Shown here one piece after another: positions 1-64,000 of a stretch of DNA of 64,000 nucleotides. The notes under the pieces are model-generated. The model did not search any database. It was not told where the DNA came from and saw only the letters and a list, made by a program, of their open reading frames with translations. The position numbers and the translations under genes were made by a program. The first letter of the stretch is position 1. Every line of letters starts with the position of its first letter. Source of the stretch: Alloalcanivorax xenomutans (lineage in GTDB: Bacteria > Pseudomonadota > Gammaproteobacteria > Pseudomonadales > Alcanivoracaceae); assembly GCF_900217905.1 (NCBI RefSeq), contig NZ_OBMO01000003.1:1-64000 (forward strand). The letters are read 5' to 3'.

Positions 1-10
1 GCTGTTTCAT
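1..10 (-). CDS. possible start of arginyl/aspartyl-tRNA protein transferase (partial)
   Basis: An ATG on the minus strand at position 10 is preceded by a purine-rich GAGGGCGAG stretch. It lies about 80 bases downstream of aat in the same direction. In many gammaproteobacteria aat is followed by the arginyl-tRNA-protein transferase gene (ate/bpt), so this is probably its start. Only three codons (Met-Lys-Gln) lie inside the window, so the identity rests on context alone. Confidence 0.3.
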
Positions 11-90
11 GGGCTCGCCCTCGCTGTCGTTGACATGTTTAGAATGCCACCGTGGCGCCTAGACGCCTCGGCGAGGGCGAGTCCATCCGA

Positions 91-828
91 TTACAGTTTA
101 AAGGAAATAGCGGCGCGATCCCGATCCGTGAGCCCGTTCCAGGTCATCGGAGCCTGCGGCCATTTGCGGGGCTCGGTCTCGGTGATCAAGGTCCGCAACG
201 CTGTCTGAAATTCCTGTCGCGGCATCAACACCGCGCCCAGCCGCATCAGGTGAGGATTCTCCACCTGGGCGTCCAGCAACTGGATGCCCAGTTCCGGCGC
301 CAGCGCCCACAACGCCGCCAGCGCGCATTTAGAACCGTTATCGCGGCGAGAGAACATGGACTCACCGAAGAACACACCGCCCAACTGAATGCCGTAGATA
401 CCGCCGGCCAGGCCCTGGTCGTCATGCACCGTCACGCAATGGGCATGGCCCAGATGGTGCAGGCGCAGATAAGCATCGCGCATGTCGCGAGTGATCCAGG
501 TGCCGTCCTGGCCGGCGCGGGGGGCCGCGCAAGCGTCGATGACTCCGGCGAAGTTCTGGTCCAGGCGGATTTCCGGATTCCAGCCTCGCAGGGTGCGCCG
601 GGTGCGGCGGCTCAGGTGCAGATCCCCGGGGCGCAACACACAGCGCGGAGCCGGTGACCACCACAGGATCGGCTGGCTGTCGTCGTACCAGGGGAAGATA
701 CCCTGGCGATAGGCGCAAAGCAGAGTGGAAGGGGAAAGGTCGCCGCCGGCGGCGAGCAGCCCGTTGGGCTCCTCAAGGGCCTCTTCCACGGCGGGAAAAG
801 GCCCCCCGGCGGGCAACCAGGGGATCAT
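91..828 (-). CDS. aat: leucyl/phenylalanyl-tRNA-protein transferase
   Basis: The 245-residue product is a full-length Aat, the cytoplasmic enzyme that moves Leu or Phe from its tRNA onto proteins with N-terminal Arg or Lys, marking them for ClpS/ClpAP degradation. The N-terminal part contains the family signatures GLLAAGGDLSP (about residues 23-33), AYRQGIFPWY and WWSPAPRCVL. Later signatures are GESMFSR and LLDAQVENPHL. The ATG at 828 lies only 6 bases after the trxB stop, so trxB and aat form one leftward operon, as in E. coli relatives. A GGAAG stretch in the trxB tail can serve as ribosome binding site. Confidence 0.96.
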   Translation of the reverse strand: MIPWLPAGGPFPAVEEALEEPNGLLAAGGDLSPSTLLCAYRQGIFPWYDDSQPILWWSPAPRCVLRPGDLHLSRRTRRTLRGWNPEIRLDQNFAGVIDACAAPRAGQDGTWITRDMRDAYLRLHHLGHAHCVTVHDDQGLAGGIYGIQLGGVFFGESMFSRRDNGSKCALAALWALAPELGIQLLDAQVENPHLMRLGAVLMPRQEFQTALRTLITETEPRKWPQAPMTWNGLTDRDRAAISFKL

Positions 829-834
829 GCGCGA

Positions 835-2145
<1,311 letters not shown>

Positions 2146-4491
2146 ATGGAATCCAAACGCAAGAGGCGAGGCGTGACAAAGGCAGCCGCCGGTAACACCC
2201 AATCCGGTTTTTCCCGCCATCTCAAACGAGGGTTGGTGGAAGGCATGGTCATCGCCCTGATCGCCCTGTCGCTGTATCTGCTTCTGGCATTGATCAGCTA
2301 TGACAGCCGCGACCCGGGATGGTCCTATGTGGGGCACGTGGACAGCGTGCGTAATGCCGGCGGCCGCGCCGGCGCTTTCTGTGCCGATCTGTTATTGGGA
2401 CTGTTCGGGCTGATGGCCTATCTGTTCCCGGTGCTGGTGGGGTTCTGGGCGTTCAAGGTATTGCGCGAGCGCCACGCCGGCCTGCCGGGTAGCTGGCCCA
2501 TGTTCAGCCTGCGTTTGGTGGGGTTCGTGTTGACCATGATCGGCGGCACGGCCCTGGCATACATGCATTTCGCCACTGGCGGCCTGCCGGAAGACGCCGG
2601 TGGGATACTCGGCCAGGTGGTCGGTGGCAGCGCCCTGGATGCCTTCAACGCCCTGGGCGGCACGCTGGTGATGGTGGCGCTGTTTCTGATTGGCATCACC
2701 GTATTCACCGATCTGTCCTGGATTGCCCTGGCGGAGCGTCTGGGTGAGCTGGTGGTGACTATCGGCCAGAAGGTGCCGGCCTGGTTCGAGCAGCGCCGGG
2801 AGCAGCGAGAGGAGCGCAAGGCCGCTCAGGCTGCCCGCGAGCAGCGCGCCCGGGTGATCACCGAGGCCAACAAGAAAAAGGAAAACCGCACGCCGCCGAA
2901 GATCGCCCAACCCGCCAAACCGGTGGAGAAAAGCGTACGGGTGCAAAAAGAGAAGCAGCAGAAGCTGTTTACCGCGGAAGTCTCCGGCGACCTGCCGCAG
3001 GTATCCTTGCTGGATCAGGTGGATGAGGACGGCAAGGGCGGTTACTCCGAGGAAGCGCTGGACGCCATGTCGCGTCTGCTGGAAATCAAACTCAAGGATT
3101 TCAACGTCGACGCCGAAGTGGTGGCGGTGCAGCCCGGACCGGTGATCACCCGCTTCGAGATCCAGCCGGCGCCCGGCATCAAGGTGTCCAAGATCACCAA
3201 TCTGGCCAAGGATCTGGCCCGTTCCCTGGCGGTGATCAGCGTGCGGGTGGTGGAGGTGATTCCCGGCAAGACCACGGTGGGGATCGAGATTCCCAATGAG
3301 CAGCGGGAGATGATCCGCTTCACCGAGGTGGTGGGCTCGAAGATGTTCGACGATGCCGGTTCGCCGCTGACCATGGCCCTGGGCAAGGACATTTCCGGCA
3401 ACCCGGTGATGGCCGACCTGGCCAAGATGCCGCACTTGCTGGTGGCCGGTACCACCGGTTCCGGTAAATCGGTGGGCGTGAACGCCATGCTGCTGTCCAT
3501 GTTGTTCAAGTCCAGCCCGGAAGATGTGCGCCTGATCCTGATCGATCCGAAGATGCTGGAACTGGCGGTCTATGACGGCATTCCCCATCTGCTCACGCCG
3601 GTGGTCACCGACATGAAGGAAGCCGCCGGCGCCTTGCGCTGGGGGGTCGGAGAAATGGAGCGCCGCTATCGTCTGATGGCGGCCATGGGCGTGCGTAATA
3701 TTTCCGGTTACAACCGCAAGGTGGAGGACGCCAGAAAGTCCGGTGAGCCACTCAAGGATCCATTGTGGAAGCCCAATGACCCGATGGATCTGGAAGAGGA
3801 ACCGCCGTTGGCGGAGAAGTTGCCGTACATCGTTATCGTCATCGATGAATTCGCCGATATGATGATGATCGTCGGCAAGAAAGTGGAAGAGTTGATCGCT
3901 CGTATCGCGCAGAAGGCGCGGGCCGCGGGCATCCACCTGATTCTCGCCACGCAGCGTCCGTCGGTGGATGTGATCACCGGTCTGATCAAGGCTAATGTGC
4001 CGTCACGCATCGGTTTCCAGGTGTCGTCGAAAATCGATTCCCGAACCGTGCTGGATCAGGGCGGAGCGGAGCAACTGCTCGGCCATGGTGACATGCTGTA
4101 TTTGCCCGGTGGCAAAAGCGTTCCGGAACGGGTGCACGGTGCCTTTGTCTCAGATGAGGAAGTGCACCGGGTCTGTGATGACTGGCGCAAGCGGGGCGAG
4201 CCGAACTATCTGGAAGAGATCCTTGACGGCGGTTCGGACCTGAACGCGCCCATGCCAGGCATGGAAATCGCCGGCGGCGGCGATGACGAGAGCGATCCGC
4301 TCTATGACGAGGCGGTGGCCTACGTGACGCAATCACGGCGGGCTTCCATTTCCTCGGTGCAGCGGAAACTGAAGATCGGCTACAACCGCGCCGCCAACCT
4401 GGTGGAAGCCATGGAAATGGCCGGCGTGGTCTCCGAGGCCGGACACAACGGACAACGTGAGGTGCTGGCGCCACCACCGCCGGACGCCTGA
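2146..4491 (+). CDS. ftsK: DNA translocase FtsK
   Basis: FtsK is a septal inner-membrane ATPase that pumps DNA and assists chromosome dimer resolution at dif. The 781-residue protein has several hydrophobic helices in the first ~190 residues, then a charged linker of only about 100 residues rich in Arg, Lys and Glu. This is far shorter than the E. coli linker and puts its length near SpoIIIE or Pseudomonas FtsK. The motor has Walker A GTTGSGKS (435-442) and a Walker B-like [11 protein letters not shown]. The C-terminal winged-helix gamma domain (about 715-775) should read KOPS sites. The start is uncertain: ATG 2146 has no good ribosome site, while an in-frame GTG at 2173 has GAGG upstream. 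lolA follows after 12 bases. Confidence 0.96.
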
Positions 4492-4503
4492 GGATAAAGA
4501 GCA

Positions 4504-5115
4504 ATGGCAAAATGGCTTGTATTGGCACTGTTGATGCCGTCCCTGGCCTGGGCTTCCGCCACCGAAACCCTGCTTGCCAAACTTGGCGGACTGCGCAGCA
4601 TGAGCGGCCACTTCGAGCAGTCCATGGTGAACTCCGACGGTGACCGCCAGCAGAGTGCCAGCGGTACCATGGACGTGGCCCGGGGCAACCGCTTTTACTG
4701 GAAGACCGAGGCGCCGTTCGAACAGCTGGCGGTCTCCGATGGCAAAACCGTGTGGGTTTACGATGTGGATCTGGAGCAGGTGGTGGTCCGTCCGCTGACT
4801 CCGGACCTGGGCAACACACCGGCCCTGCTGTTTGGCGGCGATCCACAGCGAGTGGGGCAGGCGTTCGAGATTTCCGAGCTGGAAAGCGAAGGCGCCAACA
4901 TTACCTACCGGCTCAAGCCCAAGGGCGCCGATCCGCTATTCGATACCCTGGATGTCACCTTCCATGGCGACACGCCGCATTCCATGCGTTTACGCGACGC
5001 GCTCGGCCAGCAGACCCTGATCCGTTTCCAGGATCTGACCCTGAACCGGTCGTTGCCGGCGGAGCGGTTTTCCTTCACCCCGCCGGAAGGCACCGACGTA
5101 ATCCGCCAGGAGTGA
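4504..5115 (+). CDS. lolA: outer-membrane lipoprotein carrier LolA
   Basis: LolA is the periplasmic chaperone that takes lipoproteins from LolCDE and delivers them to LolB at the outer membrane. The 203-residue protein starts with a clear Sec signal (lysine, then a leucine-rich core, ending near ALAWASA). The family pattern follows: GGLRSMSGHFEQ, FYWKTEAPFEQLAVSDGKTVWVYD and a C-terminal SFTPPEGTDVI motif. It lies 12 bases after ftsK and just before rarA, the usual ftsK-lolA-rarA order, so the three are probably co-transcribed. Confidence 0.95.
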   Translation: MAKWLVLALLMPSLAWASATETLLAKLGGLRSMSGHFEQSMVNSDGDRQQSASGTMDVARGNRFYWKTEAPFEQLAVSDGKTVWVYDVDLEQVVVRPLTPDLGNTPALLFGGDPQRVGQAFEISELESEGANITYRLKPKGADPLFDTLDVTFHGDTPHSMRLRDALGQQTLIRFQDLTLNRSLPAERFSFTPPEGTDVIRQE

Positions 5116-5143
5116 ATCATGAGCGGGGGTGGTGGCGCGCACC

Positions 5144-6475
5144 ATGAGTGACCTGTTCGCCGATCAGGCCCGCGGCGATGCGCAGCCGCTGGCCGCGCGG
5201 CTGCGGCCGCTGTCGCTGGACGATTATGTCGGGCAGTCCCATCTGATCGCCCCCGGCAAACCTTTGCGTCAGGCGGTGGAGCGCGGGCAACTGCACTCCA
5301 TGATTCTGTGGGGCCCGCCGGGGACAGGAAAAACCACGCTGGCACTGATTCTCGCCGGTGCCGTGGATGCGGAATTCATCACCTTGTCGGCGGTATTGTC
5401 CGGCGTGAAGGACATCCGCGCGGCGGTGGAACAGGCCAAGGCGCGGTTGGGACAGGGACGCCGCACGGTGTTGTTCGTGGATGAGGTGCATCGCTTCAAC
5501 AAAGCGCAGCAGGATGCCTTTCTGCCTCACGTGGAAGACGGCACGGTGATCTTCATCGGCGCCACCACCGAAAATCCCTCATTCGAACTCAACAACGCCT
5601 TGCTGTCCCGGGCCCGGGTATATCGCCTGCGCAGCCTGGAGCGGCAGGACTTGTCCGGGCTGTTGGACCGCGCCCTGCGTCAACCGGATCTCACGGCCAT
5701 GGTTCTGGAAGCCGATGCCCGTGATCTGTTGCTGGACTATGCCGACGGCGATGCGCGGCGGCTGCTCAATATGCTGGAAGTGGCCCTGGATCTGGCGGAC
5801 GGCGATCAGCCCCGCGTCGACCGGCCGCTGATGCAGGAAGTGTTGCGTGACGCGGTGCGCCGTTTCGACAAGGGTGGGGATCTGTTTTATGACCAGATCA
5901 GCGCCTTGCACAAGTCGGTGCGCGGTTCCGATCCGGACGCGGCCCTGTACTGGTTCGCGCGCATGCTCGATGGCGGCTGTGATCCGCTCTATGTGGCGCG
6001 GCGGGTGGTGCGCATGGCCAGCGAGGACATCGGCAACGCCGACCCGCGGGCCCTGACGCTGGCGTTGAACGCCTGGGAGGTGCAGGAGCGGCTTGGCAGT
6101 CCGGAGGGCGAACTGACCATCGCCCAGGCCATCGTTTTTCTGGCCGTGGCGCCGAAGAGCAATGCGGTCTATGACGCCTACAATACGGCCCGGCGATTTG
6201 TCGCCGAGCACCCCAGCAATGAGGTGCCGCTGCATCTGCGCAACGCGCCCACCAAATTGATGAAGGCGGAAGGCTACGGCGCGGAGTATCACTACGCCCA
6301 TGATTACCCCGATGCCTTCGTTGACGGCGAGAACTATTTTCCGCCGACGCTGCGCGACACCCGCTTTTACCAACCGGTGGAACGCGGGCTGGAAATCCGT
6401 ATCGCCGAGAAGCTGCGCCAGCTACGGCGCCGCAACCGCGACAGCCAGTGGCAACGTTACGGGGACGAGCAATGA
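5144..6475 (+). CDS. rarA: replication-associated recombination ATPase RarA
   Basis: RarA (MgsA) is an AAA+ clamp-loader-like ATPase acting at stalled forks with SSB and RecA. Walker A GPPGTGKT is at about residues 57-64, Walker B LFVDEVHRF follows, and GATTENPSFELN with SRARVYRL gives sensor 1 and the arginine-finger region. The C-terminal tetramerisation domain includes KSVRGSDPDAALYWFARML. The 443-residue length is normal. The frame is open from a GTG at 5129, but ATG 5144 gives the typical MSDLF start. The stop overlaps the crcB start in an ATGA junction. Confidence 0.95.
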   Translation: MSDLFADQARGDAQPLAARLRPLSLDDYVGQSHLIAPGKPLRQAVERGQLHSMILWGPPGTGKTTLALILAGAVDAEFITLSAVLSGVKDIRAAVEQAKARLGQGRRTVLFVDEVHRFNKAQQDAFLPHVEDGTVIFIGATTENPSFELNNALLSRARVYRLRSLERQDLSGLLDRALRQPDLTAMVLEADARDLLLDYADGDARRLLNMLEVALDLADGDQPRVDRPLMQEVLRDAVRRFDKGGDLFYDQISALHKSVRGSDPDAALYWFARMLDGGCDPLYVARRVVRMASEDIGNADPRALTLALNAWEVQERLGSPEGELTIAQAIVFLAVAPKSNAVYDAYNTARRFVAEHPSNEVPLHLRNAPTKLMKAEGYGAEYHYAHDYPDAFVDGENYFPPTLRDTRFYQPVERGLEIRIAEKLRQLRRRNRDSQWQRYGDEQ

Positions 6476-6867
6476 ACGCACATGGTATTTTGCCCTGGCT
6501 GGCGGTGGCGCTGGGGGGCTCGGTGGGGGCCTGTTTGCGCTATGCTACCGCTCTCTGGGTAGGGGTACCGGCGATGCCGGCCTGGCCCTGGGCCACCTTC
6601 GCGGTGAACCTGGCTGGCAGTTTCCTGTTTGGTTTTCTGGCGGTCATGCTGGCGAGTCTGACCACCAGTGAACTGTGGCGGCTGGCATTGATGACTGGCA
6701 TGCTTGGCGCCCTGACCACCTTCTCGACCTTTTCCTTCGAGCTGGTCCGCCTGCTGGAGAGTCGCAGCCTGGGGCTGGCCCTGGGATACGCCGCCGTTTC
6801 GGTGGCGGCCTGCGTTTCGCTGGCCGGGCTGGGTCTGGTAGTGGGACGCTGGTTGTTTGAATCCTGA
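6472..6867 (+). CDS. crcB: fluoride efflux channel CrcB/Fluc
   Basis: This 131-residue, four-helix inner-membrane protein belongs to the Fluc/CrcB family, dual-topology dimeric channels that let fluoride leave the cell. Typical motifs are GGSVGACLRY near the N-terminus, FAVNLAGSFLFGFL in helix 2 and TGMLGALTTFSTFSFE, the conserved Thr/Phe pore track, in helix 3. The start ATG overlaps the rarA stop by four bases. No fluoride riboswitch was recognised upstream, which fits translational coupling to rarA rather than a separate promoter. Confidence 0.94.
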   Translation: MNAHGILPWLAVALGGSVGACLRYATALWVGVPAMPAWPWATFAVNLAGSFLFGFLAVMLASLTTSELWRLALMTGMLGALTTFSTFSFELVRLLESRSLGLALGYAAVSVAACVSLAGLGLVVGRWLFES

Positions 6868-6895
6868 TATTTGTTTGAATCCTGACATCTTATGA

Positions 6896-8206
<1,311 letters not shown>

Positions 8207-8238
8207 GGCGCTCCACAACACAAGGGCGCCAGCTAACG

Positions 8239-9651
8239 ATGGATTTTCTTCCCCTTGGTCTGAAACTGACCGGGCAAACCGTGGTGATCGTGGGCGGTGG
8301 TGACACCGCCCTGCGCAAGGCCGGTCTTTTGCACCGATCCGGTGCGGTGATGCGTTTGATAGCGCCGCAATGGCGCACGGATCTGTGCGCCTTGGTGGAG
8401 CAGGGCGGTGGTGTCTGCCAGCAACGGCTCTATCAAGAGGGCGATCTTGATCAGGCGCGGCTGGTGGTGGCGTGTACCGATGATGACGCTCTGAACCAGC
8501 GTATCGCCGAGCAATGCCATGCCCGTGGCCTGCCGGTTAACGTGGTGGGGCGGCCCGAACTCAGCAGTTTCGTTTTCCCGGCTCTGGTGGATCGTGATCC
8601 GCTGTTCGTGGCGATCACGTCGTCCGGCGCGTCGCCGGTACTGGTGCGGCGGCTGCGCGATCAATTGGAAGGGTGGCTGCCGGCGCGCTGGGGCCGCCTG
8701 GCGACCTTCCTGGGCCGTCTGCGCGAGAGCGTGGCGGCGCGTCTGCCAGGGCGGCGTCAGCGGGAAGCGTTCTGGGAGGCGCAGTTGGATGGCCCGCTGA
8801 TGGAGCAGGTGCTTTCCGGTCATGAAAGCGAGGCGGAACAATCCCTGGAGCATGCCCTGGCCAATATCGACGGCAACCCGCCGGCGGCGCGGGGAGAGGT
8901 TTATCTGGTCGGTGCCGGCCCCGGCGATCCGGATTTGCTGACTTTCCGGGGGCATCATCTGCTGACCAAGGCGGATGTGGTGTTGTACGACCGTCTGGTG
9001 GCGCCGGAGATCGTTGCGCTTGCCCGTGCCGACGCGGAGAAAGTGTACGTCGGTAAAGCCCGTGATCAGCACGCCTTGCCCCAGGGCGAGATCAACGATC
9101 TGCTGGTGCATTACGCCGGCCAGGGGAAACGGGTGTGCCGTTTGAAGGGCGGGGATCCGTTCATCTTTGGGCGCGGTGGTGAAGAGCTGGAAAAAGTAGT
9201 GGCCGCCGGTATCGACTTCCAAGTGGTGCCCGGCGTGACCGCCGCCGCCGGCTGCGCCGCCTACGCCGGTATCCCGCTGACCCATCGCGATCATGCCCAG
9301 TCCGTACGTTTTGTCACCGGCCACCGCCGTGACGGCAGCGTTGATCTGGACTGGCCCAACCTGGTGGCGGAGCAGGAAACGCTGGTGTTTTACATGGGAC
9401 TGGTGGGGCTAAAGGAAATCTGCGATCAGTTGATGGCCCACGGCCGCTCGCCGGACACCCCCATTGCCCTGGTATCCCGAGGCACCACCGACGCTCAGGA
9501 AGTGATTACCGGCCAGTTGGATTCTCTGCCGGCGGCCATCGAGGGACGTACCGTGCATGCGCCGACCCTGATCATCGTCGGCAGTGTGGTCAGCCTGCAT
9601 CCGCGTTATCGCTGGTTCGGAGAGGCCGGAGGCTCGACGCCGGACGCCTGA
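8239..9651 (+). CDS. cysG: siroheme synthase (fused CysG)
   Basis: CysG makes siroheme for sulfite and nitrite reductases from uroporphyrinogen III. The N-terminal part (about 1-150) is the NAD-dependent precorrin-2 dehydrogenase/ferrochelatase with the dinucleotide-binding [16 protein letters not shown]. The C-terminal part (about 218-460) is the SAM uroporphyrinogen methyltransferase with [15 protein letters not shown], the [16 protein letters not shown] motif and [22 protein letters not shown]. The 470-residue length is that of a complete fusion protein. The start ATG has only a weak ribosome site. cysG follows serS by 32 bases. Confidence 0.96.
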
Positions 9652-9733
9652 CGCTCAAACCTGGAGACCACCGGTCCTGGTCCATATCGGCAGGCGCCGG
9701 GAATTCTAATTCGAGGATCGCTACAAGGCGGTT

Positions 9734-9799
9734 GTAGGAGCTTGCCTGCAAGCGAATTAGGCTTCCGGGCAAAAGATTCGCTTGCAGGCAAGCTCCTAC
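9734..9799. repeat. REP-like palindrome (perfect 23-bp inverted repeat)
   Basis: Arms 9734-9756 and 9777-9799 are perfect inverted copies of 23 bases separated by a 20-base loop. Each arm starts with GTAGGAGCTTGCC when read inward. This resembles the Pseudomonas-type intergenic REP consensus beginning GTAGGAGC. It lies between the convergent genes cysG and ybiB, the usual REP setting, and may also end both transcripts. It is the only complete copy seen in this window. Confidence 0.85.
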
Positions 9800-9858
9800 G
9801 GCGACTTCGTTCCGATCCGCGGGAAGCTGCTGAGCACGAACTGTTGGACTATTTATTA

Positions 9859-10845
9859 TTACAGCGCGTCGCGCTTGCGTTCCGTCCATAACGTTTGAGC
9901 GGCCTTGGTGGCGGCCTCCAGATCCTTCGCTTTACCCAGACCCCACAGGGTCGTCGCCACGGTTTGCCGGACCGCCGCTTCGCCGTAAACGTCGCTTTCC
10001 TCGCCACGCCACACCGCCCGTAGATGGTCGGTGGAGACGGTGCCCGGCGGCGTTTGCCGGGGCAGGGCGGCTTCGAGCACGGCTTCCACCGGCTCTCCGG
10101 CACGCAGACCGCCGATGCTGGTGCGGGCGTCCGGGCGGATTTCCACTTCCCCTCCTTCACCTTTGAACAGCAGCAGATTGCGGTCGCCGCAGAGGCGGGA
10201 CGCTTCAAGATGCAGATTCAGATAGGCGGGGTGAAATACACTTTGCAAGCTCAGGGCGGCCTGGGCCGGGTTGAGATTTCTCGACAGCGTGTTGATCGGC
10301 GAGCGCAGTCCCAACTGAAAGCGCAGCATCAGTAAGGTGCTCAGCGGCGGACAGAACTGCTCCACACCCAGATAGGTAAAGCCCTCATCATGCAGTTGCT
10401 CGCCGGCCTCCGCCACCGTGCGTGGCAGCTTGAAGCCGAGTTTGCGCAGGCTCTCGTCGGTGTAATGCCGCTCCGGCGTATGGGCGGGACCACCATGCAT
10501 GAACACCCGCACACCGTTGCGTGCCAGCAATCGGGCCGCCAACAGGTACCAGGGGTGGTGCTTTTTCTTGCCGGCGTAGCTCGGCCAGTCCACATCGGCT
10601 TTCGGCAAGCCGATCAAATAGTGGCTGCATACCGGGCGGCAGGCATCGAGAAAGCCGGCCAGTTCCTCCGGGGTTTCCTCCTTGACCCGCAGCAGCATGA
10701 GGAAGGCGCCAAGCTGCGCCTGGGTCACCTCCCCCTGAAGAATATGCCCCATGGCCTCGGCGGCCTCTTGCCGGGTCAGGCCACGGCGGGCGCGCTTACC
10801 GCGTCCCAGGGTTCGGACGAAAGGGGCGAAGGCATGCTCGCTCAT
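9859..10845 (-). CDS. ybiB: YbiB/TrpD2-like glycosyltransferase-fold protein
   Basis: The 328-residue protein matches the YbiB family, homologues of anthranilate phosphoribosyltransferase (TrpD) that bind nucleic acid and lack TrpD activity. The N-terminal helical domain is recognisable from LTRQEAAEAMGHILQGEVTQ and AQLGAFLMLLRVKEETPEELAGF, the same layout as TrpD. The usual glycine-rich PRPP loop of TrpD is not evident. It lies 32 bases downstream of tusB and reads in the same direction, so it probably ends the yccA-tusDCB operon. Precise function in this organism is unknown. Confidence 0.85.
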   Translation of the reverse strand: MSEHAFAPFVRTLGRGKRARRGLTRQEAAEAMGHILQGEVTQAQLGAFLMLLRVKEETPEELAGFLDACRPVCSHYLIGLPKADVDWPSYAGKKKHHPWYLLAARLLARNGVRVFMHGGPAHTPERHYTDESLRKLGFKLPRTVAEAGEQLHDEGFTYLGVEQFCPPLSTLLMLRFQLGLRSPINTLSRNLNPAQAALSLQSVFHPAYLNLHLEASRLCGDRNLLLFKGEGGEVEIRPDARTSIGGLRAGEPVEAVLEAALPRQTPPGTVSTDHLRAVWRGEESDVYGEAAVRQTVATTLWGLGKAKDLEAATKAAQTLWTERKRDAL

Positions 10846-10877
10846 GGATGGACTCGCGTCAGATCAAACAGGATGGC

Positions 10878-11138
10878 TCAAGAATACCAGCTTGTGACCG
10901 GCCCGTATTCCGCTGTCAATGCCACCAGCCGGTCGTAATCAATGTATTCCAGATCGGCGCGCCGCGCCGGTGGCAACGGTGGCTGGCCTAGCAGGTATCC
11001 CGGACCTTGCAGTGGAAATTCCGCCGCCACCAGATGGCCGTGGTCGACGAATACGCATGAATCTCCGGGCTGATACAGGGCCAGGCAGGTCCGTGCCTGC
11101 TGGCTGTCCAGATCGTCGAAAGCAATGAGGTGCAGCAT
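10878..11138 (-). CDS. tusB: sulfur-relay subunit TusB (DsrH family)
   Basis: This 86-residue protein occupies the third place of a tusD-tusC-tusB set and has the short DsrH/TusB form, with MLHLIAFDD at the N-terminus and CVFVDHGHLVAA in the middle. In E. coli the TusBCD heterohexamer relays sulfur from TusA to TusE and MnmA for 2-thiouridine at tRNA wobble positions. A TTG at 11144 is in frame, but ATG 11138, two bases after the tusC stop, gives the typical N-terminus. Confidence 0.85.
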   Translation of the reverse strand: MLHLIAFDDLDSQQARTCLALYQPGDSCVFVDHGHLVAAEFPLQGPGYLLGQPPLPPARRADLEYIDYDRLVALTAEYGPVTSWYS

Positions 11139-11140
11139 GG

Positions 11141-11455
11141 TCAAAACACCAGGGTCTGATCGGACGTGTCTTGCAGATGATGTAAGTCGCCGGCGCTCAG
11201 TGGCTCAACGCCTTCCAGGGGGTGCTCGGCCAGGGCTTCGGCGGAGGCCACGCAGCGCACCGCGAAGGCCTGCAATTGTTGCAACTGCTCTTGTGGTGCC
11301 GCGAGCTGGCTGAGCGCGCGCAGGGCGCCGTTGGTGATCCAGACCGTGGACTGGAGGCCAAAGGCGGCGCCGGTGAGGATCATTTCCTGGGTCTCCCGCC
11401 AATCCGGAGAATGCCGAGGGCCACGGTGCAGTATGTACAGAATGGAATCAGCCAA
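11141..11455 (-). CDS. tusC: sulfur-relay subunit TusC (DsrF family)
   Basis: The family-like sequence starts at LADSILYILHRGPRH, typical of TusC, and runs through WRETQEMILTGAAFGL to a C-terminal DQTLVF. The best start is a TTG at 11455, overlapping the tusD stop by 8 bases and giving 104 residues, close to the usual TusC length. The longer frame up to 11674 reads through tusD in another frame and is not real. The overlap and the rare start suggest translation coupled to tusD. Confidence 0.85.
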   Translation of the reverse strand: MADSILYILHRGPRHSPDWRETQEMILTGAAFGLQSTVWITNGALRALSQLAAPQEQLQQLQAFAVRCVASAEALAEHPLEGVEPLSAGDLHHLQDTSDQTLVF

Positions 11456-11834
11456 AGTGCAATACCCGGTCGCTGTGGCGGGCTGCTTCCACCCACTCGC
11501 CGAGCCCCACCAGTTGAAAGCCCTCGGCCAGATTGTTGCCCTTGAGACCGGCACGTTGACCTTCGGTATCGTCGGTAACGCCTCTTCGCAGGGCGGCCCC
11601 GACGCAGACCCGGGCGGGCAGGGCGTTGTCCTTGACCAGGGACTGCCAGCGGCTGGCCACGGCTTCGCCGTCACGGCCCGGGTGGATCAGCCGGTTGGCC
11701 AGGTGGACGCCATCGCCGTAGAAGAAGACTCGAAACAGGGAGTAGGGGGAACGCAGCAGCGCTTCGGTGGTGTGGAGAGCGGTGACCGCCGCCGCCGTTT
11801 CCGGCCCGGCGGTCACCAGGATACTGAATTGCAT
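11448..11834 (-). CDS. tusD: sulfur-relay subunit TusD (DsrE family)
   Basis: This 128-residue protein is TusD, the subunit carrying the persulfide cysteine. The motif PARVCVGAALRRGV holds the Cys that corresponds to the essential E. coli TusD Cys78. The N-terminal MQFSILVTAGPE and the following FRVFFYGDGVHLAN match the DsrE fold. The ATG at 11834 shares one base with the upstream yccA-like stop (TGATG), so the genes are tightly coupled. The TusE gene that often ends this cluster is not here; ybiB follows instead. Confidence 0.92.
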   Translation of the reverse strand: MQFSILVTAGPETAAAVTALHTTEALLRSPYSLFRVFFYGDGVHLANRLIHPGRDGEAVASRWQSLVKDNALPARVCVGAALRRGVTDDTEGQRAGLKGNNLAEGFQLVGLGEWVEAARHSDRVLHFG

Positions 11835-12520
11835 CAATCGTTGCCGCTGAGGGCGCTGAGCAGGTGCAACAGAGACAGGAACAGGTTGTAGATAGACACG
11901 AACAGGGTCACGGTGGCCATGATGTAGTTGGTCTCGCCGCCGTGAATGATGGCGCTGGTCTGCCACATGATCAGCAGGGAAGAGAGCATCACGAAGGCGG
12001 CGGACACCGCCAGAGCCAGAGCCGGGATGTTGAAGAAGAATGCCGCCAGGCTGGCGACGAACGCCACCAGGATACCCACCATGATGAAGTTGGTGAGGAA
12101 GCTGAAGTCCTTGCGGGTCACCAGGGCGATGGCGGACATGGCCACGAAAATGGTGGCGGTGCCGCCCAGGGCCAGACTGACGATTTCCATGCCGCCGGGG
12201 ATCTGGGCATACATGTTGATGATCGGGCCAGTGGTGAAGCCCAGCCAACCGGTCAGACCGAACACGGCCAGAATGCCCCAGGCGCTGTTACGCAGCTTGC
12301 TGGTGGCGAACAGCAGACCAAAGTAGACAATGATGGTCAGGATCGGGCTCATATAGCCCATGCCCGTGGACATGGCGAACACGGAGGCGCCGGTGGCCAC
12401 GATCAGGCTCAGGCCCAGCAGCATATAGGTGTTTTTCAGCACCTGGGCGGCGCGTTCGCCGCTGACTACCGCTCCACCGCTGGCGTGCGGGGCGACATAG
12501 GGATTCGGTTGGTTGCGCAT
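11834..12520 (-). CDS. Bax inhibitor-1/YccA family membrane protein
   Basis: This 228-residue polytopic membrane protein has about seven hydrophobic segments. It begins with a soluble tail (MRNQPNPYVAP) and the family pattern VLKNTYMLLGLSLIVATG. YccA in E. coli interacts with the membrane protease FtsH; other BI-1 proteins are calcium leak channels. A charged patch near VTRKDFSFLTNF is also typical. The frame extends to 12541, but ATG 12520 gives the usual N-terminus. It leads the leftward operon with tusDCB and ybiB, as often seen in gammaproteobacteria. Confidence 0.92.
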   Translation of the reverse strand: MRNQPNPYVAPHASGGAVVSGERAAQVLKNTYMLLGLSLIVATGASVFAMSTGMGYMSPILTIIVYFGLLFATSKLRNSAWGILAVFGLTGWLGFTTGPIINMYAQIPGGMEIVSLALGGTATIFVAMSAIALVTRKDFSFLTNFIMVGILVAFVASLAAFFFNIPALALAVSAAFVMLSSLLIMWQTSAIIHGGETNYIMATVTLFVSIYNLFLSLLHLLSALSGND

Positions 12521-12632
12521 GATCAATCGCTCACAAAACAAAGTGTATCCACGATAATAGGGACGTCCGCGCCAAAATCAAGATTTTCCCAACGAATCAC
12601 GGGGTTACAGCAATTTTCTTGATCTTTCCCCG

Positions 12633-12660
12633 TTGACTGCCAATTCGTCTCAGGTATGAT
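12633..12660 (+). promoter_or_regulatory. sigma-70 promoter of tRNA-Ser
   Basis: TTGACT (12633-12638) and TATGAT (12655-12660) are separated by 16 bases and end 11 bases before the mature tRNA-Ser. Both hexamers are close to the sigma-70 consensus. Confidence 0.75.
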
Positions 12661-12671
12661 TGGCGCCCATT

Positions 12672-12759
12672 GGAGAGGTGGCTGAGTGGCCGAAAGCAGC
12701 GGTCTTGAAAACCGCCGACGGGAGACCGTCCGTGGGTTCGAATCCCACCCTCTCCGCCA
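12672..12759 (+). tRNA. tRNA-Ser (anticodon TGA)
   Basis: This 88-base gene has a GGAGAGG/CCTCTCC acceptor stem, a long class II variable arm, the TTCGAAT T-loop and an encoded CCA end. The anticodon TGA is at 12706-12708 and reads UCN serine codons. It has its own promoter and terminator. Confidence 0.97.
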
Positions 12760-12770
12760 TACCTCTATAA

Positions 12771-12797
12771 ACGCCCCGCTCCGCGGGGCGTTTTCGT
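12771..12797 (+). terminator. terminator after tRNA-Ser
   Basis: A GC-rich hairpin, ACGCCCCGC paired with GCGGGGCGT, is followed by a short T run (TTTT). It lies 11 bases after the tRNA CCA end. Confidence 0.85.
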
Positions 12798-12799
12798 AT

Positions 12800-13325
12800 G
12801 GCTTTCCCGCCCTGTTCCTCCTCGCCATCTTTCAGTGTGATTCGAATTGTAAAATTTCGGCCTGTGTCACGGCATTTTCAATGGTGGTTTTTCAGTGGCT
12901 GTATTCTCCATTGCTGATGAAAAAGGGGAAGTGTTTCAGTGCCAGAGTAATGATGTCATTTTGGTTTTATTGAGATTCAATTCCTTATTAAACAAGCATT
13001 TATTAAATAGGTCGGTGTTTTTAACTTCCTTGGCTTCCTAGGGCAGCGCCCTTAAAAAAAGGGAGAGTTTTAGTGGTCGCACCTTCATTGAATTGGAATT
13101 TTCCAGTGAGGCAATACAAAGGTGTATTGCCGTAAAGAAAGGATTGCGCTAAAAGTGAACAAAACTGAACAGCATATGACGCAGTTTGCCGGTTGCGTGC
13201 TTGGCGTCGTTATTCGCTGTAACCAGGGCAAGCAGCCGGCTAAGTCATGAACGGATTTCACTGACTAACGCAACGGTTACGAACAAAAAAGATATTCGCG
13301 CCGTGCGTTCCGAAGGAGTGGGAAC
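12800..13325. promoter_or_regulatory. AT-rich upstream region of the giant adhesin gene
   Basis: These 526 bases hold no convincing gene. Positions 12840-13180 are visibly more AT-rich than the rest of the window, which fits a complex promoter/control region. A GGGC/GCCC stem followed by a run of seven A lies near 13040-13062. A 9-bp perfect inverted repeat is listed separately. The adhesin ribosome site AAGGAG is at 13313-13318. Adhesin genes of this class are often under c-di-GMP or global control, but no specific operator was recognised. Confidence 0.5.
13110..13131. promoter_or_regulatory. perfect 9-bp inverted repeat in adhesin leader
   Basis: GGCAATACA (13110-13118) and TGTATTGCC (13123-13131) form a perfect hairpin with a 4-base loop about 195 bases upstream of the adhesin start. 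It could be a regulator operator or an RNA hairpin in a long 5' leader. It has no T tract, so simple termination is less likely. Confidence 0.5.
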
Positions 13326-16300
13326 ATGGTTGATAAAATTATTAACATCCTGGAAAAATCCAGCGGCGCTGTCACGAAAGCTCCTTGGGGTGACACGGTG
13401 TCGCTCATGGGGGGCGGGAATGTGGTTCAAATGCCCCTGAGCCCCGACCAGATCGATTTCACCAGCCGGGTGGGTAACGATCTCGTCATTACCCTCAAGA
13501 ATGGTGAGCAAGTCACCATCACCAATTTCTATCCCGCCAATGAAGGTGAAGAGGCGGCCAACGAACTTCAACTTCTTGATGATGAAGGTATTCTCTGGCT
13601 GGGCCAGTCCGATGGCGCCGGAGGCTTCGGTTTTGCCCAGGCAGCCTCGGGAGGTGGGGATTGGGGGTTGGCGGCGCTGGCGGTTGGTGGTGCGGCGGCG
13701 GCATTCCTGATCAGTGATTCTTCTTCCGGTTCCAGTTCCGGCGGATCCGGGGACGATAACGTGGCTCCCGATGCCCCCACGGACCTGACGGTGAGCGAGG
13801 ATGGGGGGATAGTGACGGGGCGGGGTGAACCGGGCTCCACGGTCACCGTGCGTGATTCCAACGGCAATGTTATCGGCGAAGGACAAACCAACGCGGAGGG
13901 TGAGTTCGAAGTCGAATTGAGCGAGCCGCAGGTCGATGGCGAGGAACTGGATGTCAGCCTGACCGACGAGGCGGGCAATGAATCGGAGCCCGGCCAGGTC
14001 ACCGCGCCGGACAGTACCGCGCCGGACGCGCCGACCAACGTTGAGGTGAGCGGGGACGGCACCACCGTCACCGGCGAAGGTGAACCTGGAAGCAAAGTCA
14101 CCATCACGGATCCCGACGGTAACGTGATTGGCGAAGGCACGGTGGATGACGATGGCAACTTCACCGTCGAACTGACCGAACCGCAAACAGATGGTGAAGA
14201 ACTGGAAGTGACCCTGACCGACGGAACGGGGAATGAGTCCGAACCGGTCACCGCGGTGGCTCCGGATGGAAGCGGTCCTGATGCTCCGGTCATCACTCAG
14301 GCAGAAGATGATGTGGCACCGGGCACTGATCCGGTGCTGACCGGAGGCAGCACCAACGACACAACGCCGACCCTGACTGGGACGGCTGAAGCGGGCAGCA
14401 CGGTGGAAGTGTTCCAGGATGGTGTGTCCTTGGGAACAGTTGCCGCCGATGCGAGCGGCAATTGGAGCTTCACACCCAGCACCGAGCTGGCGGAAGGGGA
14501 CTACAGCTTTACCGCCACGGCCAGCGATGCGGCGGGTAACACCTCGGATCCGAGCACGGCGTTCGAGTTGAACGTAGATACCACCGCGCCGTCGGCTCCA
14601 ACGGTAGAACCCACTGACGGAACGATCCTTACTGGTACCGCCGAAGCCGGCAGTACCGTTGATGTGGATATCAATGGTGACGGTACGCCGGACTACACGG
14701 TGGAAGCGGATGCCGCTGGCAACTGGTCGGTGGCACCGGATGCACCGCTGGCGGATGGCACGGAAGTCAGTGTCACGGCCACGGACCCGGCGGGTAATAC
14801 CAGTGATCCTGCCACCACCATCGTGGACGAAAACCTGAACGACACCACGCCACCGGCGGCGCCGATCATCGCCGAGGTAATGGATGATGTGGCACCGGGG
14901 ACCGATCCGGTGCTGACTGGAGGCAGCACCAACGACACCACGCCGACCCTGACTGGGACGGCTGAAGCGGGCAGTACGGTAGCGATCTTCCAGGATGGCA
15001 CGGAGATCGGTACCACCACCGCCGATGGCAGTGGCAATTGGAGCTTCACACCCAGCACCGAGCTGGCGGAAGGCGACTACAGCTTCACGGCGACGGCCAC
15101 GGATGCGGCGGGTAATACCTCGGATCCGAGCACGGCGTTCGAACTGAATGTGGATACCACCGCGCCGGCGGCGCCGACGGTGGAGCCCACGGATGGAACA
15201 ACACTCACCGGTACCGCCGAAGCGGGTAGCACCGTTGATGTGGATGTGGACGGTGACGGCACCCCGGACTACACGGTGGAGGCGGATGCTGATGGCAACT
15301 GGTCGGTGGCACCGGATGCACCGCTGGCCCACGAGACGGAAGTGTCGGTAACGGCCACGGATGAGGCCGGTAACACCAGCGATCCGGTCACCACGATCGT
15401 GGATGAAAACCTGAACGACACCACACCGCCGGTAGTGACCTTGGATGCGGTCGTCACCAACGACAGCACCCCGGAACTGACCGGCACCGTGGACGATCCG
15501 GACGCCAGCATCGTGGTTTCCGTGGGCGGCAACGACTATGTGGCCACCAATAACGGCAATGGCACCTGGACACTGGCTGATGGGGATCTGCCGGCGCTGA
15601 CGGATGGCGATTACACGGTAACGGTTACCGGTTCCGACGGCGCAGGTAACGAAGGCACGGCCACCGGCACGGTGACAATTGATACCGTGGCGCCGGAAGT
15701 GACGGTGGAGCCGTCTGATGGGGCCTTGCTTACCGGTACGGCTGAAGCGGGCAGTACCGTTGAAGTGGACATCAACGGCGATGGTACCCCGGACTATACG
15801 GTGGAAGCGGATGCCGATGGTAACTGGTCGGTGGCACCGGATGCACCGCTGGCCCACGAGACGGAAGTGTCGGTAACGGCCACGGATGAGGCGGGTAACA
15901 CCAGCGATCCGGTCACCACCACCGTGGATGAAAACCTCAACGACACCACGCCACCGGCGGCCCCGACCATCGCGGAAGTGGTGGACGATGTGGCGCCAGG
16001 CACCGATCCGGTGCTGACCGGTGGCAGCACCAACGACACCACACCGACCCTGAGCGGCACGGCGGAAGCGGGCAGTACGGTAGCGATCTTCCAGGACGGC
16101 ACGGAGATCGGTACGGCTACCGCCGACGGCAGCGGCAACTGGAGCTTTACGCCGGCGACCGAGCTGGCCGAAGGCGACTACAGCTTCACGGCGACGGCCA
16201 CGGATGCGGCGGGTAATACCTCGGATCCGAGTACGGCGTTTGAAGTAACGGTGGACACCACCGCGCCGGCGACTCCGACGGTGGAGCCTACCGATGGAAC

Positions 16301-19300
16301 AACACTCACCGGTACCGCCGAAGCGGGTAGCACAGTTGATGTGGATACCAATGGTGACGGTACGCCGGACTACACGGTGGAAGCGGATGCCGACGGCAAC
16401 TGGTCGGTGACGCCGGATGCGCCTCTGGCGGATGGTACGGAAGTTAGCGTTACCGCCACGGATGAAGCCGGTAACACCAGCGACCCGGTCACCACCACCG
16501 TGGATGAAAACCTGAACGACACCACGCCACCGGCGGCCCCGACCATCGCGGAAGTGGTGGACGATGTAGCGCCCGGCACCGATCCGGTGCTGACTGGAGG
16601 CAGCACCAACGACACCACGCCGACCCTGACCGGGACGGCTGAAGCGGGCAGCACGGTGGAAGTGTTCCAGGATGGTGTGTCCTTGGGAACAGTTGCCGCC
16701 GATGCGAGCGGCAATTGGAGCTTCACACCCAGCACCGAGCTGGCGGAAGGGGACTACAGCTTTACCGCCACGGCGACCGATGCGGCGGGTAACACCTCGG
16801 ATCTGAGCGCGGTGTTTGAACTGAATGTAGACACCACCGCGCCGGCGACTCCGACGGTGGAGCCCTCCGATGGAGCAACACTTATCGGTACCGCCGAAGC
16901 GGGCAGCACGGTTGACGTGGATACCAACGGGGATGGCACCCCGGACTATACGGTGGAAGCAGATGCCGATGGCAACTGGTCGGTGACGCCGGATGCGCCT
17001 CTGGCGGATGGCACGGAAGTCAGTGTCACGGCCACGGACCCGTCGGGTAATACCAGTGATCCTGCCACCACCATCGTGGACGAAAACCTGAACGACACCA
17101 CGCCCCCGGCGGCGCCGATCATCGCCGAGGTAATGGATGATGTGGCACCGGGCACCGATCCGGTGCTGACTGGAGGCAGCACCAACGACACCACGCCGAC
17201 CCTGACCGGGACGGCGGAAGCGGGCAGCACGGTAGCGATCTTCCAAGATGGCACGGAGATCGGTACCACCACCGCCGATGGCAGTGGCAATTGGAGCTTC
17301 ACACCCAGCACCGAGCTGGCGGAAGGGGATTACAGCTTTACCGCCACGGCCACCGATGCAGCGGATAACACCTCGGATTTGAGCACGGCGTTTGAAGTGA
17401 CGGTGGACACCACCGCGCCGGCGACGCCGACGGTGGAGCCCACCGATGGAGCAACACTTATCGGTACCGCCGAAGCGGGCAGCACGGTTGACGTGGATAC
17501 CAACGGGGATGGCACCCCGGACTACACGGTGGAAGCGGACGGCAGCGGTAATTGGAGCGTGACACCGGATACCCCGTTGGCCGATGGCACGAATGTGAGT
17601 GTTACCGCCACGGACGAAGCCGGTAATACCAGTGCTCCAGCTACGATCGGTGTGGACGCCATGGCGCCGGTGGTGGCCTTGGATGCGTTGGTTACCAACG
17701 ACAGCACCCCGGAGTTGACGGGGACGGTGGACGATCCGGACGCCAGCCTCGTGGTGACGGTGGACGGCAACGACTATACCGCCACCAACAACGGTGATGG
17801 CACCTGGACGCTGGCCGATGGCGATTTGCCGGCACTGACCGATGGTGATTACACCGTGACGGTAACGGCCACTGACGCCGCGGGCAATGAGAGCACCGCT
17901 AGCGGTGCTCTGACGGTGGACACCACCGCACCGGCGGCACCAACGGTGGAACCCACTGACGGAACGATCCTTACTGGTACCGCCGAAGCGGGCAGCACGG
18001 TTGACGTGGATACCAACGGGGATGGCACCCCGGACTATACGGTGGAAGCAGATGCCGGTGGCAATTGGAGTGTGACGCCGGACGCGCCGTTGGCGGATGG
18101 CACGGAAGTCAGTGTCACGGCCACGGACCCGGCGGGTAATACCAGTGATCCTGCCACCACCATCGTGGACGAAAACCTGAACGACACCACGCCACCGGCG
18201 GCGCCGACCATCGCCGAGGTAATGGATGATGTGGCACCGGGGACCGATCCGGTGCTGACTGGAGGCAGCACCAACGACACCACGCCGACCCTGACCGGGA
18301 CGGCTGAAGCGGGCAGCACGGTGGAAGTGTTCCAGGATGGTGTGTCCTTGGGAACAGTTGCCGCCGATGCGAGCGGCAATTGGAGCTTCACACCCAGCAC
18401 CGAGCTGGCGGAAGGGGACTACAGCTTTACCGCCACGGCGACCGATGCGGCGGGTAACACCTCGGATTTGAGCACGGCGTTTGAAGTGACGGTGGACACC
18501 ACCGCGCCGGCGACGCCGACGGTGGAGCCCACCGATGGAACAACACTCACCGGTACCGCCGAAGCGGGTAGCACCGTTGAAGTGGACACCAACGGTGACG
18601 GTACCCCGGACTACACGGTGGAGACGGATGCCGATGGTAACTGGTCGGTGACTCCGGATGCACCGTTGGCGGATGGCACGGAAGTGAGCGTCACCGCCAG
18701 TGATCCGGCGGGGAACACGAGCGACCCGGTCACCACGATCGTGGATGAAAACCTGAACGACACCACGCCACCGGCGGCGCCGACTATCGCCGAAGTGGTG
18801 GACGATGTGGCGCCTGGCACCGATCCGATTCTGAGCGGTGGCAGCACCAACGACACCACACCGACCCTGACCGGGACAGCGGAAGCGGGTAGCACTATAG
18901 CGATCCTTCTGGGTGGCACCGAGATCGGTACGGCAACCGCCGACGCGAGCGGCAATTGGAGCTTCACGCCGGCAACCGAACTGGCCGAAGGCGACTACAG
19001 CTTCACGGCGACGGCCACGGACGCAGCCGGCAACACCTCGGATCCGAGCACGGCGTTTGAAGTGACGGTGGACACCACCGCGCCGGAGGCTCCAACAGTG
19101 GAACCCACCGATGGAACGGTCCTGGCCGGTACGGCCGAAGCGGGCAGCACAGTCGAAGTGGACACTAATGGTGACGGCACCCCGGACTACACTGTTGAGG
19201 CCGACGCCGATGGTAACTGGAGTGTAACCCCGGATGCGCCGCTGGCGGACGGTACCGACGTGAGTGTCACGGCCCGCGATCCTGCCGGTAACACCAGTGA

Positions 19301-22142
19301 TCCGGTAACGGTCACGGTAGATGCTACTGCTCCGGAAGCTCCGGCCATCACCGAAGCGCAGGACGATGTGGAGCCAGGTACGGATCCGATCCTGAGCGGT
19401 GGCAGCACCAATGACACCACCCCGACTCTCGCCGGCACCGCTGAAGCAGGCAGTACGGTGGAAGTGTTCCAGGATGGTGTGTCCTTGGGAACAGTTGCCG
19501 CCGATGCGGACGGCAATTGGAGCTTCACACCCTCTACGGAACTGGGTGAAGGCAGCTATAGCTTCACGGCCACGGCAACGGATGCGGCGGGTAATACCTC
19601 GGATCCGAGCACGGCGTTCGAAGTGACGGTGGACACCACCGCGCCGGAAGCGCCGGTGGTGAATCCGAGCGATGGTACAGAACTGAGTGGTACCGCCGAA
19701 CCGGGCAGCACCGTTGGCGTGGATGTGGACGGCGATGGTACGCCGGACTACACCGTGGAAGCAGACGCCGATGGTAACTGGTCGGTGACGCCGGATGCGC
19801 CTCTGGCGGATGGTACGGAGATCACGGTGACCGCGTCCGACGAGGCGGGGAATACCAGTGACCCGGTCACCGCCATCGTGGATGCCGTCGCGCCAGCGGC
19901 GCCGGTCATAACCCAGGCGGAAGACGATGTGGCACCGGGCACCGATCCGGTGCTGACCGGTGGCAGCACCAACGACACCACGCCGACCCTGAGCGGTACG
20001 GCGGAAGCGGGCAGCACGGTGGCGATCTTCCAGGACGGCACGGAGATCGGTACGGCTACCGCCGACGGCAGCGGCAACTGGAGCTTTACGCCTGCGACCG
20101 AACTGGCCGAAGGCGACTACAGCTTCACGGCGACGGCCACGGATGCGGCGGGTAATACCTCGGATCCGAGTACGGCGTTTGAAGTGACGGTGGACACCAC
20201 CGCACCGGCGGCACCGACGGTGGAGCCCACTGACGGAACGATCCTTACTGGTACAGCCGAAGCGGGCAGCACCGTTCAAGTGGATACCAATGGCGATGGC
20301 ACTCCGGACTACACGGTGGAAGCGGATGCCGACGGTAACTGGTCGGTGACGCCGGATGCGCCTCTGGCGGATGGTACGGAAGTGAGCGTTACCGCCACGG
20401 ATGGAGCCGGAAACGCCAGTGCCCCAGCCACTATCAACGTGGATGCTTCGGCTCCAGCCACGCCAACCATCCAAGATGCGCTGGACGATGTGGATCCCGG
20501 TACCGACCCGGTACTGACCGGCGGCAGCACCAATGACGACACGCCGACCCTGAGGGGCACGGCGGAAGCCAACAGCACCGTGGAAATTTTCCAGGATGGC
20601 GCTTCCGTGGGCACGGTGCAGGCCGATGCCAGTGGTAACTGGAGTTTTGTCGTCCCGGCCGCACTGGCCGATGGCACTTATGGTTTCACGGCCACGGCCA
20701 TGGACGAAGCGGGCAACACCTCGGATCCGAGTGCCTCCTTTGATGTGACAGTGGACACCGTTGCGCCGGATGCGCCGACCTTGAGCATCGCCGATGCCGC
20801 CGACGGTATCATCGACAGCAACGAAATGGTGGACGGGGTGCAGGCCGAGGTAGGACTGCCTGCCGGCGCCGAGGCGGGTGATGTCATTACTCTGACTTTC
20901 ACCGGAGACGGCGGCGCGGTCTACACCGCTGAACACACCGTAACCACGGATGAGGTGACCGCGGGTACGGCCAATGTGGACGTGGCCCAATGGCTGGATG
21001 ACGGTACCTACACCGCCACCGCCACGATCACCGATGCGGCGGGCAACGTCTCGCCGGATTCCAATTCGGTCGGCTTTGACGTCGATGCTTCCGGTCCGGT
21101 AGTGAATGTCGCGGGCGGCAGCCTGCTGGGACTGGTTGGCGTGGAAGCGATTGGGCTGCTTGACCTCAACCATCAGATGTTCTCCGCTTACGACCCGAAC
21201 AACAATCTGGCGTCGGTCACCATCGAGATGTCGTCGCTGTTGAGCATTAACCAGATTCTCGGACTGTTGGGAGCGGGGAACCAGACTCTGAATTGGTCTC
21301 AGGCGCTGGCCGATGAGCTGGGACTGGATATCCAGTTCAGCGACTATAACCTTTTCCCTCTCAATCTCACGCCGACGCTGACGATTACCGCCGCGGATGG
21401 CGGGGCCATCGACAATCTGGCGATCAATGAGTTTCTGGCTTCGATCTATCTGGCGGATGCCTTGCTCGGAACCGACCTGGGGCTGCTGCCAAGCTACACC
21501 ATTACGGGAACGGATCTCGACGGGCAAACCGCCACGGACAGCGTCACTCAGTTGGCCGAGCTCAGCCTGTTGAACGCGGCGAACAATCCTGTGACCGATG
21601 GGACCTCGGGTGCCGACACCTTGGAAGGTACGGCGGGTGATGATCGTCTCTATGGGTACGACGGCGACGATGTGCTTAACGGTAACGCCGGAGATGACTG
21701 GCTGCGAGGAGGTAACGGCAACGACACCCTGAATGGTGGTGATGGCAACGATACCCTGGTCTACGACGGCCTCGGTAACGATACCTTCGACGGCGGTGCA
21801 GGGGAGGATACGCTGCTGTTGACCGGTGACGGCATTTCGCTCGATTTCGTTGACAGTCTCGCGGCCGACTATGTCGACCCGGCGACGATCAACAATATTG
21901 AGCATCTGTCCATCGGCGGTACTGGTGCCAACACGGTATCCATTGATCTGGCCTCGCTGATCGCGATGACCGATACGGACAACGTATTGTTCATTGACGG
22001 TGACCAGGACGACACGGTGGAACTGGTAGGGGAGTGGCAGAACGCTGGCACCACCACCGTGGACGGCACCGATTATGTGGTCTACAGCCAGGAGGGCGAC
22101 CCCAGCGAACTGTGGGTTCAAAGCGGCATTTCGGTGATTTAA
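13326..22142 (+). CDS. giant BapA-type biofilm adhesin with Ig-like repeats and RTX C-terminus
   Basis: This 2,938-residue protein is a secreted, cell-surface biofilm adhesin. Residues 1-143 form a BapA-prefix-like N-terminal domain ([18 protein letters not shown]) ending in a hydrophobic Gly/Ala stretch and a Ser/Gly linker. Two Ig-like modules follow (about 147-317). Then come 23 near-identical Ig-like modules (318-2480), one more divergent Ig-like module (to about 2590) and a unique domain (to about 2755). RTX nonapeptides ([11 protein letters not shown] style, about 2758-2835) and a short tail complete it, as in type I secretion substrates. Module type B carries a calcium-loop-like [16 protein letters not shown] lies 7 bases before ATG 13326. 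The dedicated secretion genes follow at once. Cysteine is not seen in the repeats. Confidence 0.95.
14277..20765 (+). repeat. tandem Ig-module array (10 A, 11 B and 2 C modules)
   Basis: The protein block alternates A modules (about 104 residues, with [18 protein letters not shown]), B modules (about 87 residues, with [20 protein letters not shown]) and C modules (about 88 residues, with [17 protein letters not shown]). The order is A-B-A-B-C-B-A-B-A-B-A-B-C-B-A-B-A-B-A-B-A-B-A. The common A+B supermodule is 576 bases long, for example between equivalent points at 14482 and 15058 and at 16735 and 17311. Copies share long stretches of identical DNA, so recombination and assembly collapse are both likely. 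Confidence 0.9.
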
Positions 22143-22165
22143 GCCATCGATACGATGCACACCGG

Positions 22166-22191
22166 CACCGGGCCAGAAGGCCCGGTGTCTT
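22166..22191 (+). terminator. hairpin between adhesin and its secretion genes
   Basis: CACCGGGCC (22166-22174) pairs perfectly with GGCCCGGTG (22179-22187) over a 4-base loop and is followed by TCTTT. It lies 23 bases after the adhesin stop. It probably ends most adhesin transcripts, with partial read-through into the secretion genes. Confidence 0.75.
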
Positions 22192-22220
22192 TCCAGGGAA
22201 AGCTGCAGTTAAGGATCTGA

Positions 22221-23609
22221 ATGCGGTCTCACGGAAGCAAGGGAGTTCATCGTCCATACCTCCTGTCAGCGATGGTAATGCTCTGTGTTTGCCTTGGAGA
22301 AGCCGGAGCAGGGGAAGTCGATACCGGTGACCTGAAACAACAGGTCAAACAGGTTCCGGTATACGGAAACGAAGTGGATTTCGATATTGTCAGCGCGGTC
22401 CGACGGGCGGTGGATACACACCCGGTTATCGCTGAATCCATTGGCCGCCTGTTCCAGCAAAACGAACAGGTGGCGGTGGCTCGCGCAGGCTATTATCCCG
22501 AACTCAGCGCCGGTCTTAGCCGTGGCTACAGGGACTCCACCGGACGCTCCGAAGAGGCGTTGACCGCTTCGGCCTCACAGATGTTGTATGACTTTGGCAA
22601 GGTTTCCAGCTCCGTGGCGGCGGCTTCCCACGGGGTGGAGCGGGACAGGGCCAACGTGCTTTTGGCGGTGGACCAGCTTGCCCAGGAAACCGCGCAGGCG
22701 GTGATCGAGGTCCAGCGTTATCAGACGCTGCTGACAATTGCCAGGGAGCAGGTGGAAGCCATCGGAGAACTGCAGGAACTGGCGTCTCAGCGGGCCGCCA
22801 AGGGCGCCGCCACCCGGTCGGACGAAATCCAGGCTTTGTCCAGAAAAGAGGCGGCCCAGGCCACGGTTCTGCAGTTCCAGGCACAGAGCGATGCGTGGCA
22901 GCGTAATCTGCAAAGTCTGTTGAATGCCCCCGGGCCGGTCACGGTATCTCCGGAGTTTCCCGATCATCTGGCTGACGCCTGCCTTCGCGTGGAAGAAGAC
23001 TTCGACAATGTGCCCCGGATCATGCGGGCGGAAGCGGAGCGGGAGGAAGCCCGTTCGCTGATTCGTCAGGCGCGGGCACAGATGTTGCCGACCTTCTCGA
23101 TCTCCGCGGATTTCGAGCACTATCTGAATGATCGGCCCGCGGACCTGGAAGCCATGGATCGGGACAATGATGTCTTCGTTTCCGTCGGAGTAAGCAGCAA
23201 GCTGTTTCAAGGCGGCGCGTTAAAGGCCCGCCGGCGGGCGGCAGACTACGCCCTTGAGGCGGCGAACGCCGCCCGGGATGCCGCCTACCGGGAAGTCTCC
23301 CTGGGATTACGGGAGGCGAAGGTGCAGACACGGAGTCTGTCCGGGCGCCTCGAATTACTGAACAACCGCTATAACAGCATCGCCGAGACGCAGAAGCTGT
23401 ACCGGCAGCAATATTTAGCATTGGGAACGCGCTCACTGTTGGACATTCTCAATACGGAACAGGAGATCCACCAGTCCCGCTTCGAGCAGCAGAACACCCG
23501 GTTTGATCTACGCCGCCTGCAAATCGACTGTCTTTACAACGTGGCGGAAATTCGCGCGGCGTTTGGTTTGAGCAGCGCCGCCGTGCAGGGAGTGCCGATT
23601 CAGCCATGA
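22221..23609 (+). CDS. TolC-family outer-membrane protein of the type I secretion system
   Basis: The 462-residue protein is an outer-membrane efflux protein of the TolC/LapE type, the exit duct for the adjacent adhesin. A signal peptide lies at about residues 12-30 (LLSAMVMLCVCLGEAGA). Two repeats of long alpha-helical tunnel sequence follow, with typical ARAGYYPELSAGLSRGY and LPTFSISADFEHYL strands and a C-terminal ALGTRSLLDILNTEQE motif. AAGGA precedes ATG 22221. Its stop overlaps the next start in ATGA, so the three secretion genes are one operon. Confidence 0.92.
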   Translation: MRSHGSKGVHRPYLLSAMVMLCVCLGEAGAGEVDTGDLKQQVKQVPVYGNEVDFDIVSAVRRAVDTHPVIAESIGRLFQQNEQVAVARAGYYPELSAGLSRGYRDSTGRSEEALTASASQMLYDFGKVSSSVAAASHGVERDRANVLLAVDQLAQETAQAVIEVQRYQTLLTIAREQVEAIGELQELASQRAAKGAATRSDEIQALSRKEAAQATVLQFQAQSDAWQRNLQSLLNAPGPVTVSPEFPDHLADACLRVEEDFDNVPRIMRAEAEREEARSLIRQARAQMLPTFSISADFEHYLNDRPADLEAMDRDNDVFVSVGVSSKLFQGGALKARRRAADYALEAANAARDAAYREVSLGLREAKVQTRSLSGRLELLNNRYNSIAETQKLYRQQYLALGTRSLLDILNTEQEIHQSRFEQQNTRFDLRRLQIDCLYNVAEIRAAFGLSSAAVQGVPIQP

Positions 23610-25795
23610 GTATCCAGGATGTCGAAGAAACGCTGGACGAAGCCGCGCCGGCTCCCGACTACGGACCGTGGACCGAAGCCATGTTGGCGGTGGCCCGGCA
23701 TTATCGTTTGGAATATTCCGAGGAAAATGTTCACCTGACGGCTGCCTGGAGCATGAGGCAGAGCCCCGGCGATGTGCTGAAGGCCATGGCCCGCCAATTG
23801 GGACTGGCCTGCAAGATTGGTGATCTGGGCGAAATGCCGCTGACACCCTGGCGGTTTCCTTTGGTGGTGCAATTCAAGGACGGCCAGGTGGCGGTGGCCG
23901 AAAGCATTGGCGGTGATGGCGCGGTGACGCTGTCCTATAGTGGCGATCAGGGCCTCAGAAGTCAGCTTCCTCGTCAGGAGCTTGTCGACAATGTGGTTCT
24001 CACACTGATCCTGAGACCGACCCGTTCGGCCCCCGATGCCCGGGTGGACGATTATGTCCGGCCTTATCAATCCAATTGGTTCCGGCGCATCATTCTTCGT
24101 GATCTGAAGCCCTACGGACATGTGATGCTGGCATCACTGGTAGCCAATCTGTTGGCATTGGCCGGCATTTTGTTTTCCCGCCAGGTCTACGATCGTGTGG
24201 TTCCGGCGGAATCCTATGCCACCTTGTACGTCCTGTTTTCCGGTGTTCTGGTGGCAATGGTGTTTGATTTCATTCTGCGCAGGAGCCGGGTTCATATCAC
24301 CGATTTGCTTGGCAAGCGGGCTGATATGCGCGTGTCGGATCGCGTTTTTGGCCACGCGCTACGCATAAAAAACTCGGAGAAGCCGCGCTCCACCGGGTCC
24401 TTTATCGCCCAGATTCGCGAACTGGAGCATATTCGGGAATTGCTTACCTCCAGCACGGTAACGGCATTCGCTGATATGCCTTTCTTCTTCTTGTTCTGTT
24501 TCGTGCTCTGGTATATCGCCGGTCCCTTGGTGCTGGTACCGCTGGCCGCGGTGGTGTTGATGATCATTCCCGGCATGCTGGCGCAGAGGCGCCTGCATAT
24601 TCTCGCCAACGAAGCCATGCGCGAGTCTTCACTACGAAATGCGATGCTGGTGGAAACCATCCAGGGTTTGGAGGACGTCAAGTCGTTGCAAGCGGAAGCG
24701 CGTTTTCAGCAGCAATGGAATCATTACAACGCGGTCACCGCCGACGTGAATCTGAAACTGCGTTACATCGCCAATACCCTGGTGGTGTGGAGTCACACGA
24801 TACAGAGCGGGGTATTCGCCGTCATTGTCCTGTTCGGCGCACCGATGGTGATGGAAGCGGAACTGTCGGTCGGGTCGCTGGTGGCGGCATCGATCCTGGC
24901 GTCACGCATGATGGCTCCAATGTCTCAAATCACGCATGTGATGAGCAAATGGCAGCATGCCAAGGTGGCGATGAGCAGCCTGGATCAGATCATGGAGCGC
25001 GCGGTGGACCACCCCGAGGAGGAAAAACGGGTTCACCGACCCTTTGTCACTGGTCACTATCAGTTGAAGCAGGCGGTATTCCAATATGCCGATGCCCCCA
25101 ACGCCGCTCTGGCGGTGAAGGCGCTGACCATCAAACCGGGAGAGCGTATCGGTGTGCTGGGGCGTAACGGCGCGGGCAAATCCACGTTGTTGCAGGCTCT
25201 GGCCGGCGCCATCGAAGCCGGTTCTGGACAGGTTCTCCTGGACGGTATCAATCTCACTCATATCGATCCGGCGGATCTACGTCGGGATGTGGGTCTTCTA
25301 AGCCAGAACGCGCGGCTGTTCCACGGTACCTTGCGGGATAATCTGATGCTGGGCGCCCCCCATGTGTCCGACCAGGAGTTACTCGCCACCATGGATATGA
25401 CCGGTGCCAGTGATTATCTGAGAACGCTGCCCGACGGGCTTGACCATCCGATTCTTGAAGGCGGGCTCGGCCTGTCCGGTGGTCAGCGCCAGTCGCTGTT
25501 GCTCTCCCGTCTGCTGTTGCGACAGCCCAATGTTCTGCTGCTGGATGAACCTACCGCCTCACTGGATGAGACAGCGGAAAAGAAATTCATTCAGAGAATG
25601 AGTGACTGGCTGGAAAACCGGACTCTGGTGGTGGCGACACACCGGATGAGTATGCTCAATCTGGTGGACCGTATCATTGTGCTGGAAAACGGACAGATTC
25701 TGCTGGACGATACGCGCGCCAAAGCACTGTCGATCCTATCGAAAAAGGCTCCGCTTCAGTCCACGAACAACAACAAGGAAGGGACCCGGCCATGA
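23606..25795 (+). CDS. type I secretion ABC transporter (LapB-like)
   Basis: This 729-residue inner-membrane ATPase energises adhesin export. Residues 1-145 look like a C39-peptidase-like domain, but no catalytic Cys appears in the expected HYRLEY region, as in LapB/HlyB-type exporters that recognise rather than cleave the substrate. A six-helix membrane domain spans about 170-450. The nucleotide-binding domain has Walker A GRNGAGKST (519-527), signature LSGGQRQS and Walker B VLLLDEPTASLD, then the H-loop ATHRMS. It overlaps both neighbours by four bases. Confidence 0.93.
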   Translation: MSIQDVEETLDEAAPAPDYGPWTEAMLAVARHYRLEYSEENVHLTAAWSMRQSPGDVLKAMARQLGLACKIGDLGEMPLTPWRFPLVVQFKDGQVAVAESIGGDGAVTLSYSGDQGLRSQLPRQELVDNVVLTLILRPTRSAPDARVDDYVRPYQSNWFRRIILRDLKPYGHVMLASLVANLLALAGILFSRQVYDRVVPAESYATLYVLFSGVLVAMVFDFILRRSRVHITDLLGKRADMRVSDRVFGHALRIKNSEKPRSTGSFIAQIRELEHIRELLTSSTVTAFADMPFFFLFCFVLWYIAGPLVLVPLAAVVLMIIPGMLAQRRLHILANEAMRESSLRNAMLVETIQGLEDVKSLQAEARFQQQWNHYNAVTADVNLKLRYIANTLVVWSHTIQSGVFAVIVLFGAPMVMEAELSVGSLVAASILASRMMAPMSQITHVMSKWQHAKVAMSSLDQIMERAVDHPEEEKRVHRPFVTGHYQLKQAVFQYADAPNAALAVKALTIKPGERIGVLGRNGAGKSTLLQALAGAIEAGSGQVLLDGINLTHIDPADLRRDVGLLSQNARLFHGTLRDNLMLGAPHVSDQELLATMDMTGASDYLRTLPDGLDHPILEGGLGLSGGQRQSLLLSRLLLRQPNVLLLDEPTASLDETAEKKFIQRMSDWLENRTLVVATHRMSMLNLVDRIIVLENGQILLDDTRAKALSILSKKAPLQSTNNNKEGTRP

Positions 25796-27063
25796 AGGGG
25801 AGCCGCGATGCCGCCAATTCCCGCCCGCCTGATATCACCGGACTGTCAATGAGCGCTGCTGGAGGAACGGCATCTCTGTTGGATTATGACAATGACCATC
25901 GTCATTACAACGATGAAGTGGACGATGCCACGGTGGTTCGTTCAACCCGTATTGTGTGGCTGGTTTGTCTGGCCATGGCCGCGTTACTGGTCTGGTCCTA
26001 TTTTGCCGAGGTAGTGGAAGTATCGACAGGTGATGGCCGTGTGATTCCGTCTTCCCGGGAGAAAGTGATCCAGTCCTTGGAAGGGGGAATCCTGATGGAC
26101 CTGAGGGTCAAGGAAGGGGAGATCGTAGAAGCCGGGCAAGTGCTGGCTCAGTTGGATCTTACCAAGACCGAGTCCAGCGTGGAAGAAAGCGCGGCCCGTT
26201 ATCGCGCGGCCCTAGGCACCGTTGCCAGATTGGAAGCGGAAGTCAACGAGACACCGTTGATCTTCCCGGAGGCGTTACAGGCCTATCCCGAACTCATCGC
26301 CGCGGAAACCGAACTGTATGAAACGCGGCGCAGGGGGTTGAGATCGTCTTTGGCTGGCGTCCATAAGTCCCAGCGCATTGTGCGTGAAGAGTTGCAGCTG
26401 ACGGAATCGCTGCTGGAAATCGGAGCTGCCAGTAACGTGGAAGTGCTGCGCTTACGGCGCCAGCTGTCGGAGCTGGAGCTGAAAGCCAGTGAGATCCGCT
26501 CTGAATACCTGATTCTTGCGCGGGAGGAACTGGCTCGTGCGGAGGCGGAAGCCAAGGCTCTGTCCTCTGTGGTACGGGGCCGCTCGGACGCTCTGTCGAG
26601 GCTCACATTGCGCTCGCCGGTGCGCGGAGTGGTGAAGGACATCGAGGTCAGCACCCGGGGCGGAGTGATTCCACCTAATGGTCGCCTGATGGAAATTGTC
26701 CCTCTGGACGATCAGTTGCTGGTGGAAGCCAGGATCTCTCCCAGGGATATTGCCTTTATTCACCCCGGTCAGTCCGCCAAGGTCAAGATCACCGCCTACG
26801 ACTATACCGTCTATGGCGACCTGGATGGCGAGGTGGCCATGATCTCACCGGATACCATTCAGGACGAAGTCAAACCTGAGATCTTTTACTATCGTGTGTT
26901 CATCCGTACCAAAACGGATGCTCTGATCAATGATGCGGGCACCAGGTTTCCGATCGTGCCGGGTATGATCGCCAAGGTGGATATCCGCACCGGCGAGAAG
27001 ACGGTTTTCGAGTATCTGATGAAGCCGATCGATCACGCCGGAGAAGCCCTGCGGGAACGCTAG
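25792..27063 (+). CDS. HlyD-family periplasmic adaptor of the type I secretion system
   Basis: The 423-residue membrane fusion protein links the ABC transporter to the TolC-like channel. A cytoplasmic N-terminus (about 1-50) precedes one membrane helix (VWLVCLAMAALLVWSY, near 55-72). The lipoyl half-motifs EGGILMDLRVKEGEIVEAGQVLAQLD and RLTLRSPVRGVVKDI flank a long helical hairpin (about 125-265). The C-terminal beta domain ends with the family-typical PGMIAKVDIRTGEKTVFEYLMKP. Start overlaps the ABC gene in ATGA. No LapD/LapG-like control genes follow. Confidence 0.94.
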   Translation: MKGSRDAANSRPPDITGLSMSAAGGTASLLDYDNDHRHYNDEVDDATVVRSTRIVWLVCLAMAALLVWSYFAEVVEVSTGDGRVIPSSREKVIQSLEGGILMDLRVKEGEIVEAGQVLAQLDLTKTESSVEESAARYRAALGTVARLEAEVNETPLIFPEALQAYPELIAAETELYETRRRGLRSSLAGVHKSQRIVREELQLTESLLEIGAASNVEVLRLRRQLSELELKASEIRSEYLILAREELARAEAEAKALSSVVRGRSDALSRLTLRSPVRGVVKDIEVSTRGGVIPPNGRLMEIVPLDDQLLVEARISPRDIAFIHPGQSAKVKITAYDYTVYGDLDGEVAMISPDTIQDEVKPEIFYYRVFIRTKTDALINDAGTRFPIVPGMIAKVDIRTGEKTVFEYLMKPIDHAGEALRER

Positions 27064-27246
27064 TTCCGGATCATCTTCGGGAATGGCATCGGACACCCCG
27101 GGAGGAGGGGCGGAGGGCAGCTGCCGATGACGGGGCCGGCGTCCTCCTTAACGGAAAACGTAACCAATAGTGTCAGAAGCTCTCGTCACCCCCGCGCTTG
27201 TGCCAGCATGCCGGTTGCTAATCGTTTACAACGTAAGGAAAACAAC
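27064..27246. other. intergenic region after the secretion operon
   Basis: These 183 bases hold no gene that can be supported. The first half is G-rich (GGGAGGAGGGGCGGAGGG) and the second contains the ribosome site AAGGA of the small monooxygenase gene. Confidence 0.4.
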
Positions 27247-27528
27247 ATGCTTGGAATCGTAGCTGTGCTGCAGGCGCAGGCCGGTAAAGGGGACGCTCTG
27301 GCGGCGGAAATGAACAAGATCGCGGCGGAAGTTCGCAAGGAAGAAGGTAACCATGCCTATAACGTTCACCAGTCCCTGGACGACAAGGATGTGGTGATGA
27401 TCTATGAGCAATACACGGATCAGGCGGCTCTGGAAGCCCACCGTGAGAACATGAAGGGGCTCGGTGGTGGTCTCAAGGACCTGCTGGCGGGACGTCCGGA
27501 TGTGAAGCTCTTCCAGTTGGCGCAGTAA
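27247..27528 (+). CDS. ABM-domain monooxygenase-like protein (YgiN type)
   Basis: The 93-residue protein has the ferredoxin-like ABM fold pattern: MLGIVAVLQAQAGKGDALAAEM at the start, EEGNHAYNVHQSLDDKDVVMIYEQYTDQAALEAH in the middle and a C-terminal strand. Members include the quinol monooxygenase YgiN and small antibiotic-biosynthesis monooxygenases. The substrate cannot be read from sequence. The frame is open from 27127, but ATG 27247 with AAGGA 6 bases upstream is the real start. It is alone, convergent with the MFS gene. Confidence 0.85.
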   Translation: MLGIVAVLQAQAGKGDALAAEMNKIAAEVRKEEGNHAYNVHQSLDDKDVVMIYEQYTDQAALEAHRENMKGLGGGLKDLLAGRPDVKLFQLAQ

Positions 27529-27578
27529 ACCTGCTGGGAAATGGCGCGGCGCCGCCGGGCCATTCCCCTTATCCGTAT

Positions 27579-29090
27579 TCAGTGCCCGCCTCTTAGTGTG
27601 ATCACTGGCACCATGGCGAGGAGGCCGATACCCACAGCGGTGATCAGAGCGGTGAGGTTGAGGCTCTGGGTGAAAATCTCCCGCGCTTGCTCGAGTACCC
27701 CCGCCGGTAGCTGGTCCGCCACGGACACCGCCTGCCAAAGGCTTTCGTTGACGGCCGTGGATAGGGCTCCGAGTTGCTCGGCGGCACAGATGCGATAGAG
27801 GCTGCCGCTGAGGCTGCCCAATATGGCGACGCCCAACGCCACTCCCAGTTCCTGTACCGTTTCCGACAGCGAAGCCGCGGAGCCTGCTTTGCCCGTTGGC
27901 GCCGCCGCCACCACCAGATCGGTACCCAGCGCGGCGATGGCTCCCAGGCCCAGATAGATCAGGGCAAAGCCACTGACCACCTGTATCGTTCGAGCTTCCG
28001 CGTCCACCCAGGCCAGCATCAGATAGCCCAATACGGAGAAAAGCAGCGCTCCGGTCACCACCCGTCCGACCGGGAAGCGTCGGGTCAGCAGCGGCGCGCT
28101 GATCGCCGCCACCAGCATCGCCAGGGCCGGCGGTCCCATCCAGGCACCGGCGACGCGGGGAGACAGGCCACTGACCAGTTGCAGATACTGGGTCACCAGC
28201 AGCATGGCTCCACCCACCCCCATCAGACCCACCAACAGGATCAGCAGGGCCGCGGTGAACGAGCGGCCACGGAACAGGCTTAAATCCAGTAATGGATCCG
28301 CCAGGCGTCGTTGACGTTTGATGAACAGAAGCAGGCCGAGAGCACCAATCAACAGCGCGATGACCCCTTGCCAATCCAGGCCGTGCCTGGCGAAGTGCTT
28401 GACACCGTAGATCAGCGGCAGAAGTGCCAGAAGTGACAATGCCACGCTGCCCGGGTCCAGCCGTCCGCTGCTCTCATCGCGGTATTCGGGGAGCAGCCAG
28501 GGGGCGCAGAGCCACAGAACCGCTACCACCGGAAGTGCCACCAGAAAGGCGGATCCCCACCAGAAATGATCCAAAAGCACACCCCCCACCAATGGGCCGG
28601 CGGCCATTCCCAGAGCGAACATGGTGGCCCAGATACCGATGGCCAGCGCCCGCTGGGATGGCTCCCGAAACAGGTTGCTGATCAGCGCCAGAGTCGAGGG
28701 CATCAGGGCGGCGCCGGTAAAGCCCAGTAACGCCCGCGCCACGATCAGTTGCGTGGCGGTGCTGGCGAAGGCGGCGAGTAAGGAAGCCAGGGCAAAGCCG
28801 GCGGCACCCAGCATCAGCAGTTTACGGCGCCCGATGCGATCACCAAGCGTCCCCATGGTGATCAGAAAGCCGCTGATGAAGAAGCCATAAATGTCCATGA
28901 TCCACAGCGCCTGGGCACTGTCCGGTTTCAAGTCCGCGGCCAGCGCCGGAAAGGCGAGATACAGCAGCGTCACGTCCAGCCCCAGTAACAGCGTCGGCAG
29001 GGCCAGAACGGCGAGGCCGGCCCATTGGCGCGGACCGGCACGGCTCGCCAATGGTGACGAGGGAGTGGGGTATTCACAGTATGAGGTCAT
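27579..29090 (-). CDS. MFS drug efflux transporter (DHA2, 14-helix type)
   Basis: This 503-residue protein has about 14 hydrophobic segments and matches DHA2 exporters such as SmvA/LfrA-like quaternary-ammonium pumps. Typical motifs are LGLDVTLLYLAFPALAADL (helix 1, with the Asp seen in this subgroup), LGDRIGRRKLLMLGA (motif A) and the motif C-like GMAAGPLVGGVLLDHFWW. It is divergent from an HTH regulator gene with 89 bases between the starts, so that regulator probably controls it. The exported compounds are unknown. Confidence 0.9.
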   Translation of the reverse strand: MTSYCEYPTPSSPLASRAGPRQWAGLAVLALPTLLLGLDVTLLYLAFPALAADLKPDSAQALWIMDIYGFFISGFLITMGTLGDRIGRRKLLMLGAAGFALASLLAAFASTATQLIVARALLGFTGAALMPSTLALISNLFREPSQRALAIGIWATMFALGMAAGPLVGGVLLDHFWWGSAFLVALPVVAVLWLCAPWLLPEYRDESSGRLDPGSVALSLLALLPLIYGVKHFARHGLDWQGVIALLIGALGLLLFIKRQRRLADPLLDLSLFRGRSFTAALLILLVGLMGVGGAMLLVTQYLQLVSGLSPRVAGAWMGPPALAMLVAAISAPLLTRRFPVGRVVTGALLFSVLGYLMLAWVDAEARTIQVVSGFALIYLGLGAIAALGTDLVVAAAPTGKAGSAASLSETVQELGVALGVAILGSLSGSLYRICAAEQLGALSTAVNESLWQAVSVADQLPAGVLEQAREIFTQSLNLTALITAVGIGLLAMVPVITLRGGH

Positions 29091-29179
29091 CTCGCTTCTC
29101 CTATGGAAGAAGCGTTATTCTTGGGGCATTAAACTAACCGTACAATTTAAGCTTTTATACTATTAGCAGGACTAACAGA
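29091..29179. promoter_or_regulatory. divergent promoter/operator between MFS pump and HTH regulator
   Basis: This AT-rich 89-base region holds an inverted TTAG (29163-29166) / CTAA (29172-29175) pair and another CTAAC at 29134-29138. They could be binding half-sites for the flanking regulator. Confidence 0.4.
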
Positions 29180-30016
29180 ATGAGCCCGGTAAAATCTCTG
29201 GCCCGTACTCGGCATGAGCTTGCGGAGTTCGTGCGACAACGTCGTGAGCGTGTGACGCCGGCGGAAGTGGGGCTGCCTTCCGGACCACGCCGCCGCACTC
29301 CGGGATTACGCCGGGAAGAGGTGGCGGCACTCGCCGGTGTCGGCATCACCTGGTATACGTGGTTCGAGCAGGGCAGGGATATCAATGTCTCGGAAACCTT
29401 TCTCCTCAACCTGTCCCGGGTGCTGAAGCTGGATGACGAGGACTGCTGCCATCTGTTTATGCTGGCGCAGCAGCGGCCGCCGGCCTACGAGGCCCGCCAG
29501 GCCACCGCGGTTTCCCGGTTAACCCAAGCGGTCCTGGATCAGCTCGCACCTTGCCCCGCCTATGTAATGAATTTGCGCTGGGACCTGGTGGCCTGGAACC
29601 AGTCCGCCGATCATTGGTTCCGGTTGAACGAGCGCGCCGACACCGAGCGCAACCTGCTGCGTCTGGTATTTCGTGACGACGTCCTGCGAGAACGAATGCC
29701 GGACTGGGAGCGGGATGCGCGGAAGCTGTTGGCGAACTTCCGTTGCGATCTGGCGGTGGCGCCGGAGGACCCGACAATGACGGCGTTTGTCGATGAAATG
29801 AGACGGTTGTCCGAGCCGTTCCGGCATTGGTGGGACGAGCCGGACCGGCAGGGCTATCAACGTGGCATCAGCCGTCTGACAGGGGACGATGGCCGGGTGC
29901 GATCACTACGGCATGAGATGCTGATCGTGGACGAACACCTTCATTTACGCATGCTGGTATATTTTGAAGATGAGGCCGGGAACGGTGTCGGCGACACCGC
30001 GCCCCGGGGGAACTAG
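29180..30016 (+). CDS. helix-turn-helix regulator with MmyB-like ligand domain
   Basis: The 278-residue protein has an N-terminal XRE-type HTH (about 10-80) with the pattern [32 protein letters not shown], typical of MmyB-domain regulators. A C-terminal PAS-like MmyB ligand-binding domain (about 100-265) follows, with [17 protein letters not shown]. Some relatives bind fatty acids or other hydrophobic ligands. Its divergent position makes the MFS pump the likely target. The TAG stop shares CTAG with the stop of the convergent acyl-CoA dehydrogenase. Confidence 0.9.
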
Positions 30017-31230
30017 GAATCGTTGTATTCCTGAATTTTCATTTTACCTAATTGCGACATGTGCACTTCGTCCGGACCGTCGGCGATGCGCACGAACCGG
30101 TTCAGAGTAAAGAAGTGCGCGATCGGTGTATCGTCGCTGACCCCCATGCCACCATGGGCCTGGATGGCGCGGTCGGTCACGTTCTGTGCCATCTGTGGCG
30201 CCACCACTTTGATTGCCGCGATCAGATCCTTGGCGTCCTTGTTGCCGTATTTGTCCATGCGGTCAGCGGCTTTCAGTGTTAGCAGGCGGGCTTGCTCGAT
30301 ATCGCAGAAAGAGCGGGCAATGTCCTGGCGGATACTGCTTTGCTCGGACAGTTTGCGACCGAACGCCACTCGATTCTCCACCCGGCGGGCCATGATTTCG
30401 AGGCTGCGCTGAGCCTGGCCAATCGAGCGCATGCAATGGTGAATGCGGCCCGGGCCGAGTCGGCCCTGGGCGATTTCAAAGCCGCGTCCCTCGCCCAGAA
30501 TCAGATTGCGTTTGGGAATACGCACATTCTCCAGGCGCAGCTCCGCTTCACCACCCGGTGAATTGAGACTGCCGAATACCGTCAGATTGCGGACGATGTG
30601 AATCCCCGGCGTGTCGCGGGGAATGATCACGGTGGACTGTTGCTGGTGGCGAGGCGCGTCGGGGTCGGTTTTTCCCATTAATAACAGCACCTTACAGCGC
30701 GGATCCATGATGCCGGAGATCCACCACTTGCGGCCATTGATGACGTAGTCGTCACCGTCGGATTTGATTTCAGTTTCGATGTTGGTGGCGTCGGAGGAGG
30801 CCACCTGCGGTTCCGTCATCAGATAAGCGGAACGGATTTCTCCGTCCATCAGCGGCTTGAGCCATCGCTCCTGTTGTTCGGCATTGCCGTATTTTGCGAG
30901 CACTTCCATGTTGCCGGTGTCCGGGGCGGAGCAGTTGAACACCTCGGCGGACCAGGGAATTCGCCCCATGATTTCACACAGAGGCGCGTATTCCAGATTG
31001 CTGAGTCCGGGGCTGAGATCACCGTACTCCTTCGGCAGGAACAGATTCCACAGACCTTCGGCGCGGGCCTTTTCCTTCAGTTCCTCAAGTCCGGGCCAGG
31101 GTTGCCAGACCCTGGCCGGGTCGGTGACCCAGTCATGTTGTTCCTGTTCCCGTGGCGCGATATAGGTGTCCATGAAGCGCTGCAGGCGCGCCAGCAGCTC
31201 CAGGGTTTGTTCGGAATGATCGAAGTTCAT
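30013..31230 (-). CDS. acyl-CoA dehydrogenase, ACAD10/11 (LvaC-like) type
   Basis: This 405-residue flavoprotein is of the long ACAD form. The FAD/substrate signatures [15 protein letters not shown] and [17 protein letters not shown] (Trp-rich, as in ACAD10/11) are clear, as is the C-terminal [36 protein letters not shown]. Human ACAD10/11 and Pseudomonas LvaC work together with an APH-family kinase to convert 4-hydroxyacyl-CoA via 4-phosphoacyl-CoA to 3-hydroxyacyl-CoA. An APH-family kinase is two genes upstream here, so the same role is inferred. GGGGAG precedes ATG 31230. It ends the long leftward operon. Confidence 0.88.
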
Positions 31231-31296
31231 GGAAGCTCCCCTTTTTTTGGGAAAAAGAGACTGGGAAAAGTGATTGGCAAAAGCGGAATCAGCCTG

Positions 31297-32034
31297 TCAG
31301 GACAGGATAAGTCCGCCGTCCACCACCAGGGTCTGGCCGCGAATGTAGTCCGCCAGCGGGGAAGCCAGAAACAGCGCGGCGCCGGCCATGTCCGCCGGAG
31401 TGCCGAGGCGTCCGGCGGGAATATTGGCCAGGGAAGCCTCCAGACGTTTGGGGTTTTCGGTGGTCACGGTGGTCAGCTTGGTGGCGACCAGGCCTGGAGC
31501 AATGCCGTTCACCGAGATGCCGTCGCTGGCCCAGGCTTCCCCAAGAGTCCGTACCAGGGCCACGGCGCCAGCCTTGGAAGCGTTGTAGGCGGGATTGCCG
31601 CGGGTGGAATGGAAGGCGGCGGTGGAACTGACCACGATCATGTTCCCCCGGCTTTCGTGCAGCATGGAATGGAACTTCATGGCACAGGCACGCAGGCTAT
31701 CGAGGTTTACCGCGATCACTTTGTCCCAGCCTTCCCGCTCGAACTCACCGCGCCGATAGGCCACCGTGCCCTGACATTGAATCAGAATATCCAGTTGGGA
31801 GAAGGCCGGGGTGAGGCGTTCAATGGCGTCGATGTCGGAGACATCTACCTGGGAGTAGCCAAGGCCGTCAAGGTCGGATCCTTCGTCACCAGCGTAGTCG
31901 CTGGCGCTGGCACGAGTACCCCAGACGTGCACATCGGCGCCGCGCCGGCGGAAAGCCTGAGCGATCCCGTTGCCGATACCACTGGAGCCGCCCACCACCA
32001 AAACGGTTTTCCCGCTGAAATCCAGATCGTTCAT
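31297..32034 (-). CDS. short-chain dehydrogenase/reductase
   Basis: The 245-residue classical SDR has the NAD(P)-binding GGSSGIGNGIA motif near the N-terminus, the catalytic serine in VVSSTAAFHS and the catalytic YNASK pair. It ends with VVDGGLILS. It lies between the APH kinase and the LvaC-like dehydrogenase, so oxidation of a hydroxyacid or hydroxyacyl-CoA is likely. LvaD in the levulinate pathway has an equivalent place. The ATG at 32034, with GGAG just upstream, is preferred to an in-frame GTG at 32046. Confidence 0.88.
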   Translation of the reverse strand: MNDLDFSGKTVLVVGGSSGIGNGIAQAFRRRGADVHVWGTRASASDYAGDEGSDLDGLGYSQVDVSDIDAIERLTPAFSQLDILIQCQGTVAYRRGEFEREGWDKVIAVNLDSLRACAMKFHSMLHESRGNMIVVSSTAAFHSTRGNPAYNASKAGAVALVRTLGEAWASDGISVNGIAPGLVATKLTTVTTENPKRLEASLANIPAGRLGTPADMAGAALFLASPLADYIRGQTLVVDGGLILS

Positions 32035-32084
32035 ATCGTTCTCCACATTATTCCGGAATGATTGTTCCGAGATGAAGGCCGCGC

Positions 32085-33122
32085 TCAGGAGATCCAGCCC
32101 AGGGCGCGCTCGAACAGCGTAATGGTGCGGTTATGCAGGCGCTCGCCGGTTTCCATCGGGGCCTTGCCGGCACAGGCCCGCGCGTAGGTGCCTTCCAGGA
32201 TCAGGCCGAGCTTGTAGCATGCCAGTACGCCGTACCATTCGATGTGGCTGAGGTCGCGATCGCTGCGGGCGCGGTAATGTTCGATCATTGCTTGCCGGCC
32301 AGGGAAGGCCGTGCCCAGGGTGTCGCCTTTCTGATTGATCCGCAGATCCAGATGGTCCGGTGTGGTGGCCAGGAGCCAGCCAAGGTCGATAAGCGGATCG
32401 CCGATGGTGGTCAGTTCCCAGTCGACAATGGCGGCCAGTTCCGGACGTTCATGGCAGTAAAGCACGTTGGCGAGATGGTAGTCGCCATGAATGATGCCGG
32501 GCTGAAACGTATCGGGCCGATGACGTTCCAACCATTGTCCGACGCGATCCACGCCGGGAATACCACCGGCGCCGGGCCATTCGGCAAACGCCTGATAGCT
32601 CTCCAGCTGTGCGCGCCAGCGGGGTACCTGCCGCTGCAGAAAACCCTCGGGCTTGCCGAAGCCACTCAGTCCGACTTTTTCGTAATCCACCGCGCCGAGG
32701 GCAGTGATCCCTTCCACCAGGGACAGGCCCATGCGGTGCACCCAGTCGGAGCTGGTGCCGTGGGACTCGGGAAAATCGCAGGTGGCGTTGAAGCCATCGA
32801 TGGGCTCCATCAAATAGAACGAAACACCAATCACGTCTTCCTCGGGGCAGGCGGCGAGCAAGCGGGGATGAGGCACCTTGGTATCGGACAGCGCGGCGAG
32901 TAGGCGCATCTCCCGCCGCATGGTGTCGTTGGAATTGGCGCGTAGATGGCGGGGCGGGCGGCGCAGAACATAGTCCTTGCCATCACGTTGGAAGCGCAGC
33001 AGCAGGTTCTGGGTGCCGCCGGCCAGCGGCAGGGGATTCTCGATACCGCCTATGCCCAGACCCTGCTGTTCCATCCAGGTGTTCAGTGCCCGCAGATCGA
33101 CGAGCGATTGCCAGTCCTTCAT
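32085..33122 (-). CDS. APH-family kinase, ACAD10/11 kinase-domain (LvaA-like) type
   Basis: The 345-residue protein belongs to the aminoglycoside phosphotransferase-like kinases. It has the nucleotide-loop LAGGTQNLLLRF, the catalytic-loop IIHGDYHLANVLYC (His-Gly-Asp) and the metal-site AIVDWELTTIGDPLIDLGWLL. Homologues next to acyl-CoA dehydrogenases, such as LvaA in Pseudomonas putida and the kinase part of human ACAD10/11, phosphorylate the 4-hydroxyl of 4-hydroxyacyl-CoA. With an SDR and such a dehydrogenase directly downstream, that role is inferred here rather than antibiotic resistance. ATG 33122 was chosen over 33155 because MKDWQ fits the usual N-terminus. Confidence 0.88.
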   Translation of the reverse strand: MKDWQSLVDLRALNTWMEQQGLGIGGIENPLPLAGGTQNLLLRFQRDGKDYVLRRPPRHLRANSNDTMRREMRLLAALSDTKVPHPRLLAACPEEDVIGVSFYLMEPIDGFNATCDFPESHGTSSDWVHRMGLSLVEGITALGAVDYEKVGLSGFGKPEGFLQRQVPRWRAQLESYQAFAEWPGAGGIPGVDRVGQWLERHRPDTFQPGIIHGDYHLANVLYCHERPELAAIVDWELTTIGDPLIDLGWLLATTPDHLDLRINQKGDTLGTAFPGRQAMIEHYRARSDRDLSHIEWYGVLACYKLGLILEGTYARACAGKAPMETGERLHNRTITLFERALGWIS

Positions 33123-33267
33123 TCCGCACCCACCGTTGTTCTGGTTATGAGTCAACAGAGTAGCAGTGTCTCGGCGGTGGGCGGCATCGTCGGAAGCGAC
33201 GAAGCTGTTCTTCCGGCCTTGGAGATATAAATTCGGAGGTAGCTACAAGGCCCCTGATGGAGGGAAA

Positions 33268-34089
33268 TCAGCCCGCCGCGGCGATCAAGCGACGGGCTCG
33301 TTGAATCACAGGCTCATCCACCATCTGTCCGTCCAACTGGAAAGTGGCACCGTGTTCGGCGACACCGTCCACCACTCGACGGGCCCACTCCAGTTGCTCG
33401 CTGGTGGGGGAAAAGGCCCGCCGCACCGGTTCGATCTGCCCGGGATGAATGCAGAGCATGCCGGTAAATCCCATTTGCGCGGCACGCAGTGCGACTGCCG
33501 CGACTTTCTCCGTGTTACGGAAATCGGGCTCCACGCTTTCCACCGGTCCGGCAAGACCGTTCAGCCGGCTGTGCAGGATCAGTTGAGCACGACACTGGTC
33601 CAGGATGGTGACGGCACCTTCGCTGCCGGCTTCGGCACCCAGATCCAGACTCAGATCCAAGGCCCCAAAGGTGAGCCGTTCGATGCCATCGCAGGCGGCG
33701 ATGTGTGGAATGTTGATCACGCCACGTACGCTTTCCACCAGTGGCCATAGCGCCTTGCCATCGATGCGGGCGCGCTGAACATCCCCGGCGCTTTCGGTCT
33801 TCGGCAGCATGATGCCGTGCACCGCATCGGCTTGGGAGCACAGGGCAATATCTGCTTCGAAGTGATCCGTGCTGGCGCCATTCATGCGCACGAACAAGGG
33901 CGTCGTGGCTTGCTCGAGGAAATCGGCCAGGGCGCGGCGAGCTTCGGCTTTGTCCGCCTCGGCCACCGCATCTTCAAGATCGATGATCACCAGGTCCGCG
34001 CCGCTGGCCTGGGCCTTGGCCACCCGCTCCAGACGGGTGGCGGGCACGAACAGCATGGTGCGGGCATCACGGGACGCTCTCAAGGCCAT
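33268..34089 (-). CDS. CitE-like CoA ester lyase, probable (S)-citramalyl-CoA lyase
   Basis: The 273-residue protein is of the HpcH/HpaI-CitE family. It has RTMLFVPATRLERVAKA at the N-terminus, the metal-binding VIIDLEDAVAEADK, the FVRMNG motif and GFTGMLCIHPGQIEPV near the C-terminus. In Pseudomonas aeruginosa, Ccl, next to an itaconate CoA transferase, splits (S)-citramalyl-CoA into acetyl-CoA and pyruvate. The same neighbours are present here, so that reaction is inferred. It follows the CoA transferase with no gap. Malyl-CoA-type lyase activity cannot be excluded. Confidence 0.87.
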   Translation of the reverse strand: MALRASRDARTMLFVPATRLERVAKAQASGADLVIIDLEDAVAEADKAEARRALADFLEQATTPLFVRMNGASTDHFEADIALCSQADAVHGIMLPKTESAGDVQRARIDGKALWPLVESVRGVINIPHIAACDGIERLTFGALDLSLDLGAEAGSEGAVTILDQCRAQLILHSRLNGLAGPVESVEPDFRNTEKVAAVALRAAQMGFTGMLCIHPGQIEPVRRAFSPTSEQLEWARRVVDGVAEHGATFQLDGQMVDEPVIQRARRLIAAAG

Positions 34090-35286
34090 TCAGATTACTC
34101 CCGCCTGTTGGAACTGTTCGATATCGCCGTCATCGTAACCCAGCTCGGCGAGAATAGCCGCGCTGTGCTCGCCCAGGTCCGGCACGGCGTCCATACGCGG
34201 CTGAAACGCATTGCTGGCTCCGGGAGGCAGTAATGCCGGCAATGGCCCCCTGGGGCTGCCGATCTCGGTCCAGCGTTGCCGGGCGGCTAGTTGCGGGTGC
34301 CGCCAGACTCCATGCATGTCGTTGACATGAGCATTGGCGATGCGCGCATCATCGAGGCGGCGAATCACTTCCTCGGCATCCAATTCCGCGAAGACACCCA
34401 GGATCAGTGACTTCAGTGCTGCCCGGTTATGGACCCGTTGGGAATTGGAGGCAAAACGTTCATCGTCGGCCAGCTCGGCCTGTAGCAGGACTTGTTCGCA
34501 GAACACACGCCATTCCCGCTCATTCTGCAGTCCCAGCATCACGGTGCCGCCATCGCCGGTGTCGAATGGGCCGTAAGGATAGATAGTAGCGTGGGCGGCG
34601 CCAGTGCGCGGCGGCGGTTCGGCGCCTTCGAACGCGTAGTAGAGCGGGTAGTTCATCCACTCCACCAGACTCTCCAGCATGGAAACGTCGATACGGCTGC
34701 CTTTGCCGGTGCTCTGGCGCAGCAGCAGAGCGTTGAGGATATGAGTGTAGGCGTACATACCAGCGGAAATGTCGGCGATGGAACAACCGGCCTTGGCCAT
34801 GTCGTCCGGGGTGCCGGTGACGGACAGGAAGCCGCCCTCACTCTGGATCAACAGATCGTAAGCTTTCTTGTCCTGGTAAGGGCCGCCTTCGCCGTAACCG
34901 GAGATGTCGCAAACGATCAGTTTTGGGAAGCGCTCGTGCAGTGCTTCGAACGACAGTCCGAGGCGGGCGGCGGCGCCGGGAGCCAGGTTCTGCACCAGCA
35001 CGTCGGCTTGTTCAAGCAGGCGTTGCAGTACCGGGGTGGCGGTATCGTGCTTCAGATCCAGCGTCAGACTTTCCTTGGAGCGGTTGGTCCAAACGAAATG
35101 GGAGGCCAGACCGTGGACCCGTTCGTCATAGCCACGGGCGAAGTCGCCGACGCCGGGGCGCTCTACCTTGATCACCCGCGCGCCCATATCCGCCAGCTGG
35201 CGGGTACAAAACGGCGCGGCGATGGCATGCTCCAGGCTGACCACGGTAATGCCGTCCAGGGGCCGGGGAGAAGCGGTGGTACTCAT
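34090..35286 (-). CDS. CaiB/BaiF class III CoA transferase, probable itaconate/succinate type
   Basis: This 398-residue class III CoA transferase has LDGITVVSLEHAIAAPFCTRQLADMGARVIKVERPG at the N-terminus (FrcA/CaiB pattern). The AGCSIADISAGMYA motif carries the Asp expected to form the acyl anhydride. It probably moves CoA from succinyl-CoA to a dicarboxylate such as itaconate, as Ict does in Pseudomonas. The long open frame begins at 35373; ATG 35286 with TAGGAG upstream gives the normal N-terminus. The stop abuts the lyase gene. Confidence 0.87.
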   Translation of the reverse strand: MSTTASPRPLDGITVVSLEHAIAAPFCTRQLADMGARVIKVERPGVGDFARGYDERVHGLASHFVWTNRSKESLTLDLKHDTATPVLQRLLEQADVLVQNLAPGAAARLGLSFEALHERFPKLIVCDISGYGEGGPYQDKKAYDLLIQSEGGFLSVTGTPDDMAKAGCSIADISAGMYAYTHILNALLLRQSTGKGSRIDVSMLESLVEWMNYPLYYAFEGAEPPPRTGAAHATIYPYGPFDTGDGGTVMLGLQNEREWRVFCEQVLLQAELADDERFASNSQRVHNRAALKSLILGVFAELDAEEVIRRLDDARIANAHVNDMHGVWRHPQLAARQRWTEIGSPRGPLPALLPPGASNAFQPRMDAVPDLGEHSAAILAELGYDDGDIEQFQQAGVI

Positions 35287-35346
35287 TCTTGTGCTCCTAC
35301 AGCTGCGATGGGCGCTTTCTCTGGCAAAGGCAGGTCGGCGGCCCTG

Positions 35347-35369
35347 GGACGCGGGGTAACCCCGCGTCC
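35347..35369 (-). terminator. hairpin upstream of CoA transferase (possible attenuator)
   Basis: GGACGCGGGG (35347-35356) pairs perfectly with CCCCGCGTCC (35360-35369) over a 3-base loop. It lies between the MmgE/PrpD stop and the CoA-transferase start. No T tract follows, so it may stabilise or partly attenuate the operon mRNA. Confidence 0.5.
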
Positions 35370-35376
35370 TCACGGT

Positions 35377-36729
35377 TCAAATCAGGGGAGTGACGTTGTC
35401 GGCGTCATGCAGTGTCCAGACACGCTCGATGACGGTGCCCATGGCGTCCTCGGAAAGGGTGCCGGCGAAACGCGCCAGCCGACGGAATTTATCTTCCAAT
35501 TCCGCCCGGTTCAGCGTATTGCCTGGGTCACCTTTGGGTTCATCGATGCTGCCGTGCAGGGTACGGCCATCTCTGGTGACCACATCCACCCGGCCGAGCC
35601 AGCGCGCCGGGTAGGCCCCGTCCACTTCGGCGTCCAGCTGCATTGTGACCTTGTCACGAAACGCGGCGACCGCGGCATCGTCCAGTGGGATCTGGTGAAA
35701 CTCCGACAGACCGGCATGGCCGTGCAGCGCAATCAGGCCCAGCACCGTTCCCATGGAGAACTTGGCCTGGTGGATAGTGGCCGGAATGTCCACGCGGCCG
35801 AGTACATCGATGGCGCCCTGGTGCACCCGGGCGGTGACGGATTCGATGTCATCCGCCTTGAGATCGTGCTCCCGCATGACCGCCAGCAGGGCATCCGCCG
35901 CCGGGTGAGTATGGCGGCAGGATGCGTGGAACTTGAACGAGGTTTCCGACAGCGCCCAGCGTTCGCCGAGGCGATCATTGAGAAAACGGGCATCGGCGTC
36001 CCGGGACAAGCCGGCGGCGAGCCCCTGATCGCCTTCGAGGATATTGCGTGCTCCGGTCAGCCCATCGGCGGTGAGACAGGCGGCCAGCACGCCATCCGCC
36101 GCTGCCTTGGCGGTGTGCAGTTGTTTGGAGTCGGCGGCGTCGCGCAGGAATTCCCATAAGCCCGAGGCCTGGGTGCCGGCACTGCCGAGAAGGTTGATGA
36201 AACCGTCCCGGTCCAGTCCCAGAATTTTGCCGGCGGCCACCGCCGCCGCCAAGGTGCCGACGGTACCGGTGGTATGGAAGATGCGGTAGTGGGAGCGGCC
36301 GAGAAATTCGCCGATGCGAATGCCGGCCTCGTAGCCGGCCACCGAGGCGACGATCAGATCACGACCGCTTCCGCCCTGTTCCTGAGCCATCGCCAGGGCG
36401 GCGGGAAATACCACCGTGGCCGGGTGCAGTACCGAGCTGTTGTGTAGATCGTCCTGTTCCACCACATGGGAAGCGGCGCCGTTGACCAGCGCGGCGAAGT
36501 AGGCGGAAGTGTTGGTGCCGTCCACCAGATTCTGGACAGCACCGGAAGCGGGGCCCATGCGCCGTGCATAGCCAGCGAACAGCGGGATAGGGTGTTGACC
36601 GCTGCCGGCGATCAAGGATCCCAGCCAGTCGAGGAACAGATCCTCGGTGCGGGCCACCACCGCTTCCGGCAGGTCCTCATAGCGCAGCTCGGCGAGAAAC
36701 GAGGCCAGGGCCCGGGTTGCGTCGCTCAT
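35377..36729 (-). CDS. MmgE/PrpD family protein
   Basis: The 450-residue protein has the MmgE/PrpD pattern: FLDWLGSLIAGSGQHP, NGAASHVVEQDDLHNSSVLHPATVV and AGYEAGIRIGEFLGRSHY in the first half, then TSFKFHASCRHTHPAADALL. Characterised members are 2-methylcitrate dehydratase (PrpD) and cis-aconitate decarboxylase (Irg1/CadA); most bacterial homologues are undefined. A homologue (PA0881) lies in the Pseudomonas itaconate cluster between the same partners. Its exact substrate here is unknown; a hydroxylated or branched dicarboxylate is plausible. AAGGAG lies before ATG 36729. Confidence 0.88.
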   Translation of the reverse strand: MSDATRALASFLAELRYEDLPEAVVARTEDLFLDWLGSLIAGSGQHPIPLFAGYARRMGPASGAVQNLVDGTNTSAYFAALVNGAASHVVEQDDLHNSSVLHPATVVFPAALAMAQEQGGSGRDLIVASVAGYEAGIRIGEFLGRSHYRIFHTTGTVGTLAAAVAAGKILGLDRDGFINLLGSAGTQASGLWEFLRDAADSKQLHTAKAAADGVLAACLTADGLTGARNILEGDQGLAAGLSRDADARFLNDRLGERWALSETSFKFHASCRHTHPAADALLAVMREHDLKADDIESVTARVHQGAIDVLGRVDIPATIHQAKFSMGTVLGLIALHGHAGLSEFHQIPLDDAAVAAFRDKVTMQLDAEVDGAYPARWLGRVDVVTRDGRTLHGSIDEPKGDPGNTLNRAELEDKFRRLARFAGTLSEDAMGTVIERVWTLHDADNVTPLI

Positions 36730-36738
36730 GTTCGCTCC

Positions 36739-37902
36739 TTAGAAGGACCGTGGCAGTTCGAGCAGGTGCTCGGCCACGTAAGAGAGAATCAGATTGGTGG
36801 AAATCGGAGCCACCTGATACAGGCGGGTTTCACGGAATTTCCGTTCCACGTCGTATTCGCAGGCGAAGCCGAAACCGCCGTGGGTTTGCAAGCACACGTT
36901 GGCGGCTTCCCAGGACGCCTTGGCCGCCAGGTATTTGGCCATGTTGGCGGCGGCGCCGGCATTGAGGCCGGAATCGTATTGTTCACAGGCACGCCAGCGC
37001 ATCAGGTCGGCGGCCTCCACTTCGATGTGCGCTTCGGCAATGGGAAACTGAATGCCCTGGTTCTTGCCGATCGGGCGGCCGAACACTTCCCGGTCACGGG
37101 CATAGCGGCTGGCCTTGTCGATGAACCAGCGGCCATCGCCGATGCACTCCGCGGCGATCAGCGTGCGCTCGGCGTTGAGGCCATCCAGGATATAGCGGAA
37201 GCCTTTGCCTTCCTCGCCGATCAGCGCCTCGGCGGGAATTTCCAGATTGTCGAAGAACAACTCATTGGTGACGTGATGCACCATGTTGGCGATCGGCTGG
37301 ACCGTCATGCCATTGCCGATGGCCTGGTGCAGATCCACCAGAAAGATGGACATGCCATCGGTTTTTTTCTTCACCTGATCCAGCGGAGTGGTGCGCGCCA
37401 GCAGGATCATCAGGTCGGAATGCTGAATACGGGAGATCCAGACTTTCTGACCGTTGATGACATAACGGTCGCCCTTGCGCACCGCGGTGGTCTTGATCTT
37501 GGTGGTGTCGGTCCCGGTGGTCGGTTCGGTGACCCCCATGGACTGCAGGCGCAGCTCGCCGCGGGCGATACGTGGCAAATAGTGATCCTTTTGCTCGGCG
37601 GAGCCGTTACGCAGCAGCGTGAACATGTTGTACATCTGGCCGTGCACGGTGCCGGAGTTGCCGCCACAGCGATTCACTTCTTCCAGTATCACCGAGGCTT
37701 CCGCCAACCCCAGACCGGAACCGCCATACTCCTCCGGGATCATCGCCGCCAGCCATCCGGCCTGAGTCAGTGCGGTAACAAACTCTTCCGGGAAGTCCTG
37801 TCGCTCATCGACGCCACGCCAATAAGCGTCGTCGAACCCGGCGCACAGGCCGCGTACACCGTCACGAATGGCATCCAGGGCTTCTTTATCGTACTGAATC
37901 AT
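36739..37902 (-). CDS. acyl-CoA dehydrogenase (itaconate-cluster type)
   Basis: This 387-residue FAD enzyme has MGVTEPTTGTDTTKIKT and NGQKVWISRIQHSDLMILLARTTP in the central beta region, and ASWEAANVCLQTHGGFGFACEYDVERKFRETRLYQVAPIS near the C-terminus. It matches the dehydrogenase position (PA0879) in the Pseudomonas itaconate operon. It may desaturate a methylsuccinyl-type or other branched acyl-CoA feeding into itaconyl- or mesaconyl-CoA; this is an inference. It shares one base with the upstream MaoC-like gene (TAATG) and is followed by MmgE/PrpD after 9 bases. Confidence 0.9.
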   Translation of the reverse strand: MIQYDKEALDAIRDGVRGLCAGFDDAYWRGVDERQDFPEEFVTALTQAGWLAAMIPEEYGGSGLGLAEASVILEEVNRCGGNSGTVHGQMYNMFTLLRNGSAEQKDHYLPRIARGELRLQSMGVTEPTTGTDTTKIKTTAVRKGDRYVINGQKVWISRIQHSDLMILLARTTPLDQVKKKTDGMSIFLVDLHQAIGNGMTVQPIANMVHHVTNELFFDNLEIPAEALIGEEGKGFRYILDGLNAERTLIAAECIGDGRWFIDKASRYARDREVFGRPIGKNQGIQFPIAEAHIEVEAADLMRWRACEQYDSGLNAGAAANMAKYLAAKASWEAANVCLQTHGGFGFACEYDVERKFRETRLYQVAPISTNLILSYVAEHLLELPRSF

Positions 37903-38738
37903 TAACGGGTCTCCTCGAATTCAACTTCACCGACATGGGCCTGGCCCTGTTCGTTGCCGGCCATGACCCGGGCAACCCCGGGGGACTCAATAACACCACC
38001 GACCTGAAAAGGCTCAGGTGCGATCAACGGACGCATGCCCCGATAGCGGAATACCTTGGCGACCTTGTCCGGATTGGACTGGACAAACGCTCGCATCACC
38101 AGGGTGGCGATCAGGGGTCCGTGTACCACCAGGCCCGGATAGCCTTCCTCTCCGGTGGTGTAGGGCCAGTCGTAATGGATGCGGTGGGAATTGAAGGTCA
38201 CCGCGGAATAACGGAACAACAGGGTGGCTTCCGGTTTGATGGTATCGGCCCACTGCAGCTCCGGCATGGGCTCACCGATGGAGGCCTTCAGCGGTACCGG
38301 TTCACGGTACACGATGTCCTGTCGCTCGCTCACTTTCTCCTCGTCGTCCTGAAGGTAGCGGTGCCGAACGGTAATGAAGGTGAGCGAGCCACTGCGGCCG
38401 TGTTTTTCCTTGATGTCCTCGATCCGGCTGTGTCGCCGCGCCGGCACCCCTGCGCGCAACGGGCTGTTGAAACGCACCTCGCCGCCGGCCCACATACGTT
38501 GGCAGTCGCGAATCGGTGGCAGGAAATCACCGGGGAGGGGATGGCCATCCGGCCCCAGGGTGTCCATGCCGGAAACCGGTTGAAAGAATGCCCACTGCCA
38601 CAGATGGGGAAGGGCGTCTCCGGTGCTCAGGGGGGCGCCGCCAAGTGTGGCGGTCACCCGGGCCAGGGCGTGAAGGTCCAGACTGTCGTCCTGGATCTGC
38701 TCCTTGCCCAGCCACTTATTCGCGTTATCCAAGGCCAT
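37902..38738 (-). CDS. MaoC/HTD2-like hydratase, probable itaconyl-CoA hydratase
   Basis: The 278-residue protein is a double-hotdog MaoC-type hydratase of the HTD2/mesaconyl-C4-CoA hydratase group. It has LPHLWQWAFFQPVSGMDTLGPDGHP in the N-terminal half and RIHYDWPYTTGEEGYPGLVVHGPLIATLVMR, the catalytic region, in the C-terminal half. In Pseudomonas, Ich of this family hydrates itaconyl-CoA to citramalyl-CoA. It is the first gene of the leftward operon and lies behind the GTATAC operator. ATG 38738 with GGAG upstream is the best start. Confidence 0.88.
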   Translation of the reverse strand: MALDNANKWLGKEQIQDDSLDLHALARVTATLGGAPLSTGDALPHLWQWAFFQPVSGMDTLGPDGHPLPGDFLPPIRDCQRMWAGGEVRFNSPLRAGVPARRHSRIEDIKEKHGRSGSLTFITVRHRYLQDDEEKVSERQDIVYREPVPLKASIGEPMPELQWADTIKPEATLLFRYSAVTFNSHRIHYDWPYTTGEEGYPGLVVHGPLIATLVMRAFVQSNPDKVAKVFRYRGMRPLIAPEPFQVGGVIESPGVARVMAGNEQGQAHVGEVEFEETR

Positions 38739-39085
38739 GCGCAGGCTCCGCAATAGATAAAACAGGCATATGAAAAAGAAATCGGGCTACCCGTTGGGCT
38801 CGGGAGGGGAGTCACATCAAGAGAAGGAACCGATTTGCTTTTGTATACGGTATACAGTATACATTGATCACGCAACAGGAAAGCGAGCCTGTCGTTCTTT
38901 GATTTCGGCGGGTTTGGCGAAAAACTACAGACGCGTGGTAAGGGTTCTCTGCCTGTGTCGGATTTGGCCAAGAAGGAGAGCATCCATTCCGCGTCACGCC
39001 GCTCCGGTGGGCGGTGGCATAAAGATCCTGAATACAAATACTGATGGTGGGCCGGCTCAGGCTGGTTCCACGGCGGAGGATAGTG
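38739..39085. promoter_or_regulatory. divergent promoter region of itaconate-like operon and AraC gene
   Basis: These 347 bases lie between the leftward catabolic operon and the rightward AraC-family gene and hold no supported gene. The key element is the GTATAC array at 38842-38863. The AraC ribosome site GGAGGA is at 39075-39080. Confidence 0.6.
38842..38863. promoter_or_regulatory. GntR-type operator: three GTATAC hexamers at 7-bp spacing
   Basis: GTATAC occurs at 38843-38848, 38850-38855 and 38857-38862. The first two form a perfect 15-base palindrome, TGTATACGGTATACA (38842-38856). The same array is found in front of the GntR gene at 48.6 kb. FCD-type GntR proteins bind palindromes with a GT...AC core, so this is probably their operator. 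Confidence 0.75.
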
Positions 39086-40150
39086 ATGAATATCCGGTTT
39101 GACGGCTCGGCGATGACCACCAGTCATACCATTTCCATTCATCATGTGGAGCAAATGCTGGCGGGTGCGTGCCGACACGGAGTGGACCCGGAGCCGGTGA
39201 TGCAGCGTGCCGGGATCCCGGTGCGGTTGCTGAAATCACCATTGTCCCGTGTCTCCCAGGACCAATACGCGCGGCTGATGTACCTGTTGAGACGTGATCT
39301 TCGCGATGAATTCTTCGGTCTGTGCAGCCACCCGGTGCCATTGGGGGCCTTCGCTCATATGTGCCAGGACCTGATCCAGTGCGAAACCCTTGGCGATGCC
39401 TTGCGTCGGGGCTTCACGTTTTACCATTTATTGTTGAAGGATTTCGTGCCACGTTTGGTGGTGCAAGGGGAAACCGCCCATGTCTGTGTGCGTGACCAGG
39501 GTGACGAGCCCGCCTGTCTGAGCTATGCCAAACGCATGTTTATGTTCTTTACCTGGGGCGTGTCGTCCTGGCTGGCGGCAAGACGGATTCCCTTGCAACA
39601 AGTCAGCTATCAGGACATGGGCGATGGCAAAAGCAACCGTATCCATTTGATTTTCGACGCGCCATTGAAGGCCAACGACAACTGCTTCGGCTTCACCTTC
39701 GAATCGCGTTGGCTGGAGTTGCCGGTAGTGCAGAACCGCTTGAGTCTGACCTCCTTTCTGCGTCAGGCACCGGCCAACCTGTTGGTGCGTTATCGGGACG
39801 AAACCTCTTGCAGCGAGCGGATTCGGCGGCTGCTGCGCCGTCATCTGAGTTCTGGATTGCCAACACTGGAAGAAGTCGGTTCGGTGCTGGGGATGACGCC
39901 GCAAACCGTACGCCGGCGCCTGCGTGATGAAGGCCAGTGTTATCAAGGGCTGAAGGACAACCTGCGTTGCGATGCGGCGATCGAGTATCTGTCGCGTCCG
40001 GACCTGAATCTGGTGGACGTGGCATCAAAACTGGGTTTTTCCGAACTGAGTACCTTCCATCGCGCCTTCAAGAAATGGACCGGTCTGCCGCCGGGTGAAT
40101 ACCGCTATACCCGCCTGAAGGCGGCCCGCCCCTATCTGAATATGCAATGA
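39086..40150 (+). CDS. AraC-family transcriptional regulator
   Basis: The 354-residue protein has an N-terminal AraC-ligand-binding-type domain (about 30-200, arabinose_bd/OruR-like, with QMLAGACRHGVDPEPVMQRAGIP). A C-terminal double HTH (about 250-345) follows, with LEEVGSVLGMTPQTVRRRLRDEG and the second helix region NLVDVASKLGFSELSTFHRAFKKWTGLPPGEYR. It is divergent from the itaconate-like operon, so it likely activates one or both flanking catabolic operons. ATG 39086 with GGAGGA 5 bases upstream was chosen over an in-frame start at 39044. Confidence 0.92.
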   Translation: MNIRFDGSAMTTSHTISIHHVEQMLAGACRHGVDPEPVMQRAGIPVRLLKSPLSRVSQDQYARLMYLLRRDLRDEFFGLCSHPVPLGAFAHMCQDLIQCETLGDALRRGFTFYHLLLKDFVPRLVVQGETAHVCVRDQGDEPACLSYAKRMFMFFTWGVSSWLAARRIPLQQVSYQDMGDGKSNRIHLIFDAPLKANDNCFGFTFESRWLELPVVQNRLSLTSFLRQAPANLLVRYRDETSCSERIRRLLRRHLSSGLPTLEEVGSVLGMTPQTVRRRLRDEGQCYQGLKDNLRCDAAIEYLSRPDLNLVDVASKLGFSELSTFHRAFKKWTGLPPGEYRYTRLKAARPYLNMQ

Positions 40151-40228
40151 AGACATGCGATGCGTGGAGCGGGCTTGGCCGAATCCATCACCGCTGTCGG
40201 TGTGCGGGCGCTCTGGAGAGCGGAATGG

Positions 40229-40257
40229 CCAATGGTTTTGATGGTGATGGCCATTGG
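40229..40257. promoter_or_regulatory. inverted repeat upstream of second catabolic operon
   Basis: CCAATGG (40229-40235) and CCATTGG (40251-40257) form a 7-bp inverted repeat with 15 bases between, about 100 bases upstream of the acyl-CoA dehydrogenase start. It could be an operator for the AraC-family regulator encoded just before it. Confidence 0.35.
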
Positions 40258-40359
40258 TCGTGCAGCGGCCCTTGGGCATGCTGAGTACAACAAAAACAGC
40301 CAACGGCGTGGTTAAGCACCTGCGAAGCGTGTGATGGACTCTCGCCGAGGAGAATACCA

Positions 40360-41517
40360 ATGACACAGTGGCAGTCCGCCTGGATTGATGACGAACTGAG
40401 AATTTTTCAGGATTCCGTACGCAAGATTTTCGAGCGCGAGTTCGTGCCCCAGGAGGAAAAATGGCGCAAGCAGCGTCACCCGGATCGTGAGGTCTGGCCC
40501 AAACTTGGTGAGCTGGGCCTGTTGTGTGCCAGTATCCCGTCCGAGTACGGCGGTGGCGGCGGCACCTTCGCCCATGAGGCCGTGATCTGCATGGAGCAGG
40601 CCCGCGCTCAGGTGAGCAGCTTCAGCATCAGCGTGCATAGCGGCATCGTGTCTCACTACATTCTCAATTACGGCACCGAGGAGCAGCGCAAGAAATGGCT
40701 GCCGCAATTGGCCAGTGGCCAGCGGGTCGCCGCCATCGCCATGAGTGAACCGGGAGCCGGCTCTGATTTACAGGCGGTGCGGACCACCGCGCTCCGTGAT
40801 GGTGATGAGTATGTGATTAACGGCTCCAAAACCTTTATCACCAACGGCTATCACGCCGAATTGATCTGTGTGGTGGCGAAAACCGATACCCAGGCCAAGG
40901 GCAGCCGCGGTATTTCCCTGGTAATGGTGGAAACGGAAAAAGTCAGCGGTTTTCGCCGTGGGCGCATCCTGGAAAAAATCGGCCAGAAAGGGCAGGACAC
41001 CGCGGAGCTGTTTTTCGATGACGTGCGCGTACCAGCGGAAAATGTCCTGGGCGGTGCCGAGGGCAAGGGTTTCGTGCAACTGATGGAGCAACTGCCGCGC
41101 GAGCGCATGTTCATCGCCGTGGGCGCCGTGGCCACCATGCAGAAGGCCATTGATGAGACCACTGCTTATGTGAAGGATCGCAAGGTGTTTGGTCAGCGCC
41201 TTATGGATATGCAGAACACTCGTTTCAAATTGGCGGAGTGTCAGACCCAGGCGACGGTGGCGCGCTGTTTCGTCGATGATTGTGTCTACAAAGTGATCCG
41301 TGGCGAGCTGGACGTGCCCACCGCCGCCATGGCGAAGTGGTGGACCACGCAGTTGAACTGCCAGATCATCGATGAATGTCTGCAATTGCATGGCGGCTAC
41401 GGTTACATGGAAGAGTATCCGATCTCGCGGATGTACACCGATGCCCGGGTGGGCAAGATCTATGGCGGTGCCAACGAGATCATGAAGGAAATCATCGCCC
41501 GTTCCATGGATCAATGA
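40360..41517 (+). CDS. acyl-CoA dehydrogenase
   Basis: The 385-residue flavoprotein has AIAMSEPGAGSDLQAVRTTA and NGSKTFITNGYHAELICVVAKTD in its FAD/substrate region, the KIGQKGQDTAELFFDDVRVP motif and a C-terminal QLHGGYGYMEEYPISRMYTDARVGKIYGGANEIMKEII. This is the general long/medium-chain ACAD form. GAGGAGA lies before ATG 40360. It starts a rightward operon with ligase, DUF35 protein, thiolase and another dehydrogenase. The exact acyl group is not predictable. Confidence 0.93.
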   Translation: MTQWQSAWIDDELRIFQDSVRKIFEREFVPQEEKWRKQRHPDREVWPKLGELGLLCASIPSEYGGGGGTFAHEAVICMEQARAQVSSFSISVHSGIVSHYILNYGTEEQRKKWLPQLASGQRVAAIAMSEPGAGSDLQAVRTTALRDGDEYVINGSKTFITNGYHAELICVVAKTDTQAKGSRGISLVMVETEKVSGFRRGRILEKIGQKGQDTAELFFDDVRVPAENVLGGAEGKGFVQLMEQLPRERMFIAVGAVATMQKAIDETTAYVKDRKVFGQRLMDMQNTRFKLAECQTQATVARCFVDDCVYKVIRGELDVPTAAMAKWWTTQLNCQIIDECLQLHGGYGYMEEYPISRMYTDARVGKIYGGANEIMKEIIARSMDQ

Positions 41518-41530
41518 CGGGAGCGCATCG

Positions 41531-43228
41531 ATGACCTCTCCTCATCTGTCCTTCTATCCGAAAGGGTTGCCCGAGCGGATTCGCGCTCCGCAAACCACTC
41601 TGGTGGATAACCTGCGTATTTCCGCTTTGCGTTACCCGGACCGGCCTGCGTTGGTGTTTTACAACGGCGTGCTGAGCTATGGCGATCTGCAGAGGGACGT
41701 GCGATGCATGGCTGGTTATCTGCAGCAAGAATGTGGTGTGGCCAAGGGCGATCGCGTATTGCTCTACACTCAGAACTGTCCGCAGTTCACCGTTGCCTTC
41801 TATGCGGTGATGTCGCTGGGGGCGGCGGTAGTGCCGGTAAACGCCATGAGCACTCATGAGGAGCTGGCCTATTACTTCGAAAATAGCGGCGCCCGTCTGG
41901 CATTCTGTGCCGCCGACCTGTACAGCAATCTGCGCCCCTGTGTGGATAGTGGCCTGGTTACCCGGGTGATTCTGCATCAGTACCGGGATTACCTTAGCGA
42001 TCCGCGAGATCCGCTGGTTCCTGGCTGGATCGCGGTGGCGCAGGAAGAAGTGACGGACCCGGCGGTGGTGACCTGGGCTGAAGCCCTTGCCGCGGAACAG
42101 ACTCCGATGCCGGCGGCTTTTGACGCTGATCAGATGTGTGTGCTGCCTTACACCTCCGGCACCACCGGTCACCCCAAGGGCTGCATCCATACCCACCGCA
42201 CCCTGGGATACGCTATTTATTCCTCGTCGTTGTGGCGTGCCCTCAATGCCGAATCGGTGTTTCTGTCGGTGGCGCCGATGTTCCACATGCTGGGCCTGCA
42301 AAGTGGTATGAACATGCCGATTCTGCTCGGCGCTACCACGGTGATACTGCCGCGCTGGGATCGGGATATGGCGGCACGGCTGATCGACCAATGGGGTGTC
42401 AGTGTGTGGGGCGCGCCGCCGGCGATGATCATCGACTTTTTCGCCAAGCCGGATATCGCCGATTATGACCTGTCGCGCCTGAGCTTGATCTTTGGCGGCG
42501 GCGCGGCGATGCCGGAGGCGGTATCGCGGACCTTGAAGGAAGATCACGGGATCGCGTTCAACGAATCCTATGGTCTGACCGAGACCTCCGCTTTTTTGCA
42601 TGCCAACCCCGTGCACCGTAACAAACGCCAGTGTCTGGGGGTGCCCACCTTTGGCGTGGATTCCCGTGTGGTCGATCCGGAAACTCTGGAGCCCTTGCCG
42701 CTGGGCGAAGTGGGTGAGCTGATCACCAGCGGACCACAGGTAATGGAAGGGTATTGGCATAACGACGAGGCCAATCGTGAGTCCTTTCTTGAACGCGATG
42801 GGCGCCGCTTTTTTCGTACCGGTGACCTGGCCTGTATCGATGAGGATGGCTACTTCTTCATGAAGGACAGGCTCAAGCGCATGATCAACGTGTCCGGCTA
42901 CAAAGTGTGGCCGGCGGAAGTGGAAAATTTCATGTATGACCATCCGGCGGTTCAGGAGGCCTGTGTCATCGGCGTGCCGGACAGCCGTCGCGGTGAAGTG
43001 GTCATGGCGATTCTGGTTGTCAAGGACCGCTACCGCGGCCAGGTTACCGAAGAACAGGTGATCGACTGGGCGCGGGAAAAAATGGCGGTGTACAAAGCGC
43101 CCCGCCGGGTGGAATTCGTCGATGCCTTACCGAAGTCCGGCGCTGGCAAGATCCTCTGGCGTCAGTTACAGGACGAACAACGGGCTTTGGTTGGCGACGG
43201 TGATGTTATGGCGGCCGGGGACGCATGA
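41531..43228 (+). CDS. AMP-forming acyl-CoA ligase (long-chain type)
   Basis: The 565-residue adenylate-forming enzyme activates a carboxylic acid to its CoA ester. The AMP-binding LPYTSGTTGHPKG, the YGLTETSAFL motif, the FRTGDLACIDEDGYF hinge and the KRMINVSGYKVWPAEVE region are all intact. The C-terminal KSGAGKILWRQL holds the catalytic lysine expected in this family. It lies 13 bases after the first dehydrogenase of the operon. The acid is unknown; the context suggests an alkyl-branched or functionalised fatty acid. Confidence 0.93.
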   Translation: MTSPHLSFYPKGLPERIRAPQTTLVDNLRISALRYPDRPALVFYNGVLSYGDLQRDVRCMAGYLQQECGVAKGDRVLLYTQNCPQFTVAFYAVMSLGAAVVPVNAMSTHEELAYYFENSGARLAFCAADLYSNLRPCVDSGLVTRVILHQYRDYLSDPRDPLVPGWIAVAQEEVTDPAVVTWAEALAAEQTPMPAAFDADQMCVLPYTSGTTGHPKGCIHTHRTLGYAIYSSSLWRALNAESVFLSVAPMFHMLGLQSGMNMPILLGATTVILPRWDRDMAARLIDQWGVSVWGAPPAMIIDFFAKPDIADYDLSRLSLIFGGGAAMPEAVSRTLKEDHGIAFNESYGLTETSAFLHANPVHRNKRQCLGVPTFGVDSRVVDPETLEPLPLGEVGELITSGPQVMEGYWHNDEANRESFLERDGRRFFRTGDLACIDEDGYFFMKDRLKRMINVSGYKVWPAEVENFMYDHPAVQEACVIGVPDSRRGEVVMAILVVKDRYRGQVTEEQVIDWAREKMAVYKAPRRVEFVDALPKSGAGKILWRQLQDEQRALVGDGDVMAAGDA

Positions 43229-43288
43229 TCGGACGAGTCGCCGGGTGGCCTTTCCACCGGGCTGGCGGTAATTACGAGGAGAGCAAAC

Positions 43289-43678
43289 ATGGTTAACCAA
43301 GAGGGTGGCGTGCAGGCCATCTATCAAGCGGCTCTGGATCAGGGGCGTTTCGAAATTCAACGCTGCAATGACTGTGGGGATGCGATTTTTTTTCCACGTG
43401 AACTTTGCCCCGGTTGTGGCAGTGGCGACCTGTCCTGGTTCAGCCCCAGCGGCAAGGGGACGGTCTATGCGGTGACCACGGTGCGGCGCAAACCGGAAGC
43501 CGGTGGTGACTACAACGTCTCTTTGATAGATCTTGAAGAAAACGTCCGGCTGATGAGCCGGATTGAAAACGCGGCCCCGGAAGAGGTGAAAATCGGCATG
43601 GCGGTGAAGGCCCGGGTGACGGTAAACGAGGGGCATGGCCTGTTGGTGTTTCATGCGATGGAAGGAGCGGCACAATGA
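43289..43678 (+). CDS. DUF35 OB-fold/zinc-ribbon protein, partner of adjacent thiolase
   Basis: The 129-residue protein has the DUF35 layout. An N-terminal helix and rubredoxin-like zinc ribbon with CNDCG and CPGCG pairs are followed by an OB-fold (GTVYAVTTVRRKPEAGG to VKARVTVNEGHGLLVFHAM). DUF35 proteins form complexes with thiolase-like enzymes and help bind acyl-CoA. The start has GAGGAGAG upstream. Its stop overlaps the thiolase start in ATGA, supporting a complex. Confidence 0.92.
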   Translation: MVNQEGGVQAIYQAALDQGRFEIQRCNDCGDAIFFPRELCPGCGSGDLSWFSPSGKGTVYAVTTVRRKPEAGGDYNVSLIDLEENVRLMSRIENAAPEEVKIGMAVKARVTVNEGHGLLVFHAMEGAAQ

Positions 43679-44853
43679 GCGGTGATCTGAATAATTTGCG
43701 CGGCAAATTCGCCATCGCTGGTGTGGCGACCTTCGGTTGTGGCGAGGCGCCGGGTTATACCGACATGGAGCTGCTGGCTCAGGCCGCGCGTCTGGCGGTG
43801 GCCGATGCCGGCCTGACAATGAAGGATATCGACGGTCTGTGCACCGCCAGTGCCTCATCCACCATGTGGTCGATGCCGGTGGTGGAGTACCTGGGAATTC
43901 GTCCCCGTTTCATCGACGCCACCATGATCGGCGGGTCCAGTTTCATCGCCCACCTGATGCCGGCGATGCAAGCGCTGGAGTCCGGTCAGTGTGACGCGGT
44001 ACTGGTGGCCTACGGCAGCGCCCAGCGCACCTCCACATTGAGCCGCAAGGAAATTGGCAAGGCTCGCCTGCTGATGGACCCGCAACCCTACGAGCATCCT
44101 TATCAACCGATGCTGCCGATGTCCGCGTATGCGCTGGCGGCGTCACGCCACATGCATGAGTTCGGCACAACCCGCCGGCAATTGGCGCAAGTGGCGGTGT
44201 CGGCGCGCCAATGGGCGCGGAAGAATGCGGACGCGTTCATGCGTGATCCGCTGACCGTGGACGATGTGCTCAATTCGCGCATGGTGTCCGATCCACTGAC
44301 CGTGCGTGATGCTTGCCTGGTCACCGATGGCGGCGGCGCTTACGTTTTGGTCCGCGCTGACCGCGCCCGCGATTTGCCGCAGCCGCCGGTGTATGTGCTC
44401 GGCCAGGGTACGGCGGTGTGGAATCGGCAAATCTCCAGCATGGCGGACCTGACCGTGACCGCCGCCACGCAATCCGGGCGTGACGCTTATGCCATGGCCG
44501 GAATGGGCCCCAAGGACATTGATGTGGCGGAGCTGTACGACGCCTTCACCATCAATACCTTGTTGTTCCTGGAAGACCTCGGCTTCTGTGCCAAGGGCGA
44601 AGCCGGCGCCTTCGTGGAGGAGGGGAACATATCCCCCGGTGGCAGCCTGCCGGTGAATACCAATGGCGGCGGCTTGTCCTGGGGGCACCCGGGGATGTAC
44701 GGCATTTTCGCCGCCATCGAGGGCGTCCGTCAGTTGCGTGGTAACGCTGGAGACAGCCAGGTCGCCGGTGCGCAAACGGCGATTGTGCATGGCAACGGCG
44801 GTACGCTGTCCAGTCAATCCACCGCCATTCTGGGTACCGCCGCGGCGCTGTGA
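43675..44853 (+). CDS. thiolase-superfamily protein (SCP-x/Ltp2-like), no typical nucleophilic Cys
   Basis: The 392-residue protein is a lipid-transfer-type thiolase with ELYDAFTINTLLFLEDLGF, the NTNGGGLSWGHPGMYG region and the C-terminal HGNGGTLSSQSTAILG. At the place where thiolases carry the nucleophilic Cys, the sequence reads IGGSSFIAHLMPAMQAL, with Ser instead. Related DUF35-partnered enzymes such as Ltp2 act as retro-aldolases on steroid side-chain CoA esters rather than as thiolases. A retro-aldol or altered thiolytic reaction is therefore plausible. It is translated together with the DUF35 gene. Confidence 0.9.
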   Translation: MSGDLNNLRGKFAIAGVATFGCGEAPGYTDMELLAQAARLAVADAGLTMKDIDGLCTASASSTMWSMPVVEYLGIRPRFIDATMIGGSSFIAHLMPAMQALESGQCDAVLVAYGSAQRTSTLSRKEIGKARLLMDPQPYEHPYQPMLPMSAYALAASRHMHEFGTTRRQLAQVAVSARQWARKNADAFMRDPLTVDDVLNSRMVSDPLTVRDACLVTDGGGAYVLVRADRARDLPQPPVYVLGQGTAVWNRQISSMADLTVTAATQSGRDAYAMAGMGPKDIDVAELYDAFTINTLLFLEDLGFCAKGEAGAFVEEGNISPGGSLPVNTNGGGLSWGHPGMYGIFAAIEGVRQLRGNAGDSQVAGAQTAIVHGNGGTLSSQSTAILGTAAAL

Positions 44854-44895
44854 GGCGTCGATAATTCAAGGCGGCAATGCCGCCGGGAGGCCATC

Positions 44896-46047
44896 ATGAT
44901 ACGTGATCAGGAAACCATGAATACGCTGTTGGACACGATCAACCGCTTCGTACGCGAACGGCTGGTGCCCAACGAGGAATGGGTGGCGGAGCACGACGCC
45001 ATCCCCGAGGACATCGTCAGGGAGATGAAGGAGATCGGTCTGTTCGGGCTGACCATCCCCGAGGAATTCGGCGGCCTCGGTCTGACCATGGAAGAGGAAG
45101 TGCTGGTGATGTTCGAGATGGGGCGCACTTCACCGGCGTTCCGTTCGTTGTTCGGCACCACCGTGGGGATCGGTTCCCAGGGGATCCTGATGGACGGTAC
45201 TGATGAGCAGAAACAACAGTGGTTGCCGTCTCTGGCCACCGGTGAGGTGATGGCGTCGTTCGCGCTGACAGAGCCGGGGGCCGGTTCCGATGCCGCGTCC
45301 TTGCGGACCAGCGCGGTGAAGGACGGCGATCACTATGTGGTGAACGGCACCAAACGCTTTATCACCAATGCCCCACAGGCCGGTATTTTCACCTTGATGG
45401 CGCGTACTGATCCGGATGTGAAGGGCGCGGGCGGCATCTCCGCGTTTATCGTCGACGCCAAAACTCCGGGAATCTCGCTGGGTAAACCAGACAGCAAAAT
45501 GGGCCAGAAAGGCGCCCATACCTGTGATGTGGTGTTCGAGGACTGCCGGGTGCCGGCGGCTAACATCATCGGTGGCAAGCCCGGCGTGGGCTTCAAGACG
45601 GCCATGAAAGTGCTGGACAAAGGGCGGATTCATATCGCCGCCATCTGTGTCGGCGTGGCCGAACGTATGCTGGACGATGCTCTGCGCTATGCCGCTGAAC
45701 GCGAGCAGTTCGGTCAGGCCATTGGTGAATTCCAACTGGTGCAAGCAATGCTGGCCGACAGCAAGGCGGAGATCTACGCCTCCCGTTGCATGGTTCTGGA
45801 TGCGGCCCGTCGTCGGGATGACGGTGAAAACGTCAGCACCGAGGCCGCTTGCTGCAAAATGTACGCTTCGGAAATGTGCGGTCGCGTGGCGGACCGCGCG
45901 GTGCAGATTCACGGTGGCGCCGGCTATATGTCCGAATACGGCATCGAGCGGTTTTACCGTGATGTGCGGCTGTTCCGTATTTATGAAGGCACCACTCAGA
46001 TTCAACAGATTGTAATCGCACGCAATATGTTGCGCGCGGTGCGTTAG
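44896..46047 (+). CDS. acyl-CoA dehydrogenase
   Basis: The 383-residue enzyme has the ACAD signatures ASFALTEPGAGSDAASLRTSAV, NGTKRFITNAPQAGIFTLMARTD and KMGQKGAHTCDVVFEDCRVP. The C-terminal AVQIHGGAGYMSEYGIERFYRDVRLFRIYEGTTQIQQIVIARNML is typical of medium/short-chain forms. GGAGG lies before ATG 44896. It is the fifth gene of the rightward operon, 42 bases after the thiolase. With the enzyme at 40360 it gives this operon two different desaturation steps. Confidence 0.93.
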   Translation: MIRDQETMNTLLDTINRFVRERLVPNEEWVAEHDAIPEDIVREMKEIGLFGLTIPEEFGGLGLTMEEEVLVMFEMGRTSPAFRSLFGTTVGIGSQGILMDGTDEQKQQWLPSLATGEVMASFALTEPGAGSDAASLRTSAVKDGDHYVVNGTKRFITNAPQAGIFTLMARTDPDVKGAGGISAFIVDAKTPGISLGKPDSKMGQKGAHTCDVVFEDCRVPAANIIGGKPGVGFKTAMKVLDKGRIHIAAICVGVAERMLDDALRYAAEREQFGQAIGEFQLVQAMLADSKAEIYASRCMVLDAARRRDDGENVSTEAACCKMYASEMCGRVADRAVQIHGGAGYMSEYGIERFYRDVRLFRIYEGTTQIQQIVIARNMLRAVR

Positions 46048-46128
46048 CGGTTCGCTCTCCACGCATGGCGGGGGGCCAACCGTCGTGCGTGCTTTTTATT
46101 CCAGCGGGTGGGTATCTCCGCCCGCCTC

Positions 46129-46150
46129 AAGCCCGTTCTCCACGGGCTTT
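46129..46150 (+). terminator. hairpin after the rightward catabolic operon
   Basis: AAGCCCGT (46129-46136) pairs with ACGGGCTT (46142-46149) over a 5-base loop, with a second weaker GCGGG/CCCGC stem just before it. It lies in the 187-base gap between the dehydrogenase and the next ligase. Only TT follows, so termination may be partial. Confidence 0.5.
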
Positions 46151-46178
46151 GGCCGTTTATTCCGTTCACAGGTGAATC

Positions 46179-46244
46179 ATGTCTGACCACGATATTGTTG
46201 TTCATGCCCGTTGCCGGGCAGGGGAGTACCGCCCATGTATCTGA
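46179..46244 (+). CDS. possible 21-residue leader peptide
   Basis: An ATG at 46179, with AGGTGA upstream, opens a 21-codon frame starting MSDHDIVVHARC. It ends with TGA at 46242-46244, overlapping the start of the following acyl-CoA ligase (46235) by 10 bases. It could couple translation of the ligase. No homology is recognised and it may be chance. Confidence 0.3.
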   Translation: MSDHDIVVHARCRAGEYRPCI

Positions 46245-47806
46245 CCCAGGGGTTGCACCGCGCGGTGCAGCAGGCTCCGGAACGCCTGGCCACGGTGGAT
46301 GGCGAACGCCGCCGCAGCTATCGAGAGTTGGCTGACCGTTGTGCCCGGCTGGCCGGTGGACTCACCGGCCTCGGTGTACAGGCCGGAGACCGGGTGGCGA
46401 TACTGGCCGCCAACTGCGATTATCATGCCGAGTATTTTCTTGGCTTGTGGTGGATGGGCGCGGTGGCCAATGCCGTGAATACCCGCTGGAATGTGAAGGA
46501 GATGGCGTACTCCCTCAACGACAGCGAAGCGGAGATACTGCTGGTCAGCGATGCTTTCCTGCCGATGGTGGAGACGCTCAAGGCGCGCTGTCCAGGGCTG
46601 CGCCATGTTCTGCATCTGGGGAGCACGCCATGCACCCATGCAGATGGGCCGGCGGGGATGATTCACTACGAGGATTTTCTGGCGCGGGCAACGCCGGTGG
46701 AGGATGGCCGCTTCGGCGGTGATCACCTGGCGGTGCTGCTGTATACCGGTGGCACTACCGGCTTTCCCAAAGGCGTGATGCTTTCCCATGACAATCTCTG
46801 GAGCTGCGCCATTACTCGCCTGGCGGAAAGCGACCCGCCTGATCCGTTCGTCACCTTGTTGGCGTCGCCGCTGTTCCATACCGCCGGCGTCGCCAAATTC
46901 ATCACCCAGATCGTGGTGGGCGGAACCGCGGTGATGATGCCGTCCTTCCGCGTGGAGGAGGTTCTGGCCACCATCGAGCGGGAAAAGATCACCGATGTGA
47001 TTCTGGTGCCAAGCATGATCCAGATGCTGGTGGATCACCCCGAGGTGCGAGAATACGATCTGAGCTCCCTGACACGGGTTGCCTATGGGGCCTCGCCTAT
47101 TTCCCTGGCGGTTCTGGAACGGGCCCTGGCGGTGTTTCCCGATGCGCAGTTCACTCATACCTATGGTATGACCGAGGCATCGCCGATGATCACGTTGAAC
47201 TCCTGGCGTAATCATCGTGGCGAGGCCTTGAGCAATGGCCGCATCCGTTCCGCCGGCAAAGCCACCTGGGGCATGGAAGTACGTATCGTCGACGAGGATG
47301 ACCGGGAAGTGCCCCGGGGCACCGTGGGTGAAGTGGTGGCGCGCGGTGACAACGTCATGTTGGGCTACTGGAACAATCCGGACGCCACCGCGGAAACCCT
47401 GCGCGGCGGCTGGTTGCATACCGGAGATGGCGGTTACATGGATGAGGACGGTTACATCTACATTGTCGACCGCATGAAGGACATGATCGTCAGCGGCGGT
47501 GAGAACGTGTACTGCGCGGAAGTGGAAAACGTGCTGGCCCGGCATCCGGCGGTGGCCAGCTGCGCGGTGATCGGCATTCCCCATGACACCTGGGGGGAGA
47601 GCGTGCACGCGGTGGTGGTGACGCAATCCGGCGTTGAGGTGTCAGCGGAAGAGTTGACCGATTTCTGCCGCGATGATCTGGCCGGCTACAAGTGTCCGCG
47701 TTCGGTGGAATTCCGCGACAGCCTGCCGTTGTCCGGCGCCGGCAAGGTGCTCAAGCAAGAGCTGCGGGAGCCCTATTGGCGGGGCCGCGCCCGCCGGGTG
47801 TCCTGA
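46235..47806 (+). CDS. AMP-forming acyl-CoA ligase (medium/long-chain type)
   Basis: The 523-residue acyl-CoA synthetase has VLLYTGGTTGFPKG, the YGMTEASPMI motif, LHTGDGGYMDEDGYIYIVDRMKDMI and GGENVYCAEVENVL. The LSGAGKVLKQELRE tail holds the expected catalytic Lys. It is a different subtype from the ligase at 41531, so the island can activate two kinds of acid or two stages of one pathway. ATG 46235 has GGGGAG upstream. It is convergent with gntR, 22 bases apart. Confidence 0.92.
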   Translation: MYLTQGLHRAVQQAPERLATVDGERRRSYRELADRCARLAGGLTGLGVQAGDRVAILAANCDYHAEYFLGLWWMGAVANAVNTRWNVKEMAYSLNDSEAEILLVSDAFLPMVETLKARCPGLRHVLHLGSTPCTHADGPAGMIHYEDFLARATPVEDGRFGGDHLAVLLYTGGTTGFPKGVMLSHDNLWSCAITRLAESDPPDPFVTLLASPLFHTAGVAKFITQIVVGGTAVMMPSFRVEEVLATIEREKITDVILVPSMIQMLVDHPEVREYDLSSLTRVAYGASPISLAVLERALAVFPDAQFTHTYGMTEASPMITLNSWRNHRGEALSNGRIRSAGKATWGMEVRIVDEDDREVPRGTVGEVVARGDNVMLGYWNNPDATAETLRGGWLHTGDGGYMDEDGYIYIVDRMKDMIVSGGENVYCAEVENVLARHPAVASCAVIGIPHDTWGESVHAVVVTQSGVEVSAEELTDFCRDDLAGYKCPRSVEFRDSLPLSGAGKVLKQELREPYWRGRARRVS

Positions 47807-47828
47807 GCGGCGCGATCTCGTTCCCCGT

Positions 47829-48515
47829 TCAACGCAACCCGGCGCCGCCGCTGGAGACATGGGCCAGCAGCCCTTCACCGGCGGCGGCGATATGACGGCG
47901 CATGGCCTCGGCCGCCGCTGCGGCGTCACCGGCGCGCAACGCTCGCACAATGGCCCAATGTTCCTGGCTGGATTCCGCCATGCGGTTCTCGATGGTGATC
48001 GGTGTCAGTGGTGGCACCCCCTGCCAGAGGGTGAGGACGATTTTCTGAGTGCGCGGCTGATTGGCGGCATCGTACAGCACCCGGTGAAAACGCTGATTGA
48101 GCGCCACATAGGCGGCGGAGTCGCCATCATCGGCGGCCTGGTCCATGTCCTGTTGCAACTGCTCCAGCTCGTCCAGTTCCTCGTCGCCCAGTTGGGGGCA
48201 GGCCTGGGCAACCATGTGGCCTTCCAGCAGCTCGCGCAGGGCATAGATCTCCTTGACGTCATCGACGCCGAAAGAACTGACCCGATAGGCGCCCCGACCC
48301 TCGGTTTCCACCAGGCCGTCCGCCTCCAGCCGGCGTAAAGCGTCACGCACCGGGATGCGGCTGGTACCGAAACGCTTGGCCAGGTCCTCCTGTACCAGGC
48401 GCTCGCCGCCGGCAATGTCTCCGCGCAGGATCGCTTCGCGCATGCGTATGTAGACTTCCTCCTCCATGGAGCGGCGGCGGACGGGAGCGAAAGGGTCGGT
48501 TTGGGTTCGCGGCAT
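47829..48515 (-). CDS. GntR-family (FCD) transcriptional regulator
   Basis: The 228-residue regulator has an N-terminal winged HTH (about 15-85) with GERLVQEDLAKRFGTSRIPVRDALRRLEADGLVE. A helical FCD ligand domain follows, with YALRELLEGHMVAQAC, the Asp/His-rich metal or ligand site FHRVLYDAA, and a later EHWAIVRALRAGDAAAAAEAMRRHI. It is probably a repressor relieved by an acid or acyl-CoA. A GTATAC array lies directly upstream and the same array lies before the itaconate-like operon, indicating autoregulation and control of the island. Confidence 0.92.
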   Translation of the reverse strand: MPRTQTDPFAPVRRRSMEEEVYIRMREAILRGDIAGGERLVQEDLAKRFGTSRIPVRDALRRLEADGLVETEGRGAYRVSSFGVDDVKEIYALRELLEGHMVAQACPQLGDEELDELEQLQQDMDQAADDGDSAAYVALNQRFHRVLYDAANQPRTQKIVLTLWQGVPPLTPITIENRMAESSQEHWAIVRALRAGDAAAAAEAMRRHIAAAGEGLLAHVSSGGAGLR

Positions 48516-48622
48516 AGTGTGTTTCTCAAACGCTAAGACAGTGTTTTCCCGAGTAATGGCGGGAGTTTACAGGATTTACCCGCTCCCGGCCCGGTGCAAG
48601 GGAGCGGAATCCGGCGTGGTCC

Positions 48623-48643
48623 GTGTACTGTATACAGTATACA
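48623..48643. promoter_or_regulatory. GntR-type operator between gntR and thioesterase
   Basis: Hexamers GTGTAC (48623-48628), GTATAC (48630-48635) and GTATAC (48637-48642) repeat at 7-bp spacing. The last two form a perfect palindrome, TGTATACAGTATACA (48629-48643). The last 14 bases are identical to 38850-38863. It sits in the divergent gap that holds both promoters. Confidence 0.78.
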
Positions 48644-48716
48644 ATGCGCCGGTCCGGATGCTGGCCGCAACGGCCATTTTCCCTTTTCAGCCAAGCAGAC
48701 AGGAGCGCACAGGTTA

Positions 48717-49127
48717 ATGAGCTGGACTCGCGAAGACGAAATCAACTGGACCAATAACAACCCATTTCGCTGCCACCTGGGCATCAAGATCAATTGGGTC
48801 AATGATGACGGTGGCTCTGAAATTGCCTTGCCGGTTACTCCTGAGTTGTTACAGGCCTATGGCATGGTGCATGGCGGTATTTATTGCGTGCTGATCGACA
48901 CGGTTCTGGGTACCTGCGTGCGTGCCTACCATCAGCGCGATGCCGGTCCGATCACGGTGGATCTCAATGTCAGCTTCCTGAGGCCTACCGGGCAGGGGGA
49001 GATCGTCTGCCGTGGGGAGATCATCAAGGCCGGCCGCAAGGTCATGGTCGGCAGCGCCGATGTGCTCGACGCAGAAGGCCGCAAGCTGGCCACCGGCCGT
49101 GGTTCCTTCCTGATGCGCAACGAGTAG
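48717..49127 (+). CDS. PaaI-family hotdog thioesterase
   Basis: The 136-residue single-hotdog protein has the PaaI-type YGMVHGGIYCVLIDTVLGT motif, whose HGG is the acyl-CoA-binding element, and the dimer strand TVDLNVSFLRPTGQGEIVCRGEII. It probably hydrolyses an acyl- or aryl-CoA that builds up in the pathway, recovering CoA. A longer frame from 48594 runs through the operator and is not credible; ATG 48717 fits the family. It shares the divergent operator region with gntR. Confidence 0.9.
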   Translation: MSWTREDEINWTNNNPFRCHLGIKINWVNDDGGSEIALPVTPELLQAYGMVHGGIYCVLIDTVLGTCVRAYHQRDAGPITVDLNVSFLRPTGQGEIVCRGEIIKAGRKVMVGSADVLDAEGRKLATGRGSFLMRNE

Positions 49128-49132
49128 CCCAC

Positions 49133-49765
49133 TCAGACCGCTGCCCGGCGGGCGGTGGCCAGCAGGCTGGCGGCGGCGGCGAACAGGGCGGCGAAGCCAC
49201 GGTTCACCAGCCGCTGTTGGCGGGCGCTGCGCAGCAGTTTGAGCGCGCGGGCGGCCAGCCCGGTGTAACCAGCCATCACTATTACATCCACGGTAATCAG
49301 GGTCAGACCCATGATGGTGTATTGCAGCGCCATGGGCCCTGAGGGATCGAGAAACTGGGGCAGGACCGCGAGCAGGAAGACCACGGCTTTGGGATTGCTG
49401 GCGTTGATCAGAAAGCCCCGGATCAGCAGTACGCTACGGCGACGCCCCTGATGATCGTCGCCAAGAGTATCGTAGTCCTGAGTGGGGGCGCGCCATTGTC
49501 GGACCGCCAGATAGAGCAGGTAGGCGACCCCGAACCACTTGATCAGAGCGAAGGCCAGAGCCGAGGTGGCGAGCAGGGCGCCGACGCCGGCGGCGACAAT
49601 GGCAATCTGCAAAACCAAACCCAGCTCCAGACCCAGGATGTTCCAACCCCCGCGCAGAACGCCGTAGCGCAGCCCCGTGGACATGGACGCGACAGCGCCG
49701 GCGCCGGGTGACAGGCAGATCAGCCAGCAGGCCACGAAGAAAGCGAACCAGGTGTGCAGAGCCAT
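49133..49765 (-). CDS. LysE/RhtB-family exporter
   Basis: The 210-residue membrane protein has about six hydrophobic helices and the RhtB/LysE signatures LSPGAGAVASMSTGLRYG near the N-terminus and FLINASNPKAVVFLLAVLPQF in the middle. Family members export amino acids or related metabolites. The substrate is not known. ATG 49765 is preferred to the longer frame from 49852 because MALHTWFAFFVACW is a normal first helix. It is convergent with the thioesterase, with 5 bases between. Confidence 0.9.
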   Translation of the reverse strand: MALHTWFAFFVACWLICLSPGAGAVASMSTGLRYGVLRGGWNILGLELGLVLQIAIVAAGVGALLATSALAFALIKWFGVAYLLYLAVRQWRAPTQDYDTLGDDHQGRRRSVLLIRGFLINASNPKAVVFLLAVLPQFLDPSGPMALQYTIMGLTLITVDVIVMAGYTGLAARALKLLRSARQQRLVNRGFAALFAAAASLLATARRAAV

Positions 49766-49793
49766 GAGGTATCCGAACGGGGCAAAATGAGGT

Positions 49794-50807
49794 TCACCTG
49801 CCCAGCAGACGGGAAGCAAAAGCCTCCAGTGCGGGCAATCCCTGAATGTCATCGACGAACAAGGGTACTTGCCGCCGGGGCAACGGGTCCAGCCGTTGCG
49901 CCAGCTCCTGCATCATCCTTTGCTCGCGCTCGCGCCGGGCCTGGAAGAAGGCCCCTTCGGCGCCGTCTGGCAGCACGCGGTTAACCACCGCTCCGGCCAC
50001 CGGAATGCCGGCCTCCTTGAGGCTGTGCACGGCCCGTCCGGTTTCCAGAATGGGCAGGCGCTCCGGTGTCAGAACAAATAGAAAAGCGCTGTGCTCTGGG
50101 TCGGAGAGAAGACGGCGGGCTTTCTGGAAGCGGCGTTGGCGTTCGATCAACGGGGCCGCCAGATCGCGGGTACGGTCATCCAGACCGGCCAGTTGATGTT
50201 CTTCCGGCGTATTGACCGGGCTATCCAGATCGCGGCCGGGGGTCAGGTGGGATAGTACCTTGCCCAACTGTTCGGAGCGGCGGTGTTGCCGCAACAGCCC
50301 CTCGCTCCAGGCCGCCATCACCTCCGGCAAACTCAGCAGGCGCAAGGTGTGGCCGGTGGGGGCGGTGTCGAAAACAACCAGGTCAAAGCGCTCGCGGGCC
50401 TCTTCCATAATGGTGGTAAGACGCTCCAGCAGCGCGGCTTCCTGAGCACCGGGCGCCTGGCGGCTGAGTTTGAGCTGGTGCTCCATGGCGGAGCGCTGCT
50501 CGGGCCTGGCGAACCGGGCCATTTGTGCGCGCACCCGCTGGAAATGCTCGTCGACCTCTTGTTCGGGATCCACTTCCAGGGCGGTGAGATTGACCGCCAG
50601 GGCTTGTTCCCGATTGCCAATCTCGCGATCAAAAGCGTCGGCCAGGCTGTGGGCCGGATCGGTGGATACCAGCAGCGTGCGGCGGCCAAGATTGGCGGCG
50701 GCCAGGGCCAGTGCCGAAGCCACCGTGGTCTTGCCCACGCCGCCCTTGCCACCGACCATCAACTGCCGGTGCTGGCTGAGAAGGTCATGCAGATTGAGTT
50801 CCGGCAT
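49794..50807 (-). CDS. ArsA/Get3-family ATPase
   Basis: The 337-residue cytoplasmic ATPase has a deviant Walker A, GGKGGVGKTT (19-28), the STDPAHSLADAFD switch I region, the FDTAPTGHTLRLLSLPE switch II region and a helical middle section. These place it in the ArsA/Get3 family. No ars genes or metal-binding Cys triad were seen, so arsenite transport is unlikely. It lies between a LysE exporter and the small CC-ending protein plus CstA, in the same direction, with 39 bases to the small gene. Its client is unknown. Confidence 0.88.
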   Translation of the reverse strand: MPELNLHDLLSQHRQLMVGGKGGVGKTTVASALALAAANLGRRTLLVSTDPAHSLADAFDREIGNREQALAVNLTALEVDPEQEVDEHFQRVRAQMARFARPEQRSAMEHQLKLSRQAPGAQEAALLERLTTIMEEARERFDLVVFDTAPTGHTLRLLSLPEVMAAWSEGLLRQHRRSEQLGKVLSHLTPGRDLDSPVNTPEEHQLAGLDDRTRDLAAPLIERQRRFQKARRLLSDPEHSAFLFVLTPERLPILETGRAVHSLKEAGIPVAGAVVNRVLPDGAEGAFFQARREREQRMMQELAQRLDPLPRRQVPLFVDDIQGLPALEAFASRLLGR

Positions 50808-50846
50808 TGTGGTGAGTCTCGTTGACGAACTTGCCGGCGACAGCGC

Positions 50847-51131
50847 TCAGCAACAACGGAAATTATCCAGTGGTGAATGGGGCATGCCCATGCGCCGGTG
50901 CCAGTCATGGAATCGTTCCATCAGCAGCGGCTGCAGTTCCAGCGTATACCAACTGGCCGGATTGGGAATGCCCATGGTCTCGGAGAAGACCATGAGCATG
51001 AACAGGTCATCTTCGTCCCGGCGGGCGCGGGCGATGGCGGACCGGTAGGGGGCGTTGTAATACTCCGCCCCCAGTTCCCCGGCGCGCCGATACCAGCGCT
51101 TGAGATTGCCGAGCAGGGTCACCGCTTTCAC
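50847..51131 (-). CDS. small protein ending in Cys-Cys (cory-CC-star type)
   Basis: This 94-residue basic protein contains AEYYNAPYRSAIARARRDEDDLFMLMVFSE and ends with FRCC, the last two residues being Cys-Cys. It fits the small family known as cory-CC-star proteins; that assignment is from memory of the name and ending pattern. It begins with GTG overlapping the cstA stop (GTGA), so it is translationally coupled to CstA. It occupies the place where a YbdD-type partner often follows CstA. No function is established; a CstA partner or client of the ArsA-like ATPase is an inference. Confidence 0.75.
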   Translation of the reverse strand: MKAVTLLGNLKRWYRRAGELGAEYYNAPYRSAIARARRDEDDLFMLMVFSETMGIPNPASWYTLELQPLLMERFHDWHRRMGMPHSPLDNFRCC

Positions 51132-52807
51132 CCTTCCGCCTCGGCTTCCCGGGCTTTCTTATGCCGGCGCAGACTGGCGGTGCATTCCAGGGTCACCAGC
51201 ACCGCCGCCACCAGGACCACCAGATCCAGAGTGAGCAGGAACCAGTCCTGTTTCTCATAGAAGCCGCGCAGCTGGATCAGAAGCGCCGCCAGCGTCATTA
51301 CCAGCAGGAACACCAGCGGCACCAGTGTGTAGCGGGTGGGGCGGCCAAGCCGGACCAGCATTACCGTGACCACCAGCAGGGTGAGGCCGGCGAGCAGTTG
51401 GTTGGTGGTGCCGAACAACGGCCAGATCAACAGACCACCGGAACCGTCCGCGCCGCCGGCGCCGAAGGCCAGCAGTACGCAGGCACCTACCGCCAGCAGA
51501 GTGGCGGGCATCGGGCGGCGCATCCAGGCGAGGTTATAGATTTCTCCCCACTCCTGGAAAATGTAGCGCTGCAGACGCAGGCCGGTATCCATGGTGGTGC
51601 CGGCGAACAGGGCCGCCATCACGGTCAGCATGGTGCCGGCCACCGCGGCGTTGATGCCGGTGCCGGCGCTGAGGATGGCGGCGCCACCGTCGACGAACGC
51701 CTGCACACCGCCCTTGCCGAAGGCGGAATAGATTTCACGCCATTCAGCGAGAGACGCGAAACCGGCGGTGGCGGCCAGGATCGCGGCCAGTGCCAAAGCG
51801 CCTTCGCCGATGGCGCCGAAATAGCCGACGAAACGAGCGTCGGTTTCCTTGTTCAGCTGTTTGGACGTGGTGCCGGAGGCGACCAGACCATGGAACCCGG
51901 AGATCGCGCCACAGGCAATGGTCACGAACAGCAGGGGCAGCAGAGGCGGTGTGCCGGCCGGGACGTCGACGTTGAACGCCGGGGCCACCACCGTCGGATT
52001 GGCGATCAGCATGGCGCCATAAAGCAGGATCAGACCGACAAAGAGCTGCAGTCCGTTGATGTAATCACGGGGTTGCAGCAACACCCACACCGGCAGCAAC
52101 GAGGCGATGGCGGCATAGGCGAATAAAATCAGGATCCAGGCGGCGTTGGCGGAGAGACCGAATGTGGATTCCGGCAAGGTGACCGGCACTGATGGGCCGA
52201 CCCAGATCAACGCGTACAGGGCTACCACGCCCAGCAGGGAGACCACCGCCAGATTCAGTTTCCAGCGGTAGATCATCTGGCCGATCACCAGCGCCACGGC
52301 GATGGCGCCCCATACCGGCAGGACCGCGCCGGGATTGTTGATCAGCAAGCGGGCGATGACCACGCCGAAGACCGCGTTGACCATCAGCAGCACCAGGAAA
52401 ATAACGATCATGAACACGCTGCGGGCGCGTGGGCCGACCACCTCGCCGGTGAGACTGCCCACCGACTGCGCCCGATTGCGGACACTGGCCCAGATCGCGC
52501 CGGAATCGTGGACACCGGCGAAGAAAATGGTGCCGAACACCACCCATAAAAACGCCGGCAACCAGCCCCAGATCACGGCGATGGCAGGGCCAACGATGGG
52601 CGCGGCCCCGGCCACGGAGGTGAAATGGTGGCCCCAGAGCACGAATTTGTTGGTGGGCACGAAATCCACGCCGTCTTCCATGGAATGGGCGGGTGTTTCG
52701 AAATTGGGGTCGAGTTTGTAGATTTTATCGGCGATGAAACGGGAATAGACAAAATAGCCGGCGGCCATGCCGCCCAGCCCGAGGATCAATAAGACGATGG
52801 CGCTCAT
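51128..52807 (-). CDS. cstA: CstA-family carbon starvation/pyruvate transporter
   Basis: The 559-residue inner-membrane protein has about 15-16 hydrophobic segments and CstA signatures: GGMAAGYFVYSRFIADKIYKLDP at the N-terminus, KFVLWGHHFTSVAGAAPIVGPAIAVIWGWLPAFLW, DSGAIWASVRNRAQSVG and a long SGFHGLVASGTTSKQL segment. E. coli CstA and BtsT import pyruvate or peptides under carbon limitation; this is the shorter (~560) form. AAGGAT precedes ATG 52807. It is the first gene of an operon with the CC-ending protein and ArsA-like ATPase. Confidence 0.93.
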   Translation of the reverse strand: MSAIVLLILGLGGMAAGYFVYSRFIADKIYKLDPNFETPAHSMEDGVDFVPTNKFVLWGHHFTSVAGAAPIVGPAIAVIWGWLPAFLWVVFGTIFFAGVHDSGAIWASVRNRAQSVGSLTGEVVGPRARSVFMIVIFLVLLMVNAVFGVVIARLLINNPGAVLPVWGAIAVALVIGQMIYRWKLNLAVVSLLGVVALYALIWVGPSVPVTLPESTFGLSANAAWILILFAYAAIASLLPVWVLLQPRDYINGLQLFVGLILLYGAMLIANPTVVAPAFNVDVPAGTPPLLPLLFVTIACGAISGFHGLVASGTTSKQLNKETDARFVGYFGAIGEGALALAAILAATAGFASLAEWREIYSAFGKGGVQAFVDGGAAILSAGTGINAAVAGTMLTVMAALFAGTTMDTGLRLQRYIFQEWGEIYNLAWMRRPMPATLLAVGACVLLAFGAGGADGSGGLLIWPLFGTTNQLLAGLTLLVVTVMLVRLGRPTRYTLVPLVFLLVMTLAALLIQLRGFYEKQDWFLLTLDLVVLVAAVLVTLECTASLRRHKKAREAEAEG

Positions 52808-53081
52808 GATTAATCCTTATTCGCTGCGCAGTCGGGTAAGACATGTCCATCACAGAATTAACCGCAAAGTGTGAAGCTGGTCAATGCGACCAAAGTCCAA
52901 AGCGCTCAATGTTGGTGCGCTCTCTAGGCAGAGCGGCCGTCGCGGGTTAGGCTTAATGGGCCTTTTCGGATGTCCGGCCTCTGTCTGTTAGTCATGGAGA
53001 GGAAGCCATGCCAAGGGGGAACCGGGGTGACTTCCGACAACAAAAACCACACTCAAGGATCGACGTGGGGGAGATTCGACG

Positions 53082-53732
53082 ATGATCAAAGTAATGGTGG
53101 TGGACGACCACGAGTTGGTGCGTACCGGCATTAGCCGGATGCTGAGTGACCAGGATGGCATCCGGGTCATTGGGGAAGCCGCCTCCGGCGAAGAGGCGGT
53201 GAAGCTGGCCCGCGATCTGGAACCGGACGTGGTGCTGATGGACATCAAGATGCCCGGCATGGGCGGACTGGTTGCCACCCGTAAAATGATGAAGCAGGAC
53301 GACGGCATTCGCATCATCGCGGTAACCGTTTGCGAGGAAGAACCGTTTCCTTCCCGGGTGATGGAGGCCGGCGCCGCCGGTTACATGACCAAGGGGGCGG
53401 ATCTGGAAGAAATGGTGCGGGCGATCAAGGTGGTGCAAAGCGGTCAGCGCTATATCAGCCCGGACATCGCGCAGGCGATGGCGTTGCGCGCCTACAAGCC
53501 GACGCCGGCGGCACTGGATGTACTGTCCGAACGGGAACTGCAGATCATGACGATGATCGTCAACCGCTTCAAAGTGCAGGATGTGGCCGATCAGCTGTGC
53601 CTGTCGCCAAAGACGGTCAACACCTACCGGTATCGGATTTTCGATAAGCTCGGCATCACCAGTGACATGGAAATGGCGCTGATCGCGGTGCGTCATGGCC
53701 TGGTCAACGCCCACGAAGCGGTGGCTCTGTAA
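53082..53732 (+). CDS. gacA: response regulator GacA/UvrY
   Basis: The 216-residue protein has a receiver domain with the phosphorylated Asp54 (VLMDIKMPG) and a LuxR-type HTH (about 145-210) with LSERELQIMTMIVNRFKVQDVADQLCLSPKTVNTYRYRIFDKLGI. GacA with its sensor GacS drives the small RNAs that titrate CsrA/RsmA, linking to biofilm and secondary metabolism. The gacA-uvrC-pgsA order is typical. GGGGGAGA lies before ATG 53082. Biofilm control of the adhesin in this window is a possible link, not shown. Confidence 0.95.
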   Translation: MIKVMVVDDHELVRTGISRMLSDQDGIRVIGEAASGEEAVKLARDLEPDVVLMDIKMPGMGGLVATRKMMKQDDGIRIIAVTVCEEEPFPSRVMEAGAAGYMTKGADLEEMVRAIKVVQSGQRYISPDIAQAMALRAYKPTPAALDVLSERELQIMTMIVNRFKVQDVADQLCLSPKTVNTYRYRIFDKLGITSDMEMALIAVRHGLVNAHEAVAL

Positions 53733-53750
53733 AAGCACCCGCCAGTCCAG

Positions 53751-53782
53751 CCGGATTTTGCTAAACCCGGATTTTGTTAAAC
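53751..53782 (+). repeat. tandem 16-bp direct repeat between gacA and uvrC
   Basis: CCGGATTTTGCTAAAC (53751-53766) is followed at once by CCGGATTTTGTTAAAC (53767-53782), with one difference. It sits just before the gacA terminator hairpin, possibly as promoter or regulator half-sites for uvrC. Confidence 0.6.
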
Positions 53783-53790
53783 TGTGCGAC

Positions 53791-53815
53791 GCCCGTGCTC
53801 CGGCACGGGCGTTTT
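53791..53815 (+). terminator. terminator after gacA
   Basis: GCCCGTGC (53791-53798) pairs perfectly with GCACGGGC (53803-53810) over a 4-base loop, followed by GTTTT. It separates gacA from uvrC. Confidence 0.8.
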
Positions 53816-53888
53816 GCGTTCCGCGCGGCGGGCTTGGGTTACCGGGCGGCCGCCGGCTGTTCCCGCAGCCCATCAATTCGGAGTGAAC

Positions 53889-55709
53889 TTGTCCAGTTTC
53901 GACGCCAAGCATTTCCTCGCCCATTGCCCGCGTACTCCGGGGGTGTACCGCATGCTGGACGGCAAAGGCGGCGTGCTGTACGTGGGCAAGGCGCGGGATT
54001 TGCGGGCCCGGCTTTCCAGTTATTTCCAGAAGCGCGTGGATTCCGCCAAGACCCGCGCACTGGTGGCCAAGATCGAAGCGGTGGAGACCACCGTCACCGG
54101 CAGCGAGGCGGAAGCGCTGTTGCTGGAACAGTCGCTGATCAAGACGTTGCGGCCTCCTTACAACATTCTGCTGCGGGACGACAAGTCCTATCCGTACATC
54201 AAGATTACCACCTCGGACCGCTTTCCCCGGGTGACTTTCCATCGCGGCAGCCGGCGCCCCGGGGCCCAGTATTTTGGACCTTATCCCAGCGCCGGCAGTG
54301 TCCGTGAAACGTTGGCGCTGATCGAAAAGGTGTTTCTGATCCGCAATTGCCGGGACAGCTTCTTCCGTAACCGCTCCCGTCCCTGTCTGCAGTATCAGAT
54401 CCACCGCTGTACCGCGCCCTGCGTGGATCTGGTGTCCGAGGAGCATTACGCCACCCAGGTACGCATGGCGATCGATTTTCTCTCCGGCCGCAGCCGCGAG
54501 GTGACCCGCCGGCTGACCCGGGAAATGGAAGCCGCCGCCGAGAGGCTGGAGTTCGAGCGCGCGGCGGAGTTACGTGATCAACTGGCCGCGGTACAGGCGG
54601 TGCAGCAGAAGCAGAATGTGGAAGCCGGCAGCGGTAATGTGGACGCGGTGGCCATAGCAACCCGTCATGGCCTGGCGGTGATCGAAGTGTTGATGGTCCG
54701 GCAGGGCCGGGTGCTGGGGCATCGCAGTTTCCGTCCGGATACCCGTGGCGAGGATAATCAGGAGGAAATCCTGGAGGCGTTCCTGGCCCAGTATTACCTG
54801 GGCGAGCGGGATGAGCAGTCGATCCCGAAGGAAATTCTGCTGCCAATGGCACTTCCCGGTGCCGAGGCTCTGCAGGAGGCCTTGACCGGCCGCTATCAAC
54901 GGCAGATCCGGCTGGCCTGGCGGGTCAGGGCAGGGCGTTCCGCCTGGCTCAACATGGCCAAAACCAACGCCGAGCAGACCATCGCCGGGGACCTGGCGGC
55001 CCGCGAACATCTGGAGAGCCGCTTCCACGCTCTGGAGACCCTGCTGGAGGCGGACGCGCCGATCCGCCACGTGGAGTGCTTTGATATCAGTCACACCCAG
55101 GGAGAAAGGGCGGTGGCCTCCTGCGTGGTATTCGATCAGCATGGACCGCGCAAGGGCGATTACCGTCATTTCAATGTGACCCCGGACCAGGGCGGTGATG
55201 ACTACCAGGCGCTGGAGGAAGCGGTCCGCCGCCGCTATCAGCGTGTGGTCAAGGAGGAAGGGCGTTTGCCGGATCTATTGTTGATCGACGGCGGCAAGGG
55301 GCAGATGCGGCGCGCCTTCGAGGTGATCCAGTCCTTGCAGCTGGATAACCGTATTCTGGTCATGGGGATTGGCAAGGGGCCGACCCGCAAGCCGGGACTT
55401 GAGGCGTTATATCTGCCCGATGGCCGTGAGCTGGTGCCCGGTGGCGGCGATTCAGCGCTGCATTTGCTGCAGCAGATCCGCGACGAGGCCCACCGTTTCG
55501 CCATCACCGGCCACCGTGCCCGCCGGGCCAAGGCCCGCCGCTCGGGACTGGAGGAGATTCCAGGAGTAGGGCCCAAGAGGCGCAAGGCATTGCTGAGCCA
55601 TTTTGGCGGCCTCAAGCAATTGCGCAATGCCTCCAAGGAGGAACTGGCCCGGGTGGAGGGCGTCAACGCCCAGACCGCCCAAACCATATACGACTGGTTT
55701 CACGGCTAG
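53889..55709 (+). CDS. uvrC: excinuclease ABC subunit C
   Basis: UvrC makes both incisions in nucleotide excision repair. The 606-residue product has the GIY-YIG domain (about 12-95, GVYRMLDGKGGVLYVGKARDL), the Cys-rich QYQIHRCTAPC stretch, the UVR motif that binds UvrB (about 205-235), the RNase H-like nuclease with FDISHTQGERAVASCVVF and IDGGKGQ, and two C-terminal helix-hairpin-helix motifs (IPGVGPKRRKALLSHF). TTG 53889 has CGGAG 5 bases upstream and gives MSSFDAKHF; a GTG at 53883 is in frame. Confidence 0.95.
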   Translation: MSSFDAKHFLAHCPRTPGVYRMLDGKGGVLYVGKARDLRARLSSYFQKRVDSAKTRALVAKIEAVETTVTGSEAEALLLEQSLIKTLRPPYNILLRDDKSYPYIKITTSDRFPRVTFHRGSRRPGAQYFGPYPSAGSVRETLALIEKVFLIRNCRDSFFRNRSRPCLQYQIHRCTAPCVDLVSEEHYATQVRMAIDFLSGRSREVTRRLTREMEAAAERLEFERAAELRDQLAAVQAVQQKQNVEAGSGNVDAVAIATRHGLAVIEVLMVRQGRVLGHRSFRPDTRGEDNQEEILEAFLAQYYLGERDEQSIPKEILLPMALPGAEALQEALTGRYQRQIRLAWRVRAGRSAWLNMAKTNAEQTIAGDLAAREHLESRFHALETLLEADAPIRHVECFDISHTQGERAVASCVVFDQHGPRKGDYRHFNVTPDQGGDDYQALEEAVRRRYQRVVKEEGRLPDLLLIDGGKGQMRRAFEVIQSLQLDNRILVMGIGKGPTRKPGLEALYLPDGRELVPGGGDSALHLLQQIRDEAHRFAITGHRARRAKARRSGLEEIPGVGPKRRKALLSHFGGLKQLRNASKEELARVEGVNAQTAQTIYDWFHG

Positions 55710-55816
55710 CCTCTCTTGCCTGGGGCCTCACGCCCATACCCACAAAAGCAGTCTGGCAATGAGATGATGGCGGGATTCCGCTATACTGGTTTTTTTTCAG
55801 CCGGTCGAAGTGGTTC

Positions 55817-56422
55817 ATGCCTGCGCACTCTCCGATTTTGAATCTGCCGAATATCCTGACCCTGATCCGCGTCGCCGCTATTCCGGTCCTGGTGGCGGCG
55901 TTTTACCTGCCGTTCAAAGGCAGCAACATGGTGGCGGCGGTGCTGTTCCTGGCCGCCGGGCTGACCGACTGGCTGGATGGCTATCTGGCCCGGAAACTGG
56001 GGCAAACCAGTCCCTTCGGTGCCTTTCTGGATCCGGTGGCGGACAAGCTGATCGTGGCGGTGGCGCTGCTGATGCTGGTGCAACAGCATGCCACGCTCTG
56101 GCTCACTGCTCCGGCCATGGTTATCGTGTGCCGGGAAATCACCGTGTCGGCGCTACGGGAATGGATGGCGGAGCTGGGTATGCGGGCCAAGGTGGCGGTC
56201 AGCGCCATTGGCAAAATAAAGACAGTGACCCAAATGGTGGCCATTACCCTGTTGCTGGCGGTCCAGCCCGGCTATGACGTGGGCGGGGGCATGCTCATGA
56301 CGCCGATTCTCTGGTTGAGTTACCTTTGTCTGTATGTGGCTATGTTGCTCACTTTATGGTCGATGTTTCTGTATCTGAAGGCGGCGGCGCCGCAGTTCCG
56401 GCGTTCACGTCCAAGACCCTGA
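55817..56422 (+). CDS. pgsA: CDP-diacylglycerol-glycerol-3-phosphate 3-phosphatidyltransferase
   Basis: PgsA catalyses the committed step to phosphatidylglycerol and cardiolipin in the inner membrane. The 201-residue protein has several helices and an intact CDP-alcohol phosphotransferase motif: DWLDGYLARKLGQTSPFGAF followed by LDPVADK, with all four metal-binding Asp residues. NLPNILTLIRVAAIPVLV at the N-terminus is typical. It follows uvrC, as in many gammaproteobacteria, and precedes tRNA genes. Confidence 0.96.
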   Translation: MPAHSPILNLPNILTLIRVAAIPVLVAAFYLPFKGSNMVAAVLFLAAGLTDWLDGYLARKLGQTSPFGAFLDPVADKLIVAVALLMLVQQHATLWLTAPAMVIVCREITVSALREWMAELGMRAKVAVSAIGKIKTVTQMVAITLLLAVQPGYDVGGGMLMTPILWLSYLCLYVAMLLTLWSMFLYLKAAAPQFRRSRPRP

Positions 56423-56440
56423 AAAAACAGAGAAAATGGG

Positions 56441-56468
56441 TTGACAGACCAGGGCGCTTGAGTAGAAT
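56441..56468 (+). promoter_or_regulatory. strong promoter of tRNA-Gly-Cys-Leu operon
   Basis: TTGACA (56441-56446), a perfect -35, is followed after 16 bases by TAGAAT (56463-56468). A GC-rich discriminator region (GATCCGCG) follows, typical of stringently controlled stable-RNA promoters. It ends 35 bases before tRNA-Gly. Confidence 0.85.
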
Positions 56469-56503
56469 GCTGATCCGCGTCGAGGCAAACAGTCGACGCC
56501 AAA

Positions 56504-56579
56504 GCGGGAATAGCTCAGCTGGTAGAGCACAACCTTGCCAAGGTTGGGGTCGCGAGTTCGAATCTCGTTTCCCGCTCCA
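56504..56579 (+). tRNA. tRNA-Gly (anticodon GCC)
   Basis: The 76-base gene has a GCGGGAA/TTCCCGC acceptor stem, standard D and T arms (TTCGAAT) and an encoded CCA. Anticodon GCC is at 56537-56539. Confidence 0.97.
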
Positions 56580-56585
56580 ATTCCC

Positions 56586-56610
56586 AACCTCGGCGAAGCC
56601 GGGGTTTTTT
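56586..56610 (+). terminator. terminator-like hairpin between tRNA-Gly and tRNA-Cys
   Basis: AACCTCGGC (56586-56594) pairs with GCCGGGGTT (56598-56606, one T-G pair) and is followed by TTTT. It may end part of the transcripts after tRNA-Gly or act as a processing site. Confidence 0.65.
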
Positions 56611-56627
56611 GTTCTTTAAGCTTTTCA

Positions 56628-56701
56628 GGCGCGGTGGCAGAGTGGTTATGCAGCGGACTGCAACTCCGTGTACGCCGGTTCGATTCCGACCCGCGCCTCC
56701 A
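56628..56701 (+). tRNA. tRNA-Cys (anticodon GCA)
   Basis: The 74-base gene has a GGCGCGG/CCGCGCC acceptor stem and an encoded CCA. Anticodon GCA is at 56660-56662. It reads UGC/UGU. Confidence 0.96.
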
Positions 56702-56746
56702 ATCCCTCTCCGCGGAAGTCCTCTACCACGAGCGCCCCGAGATCAA

Positions 56747-56833
56747 GCGGGTATGGTGAAATTGGTAGACACAAGAGACTTAAAATCTCTCGACCGTTAG
56801 GTCGTGCCGGTTCGAGTCCGGCTACCCGCACCA
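56747..56833 (+). tRNA. tRNA-Leu (anticodon TAA)
   Basis: The 87-base class II tRNA has a GCGGGTA/TACCCGC acceptor stem, a long variable arm and an encoded CCA. Anticodon TAA is at 56781-56783. It completes the Gly-Cys-Leu cluster usual after pgsA. Confidence 0.96.
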
Positions 56834-56895
56834 GATTCAACTCCCTCCAAACTATTCATCTTCTCCCGTCCCGCCAAGCGGTCGCCTGGGCTAAT

Positions 56896-57849
56896 TCATG
56901 CCGGAAACAAGGCGCCGAGTTCCTCCTGCAAACGAACGCCAAGCTGGCGTAACTGGTCGTCGGAAGTGCGGAAGCTGGGCATCATCAGCCCGACAACCGC
57001 AGCCGGGTATCCGTTTCCACCACGGATGGGCGCGGCCACGGCGCTGGCGCCCTCCACGCGTTCGCCGTTGGATATGGCGAAGCCCTGCTGGCGGATGGTT
57101 TTCAACTCCTTGCGCAGAACGCTCACCTTGGGCTGATACGGGGTCAGGGCCCTCATCCTGTGGCCACGGATCAGCGCTTCCGCCTCGGCTTCGGGCAGAA
57201 ACGCCAGCGCTGCCTTGCCCGCCGCGCCCAGATACAGCGGAAAAGCGCTGCCTGTTTCCAGGGCGTAGCGTACCGGGTGGGGGCTGGGTAACACCGAGGT
57301 GACGATTTGTCTGTCGCCGGCGCGGTGAAACAGGGAGACGGTCTCTCCTGTTTCGGCGTGAAGTCTTTCCATCAGCGGGCGGATGCGTACCAGCACATCG
57401 TCGTTGTTGAGGAAGTGCCGGGCCAACTGCATGACGGAAGGGGAGAGCCGCCATTGTTCATTGTCGGCGTTCTGCTCCAGCAATCCCTTGTCGGCCAGCG
57501 GCGCCAGTATTTCAAGGGCGATGCGTGGATCCAGCCCGGCTTGCCGGGACAGCTGTTCGGTGGATGCGCTTTCCGGCAGGTAATCCGCCGCCGCTCGCAA
57601 TAAATCCACGGCCCGTGATATCGAGCCGGCTCCGGTGGAGCGGCCGGTGTAGCTGTATCGCTTGTCCCCGGGGCGGCGATAGACGTAGCCACGTGCCTCC
57701 AGGGTTTGCAGAATGCGATAAACGATGGTCGTGGCTTCGCCCATGGCGGCGACCACTTCGGTCAGGGACAGCGGTTCCGATGTCCGTTCCAGCAGCTCCA
57801 GGACATCCAGGGCACGAGTCAGTGTTTGCAGCTGATAGGAGGCCGCCAT
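56896..57849 (-). CDS. IclR-family regulator with apparent tandem winged-helix domains
   Basis: The 317-residue protein is longer than usual IclR proteins (about 250-275). Residues 8-68 are a standard IclR winged HTH (ALDVLELLERTSEPLSLTEVVAAMGEATTIVYRILQTLEARGYV). Residues 76-142 look like a second winged HTH (AVDLLRAAADYLPESASTEQLSRQAGLDPRIALEILAPLADKGLLEQ). The effector domain follows (about 150-310) with HAETGETVSLFHRAGDRQIV and LYLGAAGKAALAFL. It is next to a box-type aromatic cluster and could regulate it. Its own targets are unknown. Confidence 0.9.
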   Translation of the reverse strand: MAASYQLQTLTRALDVLELLERTSEPLSLTEVVAAMGEATTIVYRILQTLEARGYVYRRPGDKRYSYTGRSTGAGSISRAVDLLRAAADYLPESASTEQLSRQAGLDPRIALEILAPLADKGLLEQNADNEQWRLSPSVMQLARHFLNNDDVLVRIRPLMERLHAETGETVSLFHRAGDRQIVTSVLPSPHPVRYALETGSAFPLYLGAAGKAALAFLPEAEAEALIRGHRMRALTPYQPKVSVLRKELKTIRQQGFAISNGERVEGASAVAAPIRGGNGYPAAVVGLMMPSFRTSDDQLRQLGVRLQEELGALFPA

Positions 57850-57942
57850 TCTTTTTGTCCGCCGGCTTTTGTCATTGGGGAAAATCGATAAATATCGAGC
57901 GCAATGGTAGCACAGGCAGCGCCCTGGTCTGGCACTGCCCGG

Positions 57943-58839
57943 TTACTGGTTGACCGCCGCGGGGCCGGTCAAATACGGGCGGGCCAGGCTCAGGAGCTCG
58001 GCGAAGCTGTCCTCGACGCTCCGGTGGGAGGTGTCGAGGACGGCGTCGGCGCGACGGTAGTCGGCGTCGCGTTCGACCAGTATGCGTTTGAGGTCATCCA
58101 TGGCATGGGTATGGCCTTGCATTGGCCGCGTGTCGCCCTGGTCGATAACACGCTGCATGTGCTCTTCCGGGGAGGCTTTGATCCAAACGGTGTGGAAGCG
58201 GTTCAGCAGACGTTGAAAGGTCTCCGCTTCGGACACCAGGCTGCCGCCGGCTTCCACCACCGAAAGGGGATACTGTTCGATCACATACTCCAGCGCTTCC
58301 CGTTCGAAACGCCGATAAGCGGGCTGACCGCCGAGCGCCATGATCTCGCCGATATCCATGCCGGCGAGCTGTTCGATCAGGCCATTGAGACGGATATAAG
58401 GCACGTTAAGTCGCTCTCCAAGCATCCGACCCAGCCGGCTTTTGCCGCCACCGCGCAGGCCGATCAGCGCCACACCACAGTGTTGCCCCTTGTTCATGTC
58501 AAAATGCCGGACCAGCAACTGGTACGCTTCGTCCAGTTGAGCAGGGGACAGGCGATCGAGAAGATCCCGCAGAGGCGGCGGAAGGACCTGCTGTTCCTGT
58601 TGCGGAAGGATATCCTGCACTGGCACGCCCATGGCGGCGGCGAGCCGTTGAAGCAGCATGATTGAAATATTGGCCTTACCGCCTTCGATTTGTGCCAGAT
58701 AGCGTTCGGAGATGTCCGACTGGGATGACAGTTCCTTGCGCGCCATGCCCCGCCGGGCACGAATGGCGCGTACCCGGTCTCCAATGGTCGCCATATAGTC
58801 TGGCCCGTTGCTTTCATTCTGATCGTTGGCAGGGTGCAT
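57943..58839 (-). CDS. boxR: BoxR/BzdR-type regulator (HTH fused to shikimate-kinase-like domain)
   Basis: The 298-residue protein joins an XRE HTH (about 17-75, KELSSQSDISERYLAQIEGGKANIS) to a shikimate-kinase-like domain (about 120-295) with GLRGGGKS (127-134). This is the layout of BoxR/BzdR, repressors of benzoate degradation genes that respond to benzoyl-CoA. The downstream liv-type transporter and boxA fragment support this. ATG 58839 has GGAG about 7 bases upstream; an in-frame ATG at 58845 lies almost on the ribosome site. Confidence 0.92.
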   Translation of the reverse strand: MHPANDQNESNGPDYMATIGDRVRAIRARRGMARKELSSQSDISERYLAQIEGGKANISIMLLQRLAAAMGVPVQDILPQQEQQVLPPPLRDLLDRLSPAQLDEAYQLLVRHFDMNKGQHCGVALIGLRGGGKSRLGRMLGERLNVPYIRLNGLIEQLAGMDIGEIMALGGQPAYRRFEREALEYVIEQYPLSVVEAGGSLVSEAETFQRLLNRFHTVWIKASPEEHMQRVIDQGDTRPMQGHTHAMDDLKRILVERDADYRRADAVLDTSHRSVEDSFAELLSLARPYLTGPAAVNQ

Positions 58840-58899
58840 GCTCATCTCCGTTTCCCTGAGCGTACCGGCGATGGCCTCGGCCGGCGCTGATGGAAGGCA

Positions 58900-59652
58900 T
58901 TATCCCATGCCGAGGTGGGTGTCGAGTAGGTCGGCATTCTGGCTGATTTGCGGACTGTCACCGTCAAAAACCACCTTGCCTTTTACCAGCACCAGGTGCC
59001 GGTCGGCGATGGTCAGCAGGTTATCGATGTTCTTATCGACAATGATGCTGGCTATGCCGGAGCGTTTGATCTCGCCGAGGATCCTCCAGATCTCATCACG
59101 GATCAGCGGGGCGAGCCCCTCGGTGGCTTCGTCGAGAATCATGATGCGAGGATTGGTCATCAGCGCCCGTCCGATGGCGAGCATCTGCTGTTCGCCGCCG
59201 GATAGCAGGGCGCCATCGTGTTGCAGACGCTGAGCCAAGCGTGGAAAGGTATCCAGAACACGCTCAAGATTCCAGACGGACTGGCCCTCGCCATTGGGGC
59301 GGGCCGCCATGATCAGATGCTCATGCACATTGATGCCAGGGAAAATACCCCGTCCTTCCGGCACATACCCAATACCCCGGCGTACCACCTGCCAGGGCCG
59401 GCACTTGCGGGTCGGCTGTCCCAAGATCCGGATGCTTCCCTGACGGGGTGTAACGAAGCCCAGCAGCGTCTTCAGGGTGGTGGTCTTGCCCATGCCGTTA
59501 CGACCCATCAGGCTCAGGGTCTCTCCGGGCATCAGATGAAGATCAATGCCATGGAGCACATGACTCTGACCATAAAAGGCGTGTAGATTCCGGGCGTCGA
59601 TCAGAGGTTGCACCGTTGGCGGGGGAGAAAGGGACGCGTTGAAGGTGTTCAT
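58900..59652 (-). CDS. ABC transporter ATPase (LivF type), probable aromatic-acid uptake
   Basis: The 250-residue ATPase is of the branched-chain amino-acid (LivF) class. It has Walker A GRNGMGKTT, the signature LLSGGEQQMLAIGRAL and Walker B IMILDEATEGLAP. It pairs with the adjacent LivG-like ATPase to power the LivM/LivH-like permease. In box clusters of other proteobacteria such transporters import benzoate. It overlaps livG by four bases (ATGA) and lies 60 bases downstream of boxR's start, in the same direction. Confidence 0.9.
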   Translation of the reverse strand: MNTFNASLSPPPTVQPLIDARNLHAFYGQSHVLHGIDLHLMPGETLSLMGRNGMGKTTTLKTLLGFVTPRQGSIRILGQPTRKCRPWQVVRRGIGYVPEGRGIFPGINVHEHLIMAARPNGEGQSVWNLERVLDTFPRLAQRLQHDGALLSGGEQQMLAIGRALMTNPRIMILDEATEGLAPLIRDEIWRILGEIKRSGIASIIVDKNIDNLLTIADRHLVLVKGKVVFDGDSPQISQNADLLDTHLGMG

Positions 59653-60413
59653 GCCTGCTCCTGTTGATGTCGGCCCAGGTAGACGTCACGCACTTTTTCG
59701 CTGCCGCGAATGGCCGCCGTGGTTCCAGTCTCAAGGATACGGCCGTCGACCATAACGGTGATCCGCTCCGCCAATGCGAAAACGGAATCCATGTCGTGTT
59801 CGATCAGCACCAGGGTGTAGTCGCCGCGCAAGGCGCGCAGCAACTCGGTAACCCGGCTGGTTTCCTCACGTCCCATACCGGCAAGAGGTTCGTCGAGCAG
59901 CATCAGTGTGGGCGCGGTGGCCAGCACCATGGCGATTTGCAGTTGACGTTGCTCGCCATAGCTCATGGCGCTTGCCGGGGTCGACGCGCGATGCGTGAGC
60001 AGGCAGGTTGCCAGTGCCTGTTCCGCGCGCTCATCGACTTGCCGCGCGGTGGCGCGCGAGCGCCAGCTGGCGATGACGCCGCCGAGGTGGATACGGGCGG
60101 CGAGGCGGCAGTTTTCGAGGCAGCTCAGGCGCGGAAAAATATTGGTTTTCTGATGGCTGCGGCCGATACCCAGACGGGCCACGCGATGGGCCGGCAGGCC
60201 GTGAATCGGGTGTTGCCGATAGTGGATTTCCCCTTCGCTGGGGCGCAGCTCACCAGAGAGCAGATTGATCAAGGTGCTCTTGCCCGCGCCATTGGGACCG
60301 AGGATGGCGTGGACCTGGCCGGGCCGGACATCAAAGTCGACCCGGTCAACCGCGGTCAGACCGCCGAACCGGCAGGTCAATCCCCGGGTGGACAACAAGG
60401 GCGTGTCACTCAT
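59649..60413 (-). CDS. ABC transporter ATPase (LivG type), probable aromatic-acid uptake
   Basis: The 254-residue ATPase has LivG features: Walker A GPNGAGKST, an RSHQKTNIFPRLSCLEN Q-loop region, the signature MSYGEQRQLQIAMVLA and Walker B LMLLDEPLAGMG. The LivG-type C-terminal tail is present (GSEKVRDVYLG). The frame extends to 60509, but ATG 60413 has GAGGAGG upstream, inside the livM end, and gives the normal N-terminus. It is the fourth gene of the leftward livKHMGF operon. Confidence 0.9.
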   Translation of the reverse strand: MSDTPLLSTRGLTCRFGGLTAVDRVDFDVRPGQVHAILGPNGAGKSTLINLLSGELRPSEGEIHYRQHPIHGLPAHRVARLGIGRSHQKTNIFPRLSCLENCRLAARIHLGGVIASWRSRATARQVDERAEQALATCLLTHRASTPASAMSYGEQRQLQIAMVLATAPTLMLLDEPLAGMGREETSRVTELLRALRGDYTLVLIEHDMDSVFALAERITVMVDGRILETGTTAAIRGSEKVRDVYLGRHQQEQA

Positions 60414-60417
60414 GAGG

Positions 60418-61494
60418 TCAGCCCTCCTCGTGCTTTTGCGGCCCGGCGAGACCCAGACGCGTTTTGTTTGAAGCGGCGGGACGGGTGCGGAATAATCCGC
60501 CAACCCCAATCCTCGGCAGCCCGAGGCGGGGCGGGTCGAGAATGAGGCCGGCCAAGCCCTTCGGTAACACCAATACGATCAAAATAATCGTCAGCCCCAT
60601 CAGTAGTTGCCAATAGACGGTCAGATGCTCGAAGGCGTAGTGCAACAGCTCGTAGGCGAAGGCGCCGAGTAACGGACCGAACAACGTGCCCATGCCGCCA
60701 AGAATGACCATCATCAGCACTTCACCGGACAGGTGCCACCCCAACTGCGCCGGGTTGGCGAAGCCATACTGCATGGCCGCCAGCATGCCGGCGACGCCAG
60801 CCAGCACTCCGGAGATGACGAAAGCCGCCAGCTTGTAGCCGTAGGTGGCATAACCCAGCGCCTGCATACGATGTTCGTTGTCATGGATGCCGTCGAGCAC
60901 CTGGCCAAAGTAGGAACGTATCAACCAGTGCAGGAACAGGTAGGTAAGCAGGGTCATGCCCATGACGAAATAAAAGAACTGCAGCGGATTCTCGAGATCG
61001 ATCAGCGTCTGGTCGCCGATGGTCAGGGTGGGTTTGAACATGATGAAAAGGCCGTCGCTGCCGCCGGTGAAGCTGGCGTCACTGACCAGATAGTAGAGCA
61101 TCTGGCCGAAAGCCAGAGTGGTCATGATGAAGAAAATACCCCGGGTGCGTAGCACCAGTGCGCCAATCACCAGGGCGGACACGGCACTCACCAGCATCAC
61201 CAGTGGCAGCATCCACCACAGCGAAGCGGCGTTATAGGAGGGGCTGGCCAGCGCCAGGGTATATCCGGCGAGACCGAAGAACAGGGCATGTCCCAGGCTG
61301 ACCAGGCCAATCACGCCCACCAGAAGATCCAGGCTCATGGCGAACAGGCCGAGAATCAGCATCAAGGTCAACTTTTCCAGGAAAAAATCGCTGCCGTCAC
61401 CGATCAGAATGGGACCCCAGAGAGGATAGAACACCAGCAGAACGGTCAGCGCGAGCATGATTATCGGTACGCGCTTGGGGTAGCTGTGAAGCAT
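60418..61494 (-). CDS. ABC transporter permease (LivM type)
   Basis: The 358-residue permease has about nine to ten hydrophobic helices and the LivM pattern LLVGVIGLVSLGHALFFGLAGY, MTTLAFGQMLYYLV and the ATPase-coupling GYATYGYKLAAFVISGVLAGVAGML with GGMGTLFGPLLGAFAYELL. It forms the inner-membrane channel with LivH. GAGGAGG precedes ATG 61494. The stop is 4 bases before the livG start. Confidence 0.9.
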   Translation of the reverse strand: MLHSYPKRVPIIMLALTVLLVFYPLWGPILIGDGSDFFLEKLTLMLILGLFAMSLDLLVGVIGLVSLGHALFFGLAGYTLALASPSYNAASLWWMLPLVMLVSAVSALVIGALVLRTRGIFFIMTTLAFGQMLYYLVSDASFTGGSDGLFIMFKPTLTIGDQTLIDLENPLQFFYFVMGMTLLTYLFLHWLIRSYFGQVLDGIHDNEHRMQALGYATYGYKLAAFVISGVLAGVAGMLAAMQYGFANPAQLGWHLSGEVLMMVILGGMGTLFGPLLGAFAYELLHYAFEHLTVYWQLLMGLTIILIVLVLPKGLAGLILDPPRLGLPRIGVGGLFRTRPAASNKTRLGLAGPQKHEEG

Positions 61495-61504
61495 TGTATC
61501 CTCC

Positions 61505-62365
61505 TCAGGCGAACAGCCCGCGCGGTTTGATAATGAGCACGGCCGCCATGATCAGATAGATGATGACGCTGGCGAGAGCGGGGAGCAGCACCGGGCCAAA
61601 GGTTGCCGCCTGTCCTATCAGCAGGGAACCGAGGAAGGCGCCCTTGATCGAGCCGATACCTCCGATCACGACAATGACGAAACAGGTGATAAGGATGTTG
61701 TCACCCATGCCCGGGTACAGGGACGTCATCGGCGCGGAGAGCATGCCGGCAAATGCGGCCAGCCCCACGCCGATACTGAAAATCAGCGTGAACAGAGTGC
61801 GAACGTCGATACCGAGCCCTTCCACCATGTCGCGGTTGACCGCGCCAGCGCGGATGACGATACCCAGGCGGGTATGGCGGATAATCCAATATATGCCCCC
61901 CGCCACCAGCAGACAGATGGCGGCCACGAACAGCCGGTAGACCGGGTATTGGAGATTCCCGGTCAAGGCGATGTTGCCATTGAGGGAGGCAGGCACCGGC
62001 ACGCTCAGCACATCGCTGCCCCAGATGATGCGCTGGGCCTCGTTGAGTACCAGGATCAAGCCGAAGGTCAGCAGCACCTGGTAAAGGTGATCACGCCGAT
62101 ACAGCGTGCCGAGAAACAGCCGCTCGATCAGCAGCCCCAACACCACCGCGACGGGCACGGCCAGCAGCAAGGCGAGCCAGAAGCTGCCGGTGCGCAAAGT
62201 CAGATCATAGGCCAGATAGGCGCCGATCATATACATGGCGCCGTGGGCGAGATTGATAATGCCCATGATGCCGAAAATCAGCGTCAGCCCGCTGGCGATC
62301 AGAAACAGAAGCAGGCCATATTGCAGCCCGTTGAGCAGCTGTATGGCAATGAATACGGGATCCAT
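61505..62365 (-). CDS. ABC transporter permease (LivH type)
   Basis: The 286-residue permease shows LivH features: LQYGLLLFLIASGLTLIFGIMGIINLAHGAMYMIGAY at the N-terminus, the coupling-loop GLGIDVRTLFTLIFSIGVGLAAFAGML and IVVIGGIGSIKGAFLGSLLIGQ. Eight or so helices are predicted. GAGGAGA precedes ATG 62365. It is separated from livK by 66 bases with a hairpin, and from livM by 10 bases. Confidence 0.9.
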   Translation of the reverse strand: MDPVFIAIQLLNGLQYGLLLFLIASGLTLIFGIMGIINLAHGAMYMIGAYLAYDLTLRTGSFWLALLLAVPVAVVLGLLIERLFLGTLYRRDHLYQVLLTFGLILVLNEAQRIIWGSDVLSVPVPASLNGNIALTGNLQYPVYRLFVAAICLLVAGGIYWIIRHTRLGIVIRAGAVNRDMVEGLGIDVRTLFTLIFSIGVGLAAFAGMLSAPMTSLYPGMGDNILITCFVIVVIGGIGSIKGAFLGSLLIGQAATFGPVLLPALASVIIYLIMAAVLIIKPRGLFA

Positions 62366-62392
62366 GAACGTTCTCCTCGGGTCGGTTGCCCG

Positions 62393-62410
62393 GCAGGGGC
62401 GTGCCCCTGC
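62393..62410 (-). terminator. intercistronic hairpin between livK and livH
   Basis: GCAGGGGC (62393-62400) pairs with GCCCCTGC (62403-62410) around a 2-base loop. It lies just after the livK stop, where a partial terminator or stability hairpin would raise binding-protein over permease expression. Confidence 0.55.
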
Positions 62411-62431
62411 TTCGCGGGTCGCCTGATCGAT

Positions 62432-63634
62432 CTACATACGGCAGCCACGGGCCGGGTCTTCCAGGGCCCGGCTGGCGACGTCGATGACCTGGTTGCGACC
62501 GCCCTTGACCTGGCGGAGATAAATGTTCTGGATTGGATGGTGGGCCTTGGAGAAGGTGACCGGCCCGCGCGGGCTGTTCAGCTTGACGCTGGCCAGCGCC
62601 GAGATCAGCGCGTCCCTGTCGGCGCTGTCGCCGTCGGTCTGATCCAGTGCCTGGACCAGCATCATACCGGCGTCGTAACCCTGCACCGCATAGGTATCGA
62701 GCTCGCGCTCATAGGCTTTGCCATAGGCTTCTCGAAAGGTGCGATCCACATCCGAATCGAGACCGTCGGCGTAGTGCAGGGTGGTGAGGATGCCCTCGGC
62801 GGCTTCGCCCTGGGCGTCCAGATTGCCGTCGGTGAGGAACCCGGAACCCAGCAGCGGCACACTGTCCTTCAAACCCACCTTGGCATAGTCGCGTACGAAG
62901 CGGACCGCGCCGGCACCGGCAAAGAAAGTGTAGACCGCATCCGGCTTGATACTGGCGATATCCGTCAGATAGGGCTGAAACTGGGTTTCCGGGAACGGCA
63001 CGAGGATTTGTTTGACGATCTCACCGCCGGCTTTGGTGAAGGACTCCTCGAAGCCAGCGATATCCTCCTTGCCGCCGGCGTAGTTCCAGGTGATGGTCAC
63101 GACTTTGCGGTGTCCACGATCATAGGCCACCTTGCCCATGGGGTAGCTGTCCTGCCACATGGAAAAAGAAGTACGGAACACGTTGGGCATGCACAGTTGC
63201 CCGGTGGCCGCGCCCAGGCCGGCATTGGGGATGATCATGATGGCGCCGGTCTGCTTCGCCACTTTCAACATGCCCATGGCCACGCCGGAGTGCACCGGAC
63301 CAATGACCACATCAACCTTGTCGCCCTTGACCAGGCGGCTCATGTTCTGCGGCGCCTTGGAGGCGTCGGCCTCACTGTCGAGGACAACGTATTCCACCGG
63401 GCGCCCGCCCAGTTGATCACCGTTTTGTTTGATCGCCAGTTTCAGGCCATTGGTGATGGATTCGCCAAGGGGAGCGTAGGTGCCTGAATAGGGCAGCATC
63501 AGTCCGAGTTTTACCGGCGCTGCCTGTCCTGCCTCGTTTTGTTGCGCCAATAGGGGTTGCAACGAAGCCAACAAGAAGAGCCCCAGGCCGGTCAGCAGGT
63601 GTCGGGTGTGTTTGCGTATGCGTGTTTGTTTCAT
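62432..63634 (-). CDS. periplasmic substrate-binding protein (LivK type), probable aromatic-acid binding
   Basis: The 400-residue protein has a Sec signal peptide (basic start, HLLTGLGLFLLASLQPLLAQ, cleaved near residue 31) and the LivK/type I periplasmic fold: VKLGLMLPYSGTYAPLGESITNGLKLAI, GPVHSGVAMGMLKVAKQTGAIMIIPNAG and AVQGYDAGMMLVQAL. The substrate cannot be read from sequence. The operon context, boxR on one side and boxA on the other, points to benzoate or a related aromatic acid. AGGAGAG precedes ATG 63634. Confidence 0.88.
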   Translation of the reverse strand: MKQTRIRKHTRHLLTGLGLFLLASLQPLLAQQNEAGQAAPVKLGLMLPYSGTYAPLGESITNGLKLAIKQNGDQLGGRPVEYVVLDSEADASKAPQNMSRLVKGDKVDVVIGPVHSGVAMGMLKVAKQTGAIMIIPNAGLGAATGQLCMPNVFRTSFSMWQDSYPMGKVAYDRGHRKVVTITWNYAGGKEDIAGFEESFTKAGGEIVKQILVPFPETQFQPYLTDIASIKPDAVYTFFAGAGAVRFVRDYAKVGLKDSVPLLGSGFLTDGNLDAQGEAAEGILTTLHYADGLDSDVDRTFREAYGKAYERELDTYAVQGYDAGMMLVQALDQTDGDSADRDALISALASVKLNSPRGPVTFSKAHHPIQNIYLRQVKGGRNQVIDVASRALEDPARGCRM

Positions 63635-63710
63635 TTTTTCTCTCCTGGCAGGCCAGTCCTGCCCGTTTTTTTGTTGTAATGCTTTGGTTTAATGGGATCC
63701 CGAGCAGACC

Positions 63711-64000
63711 CTAGTAGGTCTCCACGTGATAGCGCCCGAGGCGGACCATGTCGTCGCGTAAAACGGGCCAGTCGAGTCCGTGTTTTTCCGCGATCATATG
63801 GAGCGATTCCTCGACGCCTTGCTCCATGCCTTTCAAGCCGCAGATGTAAATGTGGGTGTGGCTGTTGCCAAGTAACTCGCCAAGCAGGTTGCCGCGCGCC
63901 TTCATCCGGTGCTGGACGTATTCCTTGTCCGCATCCGGCAGCCGGGAGAACACCAGTTCCTTGTGGATGAGACTGTCTGGCAGCTTACTGAGCGGGCCGA
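63711..64000 (-). CDS. boxA: benzoyl-CoA 2,3-epoxidase reductase component BoxA (C-terminal part)
   Basis: The frame runs off the right edge of the window. The visible 95 or so residues show GPLSKLPDSLIHKELVFSR, MFSRLPDADKEYVQHRMKARG and the NADP/flavin-reductase tail HTHIYICGLKGMEQGVEESL, ending in GRYHVETY, as in BoxA. BoxA passes electrons from NADPH to the di-iron epoxidase BoxB, which acts on benzoyl-CoA. The gene lies 76 bases upstream of livK in the same direction, so the transporter is part of a box operon. Confidence 0.85.
   Translation of the reverse strand, partial: GPLSKLPDSLIHKELVFSRLPDADKEYVQHRMKARGNLLGELLGNSHTHIYICGLKGMEQGVEESLHMIAEKHGLDWPVLRDDMVRLGRYHVETY

Follow-up and report, generated by a model that had tools for sequence, protein, structure and literature searches.

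Two arrays of three GTATAC-type hexamers, each repeated at a fixed pitch of 7 bp, stand in the window (the whole stretch of 64,000 nucleotides that was analysed), one in front of an operon headed by a MaoC-family gene and one between gntR and a thioesterase gene. Judged by sequence comparison, both arrays are very probably operators of the FCD-type GntR regulator encoded in the same island. The arrays themselves are rare and conserved, and both gntR and the MaoC operon are linked to them.

Operator 1, GTATACgGTATACaGTATAC (GTATACGGTATACAGTATAC), occupies positions 38843-38862 and consists of three palindromic GTATAC hexamers at 7-bp pitch; operator 2, GTGTACtGTATACaGTATAC (GTGTACTGTATACAGTATAC), occupies positions 48623-48642, and neither is assigned a strand. 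A sequence-only reading of this DNA had placed the two arrays at 38842-38863 and 48623-48643. Both are present as described, but the first span was one base too wide at its ends and the second ran past its true end. The 14 identical consecutive bases attributed to the pair are found in each array as the run GTATACAGTATACA. The same reading had seen no further copy in the window, and this was borne out: a search allowing up to three mismatches returned the two arrays only, and 100 dinucleotide shuffles of the window produced no triple array. The genome search that it had proposed was run with GTRTACNGTATACNGTATAC at up to three mismatches over 4.35 Mb on 47 contigs (own genome, G000), and it revealed two arrays only at up to two mismatches rather than many unrelated copies. 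All remaining matches carried three mismatches: two lie elsewhere (contigs C9 and C30), and two are the array at 48623 read in a shifted register. A wider regulon in this genome was rejected as a candidate, with no further triple array at up to two mismatches.

Exact own-genome matches to the half-array GTATACNGTATAC are confined to the two arrays. When up to two mismatches are allowed, the half-array occurs 24 times in the genome, which is not above the 30 occurrences of a reversed-pattern control. That is to say, the triple is special and the hexamer pair alone is much less so. A single mismatch separates GTATACNGTATAC from two further hexamer pairs, at G000:C15:55513-55525 and G000:C41:1246-1258. 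Loosening the pattern to (GTNNACN)x3 adds three spots in the own genome, namely two ACAGTGA-type heptamer repeats and one mixed sequence. No match to the island GntR was found in the stretches fetched around these three spots, where one stretch was limited by a contig end and a highly divergent GntR would escape detection. As a general class of GntR operator in this genome, (GTNNACN)x3 is therefore unsupported. The ACAGTGA-type elements are simple heptamer repeats of 7-bp pitch that mimic (GTNNACN)n, at G000:C2:31805-31831 (L117, ~6001) and G000:C14:186228-186247 (L116, ~6001). A consensus scan of both window operator regions for sigma-70 promoters returned none, and Rfam at its gathering score assigned no RNA family within 36000-51000.

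Operator 1 lies ~105 bp upstream of the likely MaoC start codon (ATG 38738) and 180-220 bp upstream of the start of an AraC-family regulator gene (39086-40150, plus strand; PF12625, PF12833). The operon on its other side runs on the minus strand. It begins with the gene for a MaoC/FAS1-type dehydratase-family protein (37902-38753; PF13452) and continues with genes for an acyl-CoA dehydrogenase (ACAD, 36739-37902; placed by open reading frame and synteny and named from its translation by eye), an MmgE/PrpD family protein (35377-36729; PF03972, PF19305), a CaiB-type CoA-transferase (34090-35373; best NCBIfam model succinate-glutarate CoA-transferase at 242 bits, cut-off 750) and a CitE-like lyase (33268-34089; PF03328). 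PF13452 is the sole Pfam match of the MaoC protein, for which no NCBIfam model was found at 0.001. Itaconate is degraded by the products of the RipABC, or Ict-Ich-Ccl, operon. The operon described here likewise brings together a CoA-transferase, a MaoC-type hydratase and a CitE-like lyase; in contrast to the Rip/Ccl operon, its transferase is of the CaiB type, it contains additional PrpD and ACAD genes, and it is linked to a GntR regulator. The CitE-like protein also falls short of the NCBIfam RipC_Ccl model (160.7 bits, cut-off 375). From its gene content, the operon looks like one for degradation of a C5-dicarboxylate such as itaconate, mesaconate or methylsuccinate. Among distant relatives, conservation is 48-59% for MaoC and 46-56% for the CitE-like protein, versus 85-90% for ACAD, 74-86% for CaiB and 71-79% for PrpD.

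Operator 2 separates gntR (47829-48515, minus strand) from a divergent gene for a hotdog-fold thioesterase (48717-49127, plus strand; PF03061, TIGR00369). The gntR product is a member of the GntR superfamily, FCD subfamily (Pfam GntR 1.8e-15, FCD 1.3e-32), with an N-terminal GntR winged helix (PF00392, 56.8 bits, cut-off 27) and a C-terminal FCD domain (PF07729, 113.3 bits, cut-off 24.3). Its close relatives include proteins of A. balearicus (100% over 201 residues) and Alcanivorax sp. 24 (96%). The recognition helix carries R53 and R57, of which R53 aligns with Arg45 of Atu1419. Residues N140, H144, H186 and H208 align with the zinc ligands N137, H141, H192 and H214 of Atu1419 and are kept in ten aligned sequences, H208 lying beyond the truncated G018 sequence; they likely form a metal site. 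Such a site of Asn/Asp and three His residues is present in many FCD proteins, if not in every one. Approximately 16 residues precede the conserved domain and include a conserved PVRRR tail, which reads PIRRE in a Thermus relative; the start of the protein is uncertain in G034 and G035.

To place the two arrays in a wider setting, the array was sought at up to two mismatches, and the GntR protein at E ≤1e-25, in 46 genomes of the family. The array was found in 10 of the 46 and a GntR match of any kind in 19. Orthologs of gntR (59-100% identity) are carried by nine genomes (G000, G018, G019, G020, G022, G023, G029, G034 and G035; that of G018 is interrupted by a contig end), and every one of the nine contains the array. 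Within the other 37 genomes the array appears once, as a single two-mismatch match in G007 that lies inside a mechanical 123-aa open reading frame, with island proteins absent from the surrounding 3-kb stretch. Ten GntR-positive genomes possess paralogs only (32-36% identity); among these, all but G007 lack the array. Co-occurrence of array and gntR gives a Fisher p of 9e-9, uncorrected for kinship, which overstates the evidence because the nine genomes are close kin, seven from one genus and two from another. The co-occurrence partly reflects co-inheritance of the island.

An AraC ortholog of at least 58% identity is present in eleven genomes, namely the nine gntR carriers together with G031 and G033. 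These last two, from one genus, serve as negative controls: each possesses the MaoC operon and the AraC gene, no GntR was found in them at 1e-25, and the array was found neither genome-wide at up to two mismatches nor at up to five in the 18-19 kb fetched. MaoC nearly touches a CaiB-like gene in both. The AraC match in G033 contains one in-frame TGA. Conservation of the array itself was gauged from an ungapped, array-anchored alignment of five representatives (G000, G020, G022, G023 and G034; the near-duplicates G018, G019, G029 and G035 were omitted), where 16 of the 20 array columns show no variation, versus 3 of the 120 columns in the flanks. The remaining four array columns include the two N positions. 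Among the degenerate hexamers, GTGTAC, GTCTAC and GTCAAC retain the outer GT and AC, whereas TTATGC (G034, G035) does not retain them in full.

Gene maps of the nine islands, drawn from tblastn searches with 22 window proteins, identify which neighbor the array follows. A MaoC-family gene adjoins the array in all nine gntR-bearing genomes. Gene order downstream varies, with ACAD and PrpD swapped, and CaiB and CitE are then present in all nine. The AraC gene adjoins the array only in G000, G018, G019 and G029; it lies ~4-5 kb away in G020, G022, G023 and G034, and on a different contig in G035. The divergent partner in G020 is an SDR-like gene (by eye), whose initial sequence recurs in G022 and G023. 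A CaiB-like gene codirectional with MaoC lies upstream of it in G034 and G035. Three intact hexamers stand at MaoC in seven genomes and two in G034 and G035. Since the array ends ~30 bp upstream of the MaoC ATG in G020, it would have to overlap or touch the core promoter.

Inspection of the gntR side reveals greater variation. The first hexamer of that array differs among close relatives (GTGTAC, GTCTAC, GTCAAC) and the other two are kept. The gntR-thioesterase interval thus contains three units with the first decayed in G000, G018, G019 and G029, two intact units in G023 and a single GTATAC in G020 and G022; no hexamer was found in this interval in G034 and G035. The thioesterase gene of G022 (L100 6650-6830) looks degraded, with a start-like stretch only and no tblastn match at 1e-10. 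In G034 and G035, a degenerate array of 7-bp pitch with four to five units (by eye) lies beyond the thioesterase gene and before a porin gene of the DcaP family (PF19577 at 50.8 bits for the G034 copy). Downstream of the porin gene, these two genomes have a gene of the fatty acid desaturase family PF00487, by eye AlkB-like, and one judged TetR-like by eye (L105 14192-16935; L106 ~4481-4521). With one hexamer in G020 and G022 and none in G034 and G035, autoregulation of gntR would not be universal; as the gntR-side arrays differ among the nine genomes, the MaoC target appears fixed and autoregulation and the porin target appear variable.

These maps refine what the sequence-only reading had made of the arrays. 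Its proposal of a divergent operon/AraC promoter as the target stands for the MaoC operon and falls for the AraC gene, and because the latter lies away from the array in five of nine genomes, the conserved target is the MaoC, itaconate-like operon. Its proposal of one GntR regulon is well supported for two target promoters, with array and gntR linked in nine of nine genomes; the notion that the arrays tie together the ends of the island does not survive, operator 1 being situated mid-island. In the 209 bp upstream of the rightward operon (40360-47806) GTATAC does not occur, and inclusion of the whole island in one GntR regulon is therefore not supported.

Outside the family, the plasmid protein that matches the island GntR best comes from Thermus thermophilus pAA2-2c (51.1% identical across residues 1-186), and its recognition-helix stretch FGTSRIPVRDALRR is identical. 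The 75 bp between this gntR and a divergent operon contain GTATACtGTCAACcGTCAAC, which is composed of three GT-N2-AC units at 7-bp pitch. The divergent operon encodes fumarase subunits, ACAD, CaiB and MaoC, and the neighborhood also contains genes for a CitE-like lyase and a TRAP-TAXI transporter. The site is the sole GTNNAC triple in the 24.5-kb Thermus stretch and none arose in 300 shuffles, where the looser pattern was picked after the site had been seen and also matches the own genome at three non-GntR places. When the Thermus stretch is searched strictly with GTATACNGTATAC, the count stays within chance (3 matches; 23 of 100 shuffles reach 3).

Other plasmid relatives, among the matches listed, fall below 38% identity. 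Thirteen relatives of 26-38% identity were scanned, and the 7-bp hexamer pair was not found within 350 bp upstream of any; at least one GTATAC lies within that distance in 6 of the 13. Three close-kin loci of the same scan do possess the 7-bp pair and correspond to genomes already counted. From the lack of the pair in the 26-38% relatives, the 7-bp architecture seems specific to this ortholog group and not to FCD proteins at large. Searches for orthologs beyond the family matched 7 of 390 genomes in the order, 1 of 369 in the class and 2 of 398 in the phylum (limits 1e-40, 1e-35 and 1e-35; samples of larger groups with at most seven candidates scored per genome), and all of these are the own genome or known kin.

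All three hexamers in each array take the GT-N2-AC form of the FCD GntR operator signature, GT-Nx-AC, which is described for GntR operators in general (PMC4494728). Dimer sites of GT-N2-AC form are reported there for FadR-subfamily regulators (HypR, MdcY, PrpR, UxuR and others), and in 23 GntR ortholog groups weaker half-sites flank the centre of the site at 7-12 nt (PMC4494728). The extra boxes of that subfamily are weak half-sites, in contrast to the full-strength, whole palindromic repeats of the present arrays. A closer parallel at the level of one hexamer is the VanR-group FCD protein Atu1419 of Agrobacterium, described as a repressor of a catabolic pathway that also acts on its own promoter, a description we liken to the island GntR. 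Its dimer binds ATGTATACAT, with Arg45 of helix 3 placed on the guanine of GT, and altering the G-C pair of GT abolishes binding (PMC7797058). Crystals contain the dimer on a single 10-bp copy of that sequence (PDB 6Z74/6ZA*; PMC7797058). The GTATAC core, the 2-nt spacing between GT and AC and the N/H/H/H metal site are features in common. Because the Atu1419 dimer binds ATGTATACAT and both R53 and the metal ligands align, one hexamer is a plausible site for a single dimer. The Atu1419 operators differ in that they are separate 10-bp palindromes 190 bp apart, engaged by a tetramer with looping, and the account of them compared here describes no 7-bp array.

The precedent for an array is E. coli NanR, also an FCD-type GntR and a repressor that acts on a carboxylate catabolic operon through three close short repeats. 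Three NanR dimers assemble on (GGTATA)3; a single repeat is bound poorly, wider spacing weakens binding, and tight binding needs at least two repeats with fixed spacing (PMC8012715). Cooperativity is mediated by a 32-residue N-terminal extension that is needed for the higher complexes, and its authors present the mechanism as unique among reported GntR mechanisms (PMC8012715). NanR also controls the porin operon nanCMS (PMC3658417), which the array before the DcaP porin gene in G034 and G035 parallels. Three short repeats, closely and fixedly spaced in a target promoter, are likewise found here. In contrast, direct GGTATA repeats at 8-9 bp pitch are not: the NanR repeats were measured at 9 + 8 bp in K-12, versus palindromic GTATAC at exactly 7 bp in the window. 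The island GntR has ~16 residues in place of the 32-residue extension, and in sequence it resembles NanR only weakly (phmmer 7e-10, with the strongest match in the FCD domain; NCBIfam NanR model 71.5 bits, cut-off 260).

From these comparisons we infer a mechanism in which the GntR protein binds the arrays cooperatively, represses rather than activates, and responds to an effector. Each GT-N2-AC hexamer would be one dimer site, with Arg53 contacting the G of GT in each half. Adjacent dimers, two or three in number and probably cooperative, would line up at 7-bp pitch, covering the core promoter of the MaoC/ACAD/PrpD/CaiB/CitE operon as well as the gntR and thioesterase promoters and holding both off. 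A carboxylate or CoA ester of the C5-dicarboxylate-like pathway would bind the His3/Asn metal site of the FCD domain, and the ligand-bound GntR would be released such that the operon and gntR itself are switched on. In the GntR-FCD family, release of a repressor by a carboxylate is the usual pattern. As 7 bp corresponds to ~240 degrees of helix turn, three dimers are predicted to lie 120 degrees apart, and the conserved PVRRR tail before the winged helix is a candidate contact between them. More tentatively, the arrays may represent a distinct class of GntR-FCD operator, common to the Alcanivorax-type bacteria and the Thermus plasmid, in which whole palindromic dimer sites overlap at fixed 7-bp pitch and three dimers held by PVRRR encircle the promoter DNA; we consider this possible but below even odds.

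Within the operator assignment is nested a simpler reading, where a single GntR dimer occupies the array as an extended palindrome, GTATACNGTATAC, leaving the third hexamer spare and involving no multi-dimer assembly. Only two hexamers are intact in the gntR-side array of G023 and in the MaoC-side arrays of G034 and G035, the first hexamer of the gntR array decays, and the weaker half-sites of other GntR groups (PMC4494728) provide a model for such binding. The MaoC-side hexamers, however, are all intact in seven of nine genomes, the Thermus site retains three GTNNAC units, and an FCD dimer was crystallised on one 10-bp ATGTATACAT. Accordingly, the single-dimer arrangement seems rather unlikely, and assembly of several dimers on the array is moderately favored.

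Other readings assign the array to a different protein or to none. In the window, as in three close relatives, the AraC regulator (here at 39086) is the one encoded nearest to the array; were it the binder, the second copy would make gntR an AraC target. Against this, the array remains with MaoC in the five genomes where AraC lies elsewhere, G031 and G033 retain AraC (58-60% identity) and the operon without the array, and the hexamers match the GntR GT-Nx-AC signature (PMC4494728). We consider AraC a highly improbable binder and reject it, as the array tracks MaoC and not AraC. A different FCD paralog of the genome (e.g. C30:6342-6962, 38% identical) would share the GT-Nx-AC signature and is present to act, but nine of the ten paralog-only genomes lack the array and the tenth contributes only the stray G007 match, making a paralog equally improbable. 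A chance or non-regulatory repeat, such as a simple heptamer repeat or the end of a mobile element, could be suspected from the ACAGTGA-type repeats of 7-bp pitch elsewhere in the genome. Those repeats are located away from this GntR; the array never arose in 100 shuffles, it is selectively conserved as flanks and neighbors change, and its N positions differ between hexamers and genomes. This reading is very unlikely indeed. The preferred reading remains that both arrays are operators of the island GntR.

Operator arrays of the GntR-FCD family are already known as a kind from NanR. Among 5.39 million papers searched with the four exact 13-mers of GTATACNGTATAC, two contained one of them and neither is a GntR paper, as they concern barley and EBV by title; searches on itaconate with GntR and on Alcanivorax with GntR and operator returned none on this system, as judged by title and abstract start. 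The palindromic 7-bp version of the array and this regulon were not found in the literature searched. Relatives without gntR and arrays of one, two or three hexamers are natural controls that render the question directly testable. The arrays would provide a second, differently spaced case for GntR dimer assembly on tandem sites, beside NanR. For an acyl-CoA/dicarboxylate island of Alcanivorax-type bacteria that is apparently uncharacterised, the assignment would name the regulator, two operators and the operon that they serve.
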